A stretch of 64,000 nucleotides of DNA from a virus: positions 20,693 to 84,692 of IMG/VR virus record IMGVR_UViG_3300021093_000034. One strand, written 5' to 3'. Below the pieces are notes generated by a model. That model worked only from the letters and a program-made list of their open reading frames with translations, did no database searches and was not told the DNA's origin. Below are positions 1 to 64,000 of the stretch, one piece after another. Each line of letters opens with the position of its first letter. The stretch's first letter is position 1. Made by a program: the position numbers and the translations under genes.

Positions 1-161
1 TCAAAGCCCGCAGGAACAACATGCAAGGTAAAGGCTGTTGCTGCTGTGTTTGTGTTGCAAAAATACATGGTAGTTACCGCTTGTCCACCAACGCTGGTCA
101 CTGTCAATACATTGGCTGCTGCCTGTCCTGAGTCTACTAAAACTGTGTTGTGAATTGCCAT
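1..161 (-). CDS. Small virion-type protein, cut by window edge
   Basis: The start codon ATG is at 161 and the frame stays open to base 1, so only the first 53 or so residues are visible. The visible part begins MAIHNTVLVDSGQAAANVLT and is rich in Thr, Ala and Val, as in beta-structured phage surface proteins. A ribosome site (AAGGAT) overlaps the stop codon of the preceding gene, only 9 bases upstream, so the two are translated together. No family is recognised. Its place at the end of the head-gene operon and its co-translation with a fibre-like protein suggest a virion decoration or fibre component, which is inference. Confidence 0.65.
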   Translation of the reverse strand, partial: MAIHNTVLVDSGQAAANVLTVTSVGGQAVTTMYFCNTNTAATAFTLHVVPAGF

Positions 162-170
162 TTTATATCC

Positions 171-551
171 TTATAGTACCAATGCGTAAACTTGTGCGCT
201 GGTTACTGCTGTTGCTGATCCGGTCTGAATTGATTCGTATGTTGATCCATCGTTTGTTAAAGTCCAGGCCCCTAATGTTTCGTTCCAAAGGATTGCCACA
301 TTTGCATACGATCCTCTATCAACCTCAATACCAGCTGTGTTTAGTGTTACACCTGCCCCAGTTTCCCCTGCATTTAAAGTTATGGTATTATCAGTGATGC
401 TGAGATCTTTTTTGTAAACGTTGGTGGAATTTCCTCCAACAAAAAGATTACCATCAATGTAGACTGTGTTAGTACTTATAGTGACATTGGCAGTTGGATT
501 GATCTTGTTGGTAATACTGTAGTCAGTATTTAAACTTTTAACTGTGGCCAT
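171..551 (-). CDS. Fibre-like virion protein
   Basis: This 126-residue protein carries the pattern NLFVGGNSTNVYKKDLSI followed by DNTITLNAGETGAGVT and a GIEVDRG segment. That succession is common in tail-fibre and other surface proteins of aquatic T4-like phages, where it forms short beta-strand repeats. It has no signal peptide or membrane segment. A late-promoter octamer lies about 20 bases upstream and a ribosome site (AAGGACC) precedes the ATG, so it is probably its own late transcription unit with the cut gene behind it. The exact position in the virion (head fibre or tail fibre) cannot be decided. Confidence 0.7.
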   Translation of the reverse strand: MATVKSLNTDYSITNKINPTANVTISTNTVYIDGNLFVGGNSTNVYKKDLSITDNTITLNAGETGAGVTLNTAGIEVDRGSYANVAILWNETLGAWTLTNDGSTYESIQTGSATAVTSAQVYALVL

Positions 552-570
552 TATGGGTCCTTATCTAGTG

Positions 571-578
571 TATTTATG
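571..578 (-). promoter_or_regulatory. Late promoter octamer CATAAATA
   Basis: On the minus strand CATAAATA matches the T4 late consensus TATAAATA at 7 of 8 bases. It sits just after the terminator of the preceding gene and 20 bases ahead of the start codon at 551. The gp55-like sigma factor encoded in this window is its expected reader. Confidence 0.6.
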
Positions 579-607
579 CTAGTATAAAGTTTGATCTAGT
601 CAATAAA

Positions 608-627
608 AAACCCGCCAAAGCGGGTTT
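608..627 (-). terminator. Intrinsic terminator after the 163-residue gene
   Basis: An 8-bp perfect stem (AAACCCGC pairing with GCGGGTTT) with a 4-base loop is followed on the minus strand by a run of T. It lies between the stop of the 646-1137 gene and the promoter at 571, so it separates two late transcription units. Confidence 0.8.
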
Positions 628-645
628 AATTTTATATCATTTTGA

Positions 646-1137
646 TCAATGACATTCTACATTTGCAAAAGTAGAAGTTGCTACGCTGTCACTGGTTCTC
701 CAACGATATCTGTTATTGCTTTGATCCCAAACATGTTTGTTTGAGATTCTGCTTACATAGAACCGAGTATTACTGGTATTATACCCAGTCACTGTCATAG
801 TGCTCGATCCTGATGCTGCTGCTGCATTGGCAGCATCTGCTCCTGCTGCTAATGTAGCGATAGTAACACTGGCATTGCTATGTGTACGACTTTCAGTTGC
901 GCCTACCGCATTAGCGACCAAGAACTGTTTAGCACCTTTTTGAGCAATAATATAGGCATTTGCGTGTAACACGCCTGCGCTTGTTCTAAATTGTACTTTG
1001 ACTGTTTTTACACCTTGAACTGTTACCCACTGTGGACGACCGCCGGTGCCACCAACGGAACTGATTGTTGCACTTACTTCTTGATCAACTAGTGTACCGT
1101 CACTTCTTTCGTGACTAATTTTTAAACCTCTTGCCAT
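646..1137 (-). CDS. Hypothetical virion protein next to capsid gene
   Basis: This 163-residue protein begins MARGLKISHERSDGTLVDQE and has an Ala/Ser/Thr-rich middle (about residues 85-115) and an aromatic C-terminal segment ending in Cys-His. No known family is recognised. It has a strong ribosome site (AAAGGAG) and its own terminator. A late-promoter-like octamer about 80 bases upstream suggests late expression. Position downstream of gp23 and the absence of membrane or catalytic motifs fit a capsid decoration or other structural protein, but this rests on context. Confidence 0.6.
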   Translation of the reverse strand: MARGLKISHERSDGTLVDQEVSATISSVGGTGGRPQWVTVQGVKTVKVQFRTSAGVLHANAYIIAQKGAKQFLVANAVGATESRTHSNASVTIATLAAGADAANAAAASGSSTMTVTGYNTSNTRFYVSRISNKHVWDQSNNRYRWRTSDSVATSTFANVECH

Positions 1138-1216
1138 TTTATTTCTCCTTTAATTAGCGTTCTAGGCTATACGCGGTTAGCATTCCGACATAAGCTCTCA
1201 GTTAAGAGCGAACTAA

Positions 1217-1453
1217 TTATTTATTTGATCCGCAATAAATTTGGTCCATGGATCGGTGTTTGCGTACTGCCGTAGTACTTCTAGATTTTTTACTCTTCGC
1301 GTTGTGGTAGCAAAGTAAATTTTTTTCTAAATCTTTAAATACACGGGCCAACTCAATTAATACTCTGTCACAACGTATCGTCCACGAATCAATAGTATCG
1401 TAGCTGTGATCAATATAATTGTCAAAAGTATCAATTCCAATATACTTACTCAT
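1217..1453 (-). CDS. Doubtful small ORF behind gp23 terminator
   Basis: The frame is open from 1495, but the first 14 codons would be encoded by the terminator hairpin. The first sensible ATG is at 1453, giving 78 residues beginning MSKYIGIDTFDNYIDHSYDT. There is no ribosome site, since the ATG directly follows the terminator T-run. The C-terminal third is lysine/arginine-rich. No family is recognised. It may be a real small gene or simply open frame in the spacer between gp23 and the next late gene. Confidence 0.3.
   Translation of the reverse strand: MSKYIGIDTFDNYIDHSYDTIDSWTIRCDRVLIELARVFKDLEKNLLCYHNAKSKKSRSTTAVRKHRSMDQIYCGSNK
1218..1225 (-). promoter_or_regulatory. Candidate late promoter AATAAATA
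   Basis: AATAAATA on the minus strand (7 of 8 to the T4 late consensus) would give the 646-1137 gene a leader of about 75 bases that includes a small hairpin (GCTCT/AGAGC, 1194-1209). It overlaps the last codons of the doubtful small ORF upstream, so the match could be chance. Confidence 0.4.
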
Positions 1454-1454
1454 A

Positions 1455-1480
1455 AAAAAAGCACCCGAAGGTGCTTTTTT
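1455..1480. terminator. Bidirectional terminator after gp23
   Basis: An 11-bp stem made of A6-GCACC and GGTGC-T6 closes a CGAA loop (UUCG when read on the minus strand). Both strands end in a T-run. On the minus strand it lies 25 bases past the gp23 stop codon and should end the abundant capsid transcript. Confidence 0.85.
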
Positions 1481-1504
1481 ATTTTTACCAAACAATGATA
1501 AAAA

Positions 1505-2701
1505 TCACTGAAATGATAGATTTGAGACAGCAATCTCACCTAGGTAGTCAGCTGCATTACCGAACGACGATGCTGTGTTAGTTAACTCAACATAACCATA
1601 ACGAGTCATGAAACCAACTACTGGCTCAAATGTGCTTGGATCTAGAACAACACCAGAGCTCATTAGAGGGATATATGGGCAATAGAACGCTGCTGCATCA
1701 GCCTCGCTTGAACCCTTATAACCAACTAGAACTGCTTGGCTATCGCTAGCATAGCTGTCAACATAGATACGCATTGCGCCGTTTAGTGTACCAACAAACT
1801 TGGTGTTGGTAGGAGCTTCAAAGGTACCTTCAGTTGTACGAGCAAATGCACTAGTGGTTGCGCTTTGTAACACAGTTAGAGCTGCTGGACTTACAACTGC
1901 CCAGTTACCAGCACCACGACGTGTACGACTAGCGATTAGGTTTGCTGTACGGTTGATTAGAACAGCTAGTGCAGCATGTTCGTCACCAACGAATGTAGCA
2001 GTACCTGATACAGCAGCCTGGTCAAATGTAAACTCAGTTGCTGCTAGGCTACGTAGCGAACCTAGGATTTCTTGGTCAATTTCAACGGTAATCTCTTGTG
2101 CAAGAGCTGCCATGATTTCTGCTTCGATGTCAAGACCGTGCATGGCTTGTGCATCTTGTGCAGCTTCAAAAGTCCAGCGAGCTGATAACTTACGAGTCTT
2201 GGCTTCAACAACTTGCTTCAAGATTTGTACATTGATTCTGTTACCAGGTACACCTTCTAGTGTGCTAGTTGTTGCTGCTTTACCAGTTGTTGCTGTGCCA
2301 CCTGGTGTTAGACCAGAATATGCAACAGCTATCTTGAATGGGCTTAGTGCTTCATCACCAGCTGTGGTACCAGTAGCGTATGGGCTAGCTGTGTCAGTGG
2401 TATTGTCTGCATAACGAACACGTAGTGTGTGGATCTGTGCAACAGGTCCAGTCATTGGCTGAACACCAACGATTTCGTTTGCAATAACTGTAGGCATTAC
2501 ACGTCGAATAACTGGTAGAATTACACGATTTAGTGTTGCTACGTTTGAAGCGGCAGTTGCGCCTGCAGTTGCAGCTTCCATCAAGTGCGTGCGAGTGTTC
2601 TCAAGGATTACACCCATTGTGGTTCTTTTAGAACCGTTTAAGCCTTCTAACAGAGCGTCTTTAGTTTCGCCCCAACGGCTTTCTAGTAATGCTTGTGTCA
2701 T
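1505..2701 (-). CDS. 23: Major capsid protein, gp23-type
   Basis: This 398-residue protein has the gp23 pattern: N-terminal delta domain, the segment LNRVILPVIRRVMPTVIANE (about 57-76) and the QPMTGP motif just after, then the HK97-type fold. T4 gp23 is longer (521 residues). Prohead maturation in T4 cuts after (I/L)-x-E; here LME at 40-42 followed by Ala43 is the best candidate site, with ILE at 32-34 as an alternative. A very strong ribosome site (AGGAGAAAAGGA) precedes the ATG. It follows gp22 by 26 bases and ends in a strong terminator, the T4 order 20-21-22-23. Confidence 0.95.
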   Translation of the reverse strand: MTQALLESRWGETKDALLEGLNGSKRTTMGVILENTRTHLMEAATAGATAASNVATLNRVILPVIRRVMPTVIANEIVGVQPMTGPVAQIHTLRVRYADNTTDTASPYATGTTAGDEALSPFKIAVAYSGLTPGGTATTGKAATTSTLEGVPGNRINVQILKQVVEAKTRKLSARWTFEAAQDAQAMHGLDIEAEIMAALAQEITVEIDQEILGSLRSLAATEFTFDQAAVSGTATFVGDEHAALAVLINRTANLIASRTRRGAGNWAVVSPAALTVLQSATTSAFARTTEGTFEAPTNTKFVGTLNGAMRIYVDSYASDSQAVLVGYKGSSEADAAAFYCPYIPLMSSGVVLDPSTFEPVVGFMTRYGYVELTNTASSFGNAADYLGEIAVSNLSFQ

Positions 2702-2727
2702 TTTTTTCCTTTTCTCCTATTTAGGGT

Positions 2728-3834
2728 TTACTTTAGCCCTGCTAAACGCTTGATTTCAAAAACGTTATTAGCGTTTTCTTCAACGGTTTGTGTATTAGCA
2801 GATTTATCACCAGTTACTTCTACACGGCCTTCTGCTAGCATTGCCTTGGGCTTGGCAGCAGGTTGAGCTGTGTTGTTTAGAACAGCTGGTAGATACTTGT
2901 CGTATGCACTCTGCAACTTAGCAGTCTGCACACTTTCAAGGAGTTCGCTCATGACTGCTGCTTTCTCCTTGTTTAACGATTTCAAAAGACTTGCCATGAT
3001 TTCACGGCGTTCAGTTGATTCACGTATAATCTTAATTTCTTTCTCTTTTGATTCAACAATCATTGCAGCTTTTTCTACATGAGCTTGTGCTTCTTGCAAA
3101 GCCTGCTCTTTGGCAGCAACAACAGCTTGTAGCTTGCGAATCTCTTTGTTCTCATTTAAGTGAGTAACAGCGAATTCACTAGCAAAAGCTTCAAAGATTT
3201 GACGACCAAACATGTTCTCACGAGCAAGTTGTATGTCTTCTTTGAGTTGAGTCATTTCTGACTCTAGTTTTCTGGTAATTGACTCTTTAACCAGTTCTGC
3301 AGATCTTGCAACGAAATTTTGTTGTAGTTCAGCAAGCTTATCTTTGGCACCAGCGATTAGACGAACTTTTGTCTCAACCACTGCCTGCTTGTCTTGCTCG
3401 AACTCTTGAATTTCTTCCGCTAATGACTTGATAACAAATGATTCTAGCTTACTAACACTATTTTCATATTGCTTACGGTCTTCACGTAGTTCTTTAATTT
3501 CTTCGGCCAGTTTACCAACCAAGAAATTGTTGAACTTTTCGCTGTTTTCCATCATGTGAACTTTAAATTTCGCACGATCTTCTGCTAGAGACTGTTTCTC
3601 TGCTGCAAACTCTTCGAGTTCGCTTTGCAGACTTTCAGTTACCATTCTGTCTAGAGCTTCAACCATAACTTGTTTGTCATGCTGATAGCGTTGAGCAAAT
3701 TCTTCACGAAGTTCTGCACGAACACTCTCACGAGCTTCTAGCAGTTTTGCTTCCCAAGCTTCACTAATTGCTTGCTTGGTATCTTCGTTTATGATGCCGC
3801 TGTCTACCAATGGTTTGATAGCATCTAATAACAT
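2728..3834 (-). CDS. 22: Prohead scaffold protein, gp22-type
   Basis: This 368-residue protein is almost entirely charged helix: Glu/Lys/Gln-rich heptads run from about residue 20 to 300 without membrane or Cys features. It sits between the gp21 protease and gp23, exactly where T4 keeps its main scaffold protein gp22. In T4, gp22 forms the prohead core and is degraded by gp21. This version is longer than T4 gp22 (269 residues). The C-terminal 60 residues are less charged and end in FEIKRLAGLK, likely the capsid-contacting end. Function is assigned from position and coiled-coil character more than from sequence identity. Confidence 0.85.
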   Translation of the reverse strand: MLLDAIKPLVDSGIINEDTKQAISEAWEAKLLEARESVRAELREEFAQRYQHDKQVMVEALDRMVTESLQSELEEFAAEKQSLAEDRAKFKVHMMENSEKFNNFLVGKLAEEIKELREDRKQYENSVSKLESFVIKSLAEEIQEFEQDKQAVVETKVRLIAGAKDKLAELQQNFVARSAELVKESITRKLESEMTQLKEDIQLARENMFGRQIFEAFASEFAVTHLNENKEIRKLQAVVAAKEQALQEAQAHVEKAAMIVESKEKEIKIIRESTERREIMASLLKSLNKEKAAVMSELLESVQTAKLQSAYDKYLPAVLNNTAQPAAKPKAMLAEGRVEVTGDKSANTQTVEENANNVFEIKRLAGLK

Positions 3835-3844
3835 CAGGTTTCTC

Positions 3845-4492
3845 CTATTTTAACTTAAGGTCATTGATAAGGCGTGTTAGGCCTTCTTTCAGGTACCGCT
3901 GTACTCTTTGATCTTGTGTGGCATCACGAGCCACATCTAACACTCGGTGTCCGTGACGCATATTCATCAAGCTCTCATAGATAGCTCTTGGATATGCATT
4001 TGGAGCCGAAGGCTGTGCTACAATGTCAACGGTTATGATATCAAAACCACTTACACGCCCGTCGTTAGCTACTTCTCCGCTTCCTCGGCTGCTGACACCC
4101 AACTTTACACCAGATGTGATCATTGCTTTAACAAGTTCTCCCATTGGTGTTGGTAGGATTTTTAGTTTGCCAAATCCGCAAGGACCGTCCATCCACATGC
4201 CTGTAATCATATGTGACACACGATCCAAATTAATCTTCAAATCATCAGGGTGATCAACTTCGCCAAGGACGCTTTTGCCTTCCTTGATAGTTTCATTGAT
4301 AGTTTGTACGGCCTTTTGAATTTCCGTCATAGGATATACACGCTGATTTTCATTTTTGACATCACCTTGAATGCATATCCCTTCCAGATACAAATTTTTC
4401 TGTTCCTTTCCATCGTACCCGGGCGCATCCTCTTCAAGGATTTTGATCTGCGCCCGGTCGAATGAAAGTTGCTCTTTTAGGTACAAAGCCAT
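3845..4492 (-). CDS. 21: Prohead maturation protease, gp21-type
   Basis: This 215-residue serine protease belongs to the T4 gp21 (herpesvirus assemblin-like) family. The catalytic His is in GEVDHPD (His81) and the serine in GVSSRGSG (Ser134/Ser135). IVAQPSAPNAYP follows as the usual conserved strand after the active site. It cleaves scaffold and the capsid delta domain during head maturation. The gene lies between the acidic core protein (13 bases upstream) and the scaffold gene (10 bases downstream). Both active-site motifs are intact. Confidence 0.92.
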   Translation of the reverse strand: MALYLKEQLSFDRAQIKILEEDAPGYDGKEQKNLYLEGICIQGDVKNENQRVYPMTEIQKAVQTINETIKEGKSVLGEVDHPDDLKINLDRVSHMITGMWMDGPCGFGKLKILPTPMGELVKAMITSGVKLGVSSRGSGEVANDGRVSGFDIITVDIVAQPSAPNAYPRAIYESLMNMRHGHRVLDVARDATQDQRVQRYLKEGLTRLINDLKLK

Positions 4493-4505
4493 ATTATTGC
4501 CCTAA

Positions 4506-5441
4506 TTAATTACCACCAGGTTCGATACTGTGCTTGTTAATGCCGCCTTCTTCACCTGTTTTTGCTTTCTCTTTCTTTGAGAAAGTGTTGCCTGCTCTTG
4601 CTCCTGGAACATTTTCAAAGTTACCTGCATGTGGTAGATCTTTGGTTGTGCCTTTCTTTGGAGCACTTGTGCCGTCTGGTGCGCTTTCGCTAGCACCTTG
4701 CACCAAGTTCTTTGCAGTACCACCCATGTCATTCTTGCCTGCTACTGTTGACTGTGTGTTAACATTAGCATGATCGCCACCTGCGCTGGTACCAGCTGGT
4801 TGTCCTTCGGTGTTGCTAGGTGCGCTGATTTTTTCTACATATTCACGCATTAGATCAACTGCGGTTTTTTGTAGCGGACGACGCTGACGAGATTCATAAA
4901 CGGACTCATCCATTTTTTCTTCTTTGTCGTCATCTTCTTCTTTGTCATCTTTGTCGTCATGTTGAGCTTCGTACATTTCCATGTCATCTTTACGATCCAT
5001 GTCGACCATGTCATCATCGCCCATGTCCATTGTATCCATGTCCCCCATGTCATCATCGCCTTCGTCGCCCATTAGCTGTTCAAATTCGGCTTTTAAGGCT
5101 TCTAGCTCGCTTTCAAGATCCATGACTTTTTGCTCTAGGTCGCCTACGCCATCGTCATCGCCCATGTCATCATCGCCCATGTCGCCCATGTCGCCCATGT
5201 CCATGGCATCCATGACATCTTCGTCTTCGCCTTCGACCATGCCACCGTTTTGATCGGCATCAATTTCCTGCATCATTGATTCTACTGGACTACCGCCCAT
5301 ACCTTCTTCGGCATATTCTTCATCCATTAGGCTTTCGTAGATGTCGCGACTTTTTTCTACTACAATTTCGTGAAACAACGCACGAGCTTGATCTTCCTCG
5401 TCGTTGATAATGTGTTCTATTAGCTGTTCATATTTGTTCAT
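4506..5441 (-). CDS. 67: Acidic prohead core protein, gp67-like
   Basis: The N-terminal 45 residues (MNKYEQLIEHIINDEEDQAR, then LFHEIVVEKSRDIYESL) match the layout of T4 gp67, a short helical domain followed by an acidic tail. Here the tail is far longer (311 residues against about 80 in T4). It has Asp/Met/Gly repeats such as MGDMGDMGDDDMGDDD (about 85-145) and a Gly/Asn/Ala-rich C-terminal third. T4 gp67 is an internal prohead protein cut by gp21. The gene lies between gp20 and gp21 as in T4. The strong ribosome site AAGGAG precedes the ATG. Residues 210-311 have no counterpart I recognise. Confidence 0.75.
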   Translation of the reverse strand: MNKYEQLIEHIINDEEDQARALFHEIVVEKSRDIYESLMDEEYAEEGMGGSPVESMMQEIDADQNGGMVEGEDEDVMDAMDMGDMGDMGDDDMGDDDGVGDLEQKVMDLESELEALKAEFEQLMGDEGDDDMGDMDTMDMGDDDMVDMDRKDDMEMYEAQHDDKDDKEEDDDKEEKMDESVYESRQRRPLQKTAVDLMREYVEKISAPSNTEGQPAGTSAGGDHANVNTQSTVAGKNDMGGTAKNLVQGASESAPDGTSAPKKGTTKDLPHAGNFENVPGARAGNTFSKKEKAKTGEEGGINKHSIEPGGN

Positions 5442-5473
5442 CGGGAACTCCTTATAATAATATGGCTGTATTT

Positions 5474-5481
5474 TATTTACT
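5474..5481 (-). promoter_or_regulatory. Variant late promoter AGTAAATA
   Basis: AGTAAATA on the minus strand matches the late consensus at 6 of 8. It lies 33 bases ahead of the gp67-like gene in a 93-base spacer with no ORF. Similar octamers occur upstream of the 74-residue gene (5765-5772) and gp20 (GGTAAATA, 7517-7524), which is the main reason to note it. Confidence 0.35.
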
Positions 5482-5534
5482 AAAATACCTAGATAATGGG
5501 GTTAAATGGTGTTTTTTTGAAGGATTTACTAGGA

Positions 5535-5759
5535 CTACATAGGCCCAGGCGCGGCTGCAGGAGGTTTGTACTGTTTTGCTACTTTTTCTAATTTGTTTTC
5601 GTGTTCTACTTTACGCACATCATTGGCCATTCGTAAACGATTGAGATCGCCCAAGGTAAGCCGTGTTTTTCTAAGATCGCTCAGCTTGAGAGGCGTGTTA
5701 TCGTCTTTCTCACTTTGATATCCGGGCTTGGCAGGTTCAAACAATTCAGTAACAATCAT
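5535..5759 (-). CDS. Small conserved protein between gp20 and core gene
   Basis: This 74-residue hydrophilic protein starts MIVTELFEPAKPGYQSEKDD and continues with a basic helix LSDLRKTRLTLGDLNRLRMA, ending in a Pro/Ala tail. It lies 21 bases behind gp20 and ahead of the gp67-like gene, the position of small core or assembly proteins in T4-like genomes. Possibly a gp68-type core component, but I cannot identify the family from sequence. No ribosome site is obvious. Confidence 0.6.
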   Translation of the reverse strand: MIVTELFEPAKPGYQSEKDDNTPLKLSDLRKTRLTLGDLNRLRMANDVRKVEHENKLEKVAKQYKPPAAAPGPM

Positions 5760-5780
5760 ACAGTTATTTACTCAATCTTG

Positions 5781-7496
5781 TTAAATTGCAGCCCCAGTGG
5801 GTGTAGTTTGAGCAGGGGCGCCTGCTGGTCCTGGGCCGGCTCCAAGAGGACTTCCTGTACCCGGTGCTGGTTGTGTTTCGGGACCAGGTTCTGTAGGCGG
5901 CGCCACATTTTCCAAATCACCAGCAATACCACCAGGACTTATACCAACGCTTCGTAGATTAGGATCCTCGGCTGGCGTAAATTCAATGTCGCCCTGCTCT
6001 TCGGCCCACATGGTTTCGTTTTCGCTCATTTCTTGCTCGCTTAGGCCCAGATAACGCTTCATTAACCAGCGTTTGCTCATGTAAGGATAAGCTTCTAGCT
6101 GAGTAAATGTTGCAATTCTGGCGCTGTCAATATCAGCTTGACGATATTGTGCAAAGTTTTGCGGTGGTTCAAATATAATTTCAAACAGTTGACTGTCAAT
6201 GTTAATACCTCTCCAACGCATGAACAGTTTAAACTCTGTATCCAATTTTTCAATAATTGCGCTTTGTAGACGTTGACAATACTGATTAAAACGCCATTCT
6301 TGTATTAGAGCAGTACCTACTCTACCGTCATTGTATGCTTGTGTGGCATCTTCTACTGCTACCGGTAGGTAACTGCTGGGAATACGCAAACCACGGAATA
6401 ACTTGTTTGTAAAATAACGTAAATCAGTGATTTCACCTAAGTTGCTAGCGCCAGGCAAGGTATCTACTGTCGATCCCCTTTGATCAGCTGTAACAGGAAA
6501 GAAGTAATCTTCCATCTGTGCCAATGGGTTGTAAGTTGCATCCATCATGTTTGCTCCGCCACCTGTTTGAGTAGGAATACGTCGCTGACTGATTTCATTT
6601 TTTATACGTTCAACAAACGCCATGGCCATATGACTGGGCATATTACCTACATCAATTTTAAATACTCTACGCTCAGGAGCACGTTGTACGCGATAGATAA
6701 TAACACTGTCTTCCAACAGTTCTTTTTGTTTAAAAACTTTGAAAACATTTTCTAACACACTGGTACCAAATGGCCAAAATACGTCAAGGCCTTCGGTAAG
6801 ACTAAGATGCATGATATGTTCGGCATTTACCGCGGCTTCGTTTTGAGCTCTAGTGAAACGCCCGCCGCCACCCAAGGGCACATTAGGCTGAACATAACTT
6901 CCTGACGGGCCGCCCACTTGCGGATGATTCATGTACTGATCGCTAGTAGTAACTGCTGTGACAGTGAGATTTTCAAAGTTGGGGTTGAGGTCTTTGACGA
7001 TGTACTGCTCGGGCTTTTTACCTTCACTTTCGTTAACAATAACCTTGACCACTTTGCTCATTTCTACCCAGAACAGTTTAAAGTTTTCGGGATCTCGCAC
7101 AAACACTTGATCACCGTATTTTATTGTATTTCTTACAATTCTAAATATACGTTTGTTGAATTCATTGAGATTGACCCATTGTTGCAGTTGTTCCTTGATG
7201 ATTTTTACTTCGTTATCAGTGGGTTGATCTTTGTATTTGATATCAAATGGTGTGTTGTTTGCTTCATTTTTCTGAGTCATAAACTCACTGAGAATGTCTA
7301 GAGCTGCATTGATTTCTGAATCCATGTCCATTTGTTCGTACTGATTGTAGCGTTCAATACGATTGGGATGTCCAATATAAACGTCAGGCAAGTTGCTTTG
7401 ATAGTTTCTATATCCAGGATCTGGCAAGCGACCGCTACCAAGTGGACTGATGTTGCTGGGCAAATTAGACGACTTAAAATATTTTTTCCAAGACAT
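5781..7496 (-). CDS. 20: Portal vertex protein, gp20-type
   Basis: The 571-residue protein forms the dodecameric DNA entry ring and head-tail connector. Diagnostic stretches are the N-terminal MSWKKYFKSS, the MDMDSEINAALDILSEFMTQ region (about 56-75), VFRDPE-type segments, and LPGASNLGEITDLRYFTNKL followed by FRGLRIPSSYLP, all typical of gp20. The frame is open further upstream only from a TTG at 7532. The ATG at 7496 with GGAA upstream gives the conserved N-terminus, so I chose it. The last 60 residues are Pro/Gly/Ala-rich low complexity. It lies directly behind the tape-measure-like gene, where T4 has gp19. Confidence 0.93.
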   Translation of the reverse strand: MSWKKYFKSSNLPSNISPLGSGRLPDPGYRNYQSNLPDVYIGHPNRIERYNQYEQMDMDSEINAALDILSEFMTQKNEANNTPFDIKYKDQPTDNEVKIIKEQLQQWVNLNEFNKRIFRIVRNTIKYGDQVFVRDPENFKLFWVEMSKVVKVIVNESEGKKPEQYIVKDLNPNFENLTVTAVTTSDQYMNHPQVGGPSGSYVQPNVPLGGGGRFTRAQNEAAVNAEHIMHLSLTEGLDVFWPFGTSVLENVFKVFKQKELLEDSVIIYRVQRAPERRVFKIDVGNMPSHMAMAFVERIKNEISQRRIPTQTGGGANMMDATYNPLAQMEDYFFPVTADQRGSTVDTLPGASNLGEITDLRYFTNKLFRGLRIPSSYLPVAVEDATQAYNDGRVGTALIQEWRFNQYCQRLQSAIIEKLDTEFKLFMRWRGINIDSQLFEIIFEPPQNFAQYRQADIDSARIATFTQLEAYPYMSKRWLMKRYLGLSEQEMSENETMWAEEQGDIEFTPAEDPNLRSVGISPGGIAGDLENVAPPTEPGPETQPAPGTGSPLGAGPGPAGAPAQTTPTGAAI

Positions 7497-7528
7497 AGCG
7501 TGTTCCGAGTGTGCAGTATTTACCGTGA

Positions 7529-9802
7529 TCAAGCCGTGTTGTTGGCTATTCTTTCGGACACACTGACCATGTCCTGCATTTCAGAAACTATCTTTTGTAT
7601 TTCAGCAGTTTGCAGCTCGAGTGTTCTTTTTTGCTGCTCGCTGCTAGTAACCAATTGATCTTTTAGTTCAGTCATGACCTGACTCAGGCCACTAGGTGCA
7701 GAAAATGCTGTTTCTATTGCCCGGGTCACTGCTGCTGGCAATTCTGCAATTGGAGCTATATCAGGTGTAGCACTATCTTTGCGCCTTTCAATATCTTTTT
7801 GCAAAGAGTCTAAACTGGCTGCAAAAATATTTTGTAATTGAGTGGTTTTAGCTAATAGTTCAGTTGGATCAAGATTAGCTGCAAATTGATCCAAAGGAAC
7901 AATCTGTCCTGGAGCGTCAAATGTTCTTACTTCAGGTCCTTGTTCGCCCACAATATAAGGAAGGAAACGACCCACCGGACCTCCGTCTGCTCTGGGTTCG
8001 GGTACAGGAAAAGTTGCTCGTACCCACCGTTTAAAAATTTCAGTCATGTTGGCCTTGTACTCTTCAAGATCTGTTACTGGTCCTGGAGGCGTTCTTCCAG
8101 GAACATCTACACCAAACATCAATGACAGTGTTTGTTGTAGTCCTTGCACAAAGGCCTCGGTTGTGGCACCAATTGCTGTGGCATATTTTGGTAAAGCCTC
8201 TAAAGCCAAGTTTTCTATAGCTTTGGCAAATTTTTGTGTTTGATCTTGAGCTTTAAGAATACCGGTTGTGAGATCACCGCTGGCTGTGGCTTGATCTTCA
8301 GCAGCACGTTTTGATTGTTTATATATGTCTTTATCTTTAAATGCAAGAGCTACAAGTTCGTTAATACCAGTTGTTAAGCCGCCTAAACTGCCACTCAAGG
8401 TGTTAATCATGGGTATTACACCACCAGTTGAGTCTTCAAGTTCTTTTTGTTTTTTACCTGCACGTATGGATTGTTCTACCCCTGCTTGTTGAGCATCTGC
8501 TACACTCTTGGATGAGTCGTAAATTATTTCTCTGCCTAATGTGAAAATTCTAGCAAAGTCCTCATTGTTAGCAGATAACAAAGCGGCAGTTTCCTCTGTA
8601 ATTACTTGACCGCCTGAAGCTATAAATTGTAAAAATCCTTTTTTAGCTGATTCTGGCAAATAACGAAAGTATGCCTGAAATTTGTTGGCCTGTTCTGGAT
8701 CAGTGAACTTGCTCATGATATCAGCTTGCATGGATTTAATTCTAGCTTCTTCGACTAAAGCCTTGGCATTTTTTCCTGTAATATCTTGTAGCACTTTTAA
8801 ATCAACAGCATATGCTTTGGTAGCTCTAGCCACATCGGCAGCCTGAAGATTTTTAAACTGCTCCTGAGTCATAGTGGCACGTACAGTGCTTAAATAATCA
8901 GCTGCCAGTTCTGCCTGCTCCTCGATCGAGTAACCAAGCGCACGTAACTCATTGCGTAGCGTTCTTCCGTTAGCACCTTGTTCAGTTTCAAATGCAGCAC
9001 TCACGTCTGCAACTTTTTTAGCTCCTTCGGCTAACGGAATACCAAAATTTCTAATAGACGCTTCAGCGGCTGCTACAGACTTGGTAAATTGTTCTATAGT
9101 CATACCCGATCTAGAAGCAACATCGCGCAGCTCCATGAAACTGCCCGAAAAACTGGCACCCATTTTGTTAAACGTGCCCATGTTTTGTATGGTTTCCTGC
9201 AGTTCTTTGCTCATCATCTCGTTGATGACCTTGGCGCCGGATCCCAATACGCCGACTACGGCGCTGCTTGCTTTGCTCAGACCTTTGATTACAGTACCTA
9301 GTGGGCCTAAATATTCTGTCAGATCGGCGCCAGATTCAATTATTCCTCGTATGCCCATTGTGGCCATATCAATACCGGTACTGAAAATTCCAGCTGTGGC
9401 AGCAATAGGGTTATCTTGTATGCTTTTGGCCGATTTAGTAAAGGTAATACTCATGTCAGCCACAGCAGTAGACAGTCGTTGTAATTCAAAAGCAAAGCGA
9501 CTGTTTTTGAAATCTTGTGCAGCAATAGTAGCAGCATTCATGCCAGATTCAAACTTGCTCCAACCCGACGATGTGGCAGCAGCAGCTGAACGTGACGCAC
9601 TGGCCAAGCCCGCCATGCTGCCAGCTGCTTCGTCAGCTGAATTAGCAGTACGTTTGGTCGCCGCTGCGGCTTCAGCGTCGTATCGACGCTGACGATTGCT
9701 TTGGCTGGCCATTACTCGCAGCAACTCTTGCAAGGTGCTTTCTTGAGCAGCGTTTTCTACATAAACTGGACCAGTTGGTAATCCATCAATTCTGATAGCC
9801 AT
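7529..9802 (-). CDS. Tail tape-measure-like protein
   Basis: This 757-residue protein has an Ala/Ser-rich helical N-terminal third (about 15-150), hydrophobic Gly/Val/Ile patches (about 130-200), long helices to about 560, then the motif ADGGPVGRFLPYIVGEQGPE near residue 604. That motif is typical of tape-measure proteins close to their C-terminus. A final helical segment (690-757) ends in heptads. In a myovirus this protein fixes tail length and enters the host envelope. It starts from the divergent late promoter region at 9803-9853 with GGAAAAAT as ribosome site. It does not resemble T4 gp29 by eye, and its place next to the portal gene is unlike T4, so the assignment rests on the C-terminal motif and composition. 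Confidence 0.7.
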   Translation of the reverse strand: MAIRIDGLPTGPVYVENAAQESTLQELLRVMASQSNRQRRYDAEAAAATKRTANSADEAAGSMAGLASASRSAAAATSSGWSKFESGMNAATIAAQDFKNSRFAFELQRLSTAVADMSITFTKSAKSIQDNPIAATAGIFSTGIDMATMGIRGIIESGADLTEYLGPLGTVIKGLSKASSAVVGVLGSGAKVINEMMSKELQETIQNMGTFNKMGASFSGSFMELRDVASRSGMTIEQFTKSVAAAEASIRNFGIPLAEGAKKVADVSAAFETEQGANGRTLRNELRALGYSIEEQAELAADYLSTVRATMTQEQFKNLQAADVARATKAYAVDLKVLQDITGKNAKALVEEARIKSMQADIMSKFTDPEQANKFQAYFRYLPESAKKGFLQFIASGGQVITEETAALLSANNEDFARIFTLGREIIYDSSKSVADAQQAGVEQSIRAGKKQKELEDSTGGVIPMINTLSGSLGGLTTGINELVALAFKDKDIYKQSKRAAEDQATASGDLTTGILKAQDQTQKFAKAIENLALEALPKYATAIGATTEAFVQGLQQTLSLMFGVDVPGRTPPGPVTDLEEYKANMTEIFKRWVRATFPVPEPRADGGPVGRFLPYIVGEQGPEVRTFDAPGQIVPLDQFAANLDPTELLAKTTQLQNIFAASLDSLQKDIERRKDSATPDIAPIAELPAAVTRAIETAFSAPSGLSQVMTELKDQLVTSSEQQKRTLELQTAEIQKIVSEMQDMVSVSERIANNTA

Positions 9803-9812
9803 ATTTTTCCAC

Positions 9813-9820
9813 TATAAATA
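9813..9820 (+). promoter_or_regulatory. Late promoter TATAAATA for gp26
   Basis: A perfect match to the T4 late consensus, 33 bases ahead of the gp26 start codon, with GGGGATC as ribosome site in between. It is one arm of a divergent pair. Confidence 0.8.
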
Positions 9821-9832
9821 CTACATCAATTA

Positions 9833-9840
9833 TATTTATT
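9833..9840 (-). promoter_or_regulatory. Late promoter AATAAATA for head operon
   Basis: AATAAATA on the minus strand (7 of 8), 30 bases ahead of the tape-measure start codon at 9802. Together with the plus-strand TATAAATA it makes a face-to-face late-promoter pair whose transcripts would overlap for a few tens of bases. Confidence 0.6.
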
Positions 9841-9853
9841 TGGGGATCAAACC

Positions 9854-10690
9854 ATGGCCGTAGCAGCTAATAATCCGTTATTCAAACATTTTCGACAACC
9901 AGCACTGTATCTAAAATTGCCAAGTCAAGGACAATTTTGGCCTGACGCAGCTATTGATTTACCGGTAACCGGTGAAATTCCTGTGTATCCTATGACGGTC
10001 AAAGACGAAATTACCTTGAAAACCCCTGATGCACTCATGAACGGTGTAGGTGTAATTGAAACAATACAAAGCTGTTGTCCCAATATCAAAGATGCCTGGA
10101 AAATGCCCATAATTGACCTCGATGCTGTATTGATTGCCATAAGATTGGCCAGCTACGGTCATAATATGGACATAACTACAAATTGTAAACAGTGTGCCAG
10201 TGAAAATGACAATACTGTTGATCTGCGTATGGTACTAGATCGTTTGCGTATTCCAGAATTCAAATCAGAACGTATTGATAATTTGACATTTAAATTTAGA
10301 CCACAAGCATTTGAAGACAACAACAAAGTCAACATGATACAGTACGAGCAGCAACGCTTGATAGACGCAGTGACCAGCAGTACTCTAAGTGACGAAGAAA
10401 AGAAAGCGCAATTTGATCAAATTTTTCCCAGATTGACTGATTTAAGTGTGGCCACAGTGGTTAACAATATAGAATCCATCACACTAGAAGATGGTACTCA
10501 AGTGACCGACGAATACTACATAAAAGAGTTCTTGTTCAATTGCGAACGTAGCACATACACAGAAATAAAAAACAAAATAGATAACTTGATCAAACAATTA
10601 CAGATTGATCCAATGGAAATCGTTTGTTCAGAATGTCAGACAACATATCAAGCCGAGTTAAATTTTAATCAAGCAAATTTTTTCGGATGA
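9854..10690 (+). CDS. 26: Baseplate hub protein, gp26-type
   Basis: This 278-residue protein fits the T4-type baseplate hub family. It begins with LYLKLPSQGQFWP (18-30), then the MTVKDEITLKTPDALMNGVG segment and a CKQC pair (111-114). A second pair, CSEC (258-261), lies near the C-terminus. The two CxxC pairs form a likely zinc site. T4 gp26 helps assemble the central hub. It has a perfect late promoter and overlaps the next gene's ribosome-site region, so both are co-translated. Confidence 0.8.
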   Translation: MAVAANNPLFKHFRQPALYLKLPSQGQFWPDAAIDLPVTGEIPVYPMTVKDEITLKTPDALMNGVGVIETIQSCCPNIKDAWKMPIIDLDAVLIAIRLASYGHNMDITTNCKQCASENDNTVDLRMVLDRLRIPEFKSERIDNLTFKFRPQAFEDNNKVNMIQYEQQRLIDAVTSSTLSDEEKKAQFDQIFPRLTDLSVATVVNNIESITLEDGTQVTDEYYIKEFLFNCERSTYTEIKNKIDNLIKQLQIDPMEIVCSECQTTYQAELNFNQANFFG

Positions 10691-10701
10691 GGCTTTTGAC
10701 C

Positions 10702-10914
10702 ATGTCTGAATCAGACATGCTAACGTACTTCGAACAGCTAGAACGACAGTCAAAAGCCATAAAAGAAGAAATGCTGAGAATGTGTTGGTACATGAGAGGT
10801 GGACTCAGCTATGAAGATTCCATGCTGTTGAGCAATGATGATCGTGCTCTAATAGGTAAAATAATCAAAGACAATTTAGAAACTGCTAAGAAATCAGGAA
10901 TGCCATTCTTCTAA
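10702..10914 (+). CDS. Small protein coupled to gp26
   Basis: This 70-residue protein begins MSESDMLTYFEQLERQSKAI and ends DNLETAKKSGMPFF. It has two predicted helices and no Cys cluster or membrane segment. An ATG at 10687 overlaps the gp26 stop, but GAGG lies 9 bases ahead of the ATG at 10702, so I prefer the latter. Short partners directly behind gp26 are common in aquatic T4-like phages; it may assist hub assembly as T4 gp51 does, but I cannot show homology. A terminator follows. Confidence 0.65.
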   Translation: MSESDMLTYFEQLERQSKAIKEEMLRMCWYMRGGLSYEDSMLLSNDDRALIGKIIKDNLETAKKSGMPFF

Positions 10915-10932
10915 GACTAACTTCGTTAGTCT

Positions 10933-10967
10933 ATTGATTTCGCTTGCGCTCATCAATTTTGTTTTTT
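10933..10967 (+). terminator. Intrinsic terminator after gp26 unit
   Basis: ATTGAT (10933-10938) pairs with ATCAAT (10952-10957), with an inner GC-rich part, and is followed by TTTTGTTTTTT. It directly follows an 8-bp hairpin (AGACTAAC/GTTAGTCT, 10914-10932) that covers the end of the stop codon and precedes a third small hairpin (TAGAT/ATCTA, 10967-10979). Confidence 0.8.
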
Positions 10968-10979
10968 AGATTTCATCTA

Positions 10980-11322
10980 GATTAATTGGTCACTCTTTGC
11001 CCAGGGCGGGCAAAAATACATGAGCTTCATCTGAGTAGCACAGTCACTAGCGTTAGAGCATTACAGAGGTGGTTGTCCGGTACCTCGAGCTCCGTTCTTA
11101 TACAACGGCGGTTTATACAATAGACGCTAGCCTACCATACAAACGTGCTTGATCACTCAAGCGTCTTTATAGCCTTTATAAATCCTGTTCAAACAACTAA
11201 ATCGCGGCATTTGCGATCTTCATCCCGAAGGGTAGTAGTTGAGTGCTTCTTGCAGCGAGAAGGCTTCCGTCCCTGTGTTTATTTCGACCAGGTCTAGGGC
11301 ACACGATATTAACTTGTGCGAG
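10980..11322. ncRNA. Candidate structured RNA, no family recognised
   Basis: This 340-base stretch carries no ORF of note and looks visibly richer in G and C than its neighbours. It is dense in paired segments: TTTGCCC/GGGCAAA (10996-11014); CTAGCGT/ACGCTAG (11047-11053 with 11124-11130) enclosing CCGTT/AACGG (11092-11108); GCTTGA/TCAAGC (11147-11162); CAACTA/TAGTTG (11194-11241) enclosing ATCGC/GCGAT and CCC/GGG, a three-way junction; CTTCT/AGAAG (11246-11262); and GCACA/TGTGC (11299-11319). Strand is undecided: the minus reading is the downstream region of the SGNH gene, while the plus reading follows the gp26 terminator. The stop of that SGNH gene lies inside TATAAAC on the minus strand, a weak promoter-like match. 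I found no tRNA, tmRNA, RNase P or group I intron signatures. Confidence 0.5.
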
Positions 11323-11323
11323 T

Positions 11324-12343
11324 TTATACTGCGGTACTTGTTATAATTTTAGCCAGAAAATTGCTGTAAAGTTGATGTGTTTTTGGGCCAGGGTGTAGAT
11401 TATCGGTGCCAAAGTCTTGATATAAAAATAAGCCTTGAGTATTGTATGTTTTAGCGTTTTTATTTAATAGATATTTGAATTGATAATAATATTGTTCATT
11501 TAGTAAAGATCGATTTAATAAATCATCAATTACTGCATTAAACATTACTAATTGGATGTCGAGTTTTTTACAAAAGTTTATTAATTCTCTAATAGATTCC
11601 AAGCATTGAAATAAGTTATTTTCGTCGTCCAATTGATCAATTGGGAAAATTCTGTTAAATGCACTATTCTTTTGATATAATGCATTTAAAGCATGAAGAT
11701 GATGTAATTGATCTTGGTAGTAATACGGTATTCTTCTAAAGGTTGTTATCCCCCAACACAGTATGTCTCCAGACCTGATGTCAGATTTTAAAATCTGATT
11801 AGCAGCCCACCGAATTGACGATCCGGGCGCAGTTAAAAAACTACAAGGCAAATCTAATTTATCGCCTACAAGAGAACCATATCGTTCAGTAGGTTTTACA
11901 CCAACGCCGTGACTTACACTACATCCTGCGATCCAAATTTGCTTGCTGTTGGTTTTTCTAGTGTCGGCGATAGAATTTTTATATTTTTGACTAATGCATA
12001 AATTTAAATTAACAACTTTTACTTGATCTGACAAATAAAGTAATAAAATTTCAGACGAGCCTTGTATGCAGTCGGTGGCATTGGTTGCAGTTATAGTTTT
12101 GTGATCAGACCATACTTCCGGTGGGCAGTATACAATAGTATCAGCTGATAGCAAGATTTCCATCACAATTGATATGTCTTTGGGAAGATCTGCTAGCGAA
12201 GTGTAGCATACTAGATTGTGTCGCCGAGATTCCAAGAACTCCTGATAATTGCTTGACTCAACTAAAAAAGCATCGCGTCTGTGCGCTTTTGCTTGTTCGG
12301 CAAGTTCAATATTGCAATCACCAAAATATATAACTTTGCTCAT
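11324..12343 (-). CDS. SGNH-hydrolase-like protein, type A
   Basis: This 339-residue protein has an unassigned N-terminal half (1-130) and an SGNH/GDSL-like half. The nucleophile block is GCSVSHG (140-146), then APGSSIRW supplies the Gly/Asn-type block, and DNLHPGP (from 314) supplies the catalytic Asp and His. Such enzymes are esterases or acyl-transferases, often acting on O-acetylated glycans. It closely parallels the protein at 20909-21793 (the same GCSxSHG, PGSS and DNLHxGP blocks), so the two are paralogs. It overlaps the GIY-YIG gene (ATGA) as the last gene of the minus-strand operon. The substrate cannot be predicted. Confidence 0.7.
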   Translation of the reverse strand: MSKVIYFGDCNIELAEQAKAHRRDAFLVESSNYQEFLESRRHNLVCYTSLADLPKDISIVMEILLSADTIVYCPPEVWSDHKTITATNATDCIQGSSEILLLYLSDQVKVVNLNLCISQKYKNSIADTRKTNSKQIWIAGCSVSHGVGVKPTERYGSLVGDKLDLPCSFLTAPGSSIRWAANQILKSDIRSGDILCWGITTFRRIPYYYQDQLHHLHALNALYQKNSAFNRIFPIDQLDDENNLFQCLESIRELINFCKKLDIQLVMFNAVIDDLLNRSLLNEQYYYQFKYLLNKNAKTYNTQGLFLYQDFGTDNLHPGPKTHQLYSNFLAKIITSTAV

Positions 12344-12765
12344 TTCTTTTTTATGTGCGATCCGTGGACACGAACGCTAATCTGTCCGTTATAGTATTGA
12401 TCTGATTCTAAGACTTGGTGTCTAAATTGTTCCCTTGCTTCAATATATGAACATTCTGCTCGTGATTTGCAGTAAAAAAGTATTTCTCTAGTAAATTTTT
12501 CTGGGCCTAGTGATTCGATGTCTTTGTTTAGTTCGTCGTTTGAGCCATAATAGGTTTGCCAATCACTGTCTATTTTGCTTCTGATTCTTTTTTTCTTTTT
12601 GTTGCCGTTTTTTAGTTTTACTGTTCGTACTGTAGTTTTTGAAAATTTGGCTAGTTTTTTTCCTATATATTTGCGCCCAGATACTGTATTTGTAATCAAA
12701 TATACAAATCCCACGCAATCTTCAGGAAGTGATTCCACTAGAGTGGATTCGAATAGCCATGACAT
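12340..12765 (-). CDS. GIY-YIG family nuclease
   Basis: This 141-residue protein has the GIY-YIG signature as VYL (21-23) and KYIG (32-35), and a later Glu in YIEAREQ as a candidate metal ligand. A Lys/Arg-rich insert (about 42-62) lies between the signature and the rest. Free-standing GIY-YIG proteins in T4-like phages (T4 Seg enzymes) are homing endonucleases that spread into neighbours. No DNA-binding repeat is visible after the catalytic domain, so it could also be a small repair-type nuclease. It sits inside the cargo island between an SGNH and an SDR gene. Confidence 0.7.
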   Translation of the reverse strand: MSWLFESTLVESLPEDCVGFVYLITNTVSGRKYIGKKLAKFSKTTVRTVKLKNGNKKKKRIRSKIDSDWQTYYGSNDELNKDIESLGPEKFTREILFYCKSRAECSYIEAREQFRHQVLESDQYYNGQISVRVHGSHIKKK

Positions 12766-12775
12766 ACAGCATTAA

Positions 12776-13360
12776 TTATGCCTTGTAGTCTAGATTACAA
12801 TAAAATGTTATTTCCTCAATACAAGTATTTTGATTTAATTTTCCTGCATACTTTATAAAATCTGATACATCTTGCAAATTTAAACCATTTCCAGTCCACG
12901 TTGGGCGATTTCTGCTTAGTTCTGTGTCTAACCGGTCTAATGTAATCAAAGTAGTTTTAAAAGCCACTTTATTAGCCTTAAACGATGCTGTACATTGTTT
13001 ACTTGCGTGTGTCAATGCTGCTTTGGCCACACGATATGTTTCAAATCCGGGCTCACGAGCCACAACATGTTTTTCGCCTACGCTGCCAATGTTATAGATA
13101 TGTCCTGCTTTGTGGTTTTTGCTCCATGCGTCGTATACTGCTTCTAACACATGCACTTGTCCAAAATTAGCCCATGCTTCTTGTGGTGGACCATCAAAGG
13201 CATTGTTTACAAACACGTCATAATCCAAACTCAATTTGGCTATATATTCGTGATCTTGTGTAATATCAACGCCGTCTATACGACTAATGCTAACGCCGTT
13301 AAACTCTTCAACTAGATGTTTTCCTAATCCTCGATTACCACCTGTTACTAACACTTTCAT
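12776..13360 (-). CDS. Short-chain dehydrogenase/reductase
   Basis: This 194-residue classical-type SDR has the NAD(P)-binding motif TGGNRGLG (6-13), NNA (52-54), a serine in GSVG (93) and the YRVAK active-site pair (Tyr109, Lys113). It is shorter than typical SDRs (about 250), lacking part of the C-terminal substrate-binding region. It would oxidise or reduce an alcohol/ketone, for example a sugar intermediate. It overlaps the radical-SAM gene ahead of it by 4 bases (ATGA), so the two are probably used together. Confidence 0.85.
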   Translation of the reverse strand: MKVLVTGGNRGLGKHLVEEFNGVSISRIDGVDITQDHEYIAKLSLDYDVFVNNAFDGPPQEAWANFGQVHVLEAVYDAWSKNHKAGHIYNIGSVGEKHVVAREPGFETYRVAKAALTHASKQCTASFKANKVAFKTTLITLDRLDTELSRNRPTWTGNGLNLQDVSDFIKYAGKLNQNTCIEEITFYCNLDYKA

Positions 13361-14472
13361 CTAATGGATCCTCCTTGATCCCAAACTTTGGTAAATTTTT
13401 CTCCGCATGTCATCGCACATTCCATAATTCTATTAGAATCAGACCAACTGTCAACCAAGTCGCGCCAAAAATAAGATTGAAATATCTTTTGTAAACTGTG
13501 ATGTTTTATATCCAATTGGTCTTTATAATTTTCTATAAATTCTTTTACTTGTATTTTTCCTGTGTTAGTAAAACTGGCACTATTGGCACCTGGTTTTGCA
13601 AACGAATGAAATCTTGCGTCGTACATGTTGTGTTCAAAAAAGTTACATGGAAGTACAAGCCCTTCGGCAGTAATCACAACTTTGTTACCTAATAAGGCAT
13701 CACATTTGATTGGTGTTTGTTGTAAATAGTCTTTAAAAGTCCCATACATTTGTTTGATAACTTCTATTTTTTGTACACTGGGATTACGCCATTCAGAATT
13801 ATTTGGTTCTTCTAGCAAGTATTCTGTATGACCATGCCTGTCCAGTACTGGCCAATTGGGGTATGCACATTCGTTGGCATGATCGTAAAAACGGCCAGTC
13901 TTTTTTGGTAAAAAATTAAAGAATCCGTATTCTTTACTCAATTGTCTTGCTTGTTCAACTTGATGTTCGTTATGTTTAAAAACTATAAAGTTCCATTGCG
14001 CTCGACCGCCCTTGCGAATAAATGCTCTAGCATTACGTATAGCAATAGAGTATTTTACATTACGTCTATAGATGTGTAAAGTGTCCTCTAGTCCATCAAA
14101 GCCAAAATCAATTTGACCATAACCGTTCATGATGGTCGCTATTTCTTCCCAATAGCTTTCGTCATGCACACCACCATTGGTGTGAACGTATAACCATACT
14201 GTTGGATTTTTAGTTCTAAAATCTTGAAGAATGTCTAAGAAGTCAGGATGCATGACAGGATCGCCATAACTCCCGCAAAAAAATATTTGCTTTAATTGAC
14301 TACAATGGTCAACGCTGAAGGCAGCATCAATTACTTCTCTATCTAAATGTATCAACGGCATGTAAGGATTAAGTCCTGATCCTTGTACGTTTCTTGGACA
14401 TTGGGGGCAGGCAGCATTACAATAAGTTGTAATTTCCAATTGATATTCTTTAATTTTTTTATAATCAAACAT
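13357..14472 (-). CDS. Radical-SAM enzyme with SPASM-like tail
   Basis: This 371-residue protein has the iron-sulfur motif CNAACPQC (Cys18, 22, 25) near the N-terminus, a GSYGDP segment in place of the usual GGEP (about 68), and further Cys at 257, 276 and near 351-355, a plausible auxiliary cluster (SPASM-like). Such enzymes use S-adenosylmethionine to make a radical that modifies peptides, sugars or small molecules. It overlaps both neighbours by a few bases, so it is translated with the SDR downstream and the 171-residue protein upstream. The substrate is unknown. Confidence 0.8.
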   Translation of the reverse strand: MFDYKKIKEYQLEITTYCNAACPQCPRNVQGSGLNPYMPLIHLDREVIDAAFSVDHCSQLKQIFFCGSYGDPVMHPDFLDILQDFRTKNPTVWLYVHTNGGVHDESYWEEIATIMNGYGQIDFGFDGLEDTLHIYRRNVKYSIAIRNARAFIRKGGRAQWNFIVFKHNEHQVEQARQLSKEYGFFNFLPKKTGRFYDHANECAYPNWPVLDRHGHTEYLLEEPNNSEWRNPSVQKIEVIKQMYGTFKDYLQQTPIKCDALLGNKVVITAEGLVLPCNFFEHNMYDARFHSFAKPGANSASFTNTGKIQVKEFIENYKDQLDIKHHSLQKIFQSYFWRDLVDSWSDSNRIMECAMTCGEKFTKVWDQGGSIR

Positions 14473-14980
14473 CAGGTAAATCTTTAAAAAAGTTTTTGGC
14501 CACCTCTAAGGTGTCACTGTTTGTTTTAAATATAGTTCCGGCTAACTTTGGACCCGGTTTTCTTAAATCAATTAACCAAGCTGCTGCTGGAGTAGCAAAT
14601 TCAAATTTCCAAGCACCGTTGTGACCCAGGTACAAATTGGGACAAATAAAGTAAGGCTCATGCTCGGCCTTGTGCATATAAACTGGAAAGAACTTGCCAT
14701 TCCAAAGTTCAGACTCTAGCTTTATACAATCAAGTTTAATACCTTTAATTTCAACATGCCTATCTATAACAATATTACCGTATGGATCATGCACATGGTG
14801 TTCCGGCGATTTTCCGTAGTGAATTACAGTCAAATCGTGACCACCGTCAACTAAATCTACGTCAAAATCATAATAATCCTGGGCTGGCCCATCGTCCAAA
14901 GTCAAATAATCGTCAACAACTATTTTTATCATTGGGTTTCCTAAGCGCCGTTCTACATTAAGATCTATTTCCAGCCTCAA
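14465..14980 (-). CDS. Hypothetical protein in radical-SAM island
   Basis: This 171-residue soluble protein looks mainly beta-stranded, with Asp- and His-rich stretches (VDDYLTLDDGP, about 21-31; HHVHDPYGN, about 61-69), GIKLDCIKLESELWNGKFFP and a C-terminal helix. I do not recognise the family. The N-terminal half has the look of a beta-sandwich binding domain. It overlaps the radical-SAM genes on both sides, so it may be an accessory or substrate-binding partner. Confidence 0.6.
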   Translation of the reverse strand: MRLEIDLNVERRLGNPMIKIVVDDYLTLDDGPAQDYYDFDVDLVDGGHDLTVIHYGKSPEHHVHDPYGNIVIDRHVEIKGIKLDCIKLESELWNGKFFPVYMHKAEHEPYFICPNLYLGHNGAWKFEFATPAAAWLIDLRKPGPKLAGTIFKTNSDTLEVAKNFFKDLPDV

Positions 14981-16482
14981 TGTATTACTCCTGCCAGTTT
15001 GCTTAACCTGTCTTGATATTTGTCCATCATAATCTTCATCTGATCGTCGCCCTTCCAGAAAGTATATCCCAGAGCAACTGCATGTTCTTGAGCTCGTATA
15101 CGACGCATTATACGCTCTTTATAAGTCAATGTGGGATTGTCTTCACATAACCATTCGGTGCCTTGTGGACGTTGGTTGTTTACACCTATTATTTTAAATC
15201 TTTCAGGATTGTTGTAGAGTTCAGTCCCTTCTTCTATTGTGAGAGTGGTACCCAAGTTCACTCCTATAATTGTACCATCAGCTACATAACGCTGATATCT
15301 TGTTAGCATGTCTAGAGTGGCAATAAAATCTTCTTCTCTTTCTGTAGGAAACCCTACGATAATTAGAAAATACACATGCATATTAAACTTGCTGTAATAT
15401 TCCATGTTGTAATCTAACTCGTAGTTAGTAAAACCCTTTCGCATATGAGCACGTACACGATCGCTTCCAGTTTCAACTCCGATTACCATAGTGTCTGCGC
15501 CAGCTCGACTCATGTATTCAAAATCTTCCGGACGAAAAGCTTTTTGTCCGTGAACAATAGCATGACTACTATAGCTAAAATACCGATCGGGTAACCCGTG
15601 CAGTTGGTAATAGTCCACTAGCAACTCATTGAATTGTCTCAAATCCCTGACACTACCGTTGCACAAAGCATCGTGGAAAAAATAATCACGCACGCCATAA
15701 GATTCATAATAATGAATCATTTCCTTGGCCAATTGTGATCCGGTTTTGAATCTGAAGCCCCCCTGCATGGTAGGAATGTCGCAAAACGTACAATTGCGTA
15801 CACACCCTCTACTGGTTTCCATGGGAAGCACACCAGACCGGTACCCACTTTGATATTCGGTGATTTTAAAATCACCGAAGTCCATGGGTCGGTGTTTTTT
15901 TACATCGCTGCGTTCGGCAAAGAAATCTGTATCGATACCGGCAACCAAATAGTTGCCTTTGATAATTTCCGGTATGGTTGTTTCAGCTTCGCCACGTATC
16001 CAATGGTCGATTAACCGTTCTTTTTTTAAATAATGAGCAAATTCCGGACGTTCGCTAAAACTGCCATTTTCTTCTCTAATCAGACCTTGGCCGCCCACAA
16101 TTACTTCTATAGTACTATGGCATCTAAATCTTCGTAAGAATAATTCTGTAAATCTTTGTGCCTGCCAACTAAAAACACTAATTAACAATTTTTCAGGTGA
16201 TATTGACAGTATTTCACCAATCCACTCATTAATGAACTTAAACAAGTTTTTTTCTGCTTCAATTGATAGAATCCTGTTCTTTACAAATAGATATTCGTCA
16301 ATTTCATTGAACAGTGCGGGTTTAATTGAATTTTTAAATTGTGTAAAATAATCTATATTGATATCTAAAATTTTGCTACACAAATTGTGTTGGTTAAAAA
16401 TTTGCTTGATGATTGCAGGTGCTGCTGCTGGGCGCACCGGTGCTACTCTTGGTATACTTAGGATAACTGCGTAAGTATTCAT
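14977..16482 (-). CDS. B12-binding-type radical-SAM enzyme
   Basis: This 501-residue protein has the layout of cobalamin-binding radical-SAM proteins. The N-terminal Rossmann-like domain (about 1-190) has VGGQG near 129-133, and the radical-SAM core carries CVRNCTFC (Cys227, 231, 234). IGVETGSDRVRAHMRKGFT (about 336-354) and FLIIVGFPTEREEDF follow, as in this class. The canonical DxHxxG cobalamin motif is not visible, so B12 binding may be lost. Relatives methylate unreactive carbons or build rings. It starts within the stop region of the split radical-SAM system and overlaps the 171-residue gene. Confidence 0.8.
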   Translation of the reverse strand: MNTYAVILSIPRVAPVRPAAAPAIIKQIFNQHNLCSKILDINIDYFTQFKNSIKPALFNEIDEYLFVKNRILSIEAEKNLFKFINEWIGEILSISPEKLLISVFSWQAQRFTELFLRRFRCHSTIEVIVGGQGLIREENGSFSERPEFAHYLKKERLIDHWIRGEAETTIPEIIKGNYLVAGIDTDFFAERSDVKKHRPMDFGDFKITEYQSGYRSGVLPMETSRGCVRNCTFCDIPTMQGGFRFKTGSQLAKEMIHYYESYGVRDYFFHDALCNGSVRDLRQFNELLVDYYQLHGLPDRYFSYSSHAIVHGQKAFRPEDFEYMSRAGADTMVIGVETGSDRVRAHMRKGFTNYELDYNMEYYSKFNMHVYFLIIVGFPTEREEDFIATLDMLTRYQRYVADGTIIGVNLGTTLTIEEGTELYNNPERFKIIGVNNQRPQGTEWLCEDNPTLTYKERIMRRIRAQEHAVALGYTFWKGDDQMKIMMDKYQDRLSKLAGVIH

Positions 16483-16784
16483 GGAATTGATTTTGTAGTC
16501 AAAAGATCATCGGTACAATTTGTGCATCTTTCAAGTCTACAAGTTGTAGGTTGATCTAACAATTTAAAATCCTCAAATAGAACACCTAAAAAATCATTTT
16601 CGCATTGGGCACCGTAAACATTAAGTTTGCTGTCAATCAAGATATAATCTAATCCAGCGTTACATTTCCAGCCTTGCCAATAATCAAGCTGTTCACTATG
16701 TAATCTATTAGAATACATTAAATATTCGTTGCCTTTTTCGTCGCGAACAACTACATTATAATTATAATCAATTAATTGCTGCAT
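16479..16784 (-). CDS. Detached SPASM-type half of radical-SAM enzyme
   Basis: This 101-residue protein, counted from the ATG at 16784 (the frame is open from a TTG at 16799), carries a compact Cys set: GWKCNAGLDY, YGAQC and CRLERCTNC. This looks like the auxiliary iron-sulfur (SPASM/twitch) domain usually fused behind a radical-SAM core. The upstream gene encodes exactly such a core, ends in another frame and overlaps this one. Either the enzyme is naturally in two pieces, or a +1 frameshift near 16768-16799 joins them, or the sequence has a one-base error in the run GATTTTGAC. It overlaps the next gene by 4 bases. Confidence 0.6.
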   Translation of the reverse strand: MQQLIDYNYNVVVRDEKGNEYLMYSNRLHSEQLDYWQGWKCNAGLDYILIDSKLNVYGAQCENDFLGVLFEDFKLLDQPTTCRLERCTNCTDDLLTTKSIP

Positions 16785-17427
16785 AGTTGTCAAAATCAAA
16801 AAGATTCAAATTATTGTTTGTTTTTGCCTTATCTCTTATACGTAAAGTCCAATCAATTTCTGAAATTGAAAAATTTATATTGTGTTGATTTAAAAATTTT
16901 TTGTAAATTTCAATGCGATCTTTATGCCAAGGTTCATTCATTATGTTAACATGCACTGTTTTATTAAGTCCTGTAATGGCATTTTTAGCACACAACACAT
17001 TATTAAAAAATTTGTTTTCATTTAAAAATTCGCTATGTGTAGAAAAACTTATCCAATCTAAATATTCTAATAGATCCAAATATAATTTTTGGTTAGCAGT
17101 GCCATTAGTAACTATTCCTATCAATGCCAACTTATCTCTATATGAGGTTACAAGCCACTGTATAAAAGGCAACAGGTCTTGATTTATGGTTACTTCACCT
17201 CCGGTTAAACTTATTTTATATTTTAAGTTTCTGTGCTTGGTTTTATCATAAATTTCAAACCAACATTGTTTTAACTCATTCAAAGTCTTAGTTTCTGAGG
17301 TCAAACTGTGCCACTTTTCAGGACAATACATACAATCAAAATTGCATCTATCATGCAGGTGCCATGCCACTATAATATTACGATCTACAGGTGACACACT
17401 TACTATAGGTATTGATTTGTAGCTCAT
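16768..17427 (-). CDS. Radical-SAM core lacking its C-terminal domain
   Basis: This 219-residue protein has CNFDCMYC (Cys28, 32, 35) and TGGE at about 75-78, so the catalytic core is intact. It stops right where an auxiliary-cluster domain would begin. That domain is present in the +1 frame just downstream (see 16479-16784). It overlaps gp46 by 4 bases upstream. The sequence just after the cluster (CPEKWHS) and the length resemble small phage radical-SAM/SPASM proteins such as peptide maturases, but the substrate is not predictable. Confidence 0.75.
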   Translation of the reverse strand: MSYKSIPIVSVSPVDRNIIVAWHLHDRCNFDCMYCPEKWHSLTSETKTLNELKQCWFEIYDKTKHRNLKYKISLTGGEVTINQDLLPFIQWLVTSYRDKLALIGIVTNGTANQKLYLDLLEYLDWISFSTHSEFLNENKFFNNVLCAKNAITGLNKTVHVNIMNEPWHKDRIEIYKKFLNQHNINFSISEIDWTLRIRDKAKTNNNLNLFDFDNYAAIN

Positions 17428-19193
17428 TTAATATCAACGTCTGTATTATAACTAGTAAATCCGTTTTCTTTGATTACACTTAATACGTTGTTAACACGAC
17501 CTGCTAGCTCATCTTTGTGACTAACTAACCATACACTACGATTACCTTCTCTGCTCATTTTTTTAAGTATGGCCAGGCTGTTTTCAACACCTGAACTATC
17601 CATACCAGTATCAATCACTTCGTCAATGAACAACAAGTTAATTGGTTGGTACAAACTTTCCCATACATCACGGAAAGCCCAACTTAGACTTAGAATCAAT
17701 CTATTACGTTCGCCGCGACTTAGGTTATCAAAATCTAATTCTCTGCCTAGCTCTTCAATACTTACAGTAAGATCATTTTGAAATTTAACAGTATGCGGCA
17801 GTCCAATACGATCCAAGTACTGACTTAATCTAGAATTTAAGTAAGATAAGTTTTGATCAATAATACGTTTACGTATAAAACTGTCTTTGTTAGTTAGTAA
17901 TTTAAGCAAAAATTCTTGATGTTCTCGAACATTAGCAAGTTCATTGATTGAATCGTAACTAACTTCCTCTACAGCCTTTGTTTCCATTTCACGAATTTGT
18001 TCCGCATACGGATCTTGGTCACTTTTCTTTGTAGCAAGTTGTTGCTGTAAGTTTGCTACGGTATTGCGGTGATTAATAGCATCTTCCTTGCGATCGTAAA
18101 ACACCGTAGGAATAGGACCTAAATTACCTATCAATGCAAGTGCATCTACATGAGACATCAGCTGTTCATCGTTGGCCAAATACTGTAGTGAAGTTTCTTT
18201 TAGTGTGTTTCTTTTTTCTTCTAATACCTGTTCGTGCCGAGTATCATGTAATGCTTGTCCACAGGCATAGCACTCGTGCTTTTCTAAAGTTTCTATTTCT
18301 CTTTTAAGTTTATCTAAGGACTTTAATATTCTGACTTGATCAGTTTCACAGGCTACTTTCCACCGATTAATTTCTGCGGCTTTTTTAGTTTTTTCATTGT
18401 AATCATCAAGTAAATCATGATTTAATAGTTCTTGATCAATATCTAAATCTCCTACAACACTTAACGCTTGCTCTAGTTCCGCAATTTCATTTAGACGTTT
18501 AGTATTCCATAATGTTTGTCTACGACGTGTGGCTTCAATTTGTTCTTGGATACGAGCATTGGCATCGGCCACAGCTTTAATTCTGTATTCTTCTTGAGTA
18601 ATTGTATCTCGGGTGGCCTTTAATTGTTCCTTAAGAGCGTCGGCCTTTTCACTTAGCATGGTAATGCCCAGCAACTGTTCAATGATAGCACGTTGGTCAT
18701 TGGCCTTTAACGCCAGGAACGGTTCAGTATAAGTGTTCAGTGCAACGATATGCTTGAACATGTCGTGACTCATACCTAACATGCGCTCAATTTCTGCTTG
18801 TGTTTCTCTGCTATCGCCCTGACTTTCGTCTGAGATTTGTTGTTCCTGCCCGCCCACGTAGAATGCCATAGTGTTGGGCTTACGACCTCGCTCAATTCTG
18901 TAGTCAACTCCGTCTTTTTCAAATTCAATAGTGACCAACATGTTCTTACCATTTGTTTTGTTGATAAGATTGTCTTTTTTGATATTGGTCAATGCACTAC
19001 CATACAACGCATAACTCAGTGCATTGATAATGGTTGTTTTTCCTGTACCATTACGTGCGCCTGTATCGTCGCCACCGAGGTCCAAGTTCTGACCTAGTAC
19101 AAGAGTGAGATCCCGACGATCAAACTGAACAGCCTGGGTAGCATTACCCACGCTCAGGAAATTCTTTACGGCTAGAGTTCGTATTTTAAACAT
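17424..19193 (-). CDS. 46: Recombination nuclease ATPase subunit, gp46-type
   Basis: This 589-residue SbcC/Rad50-type protein has Walker A GARNGTGKTT (45-54), a coiled coil interrupted by the zinc hook CYAC (308-311), the ABC signature LSRGER (about 491-496) and Walker B LLFIDE (520-525). A His loop (VSHKDE) follows. With gp47 it resects DNA ends for recombination-dependent replication and host DNA breakdown. In T4 the order is 55-47-46, as here, but an SGNH gene is wedged between 47 and 46 and overlaps this gene's start by 22 bases. Confidence 0.95.
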   Translation of the reverse strand: MFKIRTLAVKNFLSVGNATQAVQFDRRDLTLVLGQNLDLGGDDTGARNGTGKTTIINALSYALYGSALTNIKKDNLINKTNGKNMLVTIEFEKDGVDYRIERGRKPNTMAFYVGGQEQQISDESQGDSRETQAEIERMLGMSHDMFKHIVALNTYTEPFLALKANDQRAIIEQLLGITMLSEKADALKEQLKATRDTITQEEYRIKAVADANARIQEQIEATRRRQTLWNTKRLNEIAELEQALSVVGDLDIDQELLNHDLLDDYNEKTKKAAEINRWKVACETDQVRILKSLDKLKREIETLEKHECYACGQALHDTRHEQVLEEKRNTLKETSLQYLANDEQLMSHVDALALIGNLGPIPTVFYDRKEDAINHRNTVANLQQQLATKKSDQDPYAEQIREMETKAVEEVSYDSINELANVREHQEFLLKLLTNKDSFIRKRIIDQNLSYLNSRLSQYLDRIGLPHTVKFQNDLTVSIEELGRELDFDNLSRGERNRLILSLSWAFRDVWESLYQPINLLFIDEVIDTGMDSSGVENSLAILKKMSREGNRSVWLVSHKDELAGRVNNVLSVIKENGFTSYNTDVDIK

Positions 19194-19900
19194 TGTATGT
19201 GTTGGTATAATAAGTCTGATAAATGATTATGTCCATCTTCAAGAATATGTCCGTGAGGACCAATTGGAAATTTTTGACTTAAATCATTAATAGTAAAATT
19301 ATTCCATTTGTAAAATTTTTCTGTATCAATACATTTGATATAATATTGTATTTCGTTGTATTCTGCAAAAATTTGCTCATCATTCATGAGATCAAAATTT
19401 ATTAAATCTTTAACAGAAGATATAAATTTATGTTTAGGAGCAAGCCATTTGCTTAGATCATTTGGAAAGGTGTTAATCATTAAATAATTTTTTTTAAATT
19501 TTTCAAAGCAGCTTTGTAATTGAATAATTTGCTGCAACCAAAGTTTGAATGAAAATAATTCATTGTGCCAATGCTTGTATAAAGTTTTGCCCCAATTGGT
19601 ATAAAAAGCATTATCGCAATAAAGTTGATTCTTCAACAATGGGTTAAAATTTATTTCATAATTATTGTCTGATTTATAAAATGTATATCGACTAGTGGCA
19701 GTCCACGCAATAATGTATAAATTACAATTTTTATTAAAGTTTTTTAAACTTTGATATACAGTTCTATAATTTGTACCACCACTAACAGCATCATTAATCA
19801 CTGTTGTGTTAAGCTTTTTAGCTAAAAGATAAGGCCAGGAATTATTTGTATCACTTAATTCGTAGCCAAAAGTAAAACTACAACCATTGGTATAAATCAT
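19172..19900 (-). CDS. SGNH-hydrolase-like protein, type B
   Basis: This 242-residue protein has its nucleophile block at the very N-terminus, NGCSFTFG (5-12), then a DAVSGGTNYR block (second SGNH element) and DGHNHLSD near the C-terminus as the Asp/His element. Without a signal peptide it would act in the cytoplasm. The same architecture (GCSFT, PGGGN, DGHP) recurs at 62922-63647. It is inserted between gp47 and gp46 with overlaps at both ends. Base composition is visibly more AT-rich than gp46 and gp47, consistent with separate acquisition. Confidence 0.7.
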   Translation of the reverse strand: MIYTNGCSFTFGYELSDTNNSWPYLLAKKLNTTVINDAVSGGTNYRTVYQSLKNFNKNCNLYIIAWTATSRYTFYKSDNNYEINFNPLLKNQLYCDNAFYTNWGKTLYKHWHNELFSFKLWLQQIIQLQSCFEKFKKNYLMINTFPNDLSKWLAPKHKFISSVKDLINFDLMNDEQIFAEYNEIQYYIKCIDTEKFYKWNNFTINDLSQKFPIGPHGHILEDGHNHLSDLLYQHIQCLKYEL

Positions 19901-20916
19901 AAATTTTTATAAATGTCAAGCAATAGTGTTTTATTGTACTGCTCGCTTTGGATATTAGTAAGTTGGTTAGTTACAATTGTATCTACACTTTCAAACATTA
20001 TATTACCAGTAATATCGTAATTGATATCCTCACTGATTGCTTTTTGAGGAATAAGGGTAATTTCTCTGAGATTGTAAGTATTTACAAAAGTTTCTTTGAT
20101 AAATGTAGCTTCTTCATAACTAATGTCAACATCAAGATTCACACGAACATGCATGCCTTTGTGTAGTAGCCGATCAGTGTTGGTCAATACATTGCTGAGT
20201 TGATACACACGATATCTAGGTTGGTCAGGCCAGGAATGATACTCTGGCTCTGCACCCCACTCTAAGATCATCATACCGCGTTCGTCGTCGTGATTGTCTG
20301 CGTAATTGTGCGGAAAGCAGTTGCCAATGTAGGTGATGTTTCGTTGCGTCTGTCGTTTATGAAAATGTCCAGTAAATACTCGTTCAATACCAGTAAAGTC
20401 TTCTCGTCGGACATCTCCATGGTCCGGCATCTGCACCATTGCGTTCATGTAGAATGTAGGCAGTTCAAAATGCCCAAACATGTATTTTGCACTTAGCTTA
20501 GGTATACGTTTGTAATCATCCCCAACTAGCCAAGGGGCCACAATAACATCACCGTCGTGTAGCCAATCATTACAAATGACAACATTCGGTAGATGTCGAG
20601 CCCACTCAACACTTTGGACATCCCTCTTGTCCCTATAATATAAGTCATGATTGCCAGGAATGAAGTACACACGATCGAAGTTATCGTTGAGATGTTCCAG
20701 AGCACGGAGACTATAGTTAAGAGTGACAATATTGATACTAGCACGATTGTTATGCCAATCTCCAAGAAAAAACGCTGTTTCACATCCTTCCTCCCGTGCT
20801 TTAGCTGTAAACCATTTGATAAAATTCAAGCAATCGTCGTTGTGAGTTTGACTGTTGCTCTTTAAACCAAAATGTATATCTGTACAGACTGCTGCTCGTT
20901 TAAATAAGTTAGACAT
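19897..20916 (-). CDS. 47: Recombination nuclease subunit, gp47-type
   Basis: This 339-residue Mre11/SbcD-type metallophosphoesterase carries the five ligand motifs in order: DIHFG (13-17), GDWHNN (52-57), GNHD (88-91), GHFE and GHFHKRQ. All metal ligands appear intact. It partners gp46 in DNA end processing. It is translated with the SGNH gene downstream (4-base overlap) and the SGNH gene upstream (8-base overlap). Confidence 0.95.
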   Translation of the reverse strand: MSNLFKRAAVCTDIHFGLKSNSQTHNDDCLNFIKWFTAKAREEGCETAFFLGDWHNNRASINIVTLNYSLRALEHLNDNFDRVYFIPGNHDLYYRDKRDVQSVEWARHLPNVVICNDWLHDGDVIVAPWLVGDDYKRIPKLSAKYMFGHFELPTFYMNAMVQMPDHGDVRREDFTGIERVFTGHFHKRQTQRNITYIGNCFPHNYADNHDDERGMMILEWGAEPEYHSWPDQPRYRVYQLSNVLTNTDRLLHKGMHVRVNLDVDISYEEATFIKETFVNTYNLREITLIPQKAISEDINYDITGNIMFESVDTIVTNQLTNIQSEQYNKTLLLDIYKNL

Positions 20917-21793
20917 CTAGTAATTGTACACGATTTAACAAAGTGTTTGCAAGATTTTTATGACTCAAAGGACCAAAATGAAGATTGTCGGATCCCCGAT
21001 CAACAGCAAAGTTAGTCGCACAATAAAACTCCGGATATTTTGAATACCTGTAATTAAATTCCATATCCCTACTATCAACACAAAGAACTATAAATTTAAC
21101 TCCAATGCTTCTTAGATATTGAACACCAATATTAACATAGCTTAGTTGTAAAAAGAAACATTGCTCATTTGTATATGTTTCAATTAATGTTCGATTGTTA
21201 CAATTAGCGAGAACAATTTCTTGAACATGCTTGCCGTTAAAAAAACTTAACCTATACGGAGAAGTAATTTGCCATACAACAATATCATCTTTTTTTAAAT
21301 TAGAATTAATTAATTGACGTAAACTCCAGTGAGTAGAACTACCTGGTTTTGTAATTAATTTTAACGGAAGATTTAAACCTTCAGCTAAATGGTTTCCATA
21401 AGGTTTGGAATTATGGTTTAACCCGGTACCGTGGCTGTGACTACAGCCATACACCCACAGGGTACTTTTGCTATAACTTGAATTGATATCAGAATGTTCA
21501 GCAAAGGACAACACCTCGTCTCCAAGAAAATTGTTAACGTGCATAGTGTTTACATAAGACAAAAAATTTAAAGTGTCTATAGTTATTTCTTCGTCTTTGA
21601 TAAAATTATTGTCTATGTATTCTATACTATCAAAATAATGAACTATAGATAACAATTCATGGATTGTTAGATCCGCCAGCGTCGTATGATATTCTGTTGA
21701 GGTTAGTTTAGTATTAATATTATCAAGCAATATAGAGTTTTTGTTGACTGAATTAAAATTAAAAGTTGGGTGAGTGATGTAAAGTTTAGTCAT
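20909..21793 (-). CDS. SGNH-hydrolase-like protein, type A paralog
   Basis: Counting from the ATG at 21793 (a twin ATG lies at 21796; a longer frame to 21868 would run deep into gp55), the protein has 294 residues. GCSHSHG (116-122), KPGSS and DNLHFGP (from 269) reproduce the active-site blocks of the protein at 11324-12343, with the same spacing. The first 105 residues have no recognised fold. It lies between gp55 and gp47, overlapping both, a position that in T4 holds small dispensable genes. Composition is AT-rich relative to its neighbours. Confidence 0.7.
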   Translation of the reverse strand: MTKLYITHPTFNFNSVNKNSILLDNINTKLTSTEYHTTLADLTIHELLSIVHYFDSIEYIDNNFIKDEEITIDTLNFLSYVNTMHVNNFLGDEVLSFAEHSDINSSYSKSTLWVYGCSHSHGTGLNHNSKPYGNHLAEGLNLPLKLITKPGSSTHWSLRQLINSNLKKDDIVVWQITSPYRLSFFNGKHVQEIVLANCNNRTLIETYTNEQCFFLQLSYVNIGVQYLRSIGVKFIVLCVDSRDMEFNYRYSKYPEFYCATNFAVDRGSDNLHFGPLSHKNLANTLLNRVQLLDV

Positions 21794-22670
21794 CATTGTA
21801 ATCGCCAGATGTTTGCCCGCCACCCCATGATCCCATACCCTGTCTGGTATAACTTGGAGTAAGTCCATTCATTTCAAGAATATCATCTCGTAAATTTTGA
21901 TTGCGTTTTTCAATGTTGAGGACTCTAGTAAAACTATTAGTGATAGCGGCAGTATAATAGGCAAAAGGATTTTGTGACTTGCTCTCATCAAATTGTAGTC
22001 CTATCTGTGATAATTGTAGTAGTGCTTGCGAACGCATTTCATCATTGTATGTATAACCGCGCCAGTTTGAACGGGTAGCGTAACGCTCGCATAATTTCAT
22101 AAACATGTGTGCTAACTTTGGAGTCATTGTTCCGTGATCTTTAGAAAAATGTCCTCGCTCTAGATTGCCCTTCCAATGGCTTTTGCCTACGCAATAAGGT
22201 ACACCCGATTCATCAATTTTGTAGTGTTGAAACGGTGGAAAATTTACTTTGGTATATTTGGTTGCACTGGGTACGTCCAAACTGTCATCATATTCGGTTA
22301 CAGGATCTTCGTCATCTACTACAATTGCAATTTTTGATTTTTTGGATTTAGTGGTGTCAATGGGCACATGTTCCCAAGTCATAACACGGAACACTATGTC
22401 AGTAGTAACAACTTTGTTGGGTTTTACGGCAAAGTCGTCTAGTTTTAATTTAGTAGCACTTGCGGCTTGAGCAGCATCGTAAGCAGCTCGTCCTAGTCGC
22501 TCAGCCCTTAGTTTTCGACCTTCTGCGATGTTTTTTTTGTTTATTTTGTCAACACTAGGCAAAATTATGTCGTAATGCCCATCTTCTGGTGTTAAAAAGC
22601 TACAATAAGTCATTTTGCTTTTGTGAATTTCTTTGAGAATATCTCTATTATTCAGATAGTTGTGTTTCAT
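21786..22670 (-). CDS. 55: Late-transcription sigma factor, gp55-type
   Basis: This 294-residue protein shows gp55 homology in the C-terminal half: MKLCERYATRSNWRGYTYND (about 189-208), MRSQALLQL and NPFAYYTAAITNSFTRVLNI (about 232-251), corresponding to sigma region 2 contacts. In T4, gp55 redirects host RNA polymerase to TATAAATA promoters, and such octamers occur in this window. It is longer than T4 gp55 (185 residues) because of an N-terminal extension rich in Lys/Asp. TAAGGAATCC precedes the ATG. It is the first gene of the minus-strand operon. Confidence 0.88.
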   Translation of the reverse strand: MKHNYLNNRDILKEIHKSKMTYCSFLTPEDGHYDIILPSVDKINKKNIAEGRKLRAERLGRAAYDAAQAASATKLKLDDFAVKPNKVVTTDIVFRVMTWEHVPIDTTKSKKSKIAIVVDDEDPVTEYDDSLDVPSATKYTKVNFPPFQHYKIDESGVPYCVGKSHWKGNLERGHFSKDHGTMTPKLAHMFMKLCERYATRSNWRGYTYNDEMRSQALLQLSQIGLQFDESKSQNPFAYYTAAITNSFTRVLNIEKRNQNLRDDILEMNGLTPSYTRQGMGSWGGGQTSGDYNDD

Positions 22671-22702
22671 TGGATTCCTTAAAATACGCAGTTAATTTAG
22701 CA

Positions 22703-22710
22703 AATAAATA
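22703..22710 (+). promoter_or_regulatory. Late promoter AATAAATA for baseplate module
   Basis: AATAAATA (7 of 8) lies in the 63-base spacer between the divergent gp55 and baseplate genes, 23 bases ahead of the ATG at 22734 with the ribosome site AGAGGAA between. The first late gene block of the plus strand would start here. Confidence 0.55.
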
Positions 22711-22733
22711 ATAAAAAAGCAAGAGGAATTTAT

Positions 22734-23732
22734 ATGGCAGTGGTAAACCAAATACAGTATAAAAAGAATGTGGCATATAACCAAGGTGCTAAAGAACAAA
22801 ACATGACCGTAGAAACTCGAAAACAAATAAATGGCGGTATTTTCAAAAGTTTTCCTGTTCCTGAAAAAGGCCAAATTACTACCAGTGCCGATCCCAAAGA
22901 TGCCAGAATGACCACGGCTGGATTTGTCAAATGGGGTGAATCCGAACCAGCCAGCACCAAATTTGGAAATAGTGACGAAGCCGGTAATGATTGGCGTGTG
23001 CGAATCAGCATCCATCCCAACAGTAAAATTTTATATTATGATCCAGCTGCTTTACCTCCTGTGGCCGGGCTAGTGGCTCCATTAAAATTTACTGATGGTT
23101 TCATCTTTCCGTATGTGCCAACAGTAACAGTGTCCCATACTGCAAATTATTCTCAAGTGCCGCTGACTCATTCTAATTATACTCAATACTTTTACGAATC
23201 AAGTGCTGTTACTGCTATTAGCATCAATGCTGATTTTACAGTTCAAAACATAGAAGAGGCCAAATATTTTTTAGCTGGTTTATACTTCTTCCGAGCATTG
23301 ACCAAAATGTTCTACGGCTCCAGTGGAAATTATCAAGGGAGTCCACCCCCAATAGTGTATCTTGACGGATACGGACAGCATTATTTACCGCATGTGCCAT
23401 GTGTAGTAACCAGTTTTAGTCATACTATGCCATCAGACGTGGATTATATAGAAGTCACTACTCCGCAATCAGTAAATTCTAAAACAGATTCAAGAAGAAC
23501 GCCCGGCGGTCCTATGGGATCCATTATATTACCTCAAGTGGCACGCACCAATGCAGGCAGCGAAATCCAAACACAAGAGATATTATCAGCATTCAATCGT
23601 GTGCCAACAGCCAGCACTTTTAGTCTTACATTGCAACCTATTATCAGTAGAACCAAAGCAATGAATTTTGATTATTCTGAGTTTGCACGTGGTGTCATGA
23701 TTGGTACTAAAGGTAATGGAGGATATCTATAA
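22734..23732 (+). CDS. Baseplate or tail-tube cap protein
   Basis: This 332-residue protein has a polar, Asn/Lys-rich N-terminus, then a beta-rich region with FIFPYVPTVTVSHTANYSQV (about 122-141), the helix QNIEEAKYFLAGLYFFRALT and PHVPCVVTSFSHTMPSDVDY. It has no enzymatic motif. It heads the baseplate module directly before a gp53-type gene, which fits tail-tube/baseplate connectors (T4 gp48 or gp54), but sequence alone does not decide which. The gene overlaps the next by one base. Confidence 0.6.
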   Translation: MAVVNQIQYKKNVAYNQGAKEQNMTVETRKQINGGIFKSFPVPEKGQITTSADPKDARMTTAGFVKWGESEPASTKFGNSDEAGNDWRVRISIHPNSKILYYDPAALPPVAGLVAPLKFTDGFIFPYVPTVTVSHTANYSQVPLTHSNYTQYFYESSAVTAISINADFTVQNIEEAKYFLAGLYFFRALTKMFYGSSGNYQGSPPPIVYLDGYGQHYLPHVPCVVTSFSHTMPSDVDYIEVTTPQSVNSKTDSRRTPGGPMGSIILPQVARTNAGSEIQTQEILSAFNRVPTASTFSLTLQPIISRTKAMNFDYSEFARGVMIGTKGNGGYL

Positions 23733-24037
23733 TGTCCAAAGTAGCCTACTCGGCATCTAGCCCGTATTTTAGAACTGGTTCTTTTGGAATTTTTTTAGAC
23801 GTAATGACCAACAGGCCAGTCAGCAAATTGACAGATGATGTATTATACGAAATAGACAGTGTATACGAATATAGACCCGACTTGTTAGCATCAGACCTTT
23901 ACGGTGATTGTGGTTTATGGTGGGTATTTGCACAACGTAATCCCAATGTTCTAATAGATCCACTCATGGACTTTGTGGCCGGCGCTAGAATTTATATTCC
24001 CAAAATACAAACTCTCAAACAAGATCTTGGAGTGTAA
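23732..24037 (+). CDS. 53: Baseplate wedge protein, gp53-type
   Basis: This 101-residue protein contains the segment LYGDCGLWWVFAQRNPN followed by LIDPLMDFVAGARIYIP. That is the LysM-like module of gp53-type wedge proteins in which a conserved WW pair precedes a VxGxxxxIP ending. T4 gp53 is longer (196 residues); only the module and a short N-terminal part are present here. It helps join wedges to the hub. A strong ribosome site (GGAGG) lies ahead of the ATG. Confidence 0.75.
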   Translation: MSKVAYSASSPYFRTGSFGIFLDVMTNRPVSKLTDDVLYEIDSVYEYRPDLLASDLYGDCGLWWVFAQRNPNVLIDPLMDFVAGARIYIPKIQTLKQDLGV

Positions 24038-24040
24038 TCA

Positions 24041-27000
24041 GTGGCAAAAAAAACTCCTCAAGAATTAAGAGCCGAACTAGATGCTCTTGATAAAAAAGTA
24101 CGCGAACAAGAGTCAATCGCACTTAAAGCAGCAAGACAGTTTGGTAGTGCAGCTACCAAACGACTAGAAGCAGCCCAGGCGGAAGCCAATCGGTTACGTG
24201 CTCTAGCCACAGAAAAATTTAAAGAATATGCGGCTGCGAATAAAGACAATCGTTTGACCTTTTTAAAGGCCGAACGAGAAAGATTGTTAGCCGAAGAGGA
24301 AGCATTAACAAAAGAATACAGCCTTGGACCCAACAACACGTTTTTAACCGGCGCCAAGTTGGAAGCCTGGGAAGCCCGAGTTAGACAGAACAACAAAGAT
24401 CTAAGCCAAAATTTCAAAGATATACAGGCTGAGTCAGGAGAAAATGCAGCAAAAGGACAAACTGCACAGGCACCGTTCAATGCTAATTTTGCTCCTGACA
24501 ATCCTGGCACCGGTAAAGCTGATACTACACAAAATGTCAATCAAGAACTTAATGCCGATGAAAAAAACAATCTTTTAAAAGGAGCAGCAGCTCAACGTGC
24601 TTTGGATCAAGCACAAGATCCAACCGCGGCCAACAAACAAAATCTCAGTAAGACGCAAGGATCTGCCGTCAAATCAGAATCAAATTTTACCGAAGCCGGT
24701 TCAACAAATTCAGACAATTCGGTTGTTGGCAATGATGTTACAGGTAAAAAAAGTGATTATGAAAATAATTTTAGTCTAAATACGAGAGGTGCTCGTGTTT
24801 TTACAAATAGATTACACGCTTACGAAAGCTATACGTATAGAATCTCTTTATTTTTGTTAACTAGGCAGGATTACAATGTATTATCTACTAACCCAAAAAA
24901 TTTTACGCCTACTTTTAGTTTAATCAGCAGCGGCGCCGGATTCGGAGCTCCTGGAGTCATTACTACCACCTACGAACGCAAATCCAGTCCATGGGGCGGG
25001 TATGAAGATGTGCCCACTACACAAACCAAAGCTGGCAGACACCCCGATTTTCAAACTGACTTTTTTATTGACAATCTACAGCTTTTAACAGTTGTAGGTC
25101 TAAATGCACAGACTAAATCATCAAACGCAATTGAAATATCTTTCAATATCGTTGAACCTTATGGACTGAGCTTGCTAGATAGATTGCTCAGTGCCTGCGA
25201 AACTAGCGGAGATAGAAACGCAAACTACATAGCTCAACCTTATCTATTACAAATTGACTTTTTAGCCAGCCCCACAGATGAGATGTTGTTTTCTGAGAAC
25301 AAAATCAACAACGTGATTGACACCAAGAGAATCGCAATAAAAATACAAGAAATGAAAATTAAACCTTCAGGCAGTGGCACTACATATGCTGTGAAGGCCA
25401 TTCCTTTTAATCACACAGCATTCAGTGTTACCGCTGCAGCACTACCTGTACCAATCAAAGTAGAGGCAGGCACAGTGGGTGAATTCTTCAGTAACAGCGA
25501 GGATTTTCAAAAAATATTCGCAAAAGAATTCAAGGTACAGGAAGAAAGACTAGAAAGCGAATTAAAAGCATGGATAGATATAGAATTTATTAGCGTAGGC
25601 GGACAACCACCGCGACCTGAGCAATTAGAAGCCAAACGTGCCGCATTAAAAAATGCAGACAGTTACAATTCAAAAAGTTATACTGCTGGGTACAACGAGT
25701 ACATGACCACCATTGCTAAAGATCAGCAATTGACCAAATTACCTCCAACTAAAATTGCATTTGCTATTGATAGTGAGTTTGTAAATTCTCTAATAGTTTC
25801 TGATAGTACTTCACAAAACACTGATGGTCGTATGATTGATCCTCGAACTACTGTAGGACAGACTGACCCGGGTTATAAAACTGTAGAAAGTTTTAATATC
25901 CGCGAAGGCACAAATGTTATTGAGGTAATTGATCAGGTGATGGCTAAAAGTCAATATATCAAGAGTCAAATTAAAACATTGCTCAAAGAACAGGCCGATC
26001 AACAGGCCAAGGAAGATTATAACAAAGGCAATGCCCGTACCAAAGATACTTCAGTGCCACAAAAAATAAATTGGTACAGAGTGGTACCCACTATTGCCTT
26101 GAATGATTTTGATGCTGCAAGAAATGATTACAGCAAGACTATTCTCTACAACGTTTTGCCATACAAGGCCGTAAATTCCTATCATCCCAATTTTCCAAAA
26201 ACAACAGCAGAAAGTGTGGCTGCAAAAGTGGTTAGGGAATATTTTTATGTGTACACTGGACTTAATCAGGACATAATCCGGCTAGATATAGATTTTGATA
26301 GTACTTACTTCACTCAACTAACCACATATAGAAATCAAGTGGCTAGATTAGGAACCAACGCACTAAGCGACCCAAAAGACTATCCTGACACTCAATTTGG
26401 TTTTCGAGCCAATTCGCAACAGACTATTTTACCAGGTACTATACATTTTGTTGGTTCGAATAAAGACAGTAACGGCATGAACACTGCCACAAACCCAGAA
26501 GAAAGAATAGTAGCCGACTTGAGAAAAAGCATATACACAAGTCAACGCGGCGATCTGCTGAACATAAAAATGCAAATTACTGGCGACCCTGCTTTTATAA
26601 AACAAGACGATATCTATTACAATCCTGGTACTCCGGCTGAGTATTTGGAATTTTCTCGCAGTCGCACAGATCGTGCCGAAGTCCCAATAAATTCTTCTGG
26701 ACAAATATTGTTTGATAACGAACAGATATTTGTAAAAGTGTATTTTCAAAATGCTGTTGACATCAACGATGATATAGGCATTGTTAACAAACAAGAGGTG
26801 CTTCAAAATGGCCGTAGAACAGATGGAACGTTTACTGGGGTGTATAAAGTACAAAAAGTTACTAGCGAATTCAGTCGCGGTCAATTTACTCAAACATTGG
26901 ACTTAATCAGGATGCCCGACATATTGCCCGAAACACCAGTTCCGGCCGGGCAAACAACACAAACAGGAACAACAGAAACTACAGCAAGTGCAAAGGCAAG

Positions 27001-27379
27001 TGAAGAGGCTGATAATAGCAAACGATCAGTTATATCTAGTAATCCAACAGGTGTAGCACCAAAACCGCAACCTCGCCTTGTAGAGGCTGCCAGACAACCA
27101 GCTGTAAGTGATCCTGCTATAAACAACGGCAATGGTAATACGCAACAAAATTCCAATACCTATCAATCTGCTCCACAAAACGCCAATAATGCTCAAAACA
27201 TAGCGCCTCAAAACTCAGCAGCGCGGACATTCAGTGATGCTTTTAGACAGGCCAGAAAAGACTTTGGTAACAAGCCCGGCGGCTATTTTGAATGGCGAGG
27301 GAAATTGTATCAAACCAATTATCAAAACGAACCGTTTGTGGCCAACCCAAAACCAGTCTACCCAGGAGCAAACGAATAA
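24041..27379 (+). CDS. Large baseplate hub-like protein
   Basis: This 1112-residue protein starts at GTG with GGAG at proper distance. It has an N-terminal charged coiled coil (1-140), a Gln/Asn/Ala-rich spacer to about 250, then beta-rich domains from about 260. These include DNLQLLTVVGLNAQTKSSNA (about 345) and GVYKVQKVTSEFSRGQFTQT (about 940), a pattern of hub proteins of gp27/gpD type where a ring domain closes with TLDLIR. The tail (960-1080) is again low complexity. It directly precedes the gp5 spike, which sits on the hub in T4. The hub role is inferred from this neighbourhood and the closing segment. Confidence 0.55.
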   Translation: MAKKTPQELRAELDALDKKVREQESIALKAARQFGSAATKRLEAAQAEANRLRALATEKFKEYAAANKDNRLTFLKAERERLLAEEEALTKEYSLGPNNTFLTGAKLEAWEARVRQNNKDLSQNFKDIQAESGENAAKGQTAQAPFNANFAPDNPGTGKADTTQNVNQELNADEKNNLLKGAAAQRALDQAQDPTAANKQNLSKTQGSAVKSESNFTEAGSTNSDNSVVGNDVTGKKSDYENNFSLNTRGARVFTNRLHAYESYTYRISLFLLTRQDYNVLSTNPKNFTPTFSLISSGAGFGAPGVITTTYERKSSPWGGYEDVPTTQTKAGRHPDFQTDFFIDNLQLLTVVGLNAQTKSSNAIEISFNIVEPYGLSLLDRLLSACETSGDRNANYIAQPYLLQIDFLASPTDEMLFSENKINNVIDTKRIAIKIQEMKIKPSGSGTTYAVKAIPFNHTAFSVTAAALPVPIKVEAGTVGEFFSNSEDFQKIFAKEFKVQEERLESELKAWIDIEFISVGGQPPRPEQLEAKRAALKNADSYNSKSYTAGYNEYMTTIAKDQQLTKLPPTKIAFAIDSEFVNSLIVSDSTSQNTDGRMIDPRTTVGQTDPGYKTVESFNIREGTNVIEVIDQVMAKSQYIKSQIKTLLKEQADQQAKEDYNKGNARTKDTSVPQKINWYRVVPTIALNDFDAARNDYSKTILYNVLPYKAVNSYHPNFPKTTAESVAAKVVREYFYVYTGLNQDIIRLDIDFDSTYFTQLTTYRNQVARLGTNALSDPKDYPDTQFGFRANSQQTILPGTIHFVGSNKDSNGMNTATNPEERIVADLRKSIYTSQRGDLLNIKMQITGDPAFIKQDDIYYNPGTPAEYLEFSRSRTDRAEVPINSSGQILFDNEQIFVKVYFQNAVDINDDIGIVNKQEVLQNGRRTDGTFTGVYKVQKVTSEFSRGQFTQTLDLIRMPDILPETPVPAGQTTQTGTTETTASAKASEEADNSKRSVISSNPTGVAPKPQPRLVEAARQPAVSDPAINNGNGNTQQNSNTYQSAPQNANNAQNIAPQNSAARTFSDAFRQARKDFGNKPGGYFEWRGKLYQTNYQNEPFVANPKPVYPGANE

Positions 27380-28866
27380 TGGCAAACAATGTACAAAAAT
27401 TAAATCGAGTTCCAGACTGGGCCGGATACACTTACAAAACTGGCGTCAATCTCAATTCTGGACCTTACATTGGTATCATAAAAAACAATGCCGATCCAGC
27501 TAGACAAGGACGTTTGGCTGTGTTTATCCCAGACATAGGCGGTAAAGAAGATGATCCAAGTGGTTGGTTTGTGGTTAGATATGCTAGCCCTTTCTTCGGC
27601 AGTACTTTGGGATTGCCTGGATCACCAGATAATGACACCTTCGCGGTATCACAACAAACTTATGGATTCTGGGCGGTACCCCCTGACCTAAACAATCAGG
27701 TGCTGGTAACATTTGTTATGGGCGACGCATCTAGAGGCTTTTGGTTCGGATGCATACCTAATACACAGTCCACACACATGTTGCCTGGCCTGGCTAGACC
27801 CAACGGAAATGCTTACGTAGGCAATACCAAAATACGCCCTGATGCCATATTTGGTGCAGGCAGAATTTCTAGTGACAGCTATTTGCCTGTGTCAGAATTG
27901 GTCTATGAACGTAAAGTTTTTGACAAAGTACCAAGATTTTTTGATTTGCCAACTGTGGTACATACTTGGCAGGCCAACATTGTAATAGAACAAGGACTGG
28001 ATAAAGATCCAGTAAGAGGCACAATAACCAGCAGCAGCCTAAGAGAGACACCCAGTCAAGTGGTAGGATTAAGCAGCCCTGGGCGAAGTTCTCCTGATAC
28101 TGTGGATTTTCCTAACCTACAAGACCTACTGGACAATCAGTTGTTCCCTGTTTCTTTAGCTCAGCAGTTTCCTAACAGAAAAGGTGGGCATTCCTTGGTC
28201 ATGGACGACGGGGATCTTTACGGACAAAGTAGACTGTTGCGATTGCGTAGCAGTGCTGGCCATCAGATTCTAATGCACGATACCGAAGATCTGATGTACA
28301 TTAGTAACAGTAAAGGCACTGCCTGGATAGAATTAACGCCAGATGGCAGTGTGAATGTGTTTAGTGCTAGCAATGTTAGTATCAGATCTCAACAGGACAT
28401 AAATTTTCATGCCGACAACAACATCAACTTACACAGCGGAAACACAATAAAAATGTTCGCTGAAAAATATTTTTTAAATCAAACACAAAGTTATCAACTT
28501 ACAGCCGCAAAAAATATCTCTTTAAATGCTGGTAATGTTGGTATTAAAAGCGGTACGAGCCTTTTGATGCAATCAGTCACCGGCGGTTGGCAGACTGCGG
28601 CAGACCTTGTACTGAAAGGAAGAAAAATTTTTCTCAATACTGGAACACCTGCTGAACCATTATCTAACCAACCGTTGGAGTTTTACAAACAGGGCAACGT
28701 ATTGTATGACAACGACACAAAATTGTGGATAAGATCTGATACCACATTTGAAAGCTTATCTCCGTTTGCTCCCACACACGAACCATGGACAAGGGCAACC
28801 GGGCAATATAAAAAGAACGACGGAAAAATTGTTCCATCCGTGCCACAAACGCCAGGAAAAATATAA
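27379..28866 (+). CDS. 5: Baseplate spike protein, gp5-type without lysozyme
   Basis: This 495-residue protein starts at the ATG overlapping the previous stop (TAATG). Residues 28-150 form an OB-type domain beginning GPYIGIIKNNADPARQGRLA, typical of gp5/VgrG. From about 300 short beta repeats (VSIRSQQDINFHADNNINLH) mark the triple-stranded beta-helix needle. T4 gp5 has a lysozyme domain between these two parts, but no such domain or Glu-containing lysozyme motif is visible here. The lytic function may reside in the next gene. Confidence 0.85.
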   Translation: MANNVQKLNRVPDWAGYTYKTGVNLNSGPYIGIIKNNADPARQGRLAVFIPDIGGKEDDPSGWFVVRYASPFFGSTLGLPGSPDNDTFAVSQQTYGFWAVPPDLNNQVLVTFVMGDASRGFWFGCIPNTQSTHMLPGLARPNGNAYVGNTKIRPDAIFGAGRISSDSYLPVSELVYERKVFDKVPRFFDLPTVVHTWQANIVIEQGLDKDPVRGTITSSSLRETPSQVVGLSSPGRSSPDTVDFPNLQDLLDNQLFPVSLAQQFPNRKGGHSLVMDDGDLYGQSRLLRLRSSAGHQILMHDTEDLMYISNSKGTAWIELTPDGSVNVFSASNVSIRSQQDINFHADNNINLHSGNTIKMFAEKYFLNQTQSYQLTAAKNISLNAGNVGIKSGTSLLMQSVTGGWQTAADLVLKGRKIFLNTGTPAEPLSNQPLEFYKQGNVLYDNDTKLWIRSDTTFESLSPFAPTHEPWTRATGQYKKNDGKIVPSVPQTPGKI

Positions 28867-29975
28867 TGGCCAATCGAGGAATTAACAACGCAGCGAATAA
28901 TATAGTAATCAGTCCTGCCGGGCGGCAGTCATTGACCAGAGTAGACGCTCCAAAAGGTGCTACCTTAAACAAAGTAAAAGACAATATAGCAACTCTCTCA
29001 AAATTTGAGACAAAATGTTTGTTAATACAACTTAGCAGTTTAGAAAGCAATATTAATGCAAATACAGTGAATATTGGTGTCCCAACAATAGGAACTTTCC
29101 GCGCTAATATCAATGCCAATACTGTGGTTTCGCACGCTAACACGTATTTTTCTAATGTTGCAGCAATAACTATTACCAACAGTGATCATACTGATATACA
29201 GTTGGGTATGCTGGGAAATATACAATTACCAAGTGTTGGCAGATTTGGAAGTAATACCATGGTTATAAAAAAATCTGTTGGCGGAAATATAACTGCGGGT
29301 AATTTTGTCCCAGGATTTACATACACAGTCACAAGTATTGGAACCACAAACTTTACTTTATGCGGATTAGAAGGAAATGTGGCGAACGTGGTAATAGGAA
29401 ATGTGTTTGTTGCCAATTCGTTGGGCACAGGCACAGGCACTGCGTTTTTGACCAACAATCAAATACTATTAGGCAGCGATCACACTGTAAGCGGCGACAT
29501 TCAGTTCAACTTGGTTACTTTAAAACTGGGCAAATATCAAAATAGTGACTATCTTCTTACTCGTTACGGATATAAAAACAGCGACGGAACCTGGGCAACA
29601 AAGGACGGAGTAGATTCGAACGATATTTTTTTACAAGCTACCGAAGTGCAGGATAACATATTGTACAATTTTATCCAAGAACAATATCCAGAACTGATAA
29701 GACAAGGAGCTATAAGAGACAGTGATAGTAAAGAAACTGTTGCCGGCATGCTGGCCTTGGCCTATCAATACCAGGATCTTGGCAATCCCCAGCTGAGGCA
29801 AAATATTTACAATAGTGACGGTACTATCAACATTGAAAATTATTCAATAGCTGCTAGAGCAAATGTTTGGCGAGAAACCGGGCAAACTGTAGACAGTCAA
29901 GGACGCCCGGGCCACATATATTTCAATGCCGGCAAATATGCAATTGGTACTTTGGGCGCAGACGTGCCAGAATAA
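28866..29975 (+). CDS. Baseplate protein with possible murein-acting tail
   Basis: This 369-residue protein has an N-terminal half of helices and beta stretches including a module FTYTVTSIGTTNFTLCG...GTGTGTAF (about 148-197) also found in gp6 of this phage. The C-terminal third has a helical block (EVQDNILYNFIQEQYPELIR, about 257-276), KETVAGMLALAYQYQ (about 288-302) and a final GHIYFNAGKYAIG. This resembles the helical tail domains I associate with baseplate lysozyme or transglycosylase units of aquatic phages. It overlaps gp5 by one base, and gp5 lacks its lysozyme, so a lytic role is attractive but unproven. Confidence 0.55.
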   Translation: MANRGINNAANNIVISPAGRQSLTRVDAPKGATLNKVKDNIATLSKFETKCLLIQLSSLESNINANTVNIGVPTIGTFRANINANTVVSHANTYFSNVAAITITNSDHTDIQLGMLGNIQLPSVGRFGSNTMVIKKSVGGNITAGNFVPGFTYTVTSIGTTNFTLCGLEGNVANVVIGNVFVANSLGTGTGTAFLTNNQILLGSDHTVSGDIQFNLVTLKLGKYQNSDYLLTRYGYKNSDGTWATKDGVDSNDIFLQATEVQDNILYNFIQEQYPELIRQGAIRDSDSKETVAGMLALAYQYQDLGNPQLRQNIYNSDGTINIENYSIAARANVWRETGQTVDSQGRPGHIYFNAGKYAIGTLGADVPE

Positions 29976-29983
29976 ATATACAT

Positions 29984-30364
29984 ATGGCTCTAATAAGATA
30001 CAAAGGTTTTAGCACGATTGATCAGAACAAAAAGTTTCGATTAACTGATGCTGAATTAATCAAGCGTGATTTACTAAATCATTTTGCTATCAGAAAAGGC
30101 GAAAAATTAATGAACGCCAATTTTGGTAGCATTATTTGGAGTCTGTTGTTTGAACCTTTGACCGCGGACGTTAAAGCTTTAATTGTAAATGATATCAATG
30201 GAATTGTAAATTCGGATCCTAGAATCCGAGTAGATAATGTGCTGGTTGATCAGCTAGACATAGGTCTACAAATTCAGGTTGACATCACTATTCTGCCTGA
30301 TAATTATAGCGATAGTATCAATTTACAGTTCAATCGCGAACTTAACACTGTAGTAGCTGCATAA
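29984..30364 (+). CDS. 25: Baseplate wedge protein, gp25-type
   Basis: This 126-residue protein belongs to the gp25/gpW family: FRLTDAELIKRDLLNHFAIR (about 18-37), KGEKLMNANFGSIIWSLLFE (38-57), and an alternating beta C-terminus. gp25 ties the inner wedge ring to the sheath initiation site. The frame is open far upstream, but only the ATG at 29984, 8 bases after the preceding stop, gives the family N-terminus. Confidence 0.92.
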   Translation: MALIRYKGFSTIDQNKKFRLTDAELIKRDLLNHFAIRKGEKLMNANFGSIIWSLLFEPLTADVKALIVNDINGIVNSDPRIRVDNVLVDQLDIGLQIQVDITILPDNYSDSINLQFNRELNTVVAA

Positions 30365-30384
30365 AAATACCACTTTATAATTTC

Positions 30385-30392
30385 TATAAATA
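30385..30392 (+). promoter_or_regulatory. Late promoter TATAAATA for gp6
   Basis: A perfect octamer 21 bases ahead of the gp6 start codon in a 49-base spacer, with AGG as ribosome site. It would drive the large wedge and fibre genes. Confidence 0.75.
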
Positions 30393-30413
30393 CTAGAACA
30401 AGGTATTTTTGAC

Positions 30414-33400
30414 ATGGCTATTACTACAAGACAAACCAGTTTACTAGTTCAACAAGATTGGACTAAAATCTATCAAACTTTTAGGGAAGCTGATTTTCAG
30501 AGTTTTGATTACGAAACTTTACGAAAATCAATGATTGAATATCTACGTACTTACTACCCCGAAGATTTCAATGATTACACAGAAAGTTCTGAATATATTG
30601 CCCTAATAGATCTAATAGCTTTTTTAGGACAAAGTTTAGCTTTTAGAGCCGACCTTAACGCTAGAGAAAATTTTATAGATACGGCCGAACGTAGAGACAG
30701 TATTCTAAAGTTGGCTAGATTAGTAAGTTATAATCCCAAGCGCAGTGTGCCTGCGTCGGGCTTTTTAAAGTTTGACAGTGTAAGTACTACAGAAGCGGTG
30801 TTTGACAGCACAGGCATCAATTTAAGCAACATTGTTATAAACTGGAACGACAGTACCAACGAAAACTGGCTAGAGCAATTTACTGCTGTACTTAATGCGT
30901 CATTGGTAGCAACACAAGCAATTGGCAAGCCGGGAGCAACAAAAAGTTTAAGCGGAGTTAAAACCGACGAGTACACCATTGATGTAATCAGTGGAATAAC
31001 ACCAACATATCCGTATTCTGCTGCTATTGCAGGTGTTACTTATCCATTTGAAATTGTAAGTGCTACCAGCAACGAACAAAACTACATATATGAATCCACT
31101 CCAAGCCCTGGTGGCGCTTTTAACTTTTTATATAGAAACGACAATCAAGGCAACGCAAGCAACAACACCGGATACTTTTTTTATTTTAAACAAGGCGAAC
31201 TAAACAGTCTTGATTTTTCAATTACAGAAAGTTTGCCTAATAGAATTGTCAATATCAACTTTGACAATATCAACAATTCAGACGTTTGGCTGTATTCAGT
31301 TTCCTCAAGCGGTAATGTAAGCGAACTCTGGACGCAAGTACCTGCAGTCAATGGTATAAATGTAATTTACAACAATTTTGAGGAAAGAAACTTATACAGC
31401 GTTGCATCACGTGCAAATGATCAAATTGATTTAGTGTTTGGCGATGGGTCGTTTACTAATATTCCTATAGGTAATTTTAGAATATTTTACAGAGTTAGTA
31501 ATAACATCACTTACAAAATAACTCCAGACGAAATGTCCAGCATTGCAATTAACGTTCCTTATGTGGGCAGAACCGGCAGAGCTGAAACACTAACAGTAAG
31601 AGCAAGTCTTCAATATACAGTGACTAATGCTATTTCTAGAGAAAGTCTTGAGGACATACGGACCAAAGCTCCGCAACAGTATTATACTCAGAATCGTATG
31701 GTAACAGGTGAGGATTACAATGTGTTGCCCTACACCAGTTTCAACAACATGTTAAAACTCAAGGCTGTCAATCGTACTAGTTCGGGCATCAGTAGATATC
31801 TTGATGTAATTGATACTACTGGCAAATATTCAAGTACCAATATATTCGCCGAAGATGGAATAATTTACAAAGAAGATTATCAAGAGACTGAAAATTTTCA
31901 ATTCACAAGCAGCACTGAAGTAAATGCTATAGTCAGAAATACCATAAAGCCTCTGATATCGAGTATTACAACCAGGCATTTGTATTACGACACAGCTACC
32001 AGAAACAGTCCACAAGGCACAACAATTGTGGCGACCAGCATGGTAGTAGGAACAGTTTATAAAATTATATCAGTAGGCTCTACTACATTTACAAACTTTG
32101 GTGCTAGTGCAAACACAGTAGGCACAATATTTACTGCAACTGCTGCTGGAACTGGCAACGGCACAGTAGCAACAGTAGCGGTGTGGACTCAGACTACTAG
32201 TTCAGGCAGCAGAAGCACAGGTACATTTAATAGCCCAAATTACACATTTTTAGTACAAGGAAGTCTTGTAAAATTTGTTGCACCAGCTGGCAAATATTTT
32301 GACGCACAAAATCAACTTCAAACAGGTACTCCTAGTACAGAATTTCAAAAAACTATATTATGGGCTAGTATAATCGACTATGATAATCCTGGATTAACCG
32401 CAGTTGCTACCTTGAGTGTGGTCGTACCTACTGGTTCTATTGTGAGCGAAATAATCCCTGTATTCGCCAATGATTGGTCAGAAACGCTAATAAACAACAT
32501 CATACTTCAAGTACTCAGTTATAAAACTTTTGGTTTGAGATACGATATACCAAGCAAAACATGGCAACTGATTGAAAGCCAAAATTTAGGATCAGGTTCG
32601 TTTAGCCTTGCCAATGCAGGTAGTACCGCTGGTACAGGATTAGATAACAGTTGGTTTATAAAATTAAGTTTTGCTAATAATGAATATACTACAATCAGTC
32701 GAGGCCTGAATTATTTTTTCCAAAGCGAACGCGAAACAAGATTTTATTTTGATCCAGATATTAGAGTGTACGATAGTAGAACTGCAACTACCCTGATTGA
32801 CAGTATCAAAGTGTTGCGTACCAATACAGAACCTGACAGCAGCGAAAGTCTATTTTACAGTCAAACTTACAGAATTTGGCAGAGAGCCATTGGCCCTGAC
32901 GGTATAGATGATAATCGTAAAATCAAAATAACTTTTCCTGATGATAATCTTGACGAAGTGCCAGATGATCCAGATTTGTTTGTTGAATTAGTAGCACCCA
33001 CTATAAACAGTGAAAACAAGTACGTATTTTTTTTAGAAGCAACCGATCAATATAATTTTTTGCTGTACAATCCGGTTGATCAAGCAGTTATTGTAACAGC
33101 TTATGCAGATGAAGATGAAATATTAACAAATATTTCTTTATATGCCACTGGCACCATATTTTATGCCACCGACGAGGATATATTTTACGAATCACAAGGA
33201 ATTTTGCTTAATGAAGTAAACAATTATGTTGCTCGAATTGGTCGACAAGATTTGCAATTCCAATATAAGCATAATGCTCCTAATAACAGACGCATTGACC
33301 CTAGTCCTAACAATATTATTGATTTTTACATCTTGACCAAGACTTACAGCAATGATTATTTTGCATACATCACAGACACCAGTGGCAAGGTCACACAACC

Positions 33401-34112
33401 AGTTACTCCTTCGATTGACGAACTCAAAACAGAATTTGGTTCAATTGAACAATACAAGACTATCAGTGACAGTATAATTTACAATCCGGCAGTGTTTAAA
33501 CCGTTGTTTGGTAACAAGGCTGATGCAGCACTGAGAGCAACATTTAAAGTTATTAAAAACCCAAATGTTACAATAAGTGATAACGAAATTAAAAGTCAGG
33601 TTGTAGCAGCTATCAACACTTATTTTGACATCAATAATTGGGACTTTGGGGAAACTTTTTATTTTAGTGAACTTAGTGCATATCTACACACTTCGTTGGT
33701 ACCAAATGTAAGCAGTATTGTTATAGTGCCTTCAAATATTGACACACAATTTGGTACCTTGTATCAAATTGATGCCAAACCTGATGAAATTTTAGTAAGC
33801 GCAGCAACAGTAGATAACGTACAAATTATTTCTGCTATTACAGCAGCACAACTTAATATGGCATCAGGTGGTGGCGGTGGTGGTGGCGGTGGATCATCTG
33901 GTGGTGGATCAGGTGGTGGTGGATCATCTGGTGGCGGTGGATCATCTGGTGGTGGATCGTCTGGTGGTGGATCAGGTGGTGGCGGTGGTGGTGGCGGTGG
34001 ATCATCTGGTGGTGGATCAGGTGGTGGTGGATCATCTGGTGGCGGTGGATCATCTGGTGGTGGATCGTCTGGTGGTGGATCAGGTGGTGGCGGTGGTGGA
34101 GGATATTATTAA
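30414..34112 (+). CDS. 6: Baseplate wedge protein, gp6-type, long form
   Basis: The 1232-residue protein opens with the gp6 N-terminus: QQDWTKIYQTFREADFQSFD, YLRTYYPEDFNDY, FLGQSLAFRADLNARENFID and ESLEDIRTKAPQQYYTQNRM (about 405-424). T4 gp6 is 660 residues; the extra length comes from inserted beta modules, including a GTVYKIISVGSTTFTNFGAS segment at about 547-566 shared with the 28866 gene. It ends with a pure Gly/Ser tail of about 80 residues made of a 36-residue tandem repeat. gp6 dimers close the inner baseplate ring. The wedge role is secure; the tail is odd. Confidence 0.9.
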   Translation: MAITTRQTSLLVQQDWTKIYQTFREADFQSFDYETLRKSMIEYLRTYYPEDFNDYTESSEYIALIDLIAFLGQSLAFRADLNARENFIDTAERRDSILKLARLVSYNPKRSVPASGFLKFDSVSTTEAVFDSTGINLSNIVINWNDSTNENWLEQFTAVLNASLVATQAIGKPGATKSLSGVKTDEYTIDVISGITPTYPYSAAIAGVTYPFEIVSATSNEQNYIYESTPSPGGAFNFLYRNDNQGNASNNTGYFFYFKQGELNSLDFSITESLPNRIVNINFDNINNSDVWLYSVSSSGNVSELWTQVPAVNGINVIYNNFEERNLYSVASRANDQIDLVFGDGSFTNIPIGNFRIFYRVSNNITYKITPDEMSSIAINVPYVGRTGRAETLTVRASLQYTVTNAISRESLEDIRTKAPQQYYTQNRMVTGEDYNVLPYTSFNNMLKLKAVNRTSSGISRYLDVIDTTGKYSSTNIFAEDGIIYKEDYQETENFQFTSSTEVNAIVRNTIKPLISSITTRHLYYDTATRNSPQGTTIVATSMVVGTVYKIISVGSTTFTNFGASANTVGTIFTATAAGTGNGTVATVAVWTQTTSSGSRSTGTFNSPNYTFLVQGSLVKFVAPAGKYFDAQNQLQTGTPSTEFQKTILWASIIDYDNPGLTAVATLSVVVPTGSIVSEIIPVFANDWSETLINNIILQVLSYKTFGLRYDIPSKTWQLIESQNLGSGSFSLANAGSTAGTGLDNSWFIKLSFANNEYTTISRGLNYFFQSERETRFYFDPDIRVYDSRTATTLIDSIKVLRTNTEPDSSESLFYSQTYRIWQRAIGPDGIDDNRKIKITFPDDNLDEVPDDPDLFVELVAPTINSENKYVFFLEATDQYNFLLYNPVDQAVIVTAYADEDEILTNISLYATGTIFYATDEDIFYESQGILLNEVNNYVARIGRQDLQFQYKHNAPNNRRIDPSPNNIIDFYILTKTYSNDYFAYITDTSGKVTQPVTPSIDELKTEFGSIEQYKTISDSIIYNPAVFKPLFGNKADAALRATFKVIKNPNVTISDNEIKSQVVAAINTYFDINNWDFGETFYFSELSAYLHTSLVPNVSSIVIVPSNIDTQFGTLYQIDAKPDEILVSAATVDNVQIISAITAAQLNMASGGGGGGGGGSSGGGSGGGGSSGGGGSSGGGSSGGGSGGGGGGGGGSSGGGSGGGGSSGGGGSSGGGSSGGGSGGGGGGGYY
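33867..34103 (+). repeat. 108-bp tandem repeat coding Gly/Ser tail
   Basis: Copies start at 33867 and 33975, with a partial third at 34083, spaced exactly 108 bases. As far as I can see by eye the first two are identical. Each encodes 36 Gly/Ser residues. Smaller GGTGGTGGATCA-type units make up each copy, so slippage or unequal crossing-over is the likely origin. It keeps the gp6 reading frame open and ends in GYY before the stop. Confidence 0.9.
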
Positions 34113-34216
34113 TGGCAAATATAGTAAGAGCAAAAGAACCTAGCAATCTTGGACAGATCAATCTTGATGCAATTGGCACAAAAAACACAAACAAGTATTA
34201 TAATAATTTTTTATAG
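34112..34216 (+). CDS. 34-residue small gene between gp6 and gp7-like gene
   Basis: The ATG overlaps the gp6 stop codon (TAATG) and the frame ends 8 bases before the next gene. The product, MANIVRAKEPSNLGQINLDA followed by IGTKNTNKYYNNFL, is polar with a Tyr/Phe-rich end. No family is recognised. Exact filling of the spacer and coupling to gp6 argue that it is translated. It may be a minor baseplate or assembly peptide. Confidence 0.5.
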   Translation: MANIVRAKEPSNLGQINLDAIGTKNTNKYYNNFL

Positions 34217-34224
34217 GATTAGTA

Positions 34225-37200
34225 ATGGCAGCTTTTAAAACTTTGCAGTTTCTACCAGAGATTTTTAGAACCGATACCAATAGAAAATTTCTAAATGCAA
34301 CTGTAGATCAATTAGTTAGCGAACCAAATTTAATCAAGGTCAATGGTTACATTGGTAGAAAGTTAGCCCCGTCATATAAAGCGTCTGATAGTTATATCAC
34401 GGAGCCAACCAAAGCCCGCCAAGATTACCAGCTAGAACCTAGTATCATAATTAAAAATACCAATTCGGGCGAGCTTACTTTTGCTACCACTTATACTGAC
34501 ATTGTAAACAAGATTAATTTTTATGGAGGATTCGGCAACAATCAAAACAGATTGTTCGATAATGAATATTATTCTTACGACCCACAAATTGATCTTGACA
34601 AGTTTGTTAATTTTGCACAATACTATTGGCTTGCTAACGGCCCTGATGCCGTTATTGTCAGTGCAAGTGCTGTGCCTCTTGAAGCAACTTATGGAGTAAC
34701 ATTTGACAGCACAACACAAACCTATAGATTTACTGGATTTGATAACGCTCCAAATCCAGTTATTACACTAGCTCGCGGTGGCCGATACACTTTTGTCAAC
34801 AACGAACCGGGAAATAAATTTTATATACAAACCAGTCCTGGTCTATTAGGTGTAGATCCAAATGCACCTAATTTAACAACTCGTACAGTTTTAGGAGTAA
34901 CAAACAACGGCCAAGATGTTGGCGACACGGTGTTTCAAGTACCACTTGCATCTGCACAATTACAGTGGACCAACATGCCTGTAATTGGCAACGTGAATTA
35001 TGCAACCAGTCTGAGTTATCAATCATTGCAAGGCTGTTTGTTAAGCGATCTTGAAAACGTTTTAGGAGGACTTGACGGACCAACTTCAAGTCTAGAAGAC
35101 GCAACAATTATTTTTGTTAACAATGAGTTCATTGATGACATATACTGGGTAAACACAGCAAGAATACAAAACAACATAATTCGTTTAGATCAGGCTTCTT
35201 TAATTCCATTATCGGAAAGAAATAATGTATATCAAATTGGACTTTTTGAAGATGATCAAGGCGATGTGAGAATATATCTCACAAACAAATTGAGTGTTAG
35301 TAACGAACAAAAAGTGAGAATTAAAGCCGGTATAACAAATGCTGGTAAAGAGTTTTATAGTAGACTAGATCTTTACAATCAGGTACCAGCGATCACTGCT
35401 CCGATAAATTTATTATTTTATCAAAGCGACCAAACTGACAGCGCAGTAGGTGCAATTCAGCTGATTGACCCTAGTGCTGCACTCATTGATCCGGATTTAG
35501 AAATAATAGGACAACGTACATATACCAGTCCTGGTGGTGTGGTGTTTACCAACGGATTAAAAGTAACATTTGACTCAACAGTTTCTGCCCCTTATGCTAA
35601 CAACACATATTATGTAGAAGGAGTTGGCACCAGTATAACATTGATGTTGGTTAGCAATCTTATTTGCCCTGAACTAAATGATGATTTATCTTTGCCAGAT
35701 TATCTTACCATTAATCGAGGCAGTCTTGATTTAAACGGATGGGCAAGAAGTAACAGGTGGTTTCATGTGGCAGTGATAGCAGCCACCGCTAATTATAATG
35801 GCACTGATTTATTTCTTGATCAAAACTATAGAGCACAACGACCAATTATTGAATTTAAACCCAATTTACAGCTATTTAATTTTGGAACAGAATCCAAAAA
35901 TCCTGTTGATGTTCTTGATAATATTATTACAAATGCTTACACACAAGTTCAAGGTGTACTGTGCGCTTCCACTTCGCAAGTTACTATCACCGTGGATGGC
36001 GAAACTGTAACATTCAACGATGGCGACAGAATTATTTTTAGTCAAGATGAAAATCTGGATGTTAGAAATAAAATTTATGATTTTTCTATTGAGCTTACAA
36101 CAGAAGCACCAGACCCGCTGGAATACAGAGCCTTTATACAAGAAGCATCGGATGCTACAGTAGAAGAAAGCCAGACGATTATAGTTAAAAGCGGTGCCAA
36201 TGGACCTAAACAATGGTATTTCAATGGCACCATATGGATTGAAGCACAGCAAAAAACAGCAGTTAACCAAGCGCCATTATTTGATCTAATAAACTTAGAA
36301 GGCATTAGTTTTGGTACCAATTCAGTATATCCTGGTAGCACATTCGCCGGAAGTAAAATATTTTCTTACAAAATTGGAACTGGTAGTAATGATAGTGTGT
36401 TGGGTTTTCCGTTAAGTTACAAAAATCTAGTCACACAAGGTGACATACAATTTGAAAATAATTTTGATTACGACACATTTTCCTATATTTTAGATGCTGG
36501 TGTAACAAGAACAATATCAGTGAACGCCGGATTGATACAACAAAACCTATCAAGAATCACCAGCACAAGATTAAACACCTGGGTAATTAATTCAAATTTC
36601 AGTAAACAATATCAAATTTTTAATTTTACTTACGACGGATCTACAAATTTATTTCCAGTTGATATTTTACCTGACATCAGCGTATCAGTACCCAATATCA
36701 AGGTTGTTATTAACAACGTGCCTGTGCCAGCTGGACAGTTTGCTTTGACAAAAGTGGTTGACAAATTGGCAGTATTGATCAATCCTTCATTATTGGCAAC
36801 AAATGATGTGGTGTTTATAAGTATCTGGAACAGTTCTACTGCATCTACGCAAGGTTTTTATCAGGTTCCTTTGAATTTTGATATTAACAGTCTTAACACC
36901 GATCTTGAAACATTGACACTAGGACAGATGAGAAATCATCTGACAGAATTTAAAAATAACAGTTTAGATATTGTAGGAGAGGTGCCAGGATACAGCAATT
37001 TGAGAGATATAGATTTTTCAAATCGAGGCGGCAGCATTTTACAACATAGTGCTCCTATTATTTACGCAGGGTTATTTTTAAATCACCCTGAGATGAATTT
37101 TGTTGACGCACTACGGTTAGCATCAAAAGAATATTCGCAATTCAAAATAAAATTTTTAGAAGCCGCCGCAAATCTAGAATTAGATAGAACAAATATTGCT

Positions 37201-40200
37201 GCCTGTGTTGACACTATCATGTCAACACTCAATAGTGTTAAAAATGACACTTTCCCTTATCATTACAGTGATATGGTACCGTACGGTGAGGACGAAAGAG
37301 TGGCACTGCCTAGCTACACAGTTTTTGACACAGATATAAGAGCATATGAAATCACAAGAATATTTGATGATGCCGCAGTTAGTAATAAGGCAGTTTTTAT
37401 ATACTTAACAAGGCAACTAAACGGCACAGTAAGCACTACATTACTGGTCAAAGGACAAGATTATTATTTTGATCAAACTCGACCTGCTGTTGTAATCCAA
37501 GATTCTTTCAATTTATTATATAATGATATTATTAGTATTGTAGAATTTAACAACACAGACGGCAGTTATGTGCCCGAAACTCCAACCAAACTAGGATTAT
37601 ATCCAAAATATGTGCCTGAAATCTTTACAGACAATACATATCGTACACCTATTCAAGTTATTCAAGGGCATGATGGTAGCTTAACACCAGCATTTGGGGA
37701 CTTTAGAGACAGTTTATTACTAGAATTAGAACGAAGAATTTATAACAATATCAAAGTTGAATACAACATTTTAAATTTTAACATAAACGATTACGTTCCT
37801 GGTAAATTTAGATTGTTAGATTACAGCAGACAAGAATTCAATCAACTGTTGAGCCAAAATTTTTTACAATGGGTTGGAACCAACAGAGTTGATTTTACAA
37901 CCAACAACACATTCAAAGCAAGTGATCCTTTTACATGGAACTACAGAAAATTTAGAGATGTAGTCAATGGCGAATCATTAACTGGCACTTGGCGCAGTGT
38001 ATTTAGATACTTTTTTGACACCGACAGACCACATACCCATCCTTGGGAAATGCTGGGATTTAGCGAAAAACCCAGTTACTGGGACGATCGGTACGGGCCA
38101 GCGCCTTATACTGGGGGTAATCTTGTTTTATGGGGTGATTTAGAATCAGGATACATTCATGCAGGCACTCGTGCCGGCGTAGATTTAAGATACAGTAGGC
38201 CAGGACTGACACAAATAATTCCAGTAGATGACAGCGGCAACCTAAGGAAAACTAGCGAATTTTTAGTCACTGATTTTGACAGTGCAGCCGCTAACACCAG
38301 TTTTGCAGTAGGAGACATTGGTCCTACTGAATTGGCGTGGCGTCGTAGCAGTGACTTTCCATTTGCTATGCAATATGCACTTGCAATTGGCAAACCAGCT
38401 AGATATTTTGCTTTGTTGGGAGATGTTCGACACTACTTTAGAAGTAACACCACAGGTCAGTTTGTCGACACAGTAGATAACAAACATATTCAACCTAACA
38501 TTTTGAGAGTCAATGGATATATTGACATGGATGACACAGTTGAGCGTAGTGCTGGATATATCAACTGGATCAGAGATTACCTTAAAAATATTGGCATAAA
38601 TGATGCCGGAACAATTATCAAAAATAACTTAGAAAGAATGACGGTACAATTATCATACAAGATGGCCGGTTATTCTGACAAAAGATTTTTAGAATTGCTA
38701 GCGGAACAAGTTAGTCCTAGCAGTATAAACGACAGTGTAGTTATTCCTGAAGAAAACTACAGTATAGAATTATACAAGGGTGCGCCACTTAACAAAATTG
38801 TGTACTCTGCTGTTATTATAGAAAAATCAGTAAACGGATATACTGTAAGCGGATACGATACAACTAATCCTTATTTTTATATTGTTCCTAGTTTACCTAA
38901 CAACAACGCCTATGTGATAGAAGTGGATGGCCAACGAGGCACAATTTTTAGGGATTTTAAAACACAACGATATACTATTCCTTACGGTTTTGAATTTAAT
39001 ACAAAACAGCAAGTTGTTGATTTCTTAGTCAGTTATCAAAGATTTTTGATAGCACAAGGTTTTGTGTTTGAAGATAGAGATAATTTACTCAACGAGAAAA
39101 AAGATTGGGTACTAAGTGCCAAAGAATTTTTACACTGGTCTAAGCAAGGATGGCGTACAGGAAACATTTTTGTTTGTAGTCCTGTGTCTACTTCGATTAA
39201 AGTATTTAATGAAACAGCAGTTGTTGACGAAATAAAAAATACACCAAACAGTAGCCGAGTGCTTGATATTAATTATCAAGCAATAAAGAAAAACAATTTT
39301 ACAATTATACGAGACAGTAATTTATTTACGTTTAACTCTTTATTAAATCAAACTATTGGGCTGGCCGAATTTAATCTAGTGCAATATGAACACTTGTTAC
39401 TACTTGATAATACCACGGTGTTTAGAGATGTCATTTATGTTCCTGAAACTGGTAATAGACAATATAGATTAAAGTTAGTTGGAGCTAAAACACAGTTTTG
39501 GAACGGAAGTTTAGAACTACCTGGCTATATCTACGGCAGTGACAAAACAGACGAATGGCAACCGGGCCAAGACTATCTCAAAGGGTCTTTGGTATCTCAT
39601 AAAGCTAGAATTTACACTGCAATTGAAAACATAAGTGCAGCAGATCAATTTCAGACTGCATCATGGAAGCAATTGGGATTGAATGAATTACAATCTGGCG
39701 TTATAAACAATTTTGCAACAAATGCCAAACAATCTTTGCAGTATTATGACATAAACGATCAACCAATTGATGAACAAGTCCAGCTGTTTAGTAATGGATT
39801 GATAGGCTTCAGACCCAGACAATATTTTACAAATCTTGGTATCGACATTGTCACACAGTCAAAATTCTACCAAGGATTAATCAAACAGGGAGGAACGGCT
39901 AACGCTATAAATGCATTACGAGGAGCTCAGTTTAATAATCTAAATACAGAATTAAATTTTTATGAAAATTGGATGATGCGAGTCGGCGAATATGGCTCAT
40001 TAGATATAAATCAATACTACGAATTTTTATTATCTGATTCTGTATTTGATAATAACCCTGCTGTTTTTCAACTGTCAGATGGTACCGTTGCTACACAAAC
40101 TGATATTGCCGTTTTTGATCAGACTAGTACATATAAGTTGAGTGGTGCATTTAACCCCAATTTTTTACGAGTTGAGGATAACAGTCAATCAAAAGAACTA

Positions 40201-43200
40201 AGACCTTTGCCTACTGCTGGTTTTGTGAACTTAGATGACGTTGATGGAACAATTTTTGATATTCAAGATTATGCCAGTTATGCAGACATAGTTGATAATA
40301 TGTCGGTTGGATTTACATTATGGACAGCCAGAGATTTTGATAAACAATGGAATGTGTATAGATGCTGTAATGTACCTGGACTGGCGTTTATACTCAGATA
40401 CAACACCGAATCTCAAGCTGAACTAGTAATAAGTGCCGAACATGGTTTAGAAGAAAACGACTTAATTGCATTAAAAAACTTTGATCCCAGATACAACGGA
40501 ATTTATCGTGTAAATGCAATTATTGATTCCACTAGATTTTTAATTACAATTTATAATAATTTACAAGATTTAATTGACGCCGAGGCAGTTATTGCTAACG
40601 GTATTGTTTATAAGTTACAAAGTAGTAAATTAGCAACACCAACTGCTGTCATCGAGTCGACCCCCAACTCAGGATGGGCAGTAAATGACAAAGTTTGGAT
40701 TGAAAATTTAGACAATGAAGGTAACTGGGGTGTCTATACTAGAACAGATCCGTGGGAGTATCAAAACAGAATTCAACTAGGCGAAAGTCAATATGCCGGC
40801 AATGATCATTTTGGTCGTAGCATAGCATTGGACAATTCACCTCTGTATCTATTTGGAGGAGCCCCGGACAGTTCAAATGGTCGTGTCAGCATATATGCAC
40901 GAAATTCTAATAATGGGTGGGACAGCTATGGTTTTTTATGGGGCAACAACCCAGTATTAGACAGTTTTGGTAAAGTCCTAGCAACTGCCACTGTTGGAAG
41001 CAGTAACTTCTTGGCTGTTTCTGCCAGCGATTCTGGCAGTAAACAAGGCGTTGTTTATGTATTTGAAAATCAAGTTTTAGTTCAAATTTTGGCCGATGTC
41101 AGCGGTACAGCGGGCGATGAATTTGGGGCATCATTGTCAATGGGCGACGATGCCAAGTATCTTTATATCGGAGCACCAGGTGCTAATAAGGTGTACTGTT
41201 ACGCACTAAATTACCCAAGAGAAGAGGTCACGCAAAACTTAATTGGTTCTACAGGAGTGGCTACATTTAATTTAAGTTTTGCTGCTGCAGATGCCAGTGA
41301 CATTATTGTTACTGCTCCGCTGAGAGCAGCGGAATATTTCCCGGGAATAGATTATACCACAGCAAGTGGTCCAGATAGAATTATTTTTACAGTTGCTCCT
41401 TCCGATGGAGATAGAATAACAGTACAGAAAAGAACCTATCATTACACACTGTTAGATACTCTTCCCGTATCTTCAGAATCTGCAGTAGGCAGTCAATTTG
41501 GTTCCGCCGTAGTTAGTAACAGTGATGGATCTACAATTGCAGTAGGAGCCAAGTCCACTATTGTCGATGGTTTAAATGAAGCTGGAGCGGTGTATCTGTA
41601 TCATAGAACCACAACTGAGTTCGTAACCAATGGTTTAACAAATACATTCACACTGCCAGATAATTTAGGCAATGTATTTTACGTGTATTACAATGATGTA
41701 CTATTAACCAATGGAACTGATTACTATTTAATTGGAACAAACATAGTGCAATTTGCTGGATTTAATATTCCGCCAGCTGGAAATAGACTTGTGGTTGAGA
41801 GCAATCAATTTATATTAGACCAAATCATTTATCCACAAACAGTTGGTAGTGCAGGAGGGTCTTTTGGAGCCCAGTTGTCTATGTGTAACAGCGGTTGCAA
41901 CCTCTACGTTTCTAGTCCTGCTTACTTAGAACCAAATTATAGATTTGGATTGGTTACTCGATTCGTCAATGCAGGACGAGTTTACGGTACAGTAACAGGA
42001 ACAGTAATCGGCCCCACTGTTACAATAGGCGAAACTATTGTAATTAACAATCGTGTGGTGACCTTTACTGGAACCAGTCTAGCATCAGTTGTTTCTGCTA
42101 TTAATGGAGCAAACATTCCTGGAGTGACTGCATCCATAAGTTATAACAAAATCAAGATTGACAGCGACGTAGTGGTAGCCGCCAATCGTTTGAATATAGT
42201 ATCGGGAAACACAGGTACTCCATTGATAGATCTTGGAATTGACGACTACAAATTTGTACAAATTATTCGTCATCCTGACACCTTGGGCGAAACTTTTGGA
42301 GCTACATTAAAAGTTGATCAAGCAAGCGGAACATTGGCTATCGGAAGTGACGGTGCAGATATATCTATTCCAATTGACATCGACTCGACTCTTGCAATAC
42401 CTACTTTGTTTGATAGTGGGGGTACCAAGTTTGTAGATCAAATCAGTGACAGCGGTGCTGTCTACATCTACAATCTAATGAACAATCCGTATGAGGATGT
42501 AGATAATCCGTCATTGTTTGCTTTTACACAAAAGCTACTTGGCCCAAATCTTGACACTGGGTTTAACTTTGGTGCAGCAATTGACTTGAGATCTGATTAT
42601 TTAATTGTCGGGGTATCCAATGATTACAACATTGTAACCGAAGGCGGAAGTTTATATTACTACTACAATCAAGACGCTACGTCTGGGTGGACATTGACTA
42701 GATACAAAGAACCAAGAGTAGACATTGGGGCAGTAAATAGTGCATTTCTTTATAATACTGTGTCTCAAAACATACTAGACTTTTTTGATTATTTGGATCC
42801 AGTAAAAGGTAAACTGTTAGGTGCAGTAGAACAAGAACTTGATTTTAAAGAAGATTATGATCCTGCAAGCTACAACAGATCAAATAGAACAAACACAATC
42901 AATAACACAAATTTTTACTGGTCTGATCGCCAGGTTGGTAAAACATGGTTAGACTTGTCATTAATGAGTTTTATTGATTACGAGCAAGGCATTTTACAAT
43001 ACAGAGTCAAAAATTGGGGTAGCCTGTTCCCAGGTAGCCAAGTTAAAATATATGAATGGGTAGAAAGCAATTTCTTACCTAGCCAATACGCCACCAGTGC
43101 AGGAGATGGAATAGCTAGATATCCGGATGACACAGCTTACAGTTCTGTTACAGTGGTAGATCCAGCAACTGGTATAATAACACAGAAGTATTACTATTGG

Positions 43201-46200
43201 GTCCATAATAAAATTAGTGTGGATATAAATCAAGCTCGAAGAACCTTGAGTGCTAAGGCATTAGAATCTTACATAACAGCTCCTAAAGATCAAGGTATAC
43301 CATATCTAGCTTTATTGGCACCCAACAGCGTTGCAGTCTACAATGTAACTGATCAATTGATCGGAAACGACGTGGCTATCCATTTGGATGTGGCTCAAAT
43401 TAGAAACAGCAACTTGATGCACAGTGAATGGCAAATGGTACAACAAAATGCCGGCGCTGAATCTATTCCGGTAAGATTTATTTCAAAATTAAGAGATAGT
43501 ATTGTAGGATTTGATGACACAGGCTTGATTGTTCCTGATCCATTGTTGAAAGCGCAAGATCGCCTTGGTATTTTAAATATGCCAAGACAAACTCTGATGT
43601 CTAATAGATTAGGTGCTTTACAAAATTATGTAGAAACACTTAATGCAATTTTAGTGCGCTACCCTACACTACTAATAAAAACACCATCTACACTGTTTTT
43701 AGAAGATCCACTGCCTACCACTGGCTTTAATACACAGACAAGTAATGTCACAGATCTAACTTATCTAAGCACCGATGCCTTTACCAATGGATATAAGATT
43801 TTAATACCTAATGACTCTAATTATCAAGGTAAATGGAGCATTTACAGTTTTAATTCAACCAACGATACTTTTGAATTATTTAGATTACAAAGTTTCAAAA
43901 CAGAATTGTTTTGGAGCCCTACTGTATGGTATGACACCACTTTTCAAAACGGCAAAGATATCAACTACACTGTGGCAATCTACAGCGATATTCAAGCTCT
44001 GAGTCCCGAACCTGGTGATTACATAAAGGTACTAGATAATGGTCAAGGCAAGTGGTTACTGTACGAAGCTCAGGATGGCGGATCTTTAAGTTTGATTGGG
44101 GCCGAAAATGGAACACTACAAGTAAGCACAGAAGTATTTGATGTGACAGTGAGAGCCGGTTATGACAGCGCCGTTTACGATTCTGTAGGATTTGATCCAC
44201 AAGCAGTCCAAGAGTTAAAAAATATTTACAACAGTGTGTATCAAGAAATACTAACAGGCAATCTGAGTAACGAATTAAACAGATTATTCCTTACAATTGT
44301 AAACTTTATATTTGCAGAACAAAAGAATCCAGACTGGATTTTTAAAACAAGCTTTATTGATGTTTATCATAATCTTAGAAATTTGGAACAGTTCCCAAAT
44401 TTTGTAAGAGACAATCAAAGTTTTTACAATGATTATATTCAAGAGGTAAAACCATATAGAACACAGATTAGAGAATACGTACCTAGTTATATAAAACAAG
44501 ATACGGCTGCAGGTGATTGGACAGATTTTGATTTACCAAGTGTGTATGATGCTAGATATGGAAAATTTAGAAGTCCTGACATAGCGATTACACAAGATGC
44601 ATCGTTGTTTGAAAATGAAATTTATAGCGATTGGGCAAACAATTACAAATTCAAAGTAACTGATTATATAATTGGTAATATAGGGCTTAATTATGTATTA
44701 CCTCCCAATGTAGAAATTACTGGCGGCGGTGGTATTGGTGCTGCGGCTATAACAACACTATATGCCAATGGTCGTGTGGCTTCTATTACAGTCACCAATG
44801 CAGGATCAGGATATACGTCAACTCCAAATGTGTTTATAAACGGCGATGGTGTAGGAGCCACAGCGTATCCGCTATTGAAAAATGAATTTTATAGTTCCCA
44901 AACAAATCTCAGTTATAATCTAGTTAGAAGTATAGATACTCAAATTAAATTTGATAGATTTGCATATTCTAGTAACTTGATATTATGGCAACCAAACACA
45001 GCTTATGCTAATACTGTTGTAACATCAGGTAACACAGTTACTGATCAAGGAAATATCTATATCAGTAGCGGAAATATTGTTGTATATAACAATCAGGCCT
45101 ATTTGGCAACTAACGCAAATATTTCTACTCAAAGCACATTTGATTTCACTAGATTTACAGTAATCGACAGTGGCAATACATTGCTTAATGCTGCAGACAG
45201 AATAATAGCCTACTATCAACCAGAAGTTGGGATGACTGGTCGAACTCTTACTCAATTGATTAACGGACTAGAATATCCCGGAATAGAGGTTTTAGGAACC
45301 GAATTTAGAACCAATGCATTTGAAATTACAAGCAATGTAATCTCATTTAACTATACTGGTTTAACCATAGACAGTGGCAATGTTGATGCGGTAAATTTCC
45401 AAACTTTAGGTTTTGAAGTGGATCAAAGTATCAGAATTGAAGCACAGGTGCCATTTGAATTTCAGAATAACGGATATTTTACCATAGTCAATGTTACAAG
45501 AGATTCAATGACATTGACTGGACAACCAGTCGAAACAACTTACAAAATTTTATTAGATTCGCCAATTACTGCCAATCTAGGAGATTATATAACTCAGGCA
45601 AACACATTGGCTAATGCTTATGTGTTACAGTCAGTTACCAATTCGTCCACAGTGGATTTAATATACACCGTGCCTGAATTTACTGTATCATCAAACAATA
45701 TCAGCATCAATGGTGTAGCTATCCAATCAAATATTGCAGAAATAGGTACAGGCGGCAATGCCAACGTAAAAATATCGTATCTAGATTTACAACAAGTATT
45801 AGATTCTAATATATACAGCAAATATCTTGACACAGCATTGGGAACCAGGCCTCAAGATATTAATATCGTAGGCGGTGCATATGTTGACACTTATGCAAGT
45901 CATGCGCCCGAGGAATTGATACCAGGAAGAATGTACGATGCAATGGAAATGCGTGTTTTCAGTAATACAACAGGAAATACAGAAACCTATGGATTTAGGT
46001 TATTCCAACCAATGAGTGCCAATGCAGTTTATACCAGAATCAATGCCAACGCCACTACTACTCTGTCGGCCAATTTAAATCTAATAGATGATGAAATTGT
46101 TGTAAACGATGCAAGTAAATTACCTGACCCTAGTCCAAGCTTGGGCAATCCTGGTATTGTGTTTATTAATGGCGAAAAAATTCATTATTATCAACGCTAT

Positions 46201-46914
46201 GATGCTGCTAGACTGGCCACAGCAACACCTTGGACCGCTAATACTGTGATTCCAGCTGCTACACTTATTGCATTAGACAGTAATGTATATTTGACTACCG
46301 GCAACGTTTATGCAAATGCCAATACATACATAAACTCGGCAAATATTCAGCTTATTACAGTAAATTCATTGCGTCAACTGAGACGCGGAGTTGATGGTAC
46401 AGGTGTATCAAATGTCATATTGTCAGGGAATACTATATCAGATAGCAGCCTTACTCAATTAATTCCAGACGCTCAGATTTATTCTGCTGTAACAGTCAAT
46501 GGTAATATTACAGTTACATCAAATGTAAGTTTTAAATTGATAATGAGTTCGAATATTACTGCCAATGTTGGGGATTACATCACGCAATTTGCAAATACAG
46601 GAAATGCAAGAGTTTTACAATCTGTAACAAACGGCAATATTGTAGCAGTTGATTTTGTCACTGGCACATTCCAAACGGCATCTAACATAGGAACCAGAAT
46701 AAACATAGCTAGTATTACCGGTGGTGTTTCTAGTGTCAGTGCAAACGTGCTCAATATCAACACTTTAGGATCAGTGTTTGCAAATGGTAATGTTGTGTTG
46801 TCCAGTGTTCCTTTATTACAAAGCAATATTTGGGAACAATTAGGAACTACCCTACAAAATAGCAACACAATTGGTGCACAATTTATTAGAGCGGAGCCTA
46901 GTTATATACCATGA
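34225..46914 (+). CDS. Giant baseplate wedge-like protein with FG-GAP repeats
   Basis: The 4229-residue protein begins MAAFKTLQFLPEIFRTDTNR, then NGYIGRK and TKARQDYQLEPSI, a start I associate with the gp7-position proteins of aquatic T4-like phages; T4 gp7 has 1032 residues. Between about residues 2190 and 2830 there are six FG-GAP-like repeats: FGRSIA, FGASLS, FGSAVV, FGAQLS, FGATLK and FGAAID, each followed by a short hydrophobic strand and a Y-Y/V-Y motif, as in integrin-alpha-type beta-propellers. A GGGGIGAAAITT...GSGYTSTPNVFI module lies at about 3500-3550. A duplicated ITANxGDYITQ segment occurs at about 3780 and 4112. It is co-directional with gp6 and fibres, so a peripheral wedge or fibre-holding role is likely. 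A ribosome site AGGATTAG precedes the ATG. Confidence 0.65.
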   Translation: MAAFKTLQFLPEIFRTDTNRKFLNATVDQLVSEPNLIKVNGYIGRKLAPSYKASDSYITEPTKARQDYQLEPSIIIKNTNSGELTFATTYTDIVNKINFYGGFGNNQNRLFDNEYYSYDPQIDLDKFVNFAQYYWLANGPDAVIVSASAVPLEATYGVTFDSTTQTYRFTGFDNAPNPVITLARGGRYTFVNNEPGNKFYIQTSPGLLGVDPNAPNLTTRTVLGVTNNGQDVGDTVFQVPLASAQLQWTNMPVIGNVNYATSLSYQSLQGCLLSDLENVLGGLDGPTSSLEDATIIFVNNEFIDDIYWVNTARIQNNIIRLDQASLIPLSERNNVYQIGLFEDDQGDVRIYLTNKLSVSNEQKVRIKAGITNAGKEFYSRLDLYNQVPAITAPINLLFYQSDQTDSAVGAIQLIDPSAALIDPDLEIIGQRTYTSPGGVVFTNGLKVTFDSTVSAPYANNTYYVEGVGTSITLMLVSNLICPELNDDLSLPDYLTINRGSLDLNGWARSNRWFHVAVIAATANYNGTDLFLDQNYRAQRPIIEFKPNLQLFNFGTESKNPVDVLDNIITNAYTQVQGVLCASTSQVTITVDGETVTFNDGDRIIFSQDENLDVRNKIYDFSIELTTEAPDPLEYRAFIQEASDATVEESQTIIVKSGANGPKQWYFNGTIWIEAQQKTAVNQAPLFDLINLEGISFGTNSVYPGSTFAGSKIFSYKIGTGSNDSVLGFPLSYKNLVTQGDIQFENNFDYDTFSYILDAGVTRTISVNAGLIQQNLSRITSTRLNTWVINSNFSKQYQIFNFTYDGSTNLFPVDILPDISVSVPNIKVVINNVPVPAGQFALTKVVDKLAVLINPSLLATNDVVFISIWNSSTASTQGFYQVPLNFDINSLNTDLETLTLGQMRNHLTEFKNNSLDIVGEVPGYSNLRDIDFSNRGGSILQHSAPIIYAGLFLNHPEMNFVDALRLASKEYSQFKIKFLEAAANLELDRTNIAACVDTIMSTLNSVKNDTFPYHYSDMVPYGEDERVALPSYTVFDTDIRAYEITRIFDDAAVSNKAVFIYLTRQLNGTVSTTLLVKGQDYYFDQTRPAVVIQDSFNLLYNDIISIVEFNNTDGSYVPETPTKLGLYPKYVPEIFTDNTYRTPIQVIQGHDGSLTPAFGDFRDSLLLELERRIYNNIKVEYNILNFNINDYVPGKFRLLDYSRQEFNQLLSQNFLQWVGTNRVDFTTNNTFKASDPFTWNYRKFRDVVNGESLTGTWRSVFRYFFDTDRPHTHPWEMLGFSEKPSYWDDRYGPAPYTGGNLVLWGDLESGYIHAGTRAGVDLRYSRPGLTQIIPVDDSGNLRKTSEFLVTDFDSAAANTSFAVGDIGPTELAWRRSSDFPFAMQYALAIGKPARYFALLGDVRHYFRSNTTGQFVDTVDNKHIQPNILRVNGYIDMDDTVERSAGYINWIRDYLKNIGINDAGTIIKNNLERMTVQLSYKMAGYSDKRFLELLAEQVSPSSINDSVVIPEENYSIELYKGAPLNKIVYSAVIIEKSVNGYTVSGYDTTNPYFYIVPSLPNNNAYVIEVDGQRGTIFRDFKTQRYTIPYGFEFNTKQQVVDFLVSYQRFLIAQGFVFEDRDNLLNEKKDWVLSAKEFLHWSKQGWRTGNIFVCSPVSTSIKVFNETAVVDEIKNTPNSSRVLDINYQAIKKNNFTIIRDSNLFTFNSLLNQTIGLAEFNLVQYEHLLLLDNTTVFRDVIYVPETGNRQYRLKLVGAKTQFWNGSLELPGYIYGSDKTDEWQPGQDYLKGSLVSHKARIYTAIENISAADQFQTASWKQLGLNELQSGVINNFATNAKQSLQYYDINDQPIDEQVQLFSNGLIGFRPRQYFTNLGIDIVTQSKFYQGLIKQGGTANAINALRGAQFNNLNTELNFYENWMMRVGEYGSLDINQYYEFLLSDSVFDNNPAVFQLSDGTVATQTDIAVFDQTSTYKLSGAFNPNFLRVEDNSQSKELRPLPTAGFVNLDDVDGTIFDIQDYASYADIVDNMSVGFTLWTARDFDKQWNVYRCCNVPGLAFILRYNTESQAELVISAEHGLEENDLIALKNFDPRYNGIYRVNAIIDSTRFLITIYNNLQDLIDAEAVIANGIVYKLQSSKLATPTAVIESTPNSGWAVNDKVWIENLDNEGNWGVYTRTDPWEYQNRIQLGESQYAGNDHFGRSIALDNSPLYLFGGAPDSSNGRVSIYARNSNNGWDSYGFLWGNNPVLDSFGKVLATATVGSSNFLAVSASDSGSKQGVVYVFENQVLVQILADVSGTAGDEFGASLSMGDDAKYLYIGAPGANKVYCYALNYPREEVTQNLIGSTGVATFNLSFAAADASDIIVTAPLRAAEYFPGIDYTTASGPDRIIFTVAPSDGDRITVQKRTYHYTLLDTLPVSSESAVGSQFGSAVVSNSDGSTIAVGAKSTIVDGLNEAGAVYLYHRTTTEFVTNGLTNTFTLPDNLGNVFYVYYNDVLLTNGTDYYLIGTNIVQFAGFNIPPAGNRLVVESNQFILDQIIYPQTVGSAGGSFGAQLSMCNSGCNLYVSSPAYLEPNYRFGLVTRFVNAGRVYGTVTGTVIGPTVTIGETIVINNRVVTFTGTSLASVVSAINGANIPGVTASISYNKIKIDSDVVVAANRLNIVSGNTGTPLIDLGIDDYKFVQIIRHPDTLGETFGATLKVDQASGTLAIGSDGADISIPIDIDSTLAIPTLFDSGGTKFVDQISDSGAVYIYNLMNNPYEDVDNPSLFAFTQKLLGPNLDTGFNFGAAIDLRSDYLIVGVSNDYNIVTEGGSLYYYYNQDATSGWTLTRYKEPRVDIGAVNSAFLYNTVSQNILDFFDYLDPVKGKLLGAVEQELDFKEDYDPASYNRSNRTNTINNTNFYWSDRQVGKTWLDLSLMSFIDYEQGILQYRVKNWGSLFPGSQVKIYEWVESNFLPSQYATSAGDGIARYPDDTAYSSVTVVDPATGIITQKYYYWVHNKISVDINQARRTLSAKALESYITAPKDQGIPYLALLAPNSVAVYNVTDQLIGNDVAIHLDVAQIRNSNLMHSEWQMVQQNAGAESIPVRFISKLRDSIVGFDDTGLIVPDPLLKAQDRLGILNMPRQTLMSNRLGALQNYVETLNAILVRYPTLLIKTPSTLFLEDPLPTTGFNTQTSNVTDLTYLSTDAFTNGYKILIPNDSNYQGKWSIYSFNSTNDTFELFRLQSFKTELFWSPTVWYDTTFQNGKDINYTVAIYSDIQALSPEPGDYIKVLDNGQGKWLLYEAQDGGSLSLIGAENGTLQVSTEVFDVTVRAGYDSAVYDSVGFDPQAVQELKNIYNSVYQEILTGNLSNELNRLFLTIVNFIFAEQKNPDWIFKTSFIDVYHNLRNLEQFPNFVRDNQSFYNDYIQEVKPYRTQIREYVPSYIKQDTAAGDWTDFDLPSVYDARYGKFRSPDIAITQDASLFENEIYSDWANNYKFKVTDYIIGNIGLNYVLPPNVEITGGGGIGAAAITTLYANGRVASITVTNAGSGYTSTPNVFINGDGVGATAYPLLKNEFYSSQTNLSYNLVRSIDTQIKFDRFAYSSNLILWQPNTAYANTVVTSGNTVTDQGNIYISSGNIVVYNNQAYLATNANISTQSTFDFTRFTVIDSGNTLLNAADRIIAYYQPEVGMTGRTLTQLINGLEYPGIEVLGTEFRTNAFEITSNVISFNYTGLTIDSGNVDAVNFQTLGFEVDQSIRIEAQVPFEFQNNGYFTIVNVTRDSMTLTGQPVETTYKILLDSPITANLGDYITQANTLANAYVLQSVTNSSTVDLIYTVPEFTVSSNNISINGVAIQSNIAEIGTGGNANVKISYLDLQQVLDSNIYSKYLDTALGTRPQDINIVGGAYVDTYASHAPEELIPGRMYDAMEMRVFSNTTGNTETYGFRLFQPMSANAVYTRINANATTTLSANLNLIDDEIVVNDASKLPDPSPSLGNPGIVFINGEKIHYYQRYDAARLATATPWTANTVIPAATLIALDSNVYLTTGNVYANANTYINSANIQLITVNSLRQLRRGVDGTGVSNVILSGNTISDSSLTQLIPDAQIYSAVTVNGNITVTSNVSFKLIMSSNITANVGDYITQFANTGNARVLQSVTNGNIVAVDFVTGTFQTASNIGTRINIASITGGVSSVSANVLNINTLGSVFANGNVVLSSVPLLQSNIWEQLGTTLQNSNTIGAQFIRAEPSYIP

Positions 46915-47615
46915 ATCATACCCAGCTAAATAGTAATATGGATAAAAATATGGAAGATTTAGAACGTAACCCCACAGACCACGAACATAAACCAAACGAA
47001 ACGGGTGGCATAAATGTGCAAGGGCATATCAAAATTTTTGATCCCACTTCAGGCGAAGTTTATGTAGATAAGCGAAATGCAATTCACTACGAAAATATCA
47101 GTGAGGCTATAGCGTATACATTGGCAAACAAAGGTCAAAACTACATTTACGAAATGCATTTTGGTAACGGCGGTACCAGTATTGATCCTACAGGAATTAT
47201 CAATTATTTGCCACCAAATGTTAATACCAGTAACAGCAATTTGTACAATCCAACCTTTGCTAAAATTGTAGATAATAACAGTGCATTAAATGCTGATCCA
47301 ACAAGAAACAAAATGGAAATACGACATGTTCCTGGTAGAGTGTATACAGACATTGTTATCAGCTGTTTGCTTGATTACGGTGAGCCAACTGGCCAAGCAG
47401 CATTTGACAACAGTACAAATCTTGAAGATACTTATACATTTGACGAATTGGGTCTCAAAGCTAGAAGCACAGACGGTAGTTCTGGACTTACCACAACAGG
47501 CAAATTACTTACGCATGTAATTTTTCATCCTGTGCAAAAAAGTCTAAACAGATTAATTCAAATTGATTACACAGTGAGAATTCAAACTCTAACCAATTTG
47601 AGCAGCATAGGATAA
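46911..47615 (+). CDS. Baseplate- or fibre-associated structural protein
   Basis: This 234-residue protein has a charged N-terminus (to about 30), NVQGHIKIFDPTSGEVYVDK (about 35-54), the helix ENISEAIAYTLANKG, IYEMHFGNGGTSIDPTG (about 79-95) and a beta-rich remainder with RHVPGRVYTDIVIS. It occupies the place of T4 gp8, but I see no convincing similarity to gp8. It starts at an ATGA overlap with the giant gene, so it is translated with it. Probably a small structural protein linking wedge and fibres. Confidence 0.6.
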   Translation: MNHTQLNSNMDKNMEDLERNPTDHEHKPNETGGINVQGHIKIFDPTSGEVYVDKRNAIHYENISEAIAYTLANKGQNYIYEMHFGNGGTSIDPTGIINYLPPNVNTSNSNLYNPTFAKIVDNNSALNADPTRNKMEIRHVPGRVYTDIVISCLLDYGEPTGQAAFDNSTNLEDTYTFDELGLKARSTDGSSGLTTTGKLLTHVIFHPVQKSLNRLIQIDYTVRIQTLTNLSSIG

Positions 47616-47619
47616 CACA

Positions 47620-48735
47620 ATGAGTTATTTTGTAAACAAAACCGATGGGTCAGTGATTGTTGTACTAGATGGTACAAAAGATACTACCAGCACCAGTTTA
47701 ACACTGTTTGGCCGGTTAGTACAAAACTACGGTGATCAAACAAATGAAAATTTTGTTAGGTTACTTGAAAATTTTGCATTTAACAACAGCCCAGCCAATC
47801 CTATATATGGACAGCTATGGTACGACACCAGCATTGATAATTTAAAAGTATACACCACTGCCAATACATGGTCAGTAATTGGTACTGACATTCGCGGCAA
47901 TCTTGATGTATCGGGCAATGTGCATTTTGGGCCATACAATTTTGCTTTCAAAGATCTTGATGGAAATGTTCAGATAACCAATAGTGCTAATGTAGGCAAT
48001 GTCAGTTTTTACACCAACGTAAACGGTGTAAGTTCTAGAGTGCTGCATATTAACAGCCAAACTGGTCTAATGGATGTGTATGGTAATGCTACCGCAAACT
48101 TTGGCGTACCAACAAAAATATACGTGGATAGTGAAATGTCTGCATTGCAGTCAAGAGCAAATACCAATCTTGTGGCCAATGTTGCTATTATCAATTCAAA
48201 CCTGGCTACAAGAACCAGTGAAGAAAATCAACTGCGAGCAAATATAACTGCGGCCAATGCTCAAATAGCATTGAGAGATACAATCGCCAGAGTGAATTCA
48301 ATTAATACTGCAATTAATACTGCACTCACTGCCAATGTTGATGCAATTTATGCTAATTTGGCTGCCAGAGTTGATCAAACTGTTGCAGTAGAAACAGCAA
48401 TGACAGCCAATGTTGCTGCTGCTAACGCAAGAGTTAACGGTGCCAATGTTAACATTACAAATTTAAACAACAGATTAGACAGTGTAAACACTGCAATTGA
48501 TATTGCACTCACAACAAACCTAGCCCTCAAAGCAGACACTTTAAGTCCTACACTAACAGGAACGCCCACTGCACCAACCGCTGCATTTGGTGCAAACACA
48601 TTACAAATTGCCTCAACTCAATACGTTATGACTAGATCAGAATTCTGGGGCGGTAGTAGAAAATTTGTGAGTACCGATGATCCAAGTGTTAGCGATGGTG
48701 ACAATGGTGATATTTGGTTTAAATACGTTCCTTGA
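47620..48735 (+). CDS. Tail fibre protein, short
   Basis: This 371-residue protein opens with LTLFGRLVQNYGDQTNENFV, LENFA and GQLWYDT (about 26-70). The same attachment-type domain opens the protein at 50767. Next is NLDVSGNVHFG, a fibre beta motif, then a long helical Ala/Asn/Thr-rich region (about 170-310, repeated TANVAAANA-like units) that should form a trimeric coiled coil, and a short end domain with ADTLSPTLTGTPTAPT (collar motif common in phage fibres). It probably is a proximal fibre or a fibre shaft. Confidence 0.7.
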   Translation: MSYFVNKTDGSVIVVLDGTKDTTSTSLTLFGRLVQNYGDQTNENFVRLLENFAFNNSPANPIYGQLWYDTSIDNLKVYTTANTWSVIGTDIRGNLDVSGNVHFGPYNFAFKDLDGNVQITNSANVGNVSFYTNVNGVSSRVLHINSQTGLMDVYGNATANFGVPTKIYVDSEMSALQSRANTNLVANVAIINSNLATRTSEENQLRANITAANAQIALRDTIARVNSINTAINTALTANVDAIYANLAARVDQTVAVETAMTANVAAANARVNGANVNITNLNNRLDSVNTAIDIALTTNLALKADTLSPTLTGTPTAPTAAFGANTLQIASTQYVMTRSEFWGGSRKFVSTDDPSVSDGDNGDIWFKYVP

Positions 48736-48738
48736 CGC

Positions 48739-50712
48739 ATGACCACTACTAAAATAATTGAGAGAGAATTTGTTGTACAGGTTGGAGCTGATACTTTGCC
48801 GGCTGTTACATTGGGCGCTTGGTCTGGCTTTATGAACACCTATGCGGTATGGCCGTCGGGCGCCGGCGATTCAACGACCATACGAAGATCTGTAAATTTA
48901 CAAGCAGGTTATTATTATGTAACTGGCGCAGTTGACAACTACGGCTCAGTGAATATAAATGGCCAATACAACATTACGTTATACAATTTTGATGCTAATA
49001 TATCCAGGACTGCAATTGGTAATAATACAAGAATTTATCACGGTGGCGGAGCAATGAGTATTGTTATTTCTGCCACCAACACCGGCGGACCTAGGGGGGT
49101 GGCAGTAACAATATCAGAGGAACTAGTAAGAAATGAACCAGGTATTCCAGGTATTCCTAATCCCATCGGGGGGACTCGAACTGTGATCGATGTAGGAAAT
49201 TTAGTATGGAGTACTAGAAGTGCAGGTACTTTAACCATTGGTAGATATCAAGTCACACTGCCTTTCCGGGCGAATATTACAGCACATGCGTGGGCTGCAG
49301 GCGGCGGCGGAGGCGGCATGGATGCTGGTACTCTGGGAGGCATAGGAGCGCCGGGGCTGTATAATACCACATCATTTGAAGTTGACAGAGGCGATTTAGT
49401 TGAAGTTTTTGTAGGAAAAGGTGGCAATGGGGGTTCGAGTAGCTCAGGAGGCGCCCCTGGCGGTGCAGCTGGACTAAGCAGAACAAGTATCAACGGCGAT
49501 GCAACTAAATCTTTCAATGGTGGTGCAGGATCTGCAGCTGGTCCCGGAGGTACTTCGGGTGGTGGAGGTGGTGGCGGCGGAGCGTCTGGTGTATTAGTAA
49601 ACAATGTCCCGATGTTGGTAGCAGGTGGTGGAGGTGGTGGTGGAGGTGCCGGCAACGATGGCAACGGGTCTGGAAAATATGCTAGAAGAGATGCAACAAT
49701 AACAAAAAATGCATTTGGAGATTACTCCATTGGCGCACCGGCATTAGATGTTGACAATTCTGGTTCATTAACTTTAAGTGCTCAAACTCAAATAGTAGAA
49801 TATAACACGCTGCCAAGTGTGACTGCACCCCCAACTGCTGCTGGGTCAACAAAAGTTTTTGCATTTGGATATGGATTTAATGCTGCGGGTTCATTTACAA
49901 GAACAGTGCAAACAAACAACAAGGTAAATTTATCAACTAGCGGAGTTTTAACTTTTTTTGCTCGAAGAGGATCATTGCAACCTCCCGTCGGTCCTCCCGA
50001 ACCGGGAGAAGATTTACACTTAGAGTATAGTAAAAATGGATCAACGTGGACAAATATTACTAAAGTACCTGTTAATGTTACCGCTGATACTTGGTTAGTC
50101 AGATCGCCACAGATACCAGCCGGAGCCAAAGTAGCAGGCGGCGTCTTTTTACGCTATAGACAAACAGTTACTGGTGGTATTAGCACCAACAAAGATCTTT
50201 GGGCAGTTACCTCAATATTCAACGGATCACCAATATTGGATTTTCGCGGAGAAAGGGGCCAACCCAAGGGTGGCGATGGTGGAGGTGCCGGTGGAGGAGG
50301 AGGCGGACATCCTGGAGGGCAAGGTGGTGCTGTATTTGGCGGAGATGCCAGTGGATTTGCAGGGCAGTGTGGTGGCAATTTTCCTGATAATGAAGGAGCC
50401 ACTACTGGAACTGGTAGCACGTATTACAAAGCAGGATATGCAGGCGGTGGCAATCGCGGTGGTGGCACTGGCCAAGACGGGCGAGTTCTTTTGTTCATTG
50501 AGCCAATTTCACTCATGTCAATCAAAGTGTCTGGTGAGTGGAAACAGATAAACCAAGCATTTGTTAAAGTAAGCGGAACATGGCAAGATATCAACACCGT
50601 GTACGTAAAAATTGATAATGAATGGCGAGAAATTAATGGAGCCGGGCAAGGTGACGTTACATTCACAGGAAACTCGCAAAGTTATGGAACATCTATCAGA
50701 AGCTTCGCATAA
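48739..50712 (+). CDS. Polyglycine-rich tail adhesin
   Basis: This 657-residue protein has a beta-rich start (1-160), then glycine-rich stretches: AAGGGGGG, SGGGGGGGG and AGGGGGGGG blocks at about 190-310, and PKGGDGGGAGGGGGGHPGGQ at about 510-530, each followed by hydrophobic pieces. Such alternation resembles the polyglycine-II sandwich of gp38-type distal adhesins in T4-like phages. The last 80 residues contain three near-repeats of the type VKVSGxWxxIN/VKIDNEWREIN. Residues 320-480 are a beta-domain. It is flanked by fibre genes, so it likely recognises the host surface. Confidence 0.7.
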   Translation: MTTTKIIEREFVVQVGADTLPAVTLGAWSGFMNTYAVWPSGAGDSTTIRRSVNLQAGYYYVTGAVDNYGSVNINGQYNITLYNFDANISRTAIGNNTRIYHGGGAMSIVISATNTGGPRGVAVTISEELVRNEPGIPGIPNPIGGTRTVIDVGNLVWSTRSAGTLTIGRYQVTLPFRANITAHAWAAGGGGGGMDAGTLGGIGAPGLYNTTSFEVDRGDLVEVFVGKGGNGGSSSSGGAPGGAAGLSRTSINGDATKSFNGGAGSAAGPGGTSGGGGGGGGASGVLVNNVPMLVAGGGGGGGGAGNDGNGSGKYARRDATITKNAFGDYSIGAPALDVDNSGSLTLSAQTQIVEYNTLPSVTAPPTAAGSTKVFAFGYGFNAAGSFTRTVQTNNKVNLSTSGVLTFFARRGSLQPPVGPPEPGEDLHLEYSKNGSTWTNITKVPVNVTADTWLVRSPQIPAGAKVAGGVFLRYRQTVTGGISTNKDLWAVTSIFNGSPILDFRGERGQPKGGDGGGAGGGGGGHPGGQGGAVFGGDASGFAGQCGGNFPDNEGATTGTGSTYYKAGYAGGGNRGGGTGQDGRVLLFIEPISLMSIKVSGEWKQINQAFVKVSGTWQDINTVYVKIDNEWREINGAGQGDVTFTGNSQSYGTSIRSFA

Positions 50713-50735
50713 GCTTTAGCAAGCGATTATAAACG

Positions 50736-50743
50736 CATAAATA
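50736..50743 (+). promoter_or_regulatory. Late promoter CATAAATA for fibre gene
   Basis: CATAAATA (7 of 8) lies 23 bases ahead of the ATG at 50767, with GGAG between. The 54-base spacer also holds a hairpin (AAGCTT/AAGCTT, 50700-50716) overlapping the previous stop codon. No T-run follows, so it is not a clear terminator. Confidence 0.6.
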
Positions 50744-50766
50744 ACAAAGTTGGAGAAACTTAAAAA

Positions 50767-52392
50767 ATGGCATATAATATTACCTTAACTAACGGATCTG
50801 CGTTGATCAGCGGCGGATTGCCGGATGGTACAATTGATACAACAAACAGCAGCTTGACCTTAGTTGGTAAAAACTATCCGGGCTATGGCTTGTTTTTGAA
50901 CCAAAACATGGTTCGTTTGATAGAAAATTTTAGTAATGCTTCTGCACCTGCAGCACCACTCCCTGGGCAACTTTGGTGGAACAGCACAACTAAAAATCTT
51001 ACAGTAAACACAGCTACCACAAAAGGTACAGCCAGTGCAGCTTGGAAAACAATTACTACAATGACATATTCGTCTAGTGCTCCTAGTAACCCAGTTACTG
51101 GAGAGCAATGGTACGATACTGTGGGTGGACAGCTCAAAGTTTGGACCGGAACCGGATGGATAACAATTGGCCCAGCAGCAGCAGCAGCTACAGGTAATTC
51201 AGGTGCTATCCCAGATACCATTGCAGCCACATCACCAAGTGCCACATATGTAGTATTAAAATTTTACATTGATAGCATTTTGGTAGGCATTTGGAGCAAA
51301 GAGGCGACGTTTACCACTGCGGTAAGTGGATTTGCCACAGTTAATAGAGGTCTCAATCTCAGCACAGCATTAAGTCAAGCATTTTATGGTAATGCAGACG
51401 TGGCTAACAATTTGTATGTGAGTGGTGTTGCAGTTCCTGGTTCTAGCTTTTTAAGAAATGACACATCGGGCACCGTCAATGGATCACTTTCTCTCACAAA
51501 CGACAGTGGGTTGACATTTGGTGCTGCTGGCGATTTCGTAGGATCTGTTAGTAGCGGAACGGTTACTTTACGTAATCAAACCAATAACAAAGACTTTGTT
51601 TTAAGTTTAAAAACTGCCAGCGTTCAAACACCTTTTTTAAAAGGAAATTATCAGACTGGTCTTGCAGAAGCTTACAGTAATCCAACAGCAAGTTCGCCAG
51701 CCCTGACCTTGGCAACAAAAAATTATGTTGACAGTCAATTGGGCGGTGGTACAGGAACAAGCGCATTCGCAGCAAATATCACTCCGTTTGCCAATGTAAC
51801 ATATACTTTAGGTAACACCACAAATCGCTGGAGCAATGTTTTTGCAGAAAGCACATTGGTTGGTAATGTATATGCAGCCAATGCAAACATTGCAACAGTA
51901 TATGTTTCTAGCACCATATTACCAACTGCTAATACCACTGTTGATCTAGGCAGTACAGGGATGTGGTTTAACACCTTCTATGGTGTGTCTGTACAAGCAC
52001 AATACGCTGACTTGGCAGAAAGATTTGAAACTGATCAACCATATGATCCAGGCACTGTGGTTGCTCTAGGCGGCGCAAAGGAAATTACTGCTGCTGCTGA
52101 GGAATTGAGTGAAGATGTGTTCGGCGTCATAAGTACACAAGCAGCCTACTTGATGAATGGGGCTGCTGGCCCAGACACAACACATCCACCAGTAGCAGTC
52201 AATGGTCGTGTTCCAGTTCGTGTGATAGGAAAAATACGTAAAGGTGATAGATTGGTAAGTGCCGGAAACGGTATTGCTAGAGCTGGATCTAAAAATGAAT
52301 TGAGTCCATTTAATGTGATTGGCAGAAGTCTACAAGATAAATTAGACAATGGCGAAGGTGTAATTGAAGCCATTGTGAAGTTAAACAGTTGA
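50767..52392 (+). CDS. Tail fibre protein with C-terminal chaperone-like domain
   Basis: This 541-residue protein starts with the same domain as the 47620 gene (SLTLVGKNYPGYG, NQNMVRLIENF, GQLWWNS), then a middle fibre region. Its C-terminal domain (about 410-541) reads AQYADLAERFETDQPYDPGT, VVALGGAKEITAAA, VFGVISTQAAYLMN and RVPVRVIGKIRKGDRL. Such domains end many aquatic phage fibres and may trimerise, self-cleave (peptidase G2-like) or cap the tip; whether it cuts itself is not visible. It has its own late promoter. Confidence 0.75.
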   Translation: MAYNITLTNGSALISGGLPDGTIDTTNSSLTLVGKNYPGYGLFLNQNMVRLIENFSNASAPAAPLPGQLWWNSTTKNLTVNTATTKGTASAAWKTITTMTYSSSAPSNPVTGEQWYDTVGGQLKVWTGTGWITIGPAAAAATGNSGAIPDTIAATSPSATYVVLKFYIDSILVGIWSKEATFTTAVSGFATVNRGLNLSTALSQAFYGNADVANNLYVSGVAVPGSSFLRNDTSGTVNGSLSLTNDSGLTFGAAGDFVGSVSSGTVTLRNQTNNKDFVLSLKTASVQTPFLKGNYQTGLAEAYSNPTASSPALTLATKNYVDSQLGGGTGTSAFAANITPFANVTYTLGNTTNRWSNVFAESTLVGNVYAANANIATVYVSSTILPTANTTVDLGSTGMWFNTFYGVSVQAQYADLAERFETDQPYDPGTVVALGGAKEITAAAEELSEDVFGVISTQAAYLMNGAAGPDTTHPPVAVNGRVPVRVIGKIRKGDRLVSAGNGIARAGSKNELSPFNVIGRSLQDKLDNGEGVIEAIVKLNS

Positions 52393-52407
52393 TAGGATTT
52401 AAAAGAT

Positions 52408-53385
52408 ATGACATACGCACAAGGTAGTTTAATTGATGCTTCAGATTACAACGATATATTAGGTACTAATACCAGCACTAATACCAGCACATTTCATGCT
52501 GTATGGGCGTGGGGTAATGGAAGTAGAGGTTATGGTCAAACACCTTTAAGTAATGTTGCTGTAAGTAGCACTGTTACCGCTACTGAGTGGGCTACCCTTA
52601 TTAACAATATAAATAGTGCTAATTTACATATTAGAAACACTAGCTCAGGTCTGACAGCTAATACTGCAGGTCAAGTCATTGGACATTCTGGTGGTCTACC
52701 AACTACAATTACATTACAAAATCAAGATAGATTATTATTTGCCACCAACTCTGCTGTAATTGCCAATCATAACAGTCTAACTGCCTACGGGGCTTGGTCT
52801 GTTGCAACTACAAGCTCAACGGTAAGTAGAAGTTTTGGCGCTAATGTACAGTTTGGCACAGCAGGGTCTACCGGTGTAGACCGAGCAAGGTTTTTTTTCA
52901 ATGCCGGCGGCAGATTGAAATTTAATGTCAGTGCGGTCAATAATGTAGGTGCAGCGTCAAGATCTGCTGCTGTAGTTGATTTGTTCACTAATCTAGGAGG
53001 AGTTGCACTTTTTGGTGCTAATACCAACAGTGGTAGAACTGGCACAGGCGGCACACTTGGTACTAATGACACTGCAAAAGGTTATTATCAAGCTACAATA
53101 GCAAATATAACCTTAGTCTCGGTTACCAGTACCACAACCAATTATACCACAGACACAGCCACTATTACCTACAGAACCAATGGCACACAAGGTTCGTTCA
53201 ATGACAACGGCGACATTTTACAGTTTTGGGTGAATATTACTTCTACATCTGGCGGTAATTCCGGAGGTAGTTTCGACGATGCTATCAATGTAACTCCAAC
53301 TGTTACCATAGATGTTTCATATCCAGAAGTTACCAACATTGCAAATACCTGGGGTGCAGTAACGGTAACAAGACAAGGCTCGTAA
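52408..53385 (+). CDS. Phage surface/fibre protein, T-rich
   Basis: This 325-residue protein starts MTYAQGSLIDASDYNDILGT and continues with VWAWGNGSRGYGQTPLSNVA, a signature of a fibre or surface family of aquatic phages. Ser/Thr/Asn-rich beta repeats fill the rest. It ends the structural module. A ribosome site (TAGGAT) is present. The precise location on the virion is unknown. Confidence 0.65.
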   Translation: MTYAQGSLIDASDYNDILGTNTSTNTSTFHAVWAWGNGSRGYGQTPLSNVAVSSTVTATEWATLINNINSANLHIRNTSSGLTANTAGQVIGHSGGLPTTITLQNQDRLLFATNSAVIANHNSLTAYGAWSVATTSSTVSRSFGANVQFGTAGSTGVDRARFFFNAGGRLKFNVSAVNNVGAASRSAAVVDLFTNLGGVALFGANTNSGRTGTGGTLGTNDTAKGYYQATIANITLVSVTSTTTNYTTDTATITYRTNGTQGSFNDNGDILQFWVNITSTSGGNSGGSFDDAINVTPTVTIDVSYPEVTNIANTWGAVTVTRQGS

Positions 53386-53390
53386 AAGTC

Positions 53391-53420
53391 TTTACATTCA
53401 GCAACTGGTTAGTGTATAAT
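53391..53420 (+). promoter_or_regulatory. Sigma70-type promoter for cargo operon
   Basis: TTTACA (53391-53396) and TATAAT (53415-53420) are spaced by 18 bases. The -10 box is perfect and differs in kind from the late octamers of the window. It lies in the only spacer ahead of the whole 53450-64000 gene cluster, so transcription there could begin early with host sigma. The predicted start is about 20-25 bases ahead of the ATG. Confidence 0.6.
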
Positions 53421-53435
53421 AATCACTAACCAGTT
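53403..53435. repeat. 12-bp inverted repeat around the -10 box
   Basis: AACTGGTTAGTG (53403-53414) and CACTAACCAGTT (53424-53435) are perfect inverted copies around 9 bases that begin with the TATAAT. As DNA this could be an operator whose bound protein blocks the promoter. As RNA it would be a hairpin that could end the fibre transcript, but the following TTTCTAC is a poor T-run. Both uses are possible. Confidence 0.75.
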
Positions 53436-53449
53436 TCTACATCAAAATT

Positions 53450-53764
53450 ATGAATACTATCGACGATATTGTGACCGAAGTTCGTAGGGCCACAGATTTT
53501 CAAATCAACAAGCAGATTCTACGCGAAAAAATTCAAACAGATCTACATATGACTCATCGCGGCGGCATGTTCAAAATAACACCAGAACTTTTGGCATTTG
53601 TGAAAACATGGCCTGTAGACGAACTTTATCTTGAAGACATTTACCAAAATCCCGTTCAAATTGATCGTCAAACATTTCTTGTAACTGCACAACAGCACTA
53701 TCAAACAGTAATGAACACTTGGCATCAAGAATATGAAGAACTCAAAAAAATCAGAAAAATCTAG
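53450..53764 (+). CDS. Small uncharacterised protein, first gene of cargo operon
   Basis: This 104-residue protein is a mixed alpha-helical protein (MNTIDDIVTEVRRATDFQIN... with TWPVDELYLEDIYQNP in the middle) and a charged C-terminus ending EELKKIRKI. No family is recognised and there are no Cys or His clusters. No clear ribosome site precedes the ATG. It overlaps the next gene by 32 bases. It could be a regulator, given its place directly behind the palindromic promoter, but that is speculation. Confidence 0.55.
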   Translation: MNTIDDIVTEVRRATDFQINKQILREKIQTDLHMTHRGGMFKITPELLAFVKTWPVDELYLEDIYQNPVQIDRQTFLVTAQQHYQTVMNTWHQEYEELKKIRKI

Positions 53765-54521
53765 AGGCATCGTGGCATTTGCTTACAATGTTGATACAAT
53801 TGATTATGTGTCAATTGCCAAAAATATTTTAGAGTTGGCTAGTCAACTACTTGGAATTCCGTATACTTTAATTACAGATAAAGAATTTGAAAATACAAAT
53901 TACACAATGCGTTGTGACGTAGACACTGGCGAATTTATTAAGTGGCGCAATGTAGGAAGACATCATGCATACGAGTTATCACCATATGACGAAACTTTAG
54001 TGATTGATGTGGATTATTTGATATTGGACAACAATTTAAATAAAATTTTTGATGTTAATTGGGATTATTTACTAGCAAGAACAAGCACTGCCTTGACAAC
54101 CACTTGGTCCAGTCAAATGGGAGAAACCAGTTTACCGTATGTTTGGGCCACAGTGTTTGCTTTCCGGAAAACACCTCGAGCTCAGATGTTTTTTGATCTT
54201 GTGGGAAGAATTCAAAGAAACTATGCCTACTATTGTGCTTTGTTTAATGTGCAAGAACGAAATTTTAGAAATGACTATGCATTTGCCATGGCAGACATAA
54301 TTTTAAATGGATACGCTCTATATAAAAAATCTATTCCGGGCAGCATATTGGCAGTGGATCAACCAATTGAAAGTATTTGTTTGTCAAACAAAAAAGTCAT
54401 TGTCAAAGATAAAAATAGAGCCTATGTGTTACCACGTACAAATTTACACATAATGAGCAAAACTTATTTGCAAAGCGATGACTGCCAACAGTTTATCAAT
54501 CAGGTGCTTGATGAGTCATAA
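53733..54521 (+). CDS. GT-A-like glycosyltransferase candidate
   Basis: This 262-residue protein has the layout of a nucleotide-sugar transferase: AFAYNVDTIDYVSIAKNILE (15-34), LITDKEF (46-52), and VIDVDYLIL (90-98) containing the DVD metal site. The region GETSLPYVWATVFAFRKTPR (about 128-147) resembles the acceptor side of glycogenin/galactosyltransferase (GT8-like) folds. It is related in layout to the next gene. It overlaps the gene upstream by 32 bases and the gene downstream by 11. Donor and acceptor are unknown. Confidence 0.55.
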   Translation: MKNSKKSEKSRGIVAFAYNVDTIDYVSIAKNILELASQLLGIPYTLITDKEFENTNYTMRCDVDTGEFIKWRNVGRHHAYELSPYDETLVIDVDYLILDNNLNKIFDVNWDYLLARTSTALTTTWSSQMGETSLPYVWATVFAFRKTPRAQMFFDLVGRIQRNYAYYCALFNVQERNFRNDYAFAMADIILNGYALYKKSIPGSILAVDQPIESICLSNKKVIVKDKNRAYVLPRTNLHIMSKTYLQSDDCQQFINQVLDES

Positions 54522-55305
54522 AGCACAATTGGGATTCTTAACTGTTGCTTGCAACACCGAACATGTTGATTATCTTAGATTGGCTTATTTACAGGCTGTA
54601 AATGTCAAACAAACACAAAAGAACAATCAATATGCTGTGATAGTCGACAGTGCTACTCTAACTAAAGTTAGTGAAGATCACAAAAAAGTTTTTGATTACG
54701 TGATTGAAGCACCAGACCATGCATTTGGACCTTTTGGCACAGAAGCATTTGCATTTGAATTGACACCATTTAAAGAAACCATAAAACTAGAAAGCGATTT
54801 GTTATTTACAAGAAGTATAGACCATTGGGTACATGCATTTAGATTACGAGATATGGTACTAAGTGTTGGCAGTAGAAATTATCAACAACAAATATCCAAT
54901 GTTAGAAATTATCGAAAAGCATTTGATGATAACAATTTGCCTGATGTATATAATGGGTTGATGTATTTTAGATTTACCAAGACAGCACGAGATTTTTTTG
55001 ACACAACAAAACAAATATATAGTAACTGGAACACAATTGTTAACGAGTTAAAAAATTGTAGAGAATCTGTACCCAGCACAGACGTTGTTTTTGCTTTGGC
55101 TGCACAAATTGTCGGACGAGAACTTTGCACATTACCAAGCGCAGACTTTATAAATTTTGTGCATATGAAGCCTGCTATTAACGGATTCAACGAAGATTTA
55201 AAATTCAGTGAAGTGTTTGTAACTGAACAGGACACAGATATGATTAGAATCAACAATATCAATCAATATCATCCTATACATTATTATGATAAAGAATTTT
55301 TATGA
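54511..55305 (+). CDS. Second GT-A-like glycosyltransferase candidate
   Basis: This 264-residue protein counts from the ATG at 54511, which has AGGTG five bases upstream; an earlier in-frame start at 54478 lies inside the previous gene. It shares the plan of the previous gene: LGFLTVACNTEHVDYLRLAY (7-26), LESD (93-96) replacing the DVD metal site, then DVYNGLMYFRFTKTARDFFD. The changed metal site could be functional or could mean lost activity. The C-terminal part ends in NQYHPIHYYDKEF. Confidence 0.55.
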   Translation: MSHKAQLGFLTVACNTEHVDYLRLAYLQAVNVKQTQKNNQYAVIVDSATLTKVSEDHKKVFDYVIEAPDHAFGPFGTEAFAFELTPFKETIKLESDLLFTRSIDHWVHAFRLRDMVLSVGSRNYQQQISNVRNYRKAFDDNNLPDVYNGLMYFRFTKTARDFFDTTKQIYSNWNTIVNELKNCRESVPSTDVVFALAAQIVGRELCTLPSADFINFVHMKPAINGFNEDLKFSEVFVTEQDTDMIRINNINQYHPIHYYDKEFL

Positions 55306-55673
55306 GTGAAAATCTATGGGACGAAGTTGCTAGATTAGTGGCCGAGTATGATGCTGCTCGCCCAGTGATTACAAAAGAATATAGACTGTATTACAATCAT
55401 GACGGAACCGTAATTGGACTTTGGGAGAGCAATCATCCCACCGGCGACAATTTTATTGTGTTAGATGATCCGGGCATGTTTTATAGTGCAAATACTCTTT
55501 TACTACGAGTGCAAAATAAAAAATTAATTGTATTAGATCCGCGAGCACCTGCAAAAACACGATTACAAAAATCCAATCAAGGATTTAGAGTAGTAAAAGG
55601 ACATGCCGCTTTGATTTTAGAACAGGATGAAATCTATCCAGAAGTAGAATATTATGACCAAAAAAATAATTGA
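55302..55673 (+). CDS. Hypothetical protein between glycosyltransferases
   Basis: This 123-residue protein has an acidic N-terminal helix, EYRLYYNHDGTVIGLWESNH (about 26-45) and a beta-rich centre with VVKGHAALILEQDE (about 96-109). No Cys or membrane features. No family is recognised. It overlaps its neighbours (ATGA at the start and 20 bases at the end), so it is likely translated with the glycosyltransferase candidates and may be part of their complex. Confidence 0.55.
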   Translation: MSENLWDEVARLVAEYDAARPVITKEYRLYYNHDGTVIGLWESNHPTGDNFIVLDDPGMFYSANTLLLRVQNKKLIVLDPRAPAKTRLQKSNQGFRVVKGHAALILEQDEIYPEVEYYDQKNN

Positions 55674-56583
55674 TATTGCAGATTTAGATTGTATCTTTTT
55701 AACTTATGACGAACCTAAAAAAGAAGAATTTTGGATTAGGATTCAAAACATGGTACCGTGGGCAAAGAGAGTTGATGGAGTTAAAGGGTCTGATGCAGCG
55801 CATAAAGCAGCCGCTGCCGCGTCAGACACAGACCGTTTTGTTGTTATTGACGGAGACAATATTCCGGATCCAGAATTTTTTAATCTACAACTATCGTTGG
55901 ACGAGAGAAATCATGACCACGTTTTTAGGTGGAAGGCCAGGAATGCTGTAAACGGTTTAAGATATGGTAACGGTGGTGTAAGCTGCTGGACCAAGGATTT
56001 CGTTAATCGTATGCGAACACACGAAGCAAGTCTTGGGGATGAGGAAACTGCCGTTGAGTTTTGTTTTGATCCTAAGTATACAGCAATGCATAATTGTTAT
56101 AGCACTACATATCCTAATGGTAGTTCCAAACAAGCATGGCGTGCAGGATTCCGTGAAGGTGTCAAGATGTGTCTTAACAGGGGACACAAGCCCACTCTAC
56201 AAGAATTTGAAGAAGGTGTGAACAAAAGGAACTATGATAATTTATGTATATGGCACTCAGTGGGTGCAGATGTGGAAAATGGTTATTGGGCAATGTATGG
56301 AGCACGATTAGGCACATACATGATCATGCTTGAAGGGTGGGATCATCATTATGTTCAGGACTTTGACATGCTTGAAAAACTATGGACCAGTTTTAGTACT
56401 GAAGATCCTGAAGAAGGTTGTGCTAGGATCCAAGATGCATTAAAAAATAGATTAGGATTACCTATTGTTATGTATACACCAGAACAAAGTCAATTTTTTA
56501 AACATCACTACAGTATTGGGCAGCGTAATAGTGAAATTATGATGACTGAGATAGATGTAATTCGGAGGATCGAAGGATGGTAA
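55654..56583 (+). CDS. Glycosyltransferase, GT-A type
   Basis: This 309-residue protein has IFLTYDEPKKEEFWIRIQNM (14-33), a nucleotide-sugar region and FVVIDGDNIPDPEF (62-75), where DGDN (66-69) is a metal-binding DxD. FRWKARNAVNGLRYGNGGVS (about 91-110) matches the acceptor-side pattern of family-2-like glycosyltransferases. It has no signal peptide or membrane helix, so it works on a soluble or membrane-surface acceptor. It overlaps both neighbours by several bases. Confidence 0.65.
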   Translation: MTKKIIDIADLDCIFLTYDEPKKEEFWIRIQNMVPWAKRVDGVKGSDAAHKAAAAASDTDRFVVIDGDNIPDPEFFNLQLSLDERNHDHVFRWKARNAVNGLRYGNGGVSCWTKDFVNRMRTHEASLGDEETAVEFCFDPKYTAMHNCYSTTYPNGSSKQAWRAGFREGVKMCLNRGHKPTLQEFEEGVNKRNYDNLCIWHSVGADVENGYWAMYGARLGTYMIMLEGWDHHYVQDFDMLEKLWTSFSTEDPEEGCARIQDALKNRLGLPIVMYTPEQSQFFKHHYSIGQRNSEIMMTEIDVIRRIEGW

Positions 56584-57536
56584 TTTTAGAAAATAAAGAC
56601 ACACATATTTTTAATTTGCCTGAAAAAATTGTAGATATTGTACACGAGTATACAAATACCGGCAAAGTAATTATTACAACTAACTCAGAAGGTTTGTGTC
56701 TTTTGTCGGCTAATTTTTATAATACATTAGATTATGTTTGCTCTAAATTTCAAATTAGTAAAAAATCAATTATTATAAAAACTTGTAATGTAGAAGAATT
56801 TCATCCAGAATACACAATAAAAATTTTAGATAATTATTATATAGATAGTTGTAAGCCTTATTTAAAAGTTAAATTATTACAAAAAAATCATCAGTTACAT
56901 ACTGTAGGTTGTTTTATAGGAAAGCCAAATTGGCATAGATTAATAATATCGGCATGGCTTTACACAAATTTTAATAATAAAATTCTGTTAACGTGTCACT
57001 ATAATCCGCAAGATGAAAGACATTTAATTGACAGCGAGTTAACAATGTTAAATCAACTAGCTTTTAACGAATTATCTACAGTAATACCATATATGAAAAA
57101 ATGTCCTGTGTATTTAGATGAAGGATTTTTAGATTATACTATTGGACCACCAACTCATTATAATTTATTGCAAAAGTACACTGACATATTTTTAGATTTA
57201 GTAGTCGAAACATATGTAACTGGTAAAACATTTTTTCCTACCGAAAAAACTCTAAGACCTATTATAGCAAAAACTCCTTTTATAATAATGGGTCCTCAAG
57301 GATATTTGTCTAATCTTAGAAGAATTGGATATAAAACTTTTTCAAATTGGTGGAGCGAAGATTATGACAATTTTAATGGGTATCAACGAATTTTAGAAAT
57401 TAAAAAAATTTTAGAAAATGTATTTACATGGCCACATAGTAAATTAAATGATACTTTAAATGAAATGAATAATGTATTAGATCATAATAGAACGGTATTA
57501 CAATATATGAAAGGTAGTGAAGTAAAACTGTCATGA
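56577..57536 (+). CDS. Uncharacterised protein of glycan-cluster type
   Basis: This 319-residue protein, strongly AT-rich (long Ile/Asn/Lys runs), has a conserved-looking C-terminal part: VETYVTGKTFFPTEKTLRPI (about 214-233), AKTPFIIMGPQGYLSNLRRI and GYKTFSNWWSEDYDNFNGYQ. I have seen this arrangement in aquatic phage proteins near glycosyltransferases, but function is not established. The N-terminal 180 residues are not recognised. The composition differs from its neighbours, suggesting a separate origin. Its start overlaps the stop region of the previous gene. Confidence 0.55.
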   Translation: MVILENKDTHIFNLPEKIVDIVHEYTNTGKVIITTNSEGLCLLSANFYNTLDYVCSKFQISKKSIIIKTCNVEEFHPEYTIKILDNYYIDSCKPYLKVKLLQKNHQLHTVGCFIGKPNWHRLIISAWLYTNFNNKILLTCHYNPQDERHLIDSELTMLNQLAFNELSTVIPYMKKCPVYLDEGFLDYTIGPPTHYNLLQKYTDIFLDLVVETYVTGKTFFPTEKTLRPIIAKTPFIIMGPQGYLSNLRRIGYKTFSNWWSEDYDNFNGYQRILEIKKILENVFTWPHSKLNDTLNEMNNVLDHNRTVLQYMKGSEVKLS

Positions 57537-58915
57537 CAAAAAGTATCTTTCTCTCTTCTGCGGAGGCTATGCAAGAAAAATTAGGTCCTGCGCTTTGTCT
57601 TGCTAAATGGCAACAGGTCAGTCTACATCTTCCAACAGGACTAACTAACAGTTGCTATCACCCTCCACTACACGAAATAGATGCCGCACTATTGAAAGAT
57701 AATCCCAGTGCGCTACACAATACACCACACAAAAAAGAACAGCGTAAAATTATGTTACGCAATGAACGACCGCAGGAGTGTAGTTATTGCTGGACACAAG
57801 AAGACCTAGGCAATTTAAGTGACAGGCATTATCGTTCAGGCGAACCCTGGGCAGCGGAACATTTTGATCGTATCATCAACAGTACCGGAGACGAAGATGA
57901 AATTCCAAGTTATGTGGAAGTCAATTTTAATAACGCTTGCAACCTTAAGTGTAGCTATTGCAGCCCTCAGTTTAGCAGCACTTGGGCTGACGAAATTGCT
58001 AGGTACGGAGCGTATCCCACTAGTAATCGTCATAATGACCCCACTTTTTTTATGGACCGCAGAAGGCCTACGCCCAATCGTGAGGATAATCCTTATGTTA
58101 ACGCTTTTTGGGAGTGGTGGCCAAGTCTTTATCCACGGTTAAAACACTTTCGAATGACCGGCGGCGAACCTTTAATGGATCGTAATACCTATCGTGTATT
58201 TGATTATGTATTGGCTTTTCCTAAATCCGATTTGCACATTGATGTGACCAGCAATTTCAGTGTGGAAGAAAAGTTATGGGAACAATACTTCAATTATGTA
58301 AAACAGTTGTGTAATACCAATATAGAGCATTTTATGCAGTATGTGAGTTTGGACTCTGGTATCCCGGAGCAAGCAGAATATATAAGACACGGGATGGAAT
58401 TCAAACGAGTTTTAGCCAGGGTCGAATTTTTCTTAAGACACATACCCGGTCGCAATAGTCTTACATTTATTATTACTATGAATAATCTAAGTGTTTTAGG
58501 TTTGCGAAGACAATTAGAAACCATTCTTTCATTGAGAAGATACCATAGTACAACATATCAACGTGTTTGGTTTGACACACCAATATTGAGACAGCCCACG
58601 TGGCAAAGCTTACAAATACTTCCTTCTGTATATGCACGTCGATTGCAAGATGTAGTAGATTGGATGCAGGAAAACTCGGAGACTGTTGAACGTCCGTTTC
58701 AAGGATTCAAAGATTATGAAGTGCAAAGAATGCAACGGGTTCTAGATTGGATGCAAGAAGGTAGCAAATTAGACGCTGAATATGTTAAACTACAACGTGC
58801 TGATTTTTATAAATTCTTTAGTGAGCACGATAAACGAAGAGGAACCTGGTTTCTAAATACATTTCCAGAAATGCGAGAGTTCTGGAACGAATGCCAATAT
58901 CATGCCCAAAATTAA
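57533..58915 (+). CDS. Twitch-type radical-SAM enzyme 1
   Basis: This 460-residue protein has an N-terminal Cys module (Cys22, Cys41, Cys83, Cys86; CYHPP and ECSYC), a twitch-type auxiliary cluster, then the radical-SAM motif CNLKCSYC (136, 140, 143) and TGGEPL (about 209-214). The order, twitch before radical-SAM, matches the N-twitch family of phage and marine radical-SAM proteins. The C-terminal 100 residues are helical and end in a conserved NTFPEMREFW. The same architecture repeats in the next three genes. Substrate unknown. Confidence 0.8.
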   Translation: MTKSIFLSSAEAMQEKLGPALCLAKWQQVSLHLPTGLTNSCYHPPLHEIDAALLKDNPSALHNTPHKKEQRKIMLRNERPQECSYCWTQEDLGNLSDRHYRSGEPWAAEHFDRIINSTGDEDEIPSYVEVNFNNACNLKCSYCSPQFSSTWADEIARYGAYPTSNRHNDPTFFMDRRRPTPNREDNPYVNAFWEWWPSLYPRLKHFRMTGGEPLMDRNTYRVFDYVLAFPKSDLHIDVTSNFSVEEKLWEQYFNYVKQLCNTNIEHFMQYVSLDSGIPEQAEYIRHGMEFKRVLARVEFFLRHIPGRNSLTFIITMNNLSVLGLRRQLETILSLRRYHSTTYQRVWFDTPILRQPTWQSLQILPSVYARRLQDVVDWMQENSETVERPFQGFKDYEVQRMQRVLDWMQEGSKLDAEYVKLQRADFYKFFSEHDKRRGTWFLNTFPEMREFWNECQYHAQN

Positions 58916-60257
58916 TAACGAAACAGATTTAGAATACAAGCGCAGAGTGATCGACATCAAGTCCAAATCATTCTGTGGAGCCAAATGGTATAATGCTACA
59001 ATTTGGCTAGGATCAGGTATGACTACGTCATGTCATCACCCACTTCCTCACAAAGTTGATGTTGGAGATGTGCAAGTCAACCCCAGGACACTACACAATA
59101 CATCTAAGAAAAAAGAAGAGCGTCGCCAAATGCAAGCGGGCGCAAGACCTACAGGTTGTGAATATTGTTGGAAGATTGAAGACATTGATAGAAATAATAT
59201 CAGTGATCGAGTTTACAAAACAGTAATTTACTCAGATGAGGACTTAAATTATGCGTACAACACAGACCCTAGCGAAGATATCAATCTTCGAACTCTTGAA
59301 ATTAGTTTTGACCGCACTTGTCAGTTTGCTTGCTCTTATTGCAATCCTGCGTTCAGTAGCACTTGGGTTAAAGACATCAATACCCATGGACCCTACACTA
59401 ATTTGGTGTCTGACGGCAGGAATCATTTTACTCATAGCCATGACAGTTCGCAGCTTTTTAAATATGGTGAAAATAACCCATATGCAGAAGCCTTCTTTAG
59501 ATGGTGGGAATCAGACCTCCACCAAACCTTAGACGAATTACGTATAACCGGAGGCGAGCCACTCATGTCCGGATACACTTGGCAACTACTTGATTGGTTT
59601 CAACAAAACAAAGGTTGTAGCCAAACCAGACTTGCAATAAATTCTAACCTAGGAACACAAGTTGATCTCGATCGTTTATTTTCAAGTGTGGACACACCCA
59701 TTGACCTATACACTAGTAATGAAAGCATCGGCCTACACTCAGAGTATATTAGAGACGGATTGGCCTGGGACGATTGGGCTAATACTGTAGAATTAATCTT
59801 AGACCATCAAATTGATCATAAACTACGTGCTTTGCACATCATGTGTACTATCAATGCACTGTGTTTAGACAGTTTAACAGACTTCTTGGAATGGGTAATT
59901 AATTTAAAACTATGCTATGGTCGAGAAGCGGTGAACTTTTCTTTAAATATCCTACGTTTTCCAAGTTTTCAATCTGCCCTAGTACTACCTAGCCAAATAC
60001 GCACCAAGTATAAAGATCAACTTATAGACTTTATGGCTAGACACCAAGGTTCAGAGTTTGTACACGAATATGAATGGAATCAGCTACAACGTTTGATTGA
60101 TTATCTTGACGTGGTTAAAACTTCTCATACCGGAGCAGCAGAACAAGATGTATTACAAAAAGATTTCAAAAATTTTTATACACAATACGATATAAGAAGG
60201 AAAAAAGATTTTTGTAAAACTTTTCCTAATTTAGCTGATTGGTTCATTAACATATGA
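58902..60257 (+). CDS. Twitch-type radical-SAM enzyme 2
   Basis: This 451-residue protein is the closest relative of the gene before it: twitch Cys25, 44, 86, 89 (SCHHP, GCEYC), radical-SAM CQFACSYC (140, 144, 147), TGGEPL, and CKTFPNLADW at the end. The two N-termini align almost block by block (SLHLPTGLTNSCYHP vs WLGSGMTTSCHHP), so they are tandem duplicates. It overlaps the first by 14 bases and the third by 4. Confidence 0.8.
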   Translation: MPKINNETDLEYKRRVIDIKSKSFCGAKWYNATIWLGSGMTTSCHHPLPHKVDVGDVQVNPRTLHNTSKKKEERRQMQAGARPTGCEYCWKIEDIDRNNISDRVYKTVIYSDEDLNYAYNTDPSEDINLRTLEISFDRTCQFACSYCNPAFSSTWVKDINTHGPYTNLVSDGRNHFTHSHDSSQLFKYGENNPYAEAFFRWWESDLHQTLDELRITGGEPLMSGYTWQLLDWFQQNKGCSQTRLAINSNLGTQVDLDRLFSSVDTPIDLYTSNESIGLHSEYIRDGLAWDDWANTVELILDHQIDHKLRALHIMCTINALCLDSLTDFLEWVINLKLCYGREAVNFSLNILRFPSFQSALVLPSQIRTKYKDQLIDFMARHQGSEFVHEYEWNQLQRLIDYLDVVKTSHTGAAEQDVLQKDFKNFYTQYDIRRKKDFCKTFPNLADWFINI

Positions 60258-61720
60258 GTGTAAAAGATTTTTACAATAAAGGCTATGTGTATAATGCCCG
60301 TTCTCCTTATTTTATAGAAAAAGAAAAACTGTCAAACCAACATTGGCAACGTCTAACTGAAAGCAAAACATTCTGTATGATGCCCTGGGTTCATATGCAT
60401 GCATTTCCAGATGGCCGTGCCTATCCGTGTTGTCTTGCAGATTACTGGCATCCAGTTGGAGATTTAAGAAAAAATACCATGGAAGAAGTTTGGAACCAAG
60501 ACGCATACAAAACCATGCGTCAAAACATGTTAGAGGACAAATCGTGCAAAGAATGTACCAAGTGTTATGAACAAGAAGCAAATGGTTTCTTTAGTATGCG
60601 ATACGATAGTAATCGTAATTATGGACATCATATAGCAGAAATAGATCAAACACTGCCAGATGGTACTCATCCAGAATTCAAGATAAGGTATTGGGATGTC
60701 AGATTTAGCAATCTTTGTAATTTTAGTTGTCGCAGTTGCGGTCCAATTTTTAGTAGCAACTGGTATAATGATCATGTTAAACTTTATAATCGTAAGCCCG
60801 ATGTACTTGGCAGAGACATGGCACGAGTTGAATACACCGCCGGCGATGAAGACGCCATGCTCGAGCAAATGCTCCCCCATATTCCATATCTTGAACAAGT
60901 TTATTTCGCCGGCGGTGAACCTTTAATTATGAAGGAACATTATTTCTTATTAGAAAAGTTAATTGAACATGGCAAGACAGATATCAGGATTCAATACAAT
61001 ACAAATTTTAGTGAATTGAGATACAAAGATAAACATGTGTTTGACTATTGGAAGCACTTCAAAAACGTCAGCGTAGGTGCCAGCTTGGATGCCAGCGGAG
61101 AGCGTGCTGAACTCATGCGTAAAGGCACAGATTGGTCTCAAACACTAGAGAATCGACGACACATGATGCAAGAAGTTCCGCATGTTGATTTTTACGTCAG
61201 TGCCACTGTAAGTGCTATGAACGTATTACATGTATTAGATTTTCATCGTGAATGGACAGAACTAGGATTAATTCAAGCTAAAGATTTTAATATTAACTTG
61301 TGTCAGAGTCCTAACTGGTATCGTGCAAATATTTTTCCTAAAGAATTTAAAGATCAAGTAATTGTGCCTGCCTATAAACGGCATCTTGACTGGCTACGAC
61401 CAGTTGATTCACTTAAACGAGCTACAAATGGATACGAATCACTATTAAATTTTATTCAAACAAACAATTCAGATATACAGGTTAACCTACAGGAATTTGA
61501 GTATGAAACTCAAAAAAGTTCGTCGTGGCCAGACTGGGAAGATTTTCAAAAAGGAAAAAGAACTGATGATGAAGAAATAAACAGAGAAATTGAAGAATTT
61601 GTAAAAGAAAAAAAACAAACTATTGAATTTGAAAGCTTTAAAGCACAAATCAAAAAACTAGACAGTGTTAGAAATGAAAACTTTTGGAACACATTTCCTG
61701 AATTAAATGATCTTGCCTAA
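60254..61720 (+). CDS. Twitch-type radical-SAM enzyme 3
   Basis: This 488-residue protein has FCMMPWVHMHAFPDGRAYPC (40-59) with CC at 59-60, then CKECTKC (98-104) as the N-terminal twitch, radical-SAM CNFSCRSC (155, 159, 162) and AGGEPLIM (about 222). The C-terminal 90 residues are charged helix. The MPWVHM opening differs from enzymes 1-2 and matches 4 and the cut gene 5, so two subfamilies are present. It overlaps its neighbours. Confidence 0.8.
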   Translation: MSVKDFYNKGYVYNARSPYFIEKEKLSNQHWQRLTESKTFCMMPWVHMHAFPDGRAYPCCLADYWHPVGDLRKNTMEEVWNQDAYKTMRQNMLEDKSCKECTKCYEQEANGFFSMRYDSNRNYGHHIAEIDQTLPDGTHPEFKIRYWDVRFSNLCNFSCRSCGPIFSSNWYNDHVKLYNRKPDVLGRDMARVEYTAGDEDAMLEQMLPHIPYLEQVYFAGGEPLIMKEHYFLLEKLIEHGKTDIRIQYNTNFSELRYKDKHVFDYWKHFKNVSVGASLDASGERAELMRKGTDWSQTLENRRHMMQEVPHVDFYVSATVSAMNVLHVLDFHREWTELGLIQAKDFNINLCQSPNWYRANIFPKEFKDQVIVPAYKRHLDWLRPVDSLKRATNGYESLLNFIQTNNSDIQVNLQEFEYETQKSSSWPDWEDFQKGKRTDDEEINREIEEFVKEKKQTIEFESFKAQIKKLDSVRNENFWNTFPELNDLA

Positions 61721-62921
61721 AACAATATGTATGCTTCCATGGGTAAGCATTGAAACCAGTCCTATTGGTACTGCTAGACCTTGCTGCTTGGCCAGAAACG
61801 AAATCACAAACAGTGATGGTAACAAGTTTGATCTTAACAAAGACAATTTAGAAAACATTTATCACAGTGAATACATGCAAAATCTTCGTAGACAATTTAG
61901 AGCCGGAGAAAAGCCTAGCACTTGTAAATTGTGTTGGGACGAAGAGGCAGCCGGTAGAACAAGTAAAAGAATACACAGTAGGGTAAGATTAAAAGAATTA
62001 TATGAGTTAGTTGATTGGGCAAATGACGATCCGGATCAACTTTGGTTTCTGGATTTAAAGTTGGGAAATATTTGTAATCTTAAATGTAGAATATGCGGAT
62101 CTTGGTCTAGCAGTAAATGGGCAGCAGAAGAACTAGATTATATGCCAAAAGATTTTGATAAAAAGTCGCATATTGCCTATCAGTGGCTACGGCAAGGTGC
62201 GTGGCCAAGAAACAAAGATACAAATTTTTGGGATAATCTAAAAACACTATTGCCTAATATCAAGTATCTTGAATTCACTGGTGGCGAACCTTGGTTAATT
62301 GAAGAACACTTTGATTTATTAAAATACGCAGTTGCACAAGGATACAGTAAAAATATTGATATACATTATAATACAAATGCTACCCAGATGCCCGGAGAGT
62401 TTGATGCTGTCATTTGGCAAGAGTTTGGTCGTGTAGATATTGCATTTAGTATTGACAATGTGGGTGCCAGATTTGAATACGAACGGTACGGCGCTAAATG
62501 GGAATTGGCAAATGAAATTATTGATTATGTACATTACAGCCAAGTCACGATGCCAAACATTACTACACAACTTTGTTTTACCATAAATGTGCAAAATGTT
62601 TACTATCTTGATGAATTATTAGCGTGGGCAGATACCAAACCGTTTGGCAGCGTGTATTTTAACATGATGCATAGCCCAGATCATATGAGTGTACAGCATA
62701 TGACGCCACAGGCTCAAGACTTGGTTTTAAATAAATTAAAAACTCATTTTTGGCAAAATAAAAATTATTTGAAAGAAGTTGACAATGTAATAAAATTTAT
62801 CGAACAAGGCCCAGGTAGTGACGGCTCCGAATTTCGAGAAAAAATGCAAAGAACAGATACTTATAGAAAACAAAATTTTAAAAATACACATTCAGAAATA
62901 GCATTGGCAATGGGGTATTAA
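61707..62921 (+). CDS. Twitch-type radical-SAM enzyme 4
   Basis: This 404-residue protein starts at MILPKTICMLPWVSIETSPI with Cys8, CC at 26-27 and CKLC (73-76) in the twitch part; radical-SAM CNLKCRIC (123, 127, 130); TGGEPW (about 192). It has the same MLPW start as enzymes 3 and 5. The C-terminus is helical and basic. It overlaps the previous gene by 14 bases; the next gene begins directly after its stop. Confidence 0.8.
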   Translation: MILPKTICMLPWVSIETSPIGTARPCCLARNEITNSDGNKFDLNKDNLENIYHSEYMQNLRRQFRAGEKPSTCKLCWDEEAAGRTSKRIHSRVRLKELYELVDWANDDPDQLWFLDLKLGNICNLKCRICGSWSSSKWAAEELDYMPKDFDKKSHIAYQWLRQGAWPRNKDTNFWDNLKTLLPNIKYLEFTGGEPWLIEEHFDLLKYAVAQGYSKNIDIHYNTNATQMPGEFDAVIWQEFGRVDIAFSIDNVGARFEYERYGAKWELANEIIDYVHYSQVTMPNITTQLCFTINVQNVYYLDELLAWADTKPFGSVYFNMMHSPDHMSVQHMTPQAQDLVLNKLKTHFWQNKNYLKEVDNVIKFIEQGPGSDGSEFREKMQRTDTYRKQNFKNTHSEIALAMGY

Positions 62922-63647
62922 GTGAAAAATTTAATAACAACAGGATGTAGCTTTACAGCAGGCGTGATTCCGTTGCCTCACGAAAACAAAATAGCTTGGA
63001 AAAATCGAGGTAGCGTATGGCCACACTTTTGTTTTGCTGAAATGAATCCTGCACAAGATAAATTTGTTAATTTGGCTATACCTGGCGGTGGCAACATAGC
63101 TGCATTTACCAATTTAATCTATGTGTTAGAAAATAATAAAACATTTACACCTGACAATACGCTCATAGGTATAAATTTAACTGGAATGCATCGATATGAC
63201 GCAATTAGTGATTCTGCAAATGTTCAAGTGAACAAAAATTTGTGTTGTATTGATATCGATGGCATAACACACATTAGTGATACTTTAGGATTTGGTTGGA
63301 TCACTGGCAAACATTTTGGTAATCAAAAAGTCGATATTTTATCAGCCGTCACTATTATTCAAGGTCTATCGTATCTAGAATTGCGTAAATTTAATTATTT
63401 TTTTATGTTAATGAATAATGCAATTTATGATTATTCTCCAGAATGGTTTCAACAGGCTTTAGATATAAGAAAATCCAACTGGATAACATTCAATAAACAT
63501 ATAGGCATGTTTGAATTTGTTCGCAATCTAAATCAAGTAACAGAAGATGGGCATCCAACTACAGATCGGCATAAAAGAATTAGTGAATTTGTGATCGAGT
63601 ATATTAAAAATAATTGCAAAAATTATTTAGACAATTATGCAGCATAA
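62922..63647 (+). CDS. SGNH-hydrolase-like protein, type B paralog
   Basis: This 241-residue protein starts at a GTG immediately after the previous stop. TTGCSFTAG (6-14) is the nucleophile block, IPGGGN (about 53-58) the second block and EDGHPTTDRH (about 208-217) the Asp/His block. It parallels the type-B protein at 19172-19900, which has GCSFT and DGHNH in the same places. It is embedded between radical-SAM genes 4 and 5, linking SGNH and radical-SAM functions. Confidence 0.7.
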   Translation: MKNLITTGCSFTAGVIPLPHENKIAWKNRGSVWPHFCFAEMNPAQDKFVNLAIPGGGNIAAFTNLIYVLENNKTFTPDNTLIGINLTGMHRYDAISDSANVQVNKNLCCIDIDGITHISDTLGFGWITGKHFGNQKVDILSAVTIIQGLSYLELRKFNYFFMLMNNAIYDYSPEWFQQALDIRKSNWITFNKHIGMFEFVRNLNQVTEDGHPTTDRHKRISEFVIEYIKNNCKNYLDNYAA

Positions 63648-64000
63648 TTTATGTATGGCACCTTGGACTCATACTTATTTGAGTCCACAAACTGAACGAC
63701 GCATGTGTTGTGCCAGTAGAGAACCCGCACAAAATTTTAAACAGTATATTGATAGTGCCGTGGGCACAGGCAAGTATATTCCTATAACACTTGAAGAGCA
63801 TTGGAACAGTGATCATATGCGTAGTGTACGCCGACGCATGATGGCCGGAGAAGTATTACCCGAGTGTGAAGTATGTAACGATCGATTGTTAAACACAGAT
63901 GTTTACCGCAGTTATTTTAACAATTTATTTGCCCATAAGTACAAACAAGTAGTAGAAACAACAGACGCTTCGGGACACACAACAATGGAGCCTGTTTCAT
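63637..64000 (+). CDS. Twitch-type radical-SAM enzyme 5, cut by edge
   Basis: The ATG at 63637 lies within the last codons of the SGNH gene. The frame stays open to the window end, giving 121 residues. It starts MQHNLCMAPWTHTYLSPQTE with Cys6, CC at 24-25 and CEVC at 77-80, the same N-twitch layout as enzymes 3 and 4. The radical-SAM motif itself should lie beyond the window. It shows that the radical-SAM array continues downstream. Confidence 0.75.
   Translation, partial: MQHNLCMAPWTHTYLSPQTERRMCCASREPAQNFKQYIDSAVGTGKYIPITLEEHWNSDHMRSVRRRMMAGEVLPECEVCNDRLLNTDVYRSYFNNLFAHKYKQVVETTDASGHTTMEPVS

Follow-up and report, generated by a model that had tools for sequence, protein, structure and literature searches.

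The window analysed here is a stretch of 64,000 nucleotides, bases 20693-84692 of a virus record of 84.7 kb. Eight ORFs on the minus strand occupy its positions 11324-17427 (Table 1), and the radical-SAM, SDR and GIY-YIG genes that an earlier note had read there were confirmed. The operon-like overlaps it described are likewise present, with most adjacent ORFs sharing 4-8 bp, one pair sharing more and one pair lying 10 bp apart. Three of the ORFs encode the claimed radical-SAM cores, each with an intact CX3CX2C motif (13357-14472, 14977-16482 and 16768-17427; hereafter A, B and C). Measured against the Pfam PF04055 cut-off of 29.5 bits, A (40.7 bits) and B (66.9 bits) pass, and C lies at the cut-off (29.4 bits), reaching 29.8 bits with its neighbouring matches. 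For the small ORF that follows C, ATG at 16784 is a more likely start than TTG at 16799. The SGNH-like gene SGNH1 occurs in few relatives and matches no Pfam family above cut-off.

Table 1. Genes of the hotspot and its flanks, with positions counted from the first base of the window.
Feature	Position	Strand	Role	Evidence
gp47-like recombination nuclease subunit (SbcD-like)	19897..20916	-	backbone, one edge of slot A	phrog_100 E=7e-58; adjoins gp46 in relatives
SGNH2, SGNH-like	19172..19900	-	accessory cargo of slot A (gp47-gp46)	DUF6071 27.5 bits, cut-off 27
gp46-like recombination nuclease subunit (SbcC-like)	17424..19193	-	backbone between slots A and B	phrog_77 E=3e-101
Radical-SAM core C	16768..17427	-	module 3, first half	CNFDCMYC; PF04055 29.4 bits; without own auxiliary domain
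Fe-S auxiliary (SPASM/twitch-like) domain of C	16479..16784	-	module 3, second half	aligns to C-terminal part of single-chain bacterial homologs
Radical SAM B, putative B12-domain type	14977..16482	-	module 2, enzyme	PF04055 66.9 bits; PDB profile matches
u171, family of ~170 aa	14465..14980	-	module 2, obligate partner of B	27/27 co-occurrence with B
Radical SAM A, twitch-like C-terminal cysteines	13357..14472	-	module 1, enzyme	PF04055 40.7 bits
SDR	12776..13360	-	module 1, obligate partner of A	PF00106 27.9 bits; 46/46 with A
SegE-type GIY-YIG endonuclease	12340..12765	-	backbone, downstream edge of slot B	PF19835 117.4 bits
SGNH1, SGNH-like	11324..12343	-	accessory cargo of slot C (GIY-hub)	GCS and DNLHP motifs read directly
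gp26-like baseplate hub	9854..10690	+	backbone on far side of hotspot	phrog_150 E=2.5e-22; convergent with operon in relatives

By gene content the phage is T4-like, with head, portal, gp46/gp47, late sigma factor and baseplate genes. Its portal is nearest to those of PA5oct, Atu_ph07 and CBB (46-52% identity) and the largest related contigs reach up to 374 kb, which together indicate that the source is a jumbo T4-like phage, present here as a fragment. We scanned the window for the T4-type late promoter TATAAATA in order to date the operon, finding three sites, fewer than expected by chance, and none upstream of the island; a sigma-70 promoter scan gave background level only.

In a comparison set of about 240 related viral loci, the backbone order gp47, slot A, gp46, slot B, GIY-YIG, slot C, baseplate hub is kept across relatives. 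Slot B, between gp46 and GIY-YIG, is empty in 20 of the 110 distinct loci compared, with only 35-78 bp separating the two genes, and holds 1-8 genes in most of the remainder. Slot A, between gp47 and gp46, measures 0-39 bp in 39/101 loci and up to 4.3 kb in the others. Even among locus pairs with a gp46 identity of 90-97%, only 25% have identical slot content and 75% differ, and in one pair with gp46 at 98.3% (L159 and L163) three genes in one correspond to an empty slot in the other. Where the earlier note had drawn a single cargo island from 11324 to 17427, the slot proper spans 12766-17423, the SGNH gene at 11324 falls in the neighbouring slot, and the GIY-YIG gene, counted there as cargo, belongs to the backbone, since it is present in 51/55 gp46 loci whose flanks extend far enough. 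Within the gp47-gp46 recombination operon of this lineage of T4-like jumbo phages, the stretch forms a hotspot for cassettes. Its main cargo unit is a two-gene module, in which a radical-SAM enzyme is accompanied by one constant partner, and three such modules are present here; they are acquired, lost and rearranged independently of one another, against an unchanging backbone. Some of the loci were retrieved by module queries, which inflates the frequencies of modules; of the 80 loci retrieved by gp46 alone, module A (A with its SDR) was found in three. Bacterial contamination is excluded, since the slot is flanked by phage backbone genes in more than 100 loci. In one relative (G037, the record of L052; 142566-145853), gp46 is itself interrupted by about 1.5 kb, with residues 1-61 followed by residues 52-587, a candidate intron or other insertion.

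SegE-type GIY-YIG endonucleases are free-standing and occur in T4-like phages. Like them, the gene at 12340 matches PF19835 over its full length (profile positions 1-123 of 123, against a cut-off of 25 bits), has the GIY...YIG residues and adjoins conserved phage genes; unlike them, it borders a slot for metabolic modules, where homing is putative. The PHROGs label of its family, 'NAD synthetase', looks wrong. In most relatives compared, its nucleotide identity is about 10-15 points above that of the SDR and gp46 (87-90% where SDR and gp46 are at 71-79%), and across relatives with gp46 at 73-79% it spans 81-90%. Synonymous divergence is correspondingly low, with a pS of 0.34-0.57 in the relatives tested compared with 0.69-0.74 for gp46. 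The gene looks as though it had lately been homogenised, or were homing; this pattern could be accounted for by homing or by repeated exchange at the slot edge, and the gene, strikingly homogenised between relatives, may promote exchange there. The homogenisation might instead reflect a constraint on codon use.

Module 1 comprises A and the SDR, which occur together in 46/46 loci, with neither found alone, and which in four loci (L249, L251, L252 and L253) are fused into one protein of about 574 aa. In A the residues C18, C22 and C25 are invariant, as are C257, G271, C276, C352 and C356. Compared with the auxiliary Fe-S pattern C-x9-15-G-x4-C plus further Cys, these latter positions look twitch-like and not SPASM; the SPASM model PF13186 is unmatched, and we rejected the SPASM label given to A in the earlier note. 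The SDR carries the classical motifs (TGxxxGxG, Ser and YxxxK), with T6, G7, G11, S93, Y109 and K113 invariant, and passes the PF00106 cut-off of 26.6 bits. Other SDRs in the same slot pair with a different radical-SAM family (L097, L109, L140 and L171).

Module 2 pairs B with u171, which was found once without B. Across 22 loci the distance matrix of B follows that of u171 (r=0.96) and not that of gp46 (r=0.07, p=0.29), so that module 2 has been exchanged as a unit against the backbone. The distances of A follow gp46 more closely (correlation 0.77, 22 loci). The profile of B matches the PDB chains 9ccb, OxsB, AprD4 and TokK, in the case of AprD4 weakly (5e-5). Its N-terminal region aligns with B12-type families and has an invariant GG130-131; it lacks a DxHxxG motif and matches none of the B12-domain models in Pfam. 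For u171 (14465-14980) there were no matches in Pfam, NCBIfam, PHROG or phage records, and searches against the PDB gave only chance-level matches and no detectable fold. A profile search over 4.7 Mb of sequence returned 76 matches, 51 of them distinct, on viral contigs only in this search and none in bacterial loci. The relatives are all free-standing and 100-207 aa long, and with its conserved K57, D73, N121, G122 and P131 the protein looks like a folded domain of about 170 aa. Where neighbours are visible, nearly all of these relatives lie beside a radical SAM, of B12 or twitch type, or beside an aminotransferase-like gene. As the constant partner of different chemistries, u171 would more plausibly serve as a substrate or a recognition element than act as a catalyst. 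In slot B of L121, L164, L174 and L167, a u171 relative lies between two aminotransferase-like genes, not beside a radical SAM.

Module 3 consists of C and a small Fe-S partner of 101 aa, which in alignment together span single bacterial chains, mostly of 325-413 aa, from end to end. The two are found together in 4/4 loci, with stop and start codons overlapping in each phage example. These four two-gene examples come from two lineages that share about 44% identity, which rules out a sequencing error as the origin of the split, and the split radical-SAM/SPASM enzyme proposed in the earlier note is borne out by this difference between single-chain bacterial homologs and paired phage genes. The module lies on either side of A and its SDR, depending on the locus (L009 versus L013 and L100). 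Relative to L012, dN/dS is 0.04-0.08 for each of the six genes in slot B, u171 and the split domain among them (0.043 for the small Fe-S partner), figures that are approximate as dS is near saturation. The slot-B genes are intact and under purifying selection.

The operon at 53450-63647, the second island of the earlier note, has a different character. It contains four tandem twitch-type radical SAMs and a GT-like gene, with accessory genes inserted at certain joints, and its gene order is the same in 46/46 loci with room to judge. Thus, the 53-64 kb operon is a conserved core of the lineage, and 11324-17427 is a variable slot. The match of the GT-like gene at 55654 to a glycosyltransferase model is weak (E=0.01). 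Upstream of the core operon, 34225-46914 is a single ORF of 4229 codons.

Relatives of A occur in 76 loci of species genomes, many of them Bdellovibrionota. In the tree, the phage A proteins form one clade (support 100/99) whose sister is the Bacteriovoracales sequence L255 (100/100), and L255 also has an SDR 43% identical to that of the phage. Large clusters on a 936-kb Bdellovibrionia contig (L280/L302) and in L301 and L299 hold relatives of A, B, C, the SDR and twitch-type radical SAMs along with SGNH, aminotransferase-like and GT-like genes. In this they resemble the phage; they differ from it in having no u171 and in carrying C and its Fe-S domain as one chain. The same clusters also contain QueC-like and possible 2OG-oxygenase genes. 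Relatives of the GT-like gene at 55654 are found in 12 of the bacterial loci, and a NodU-type carbamoyltransferase in 60 relative loci. Since relatives of both islands are co-located in bacterial clusters, mostly of Bdellovibrionota, the gene families come from one pool. We found no description of Bdellovibrionota multi-radical-SAM clusters in open-access papers. Two MAG contigs with radical-SAM arrays, L278 and L298, are suspected to be misbinned phage and were left out of this evidence; L298 (NZHE01000012.1) has twelve consecutive radical-SAM-like genes on one strand and may be a phage binned with a Rickettsiales MAG.

Module structure and exchange at the hotspot are shown; beyond that we tentatively propose, with a confidence somewhat short of even, that the swappable two-gene radical-SAM modules tailor one kind of product, most likely a glycan of the virion or the infected cell. 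The modules would then act as catalysts: a hydroxyl-bearing carbon would be oxidised or dehydrated by A, leaving a ketone for the SDR to reduce at the expense of NAD(P)H, in the manner of AprD4/AprD3 on an aminoglycoside sugar. In that system, from apramycin biosynthesis, a radical SAM forms a ketone on a sugar and a dedicated NADPH reductase completes the reaction (PMC5461906). A and its SDR likewise combine a radical SAM with a dedicated reductase, the sugar chemistry being assigned here by analogy. However, A is not an AprD4 homolog by profile, with no AprD4 chain matched in the PDB, so the pair may be said to work like AprD4/AprD3 and not to be it; the slot enzyme that does resemble AprD4, weakly, is B, whose partner is u171 and not the SDR. 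None of the slot radical SAMs passes the cut-off of a curated functional family, and there are no sugar-nucleotide genes in the slot. What points to such a glycan as the most likely product is circumstantial: glycosyltransferase-like, SGNH and carbamoyltransferase genes lie nearby in relatives, and the radical-SAM module of phage CP220 holds sugar-transferase-like genes. Variation in the slot would thereby generate serotype-like diversity, evading host recognition or competing phages.

Another way to view the modules is as a system for protein or peptide modification, in which u171 would be the substrate, or present it, and the radical SAMs would methylate, epimerise or cross-link u171 or virion proteins. 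The close co-variation of B with u171 is consistent with this, as are the partnership of u171 relatives with chemically different enzymes (B12-type radical SAM, twitch-type radical SAM, class I/II aminotransferase-like), their invariably free-standing form, and the inclusion of RiPP and P-methyltransferase families among the nearest NCBIfam models of B. A check for RiPP precursors, however, left u171 as the sole small partner without a recognised enzyme domain, and at 171 aa it has no leader-core layout and the conservation of a folded domain. The SDR, SGNH, GT-like and carbamoyltransferase neighbours also suit sugars better than proteins, and we regard protein modification as rather unlikely. 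We give slightly less credence, as an unlikely but specific idea, to a new phage modification system with u171 as its shared substrate or docking protein, a scaffold on which interchangeable B12-type radical SAMs, twitch-type radical SAMs and aminotransferase-like enzymes would act, with the slot swapping chemistries.

The earlier note had taken the two islands to form one cooperating pathway and suggested examining their co-occurrence across relatives. Doing so revealed no association (Fisher p=0.63): among 37 gp46-bearing contigs, six have the operon and module A, two module A only, 24 the operon only and five neither, so that module A is absent from 24 of the 30 operon-bearing contigs. The islands thus occur independently and one of them is missing from most relatives, both outcomes that the earlier note had named as making a shared pathway unlikely. 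Many of the contigs are fragments and single absences of either are therefore soft; contigs of 354, 374 and 289 kb carry the operon and no module-A ortholog. The bacterial clusters that combine relatives from both islands, and a u171/B-type module lying inside the 53-64 kb operon of L021, do argue for a common pathway, but given the independence of the islands in phages we consider it improbable.

Hypervariable slots often carry genes for defence or superinfection exclusion, and the slot could accordingly be a defence, counter-defence or exclusion locus, with C making chain-terminating nucleotides in the manner of prokaryotic viperin and the slot serving as an inter-phage weapon locus. The top NCBIfam and PADLOC matches of C are indeed viperins, and it has a weak PDB match to RSAD2 (E=7e-4). 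However, its score against the viperin NCBIfam model is 59.5 bits where the curated cut-off is 180, the match covers about 115 core residues and not the full length, and the Fe-S auxiliary domain is detached. PADLOC returned weak, partial matches and nothing credible for A, B or the SDR, and no kinase or other defence partner is present, which makes this reading quite improbable. That the genes are neutral morons, carried by chance and decaying, would agree with the high turnover between close relatives but is very hard to reconcile with intact catalytic motifs, the low dN/dS and strict enzyme-partner pairs, and these pairs, the purifying selection and the shared bacterial clusters uphold the earlier note's view that the cargo is not random.

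Radical-SAM-rich T4-like phages and exchangeable radical-SAM blocks are already known (PMC2853527, PMC5332604, PMC7029224). The Campylobacter phages CP220 and CPt10 are T4-like and encode 11-12 radical-SAM proteins, a block of five of them being presented as an interchangeable module (PMC2853527; NC_027997). As here, radical-SAM genes are mixed with GT-like genes, and these phages encode weak relatives of A and C, at 21-31% identity. The CP220 module differs in containing, in place of an SDR or u171, a possible amidinotransferase, together with two nucleotide-diphospho-sugar-transferase-like genes; its full set of five radical SAMs, possible amidinotransferase and two GT-like genes is not found in our island, which has no amidinotransferase-type gene. 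For CP220/CPt10 we came across no mention of enzymes with fixed partners, of empty sites, of a radical-SAM-SDR fusion or of gp46/GIY-YIG flanks. Among the relatives collected here, a partial phage contig of 178 kb (G010, the record of L147) has 19 radical-SAM matches, exceeding the count for any phage that we found reported. The host-recognition cluster of pelagimyophages is a hypervariable T4-like region with glycosyltransferases in which close relatives differ by radical-SAM cassettes (PMC7029224); it lies in the structural/tail-fibre region, whereas the slots described here interrupt the recombination operon. The marine genome TARA_ERS488813_N000010, discussed for its Fe-S enzymes, is likewise T4-like and radical-SAM-rich with 12 such genes, and we found no modules or partners described for it (PMC5332604). 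In the open-access literature we found no report of the pair architecture, a phage A-SDR fusion, the split C, the u171 family or a gp46/GIY-YIG radical-SAM slot, and the module architecture appears to be new.

Reports of phages rich in radical-SAM genes go back to 2010, and the minimal enzyme-partner modules now offer small testable units where there had been a gene list. Because an entire catalytic module can be present in one phage and absent from a close relative at a clean site, natural empty-site controls exist, and the split radical-SAM/auxiliary enzyme and the u171 family provide concrete new protein targets. If u171 does prove to be a common scaffold, the slot would let this jumbo-phage lineage change chemistries much as bacteria swap O-antigen genes.

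Follow-up and report, generated by a model that had tools for sequence, protein, structure and literature searches.

What might a virus make with five radical-SAM (rSAM) enzymes encoded one behind the other? The question is raised by a viral stretch of 64,000 nucleotides, hereafter the window, which covers positions 20693-84692 of an 84,692-bp IMG/VR contig (G000) and ends where the contig ends. A single overlapping array of five N-twitch rSAM genes occupies positions 57533-64000 of its plus strand. It belongs to a cassette ordered as tail fibres, u104, gt1, gt2, u123, GT309, X319, R1, R2, R3, R4, SGNH, R5, U366, SGNHs, and carbamoyltransferase. The same phage encodes a major head protein, a protease, a portal protein, and a baseplate wedge protein of phage type, and these protein families suggest that it is T4-like. 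Upstream of the cassette lie genes for a baseplate wedge protein, a 4229-aa virion protein, and fibre-like proteins.

Gene content of the cassette

The five rSAM genes start at 57533, 58902, 60254, 61707, and 63637, exactly where the initial annotation had placed them. R1 (57533-58915), R2 (58902-60257), R3 (60254-61720), and R4 (61707-62921) score 307, 285, 387, and 336 bits, respectively, against the N_Twi_rSAM model NF033640, whose curated cut-off is 170 bits. R5 (63637-64000) is cut at the contig end, as had been noticed, and its 121-aa stub reaches 88 bits over model positions 2-110. A separate IMG/VR contig, L009, is 100% identical to window positions 59703-64000 (4,298 bp) and then runs on, so the array is no local mis-assembly. 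This extension supplies the complete R5 (L009:3938-5227, 429 aa), which scores 280 bits, above the cut-off; the N-twitch and rSAM plan attributed to all five genes is, therefore, confirmed.

An SGNH-like gene with a GTG start (62922-63647) stands before the fifth rSAM gene, as had been claimed. Inserted at a hotspot, between R4 and R5, it falls into one HMM family with the SGNH genes of L009. Past R5, that contig encodes U366, three SGNH-type genes, a carbamoyltransferase, and a fourth SGNH-type gene, followed further downstream by an APS-kinase-like protein, a nucleotidylyltransferase-like protein, and a dCMP deaminase. The carbamoyltransferase (L009:8443-9924) matches PF16861 at 157 bits and PF02543 at 131 bits, above cut-off, and is of the NodU/CmcH type, while one of the SGNH genes of L009 has a weak PF13472 match. 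For U366, no fold match was obtained in the PDB, and its BFVD matches consist of unnamed phage proteins only.

Ahead of R1, three glycosyltransferase-type genes and two small genes had been counted; there are six genes. The first, u104 (53450-53764), encodes a small conserved protein of 104 aa adjoining the fibres, without a Pfam-type or phage-record match. It is followed by the transferase-like gt1 (53733-54521) and its paralogue gt2 (54478-55305), related to each other with an hhalign E-value of 5.8e-12; gt2 also has a weak phrog_1903 match. Then come u123 (55302-55673), a small variable protein of 123 aa, the very conserved GT309 (55654-56583), and X319 (56577-57536), a member of a mobile hotspot family found inserted at several sites in relatives.

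The glycosyltransferase label given to these genes has to be loosened. At E 0.01, neither Pfam nor NCBIfam yields a match for the transferase-type genes before the array, and a comparison of GT309 with PHROGs returned nothing useful. GT309 carries an IDGDN motif, and its predicted model (pLDDT 82) finds its best PDB fold match in the nucleotidyltransferase HddC (E 3.6e-3, probability 0.99), followed by glycosyltransferases; the protein may thus be called weakly GT-A-like. X319 appears glycosyltransferase-like by its motif FFPTEKTxRPMLxKxPFI only, without database support. Together, gt1/gt2, GT309, X319, the SGNH-type proteins, and the O-carbamoyltransferase presumably form a sugar-decorating set, judging from what is generally known of these families.

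From u104 to U366, all the junctions overlap or abut. Overlapping had been correctly described, with a range of 4-32 bases that should read 4-44 bp, one junction being of 0 bp. Larger gaps are found before u104 (64 nt) and among the downstream SGNH and kinase genes (51 and 19 nt). No transmembrane segment is predicted in the core cassette proteins; one downstream SGNH protein passes a simple threshold.

Conservation of the array and its promoter-like element

Relatives were collected from IMG/VR with three seeds, R3, the unrelated protein U366, and R4, whose sets overlap in contigs. With the seeds pooled, all five R genes (each at 300 bits or more) are found at 189 loci, corresponding to 114 distinct protein sets, 97 of which remain below 90% identity. 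Such co-occurrence indicates that the array is not due to chance. Only two orders exist among the 97 sets, that of the window (84) and R1-R2-R3-R5-R4 (13). All contigs holding the six genes, whether seeded with R3 (61/61) or U366 (58/58), keep the order R1-R2-R3-R4-R5-U366. Where the flank suffices, U366-seeded loci contain R5 (77/77), R4 (73/73), R3 (62/66), R2 (64/65), R1 (62/65), and the carbamoyltransferase (62/64), and GT309 lies upstream of R1 at all 54 testable loci. Synteny in related phages, chosen beforehand as a test that could refute the system, is overwhelming.

The R1-R2-R3-R5-R4 order marks a deeper branch, in which R4 is about 40% identical. This branch keeps gt1, gt2, GT309, and SGNH, mostly also the carbamoyltransferase where the contig reaches that far, and has no detectable U366. 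As it holds all five rSAM genes, the set outlasts a change of order. A still more distant group of loci (L079-L088) has related arrays with other partners.

Neighbouring genes are also found fused in single open frames: R3-R4 in L101, L151, and L156/L157, R1-R2 in L167, and the U366 and SGNH domains in L153. The R3-R4 fusions share a near-identical linker, and perhaps go back to one event. Following the usual reasoning on fused genes, these neighbours work together. The arrays also take up inserts, namely X319, SGNH, r371-type and g501-type rSAM genes, and further N-twitch genes, mostly at R1-R2, R3-R4, and R4-R5. Homologues of r371 and g501, with an SGNH gene, recur in a minus-strand cluster of the window (11.3-21.9 kb), which suggests that one accessory pool serves both sites.

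Across IMG/VR, R1-R5 constitute five separate orthologous lineages. In a FastTree phylogeny, every family is monophyletic (support 0.95-1.0), R1 and R2 are sisters, and one lower-scoring R1 relative falls within the R1 clade. The CxxxCxxC cysteines, on which the identification of these proteins as rSAM enzymes had been made to depend, are 100% kept among the 53-58 members of each of the five families. Four N-terminal twitch cysteines are likewise invariant within every family and across all five, as is the GGEP-type SAM motif in the joint alignment. For R1-R4, dN values of 0.1-0.29, with dS above 1.3 or saturated, reveal purifying selection. Recent redundant duplications were rejected on the basis of the five monophyletic lineages and of orthologue scores far above paralogue scores, and decayed copies on that of the invariant cluster cysteines and low dN. 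By their NF033640 scores and the motifs of the radical SAM superfamily, R1-R5 are predicted to bind an Fe-S cluster and cleave SAM. The joint retention of five paralogous lineages with intact active sites argues strongly for a single pathway with five different steps.

The gap of 64 nt before u104 contains the best sigma70-like match of the region, TTTACA (53391-53396) and TATAAT (53415-53420) separated by 18 nt. It is part of a promoter-hairpin element (53391-53435, plus strand), the hairpin of which (53403-53435) has perfect 12-bp arms and a 9-nt loop containing the -10 box. Within the window, no hairpin of this kind is longer; its RNA fold z is -6.3, and only one such element was found. In a generic scan of the region, promoter-like and terminator-like sites were not clearly more frequent than in shuffles. 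When a promoter match of 9/12 or better and a -10 box enclosed in a hairpin of eight or more pairs are required, the element is kept in 30 of 44 distinct relatives, versus 7 of 1479 regions upstream of other cassette genes. The 30 relatives have 27 different left arms, so that pairing is conserved, not sequence. Promoter-terminator elements called PeSL are said to have been described in T4-type phages by Arbiol in 2010 and Comeau in 2014. As a citing paper presents them, these elements join a sigma70-like early-type promoter to a stem-loop where two modules meet, and the element before u104, intergenic and with both parts, would be a candidate PeSL. With the 97 dereplicated sets and the fusions, this private promoter-like element strongly supports the proposal of the initial annotation that the cluster works as a unit, in the manner of an assembly line.

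The phage group concerned is widespread, but was not encountered in the deposited phage records searched. At least 529 IMG/VR stretches encode U366 relatives. No match to GT309, U366, gt2, or u104 was found among 50,697 deposited phage records, and a U366 match in Agrobacterium phage Atu_ph07 was not located by sequence. For R1 and R3, the only matches in deposited phages are distant ones: both match the Vibrio phages K566/K567, and R3 additionally matches a 7,955-bp fragment of a marine virus. In all branches seen, the array is tied to tail fibres. A chromosomal cluster borrowed from the host was considered and rejected: a genome scan with GT309 retrieved no more than eight loci, the majority of which have fibre genes of phage type and probably represent binned phage. 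Sixteen array-bearing contigs (144-374 kb) each contain 5-16 N_Twi matches; scattered N-twitch genes in the large contigs do not adjoin glycan genes, and their use as glycan-gene markers is, therefore, unsupported.

Candidate products and acceptors

The reading that we prefer is that of one genetic unit specifying a cytoplasmic pathway for the glycan-type decoration of a virion protein. Its substrate, chemistry, acceptor, and effect are what we infer, and we put its probability at roughly 40%. In such a pathway, gt1, gt2, GT309, and often X319 would assemble a sugar chain, on which the five non-redundant R1-R5 would carry out successive radical steps, such as dehydrogenation, epimerisation, or deoxygenation; R1/R2 would work as one pair and R3/R4 as another. 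The decoration would then be completed by the NodU-type O-carbamoyltransferase together with SGNH proteins serving as acyl-esterases or transferases. The likeliest acceptor would be a virion protein made by the phage, in the first place the tail fibres, whose genes directly precede the cassette, and surface recognition would be changed as a result. Of the two products initially envisaged, a glycan or a peptide, the companion genes favour the glycan, the chemistry being still conjectural, as are the surface shield and the altered fibres that had been suggested with it. Several points weigh against this reading, namely the transferase-like genes without a Pfam or NCBIfam match, the weak fold matches of GT309, and the scattered N-twitch genes away from glycan genes.

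The acceptor could also lie on the host. The same sugar pathway might alter an envelope glycan (O-antigen or capsule) during infection, excluding competing phages or stopping re-adsorption of the progeny. The pelagimyophage authors read fibre-linked islands of glycosyltransferase and radical-SAM genes in this way, favouring host O-chain modification (PMC7029224), which counts against a virion acceptor, and the sugar clusters of jumbo cyanophages were read likewise (PMC7824862). Nevertheless, the core is devoid of membrane proteins, and neither a GtrA flippase (PF04138) nor a Wzx-type flippase was found in ten contigs, which may be incomplete; control genomes were positive for GtrA. This favours a cytoplasmic acceptor, for example a phage fibre, over lipid-linked export. 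Host machinery could serve for export, and we consider modification of the host envelope doubtful.

A second alternative dispenses with the sugar chain as the rSAM substrate: R1-R5 would act directly, in a maturase-like manner, on amino-acid side chains of virion proteins, the fibres among them, with the sugar genes acting on the same protein. SPASM/twitch-type rSAM enzymes often act on peptides, the R families have weak matches to peptide maturases, and fibre genes lie directly upstream. Nevertheless, none of the five families is more than a distant relative of known maturases. The presence of a precursor-peptide gene beside its maturase, by which radical-SAM RiPP systems are recognized, was not observed: the u104-U366 genes overlap, and thus leave no space for a dedicated precursor gene in the core. 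The small precursor ORF that had been suggested as a check has no room there, and the route through such a gene is disfavoured. The accompanying claim, according to which peptides or small molecules are the known targets of N-twitch rSAM proteins, found no confirmation in this analysis. We know of no function established for NF033640 enzymes, and none was found in the open-access literature searched. Direct modification of virion proteins is, overall, unlikely.

Less probable still is the synthesis of a free small molecule, a sugar-derived metabolite or cofactor altering host physiology during infection. The closest solved structures by profile, all weak, include viperin, MoaA, and cytosylglucuronate decarboxylase, and carbamoyltransferase-bearing clusters resembling those of secondary metabolism have been proposed in jumbo cyanophages (PMC7824862), but a free metabolite would not need the tight link to tail fibres. 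Hypermodification of phage DNA bases, suggested by the dCMP deaminase and nucleotide-type enzymes downstream and by a thymidylate-synthase-family gene in six of ten array-bearing contigs, is highly improbable, given that PF00303 was not found in the other four, three of them above 300 kb, and that the array is linked to fibre genes rather than to those of replication.

Returning to glycan decoration, a bolder version can be formulated, in which one virus-only set, kept across deep divergence, constitutes a five-step radical-SAM relay with R1/R2 and R3/R4 as obligate pairs, performing a chemically unprecedented decoration of tail-fibre or envelope glycans. We hold this version to be possible, and rather speculative. 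R1-R5 offer a testable pathway instead of an isolated orphan enzyme, and the natural R1-R2 and R3-R4 fusion proteins are ready-made constructs for biochemistry. If the product is borne by virions or host surfaces, phage-host recognition would gain a new chemical layer, in phages that are widespread but missing from the deposited records searched.

Comparison with known systems

A fixed core of five N-twitch lineages, with fusions and a promoter-hairpin element, was not found described in the open-access literature searched. Individual traits of the cassette have counterparts elsewhere. The Vibrio phages K566/K567 have three clustered rSAM genes, R3- and R1-like at 24-26% identity, around which neither U366 nor any other core cassette family was recognised. 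TARA_ERS488813_N000010, a T4-like marine genome, has a likewise expanded set of 12 radical-SAM genes, which are not described as a conserved array with sugar genes (PMC5332604). Jumbo cyanophages carry clusters of glycosyltransferases and nucleotidyltransferases and a second cluster type with carbamoyltransferases; radical-SAM enzymes have 0 occurrences in that paper (PMC7824862).

In the host recognition cluster of pelagimyophages and cyanomyophages, which belongs to a T4-like structural region, glycosyltransferases and radical-SAM cassettes come after the tail fibres (PMC7029224). The pelagimyophage cluster is placed between VrlC and the neck gene gp14. Fibre-linked sugar-type transferases and radical-SAM genes in a T4-like phage are common to that cluster and the window, but the pelagimyophage cluster is described as hypervariable, without a fixed five-enzyme core, and the freshwater fonsimyophages of the same study have no radical-SAM genes (PMC7029224).

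Campylobacter phages CP220 and CPt10 have swappable clusters of five rSAM genes with an amidinotransferase; in CP220, the cluster is located near baseplate-type genes and includes two NDP-sugar-transferase-type genes (PMC2853527). The CP220 rSAM proteins tested are of 249-342 aa and are not N_Twi members, reaching at most 43 bits against the cut-off of 170; the cluster has no annotated carbamoyltransferase or SGNH gene. Between them, the CP220 and CPt10 clusters have little sequence in common; R1-R5, by contrast, are fixed lineages. A homologue of the CP220 amidinotransferase is encoded by a hotspot gene in one relative of the window array, L044 (25% identity, E 3e-21). Modules of several rSAM genes in T4-like phages are, then, already known from CP220 and the pelagimyophages, and the CP220 module has in common with the window array its five rSAM genes, its sugar-type transferases, and its T4-like phage.

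Contigs filed under bacterial genomes and genes 3' of the array

The contigs L170-L177 are assigned to bacterial metagenome-assembled genomes, mostly marine, of Neomarinimicrobiota, Rickettsiales, Gammaproteobacteria and Neisseriaceae. Phage fibre genes accompany the transferase-like genes gt1-gt2-GT309 in most of them, and these contigs look like phage sequence binned into bacterial genomes.

Downstream of the array, the locus L009, which completes R5, contains two overlapping genes (10645-11614) that correspond to the N- and C-terminal halves of phrog_10255 ('kinase', one phage family); as they match opposite halves, the kinase-nucleotidylyltransferase protein appears to be split there. In L093-L095, L124 and other loci, a second GT309-family gene is found, usually 3' of the carbamoyltransferase gene, and is often preceded by a gene of the mobile hotspot family X319 in opposite orientation.

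Dispersed N-twitch copies and virion genes

The array-bearing contigs G001-G016 (144-374 kb) each hold 5-16 matches to the N_Twi_rSAM model (NF033640). The additional copies are dispersed across these contigs, several of them adjoining fibre-like or other apparent virion genes. In L178 (G001:C1:286500-295500), an extra radical-SAM gene adjoins genes of 151 and 539 aa, the latter with a GroEL chaperonin-like start, judged by eye only. In the window, the fibre genes are preceded on their upstream side by a gene for a 4229-aa virion structural protein of phrog_10938 (34225-46914).

A second radical-SAM cluster

The window's minus strand carries a second cluster (11324-21868), which includes three radical-SAM genes (13357-14472, 14977-16482, and 16768-17427) and an SGNH gene (19172-19900). 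In other phages, the R1-R5 array of N-twitch radical-SAM genes contains inserts homologous to the first two. Of these two, the 501-aa protein resembles B12-type radical-SAM enzymes.
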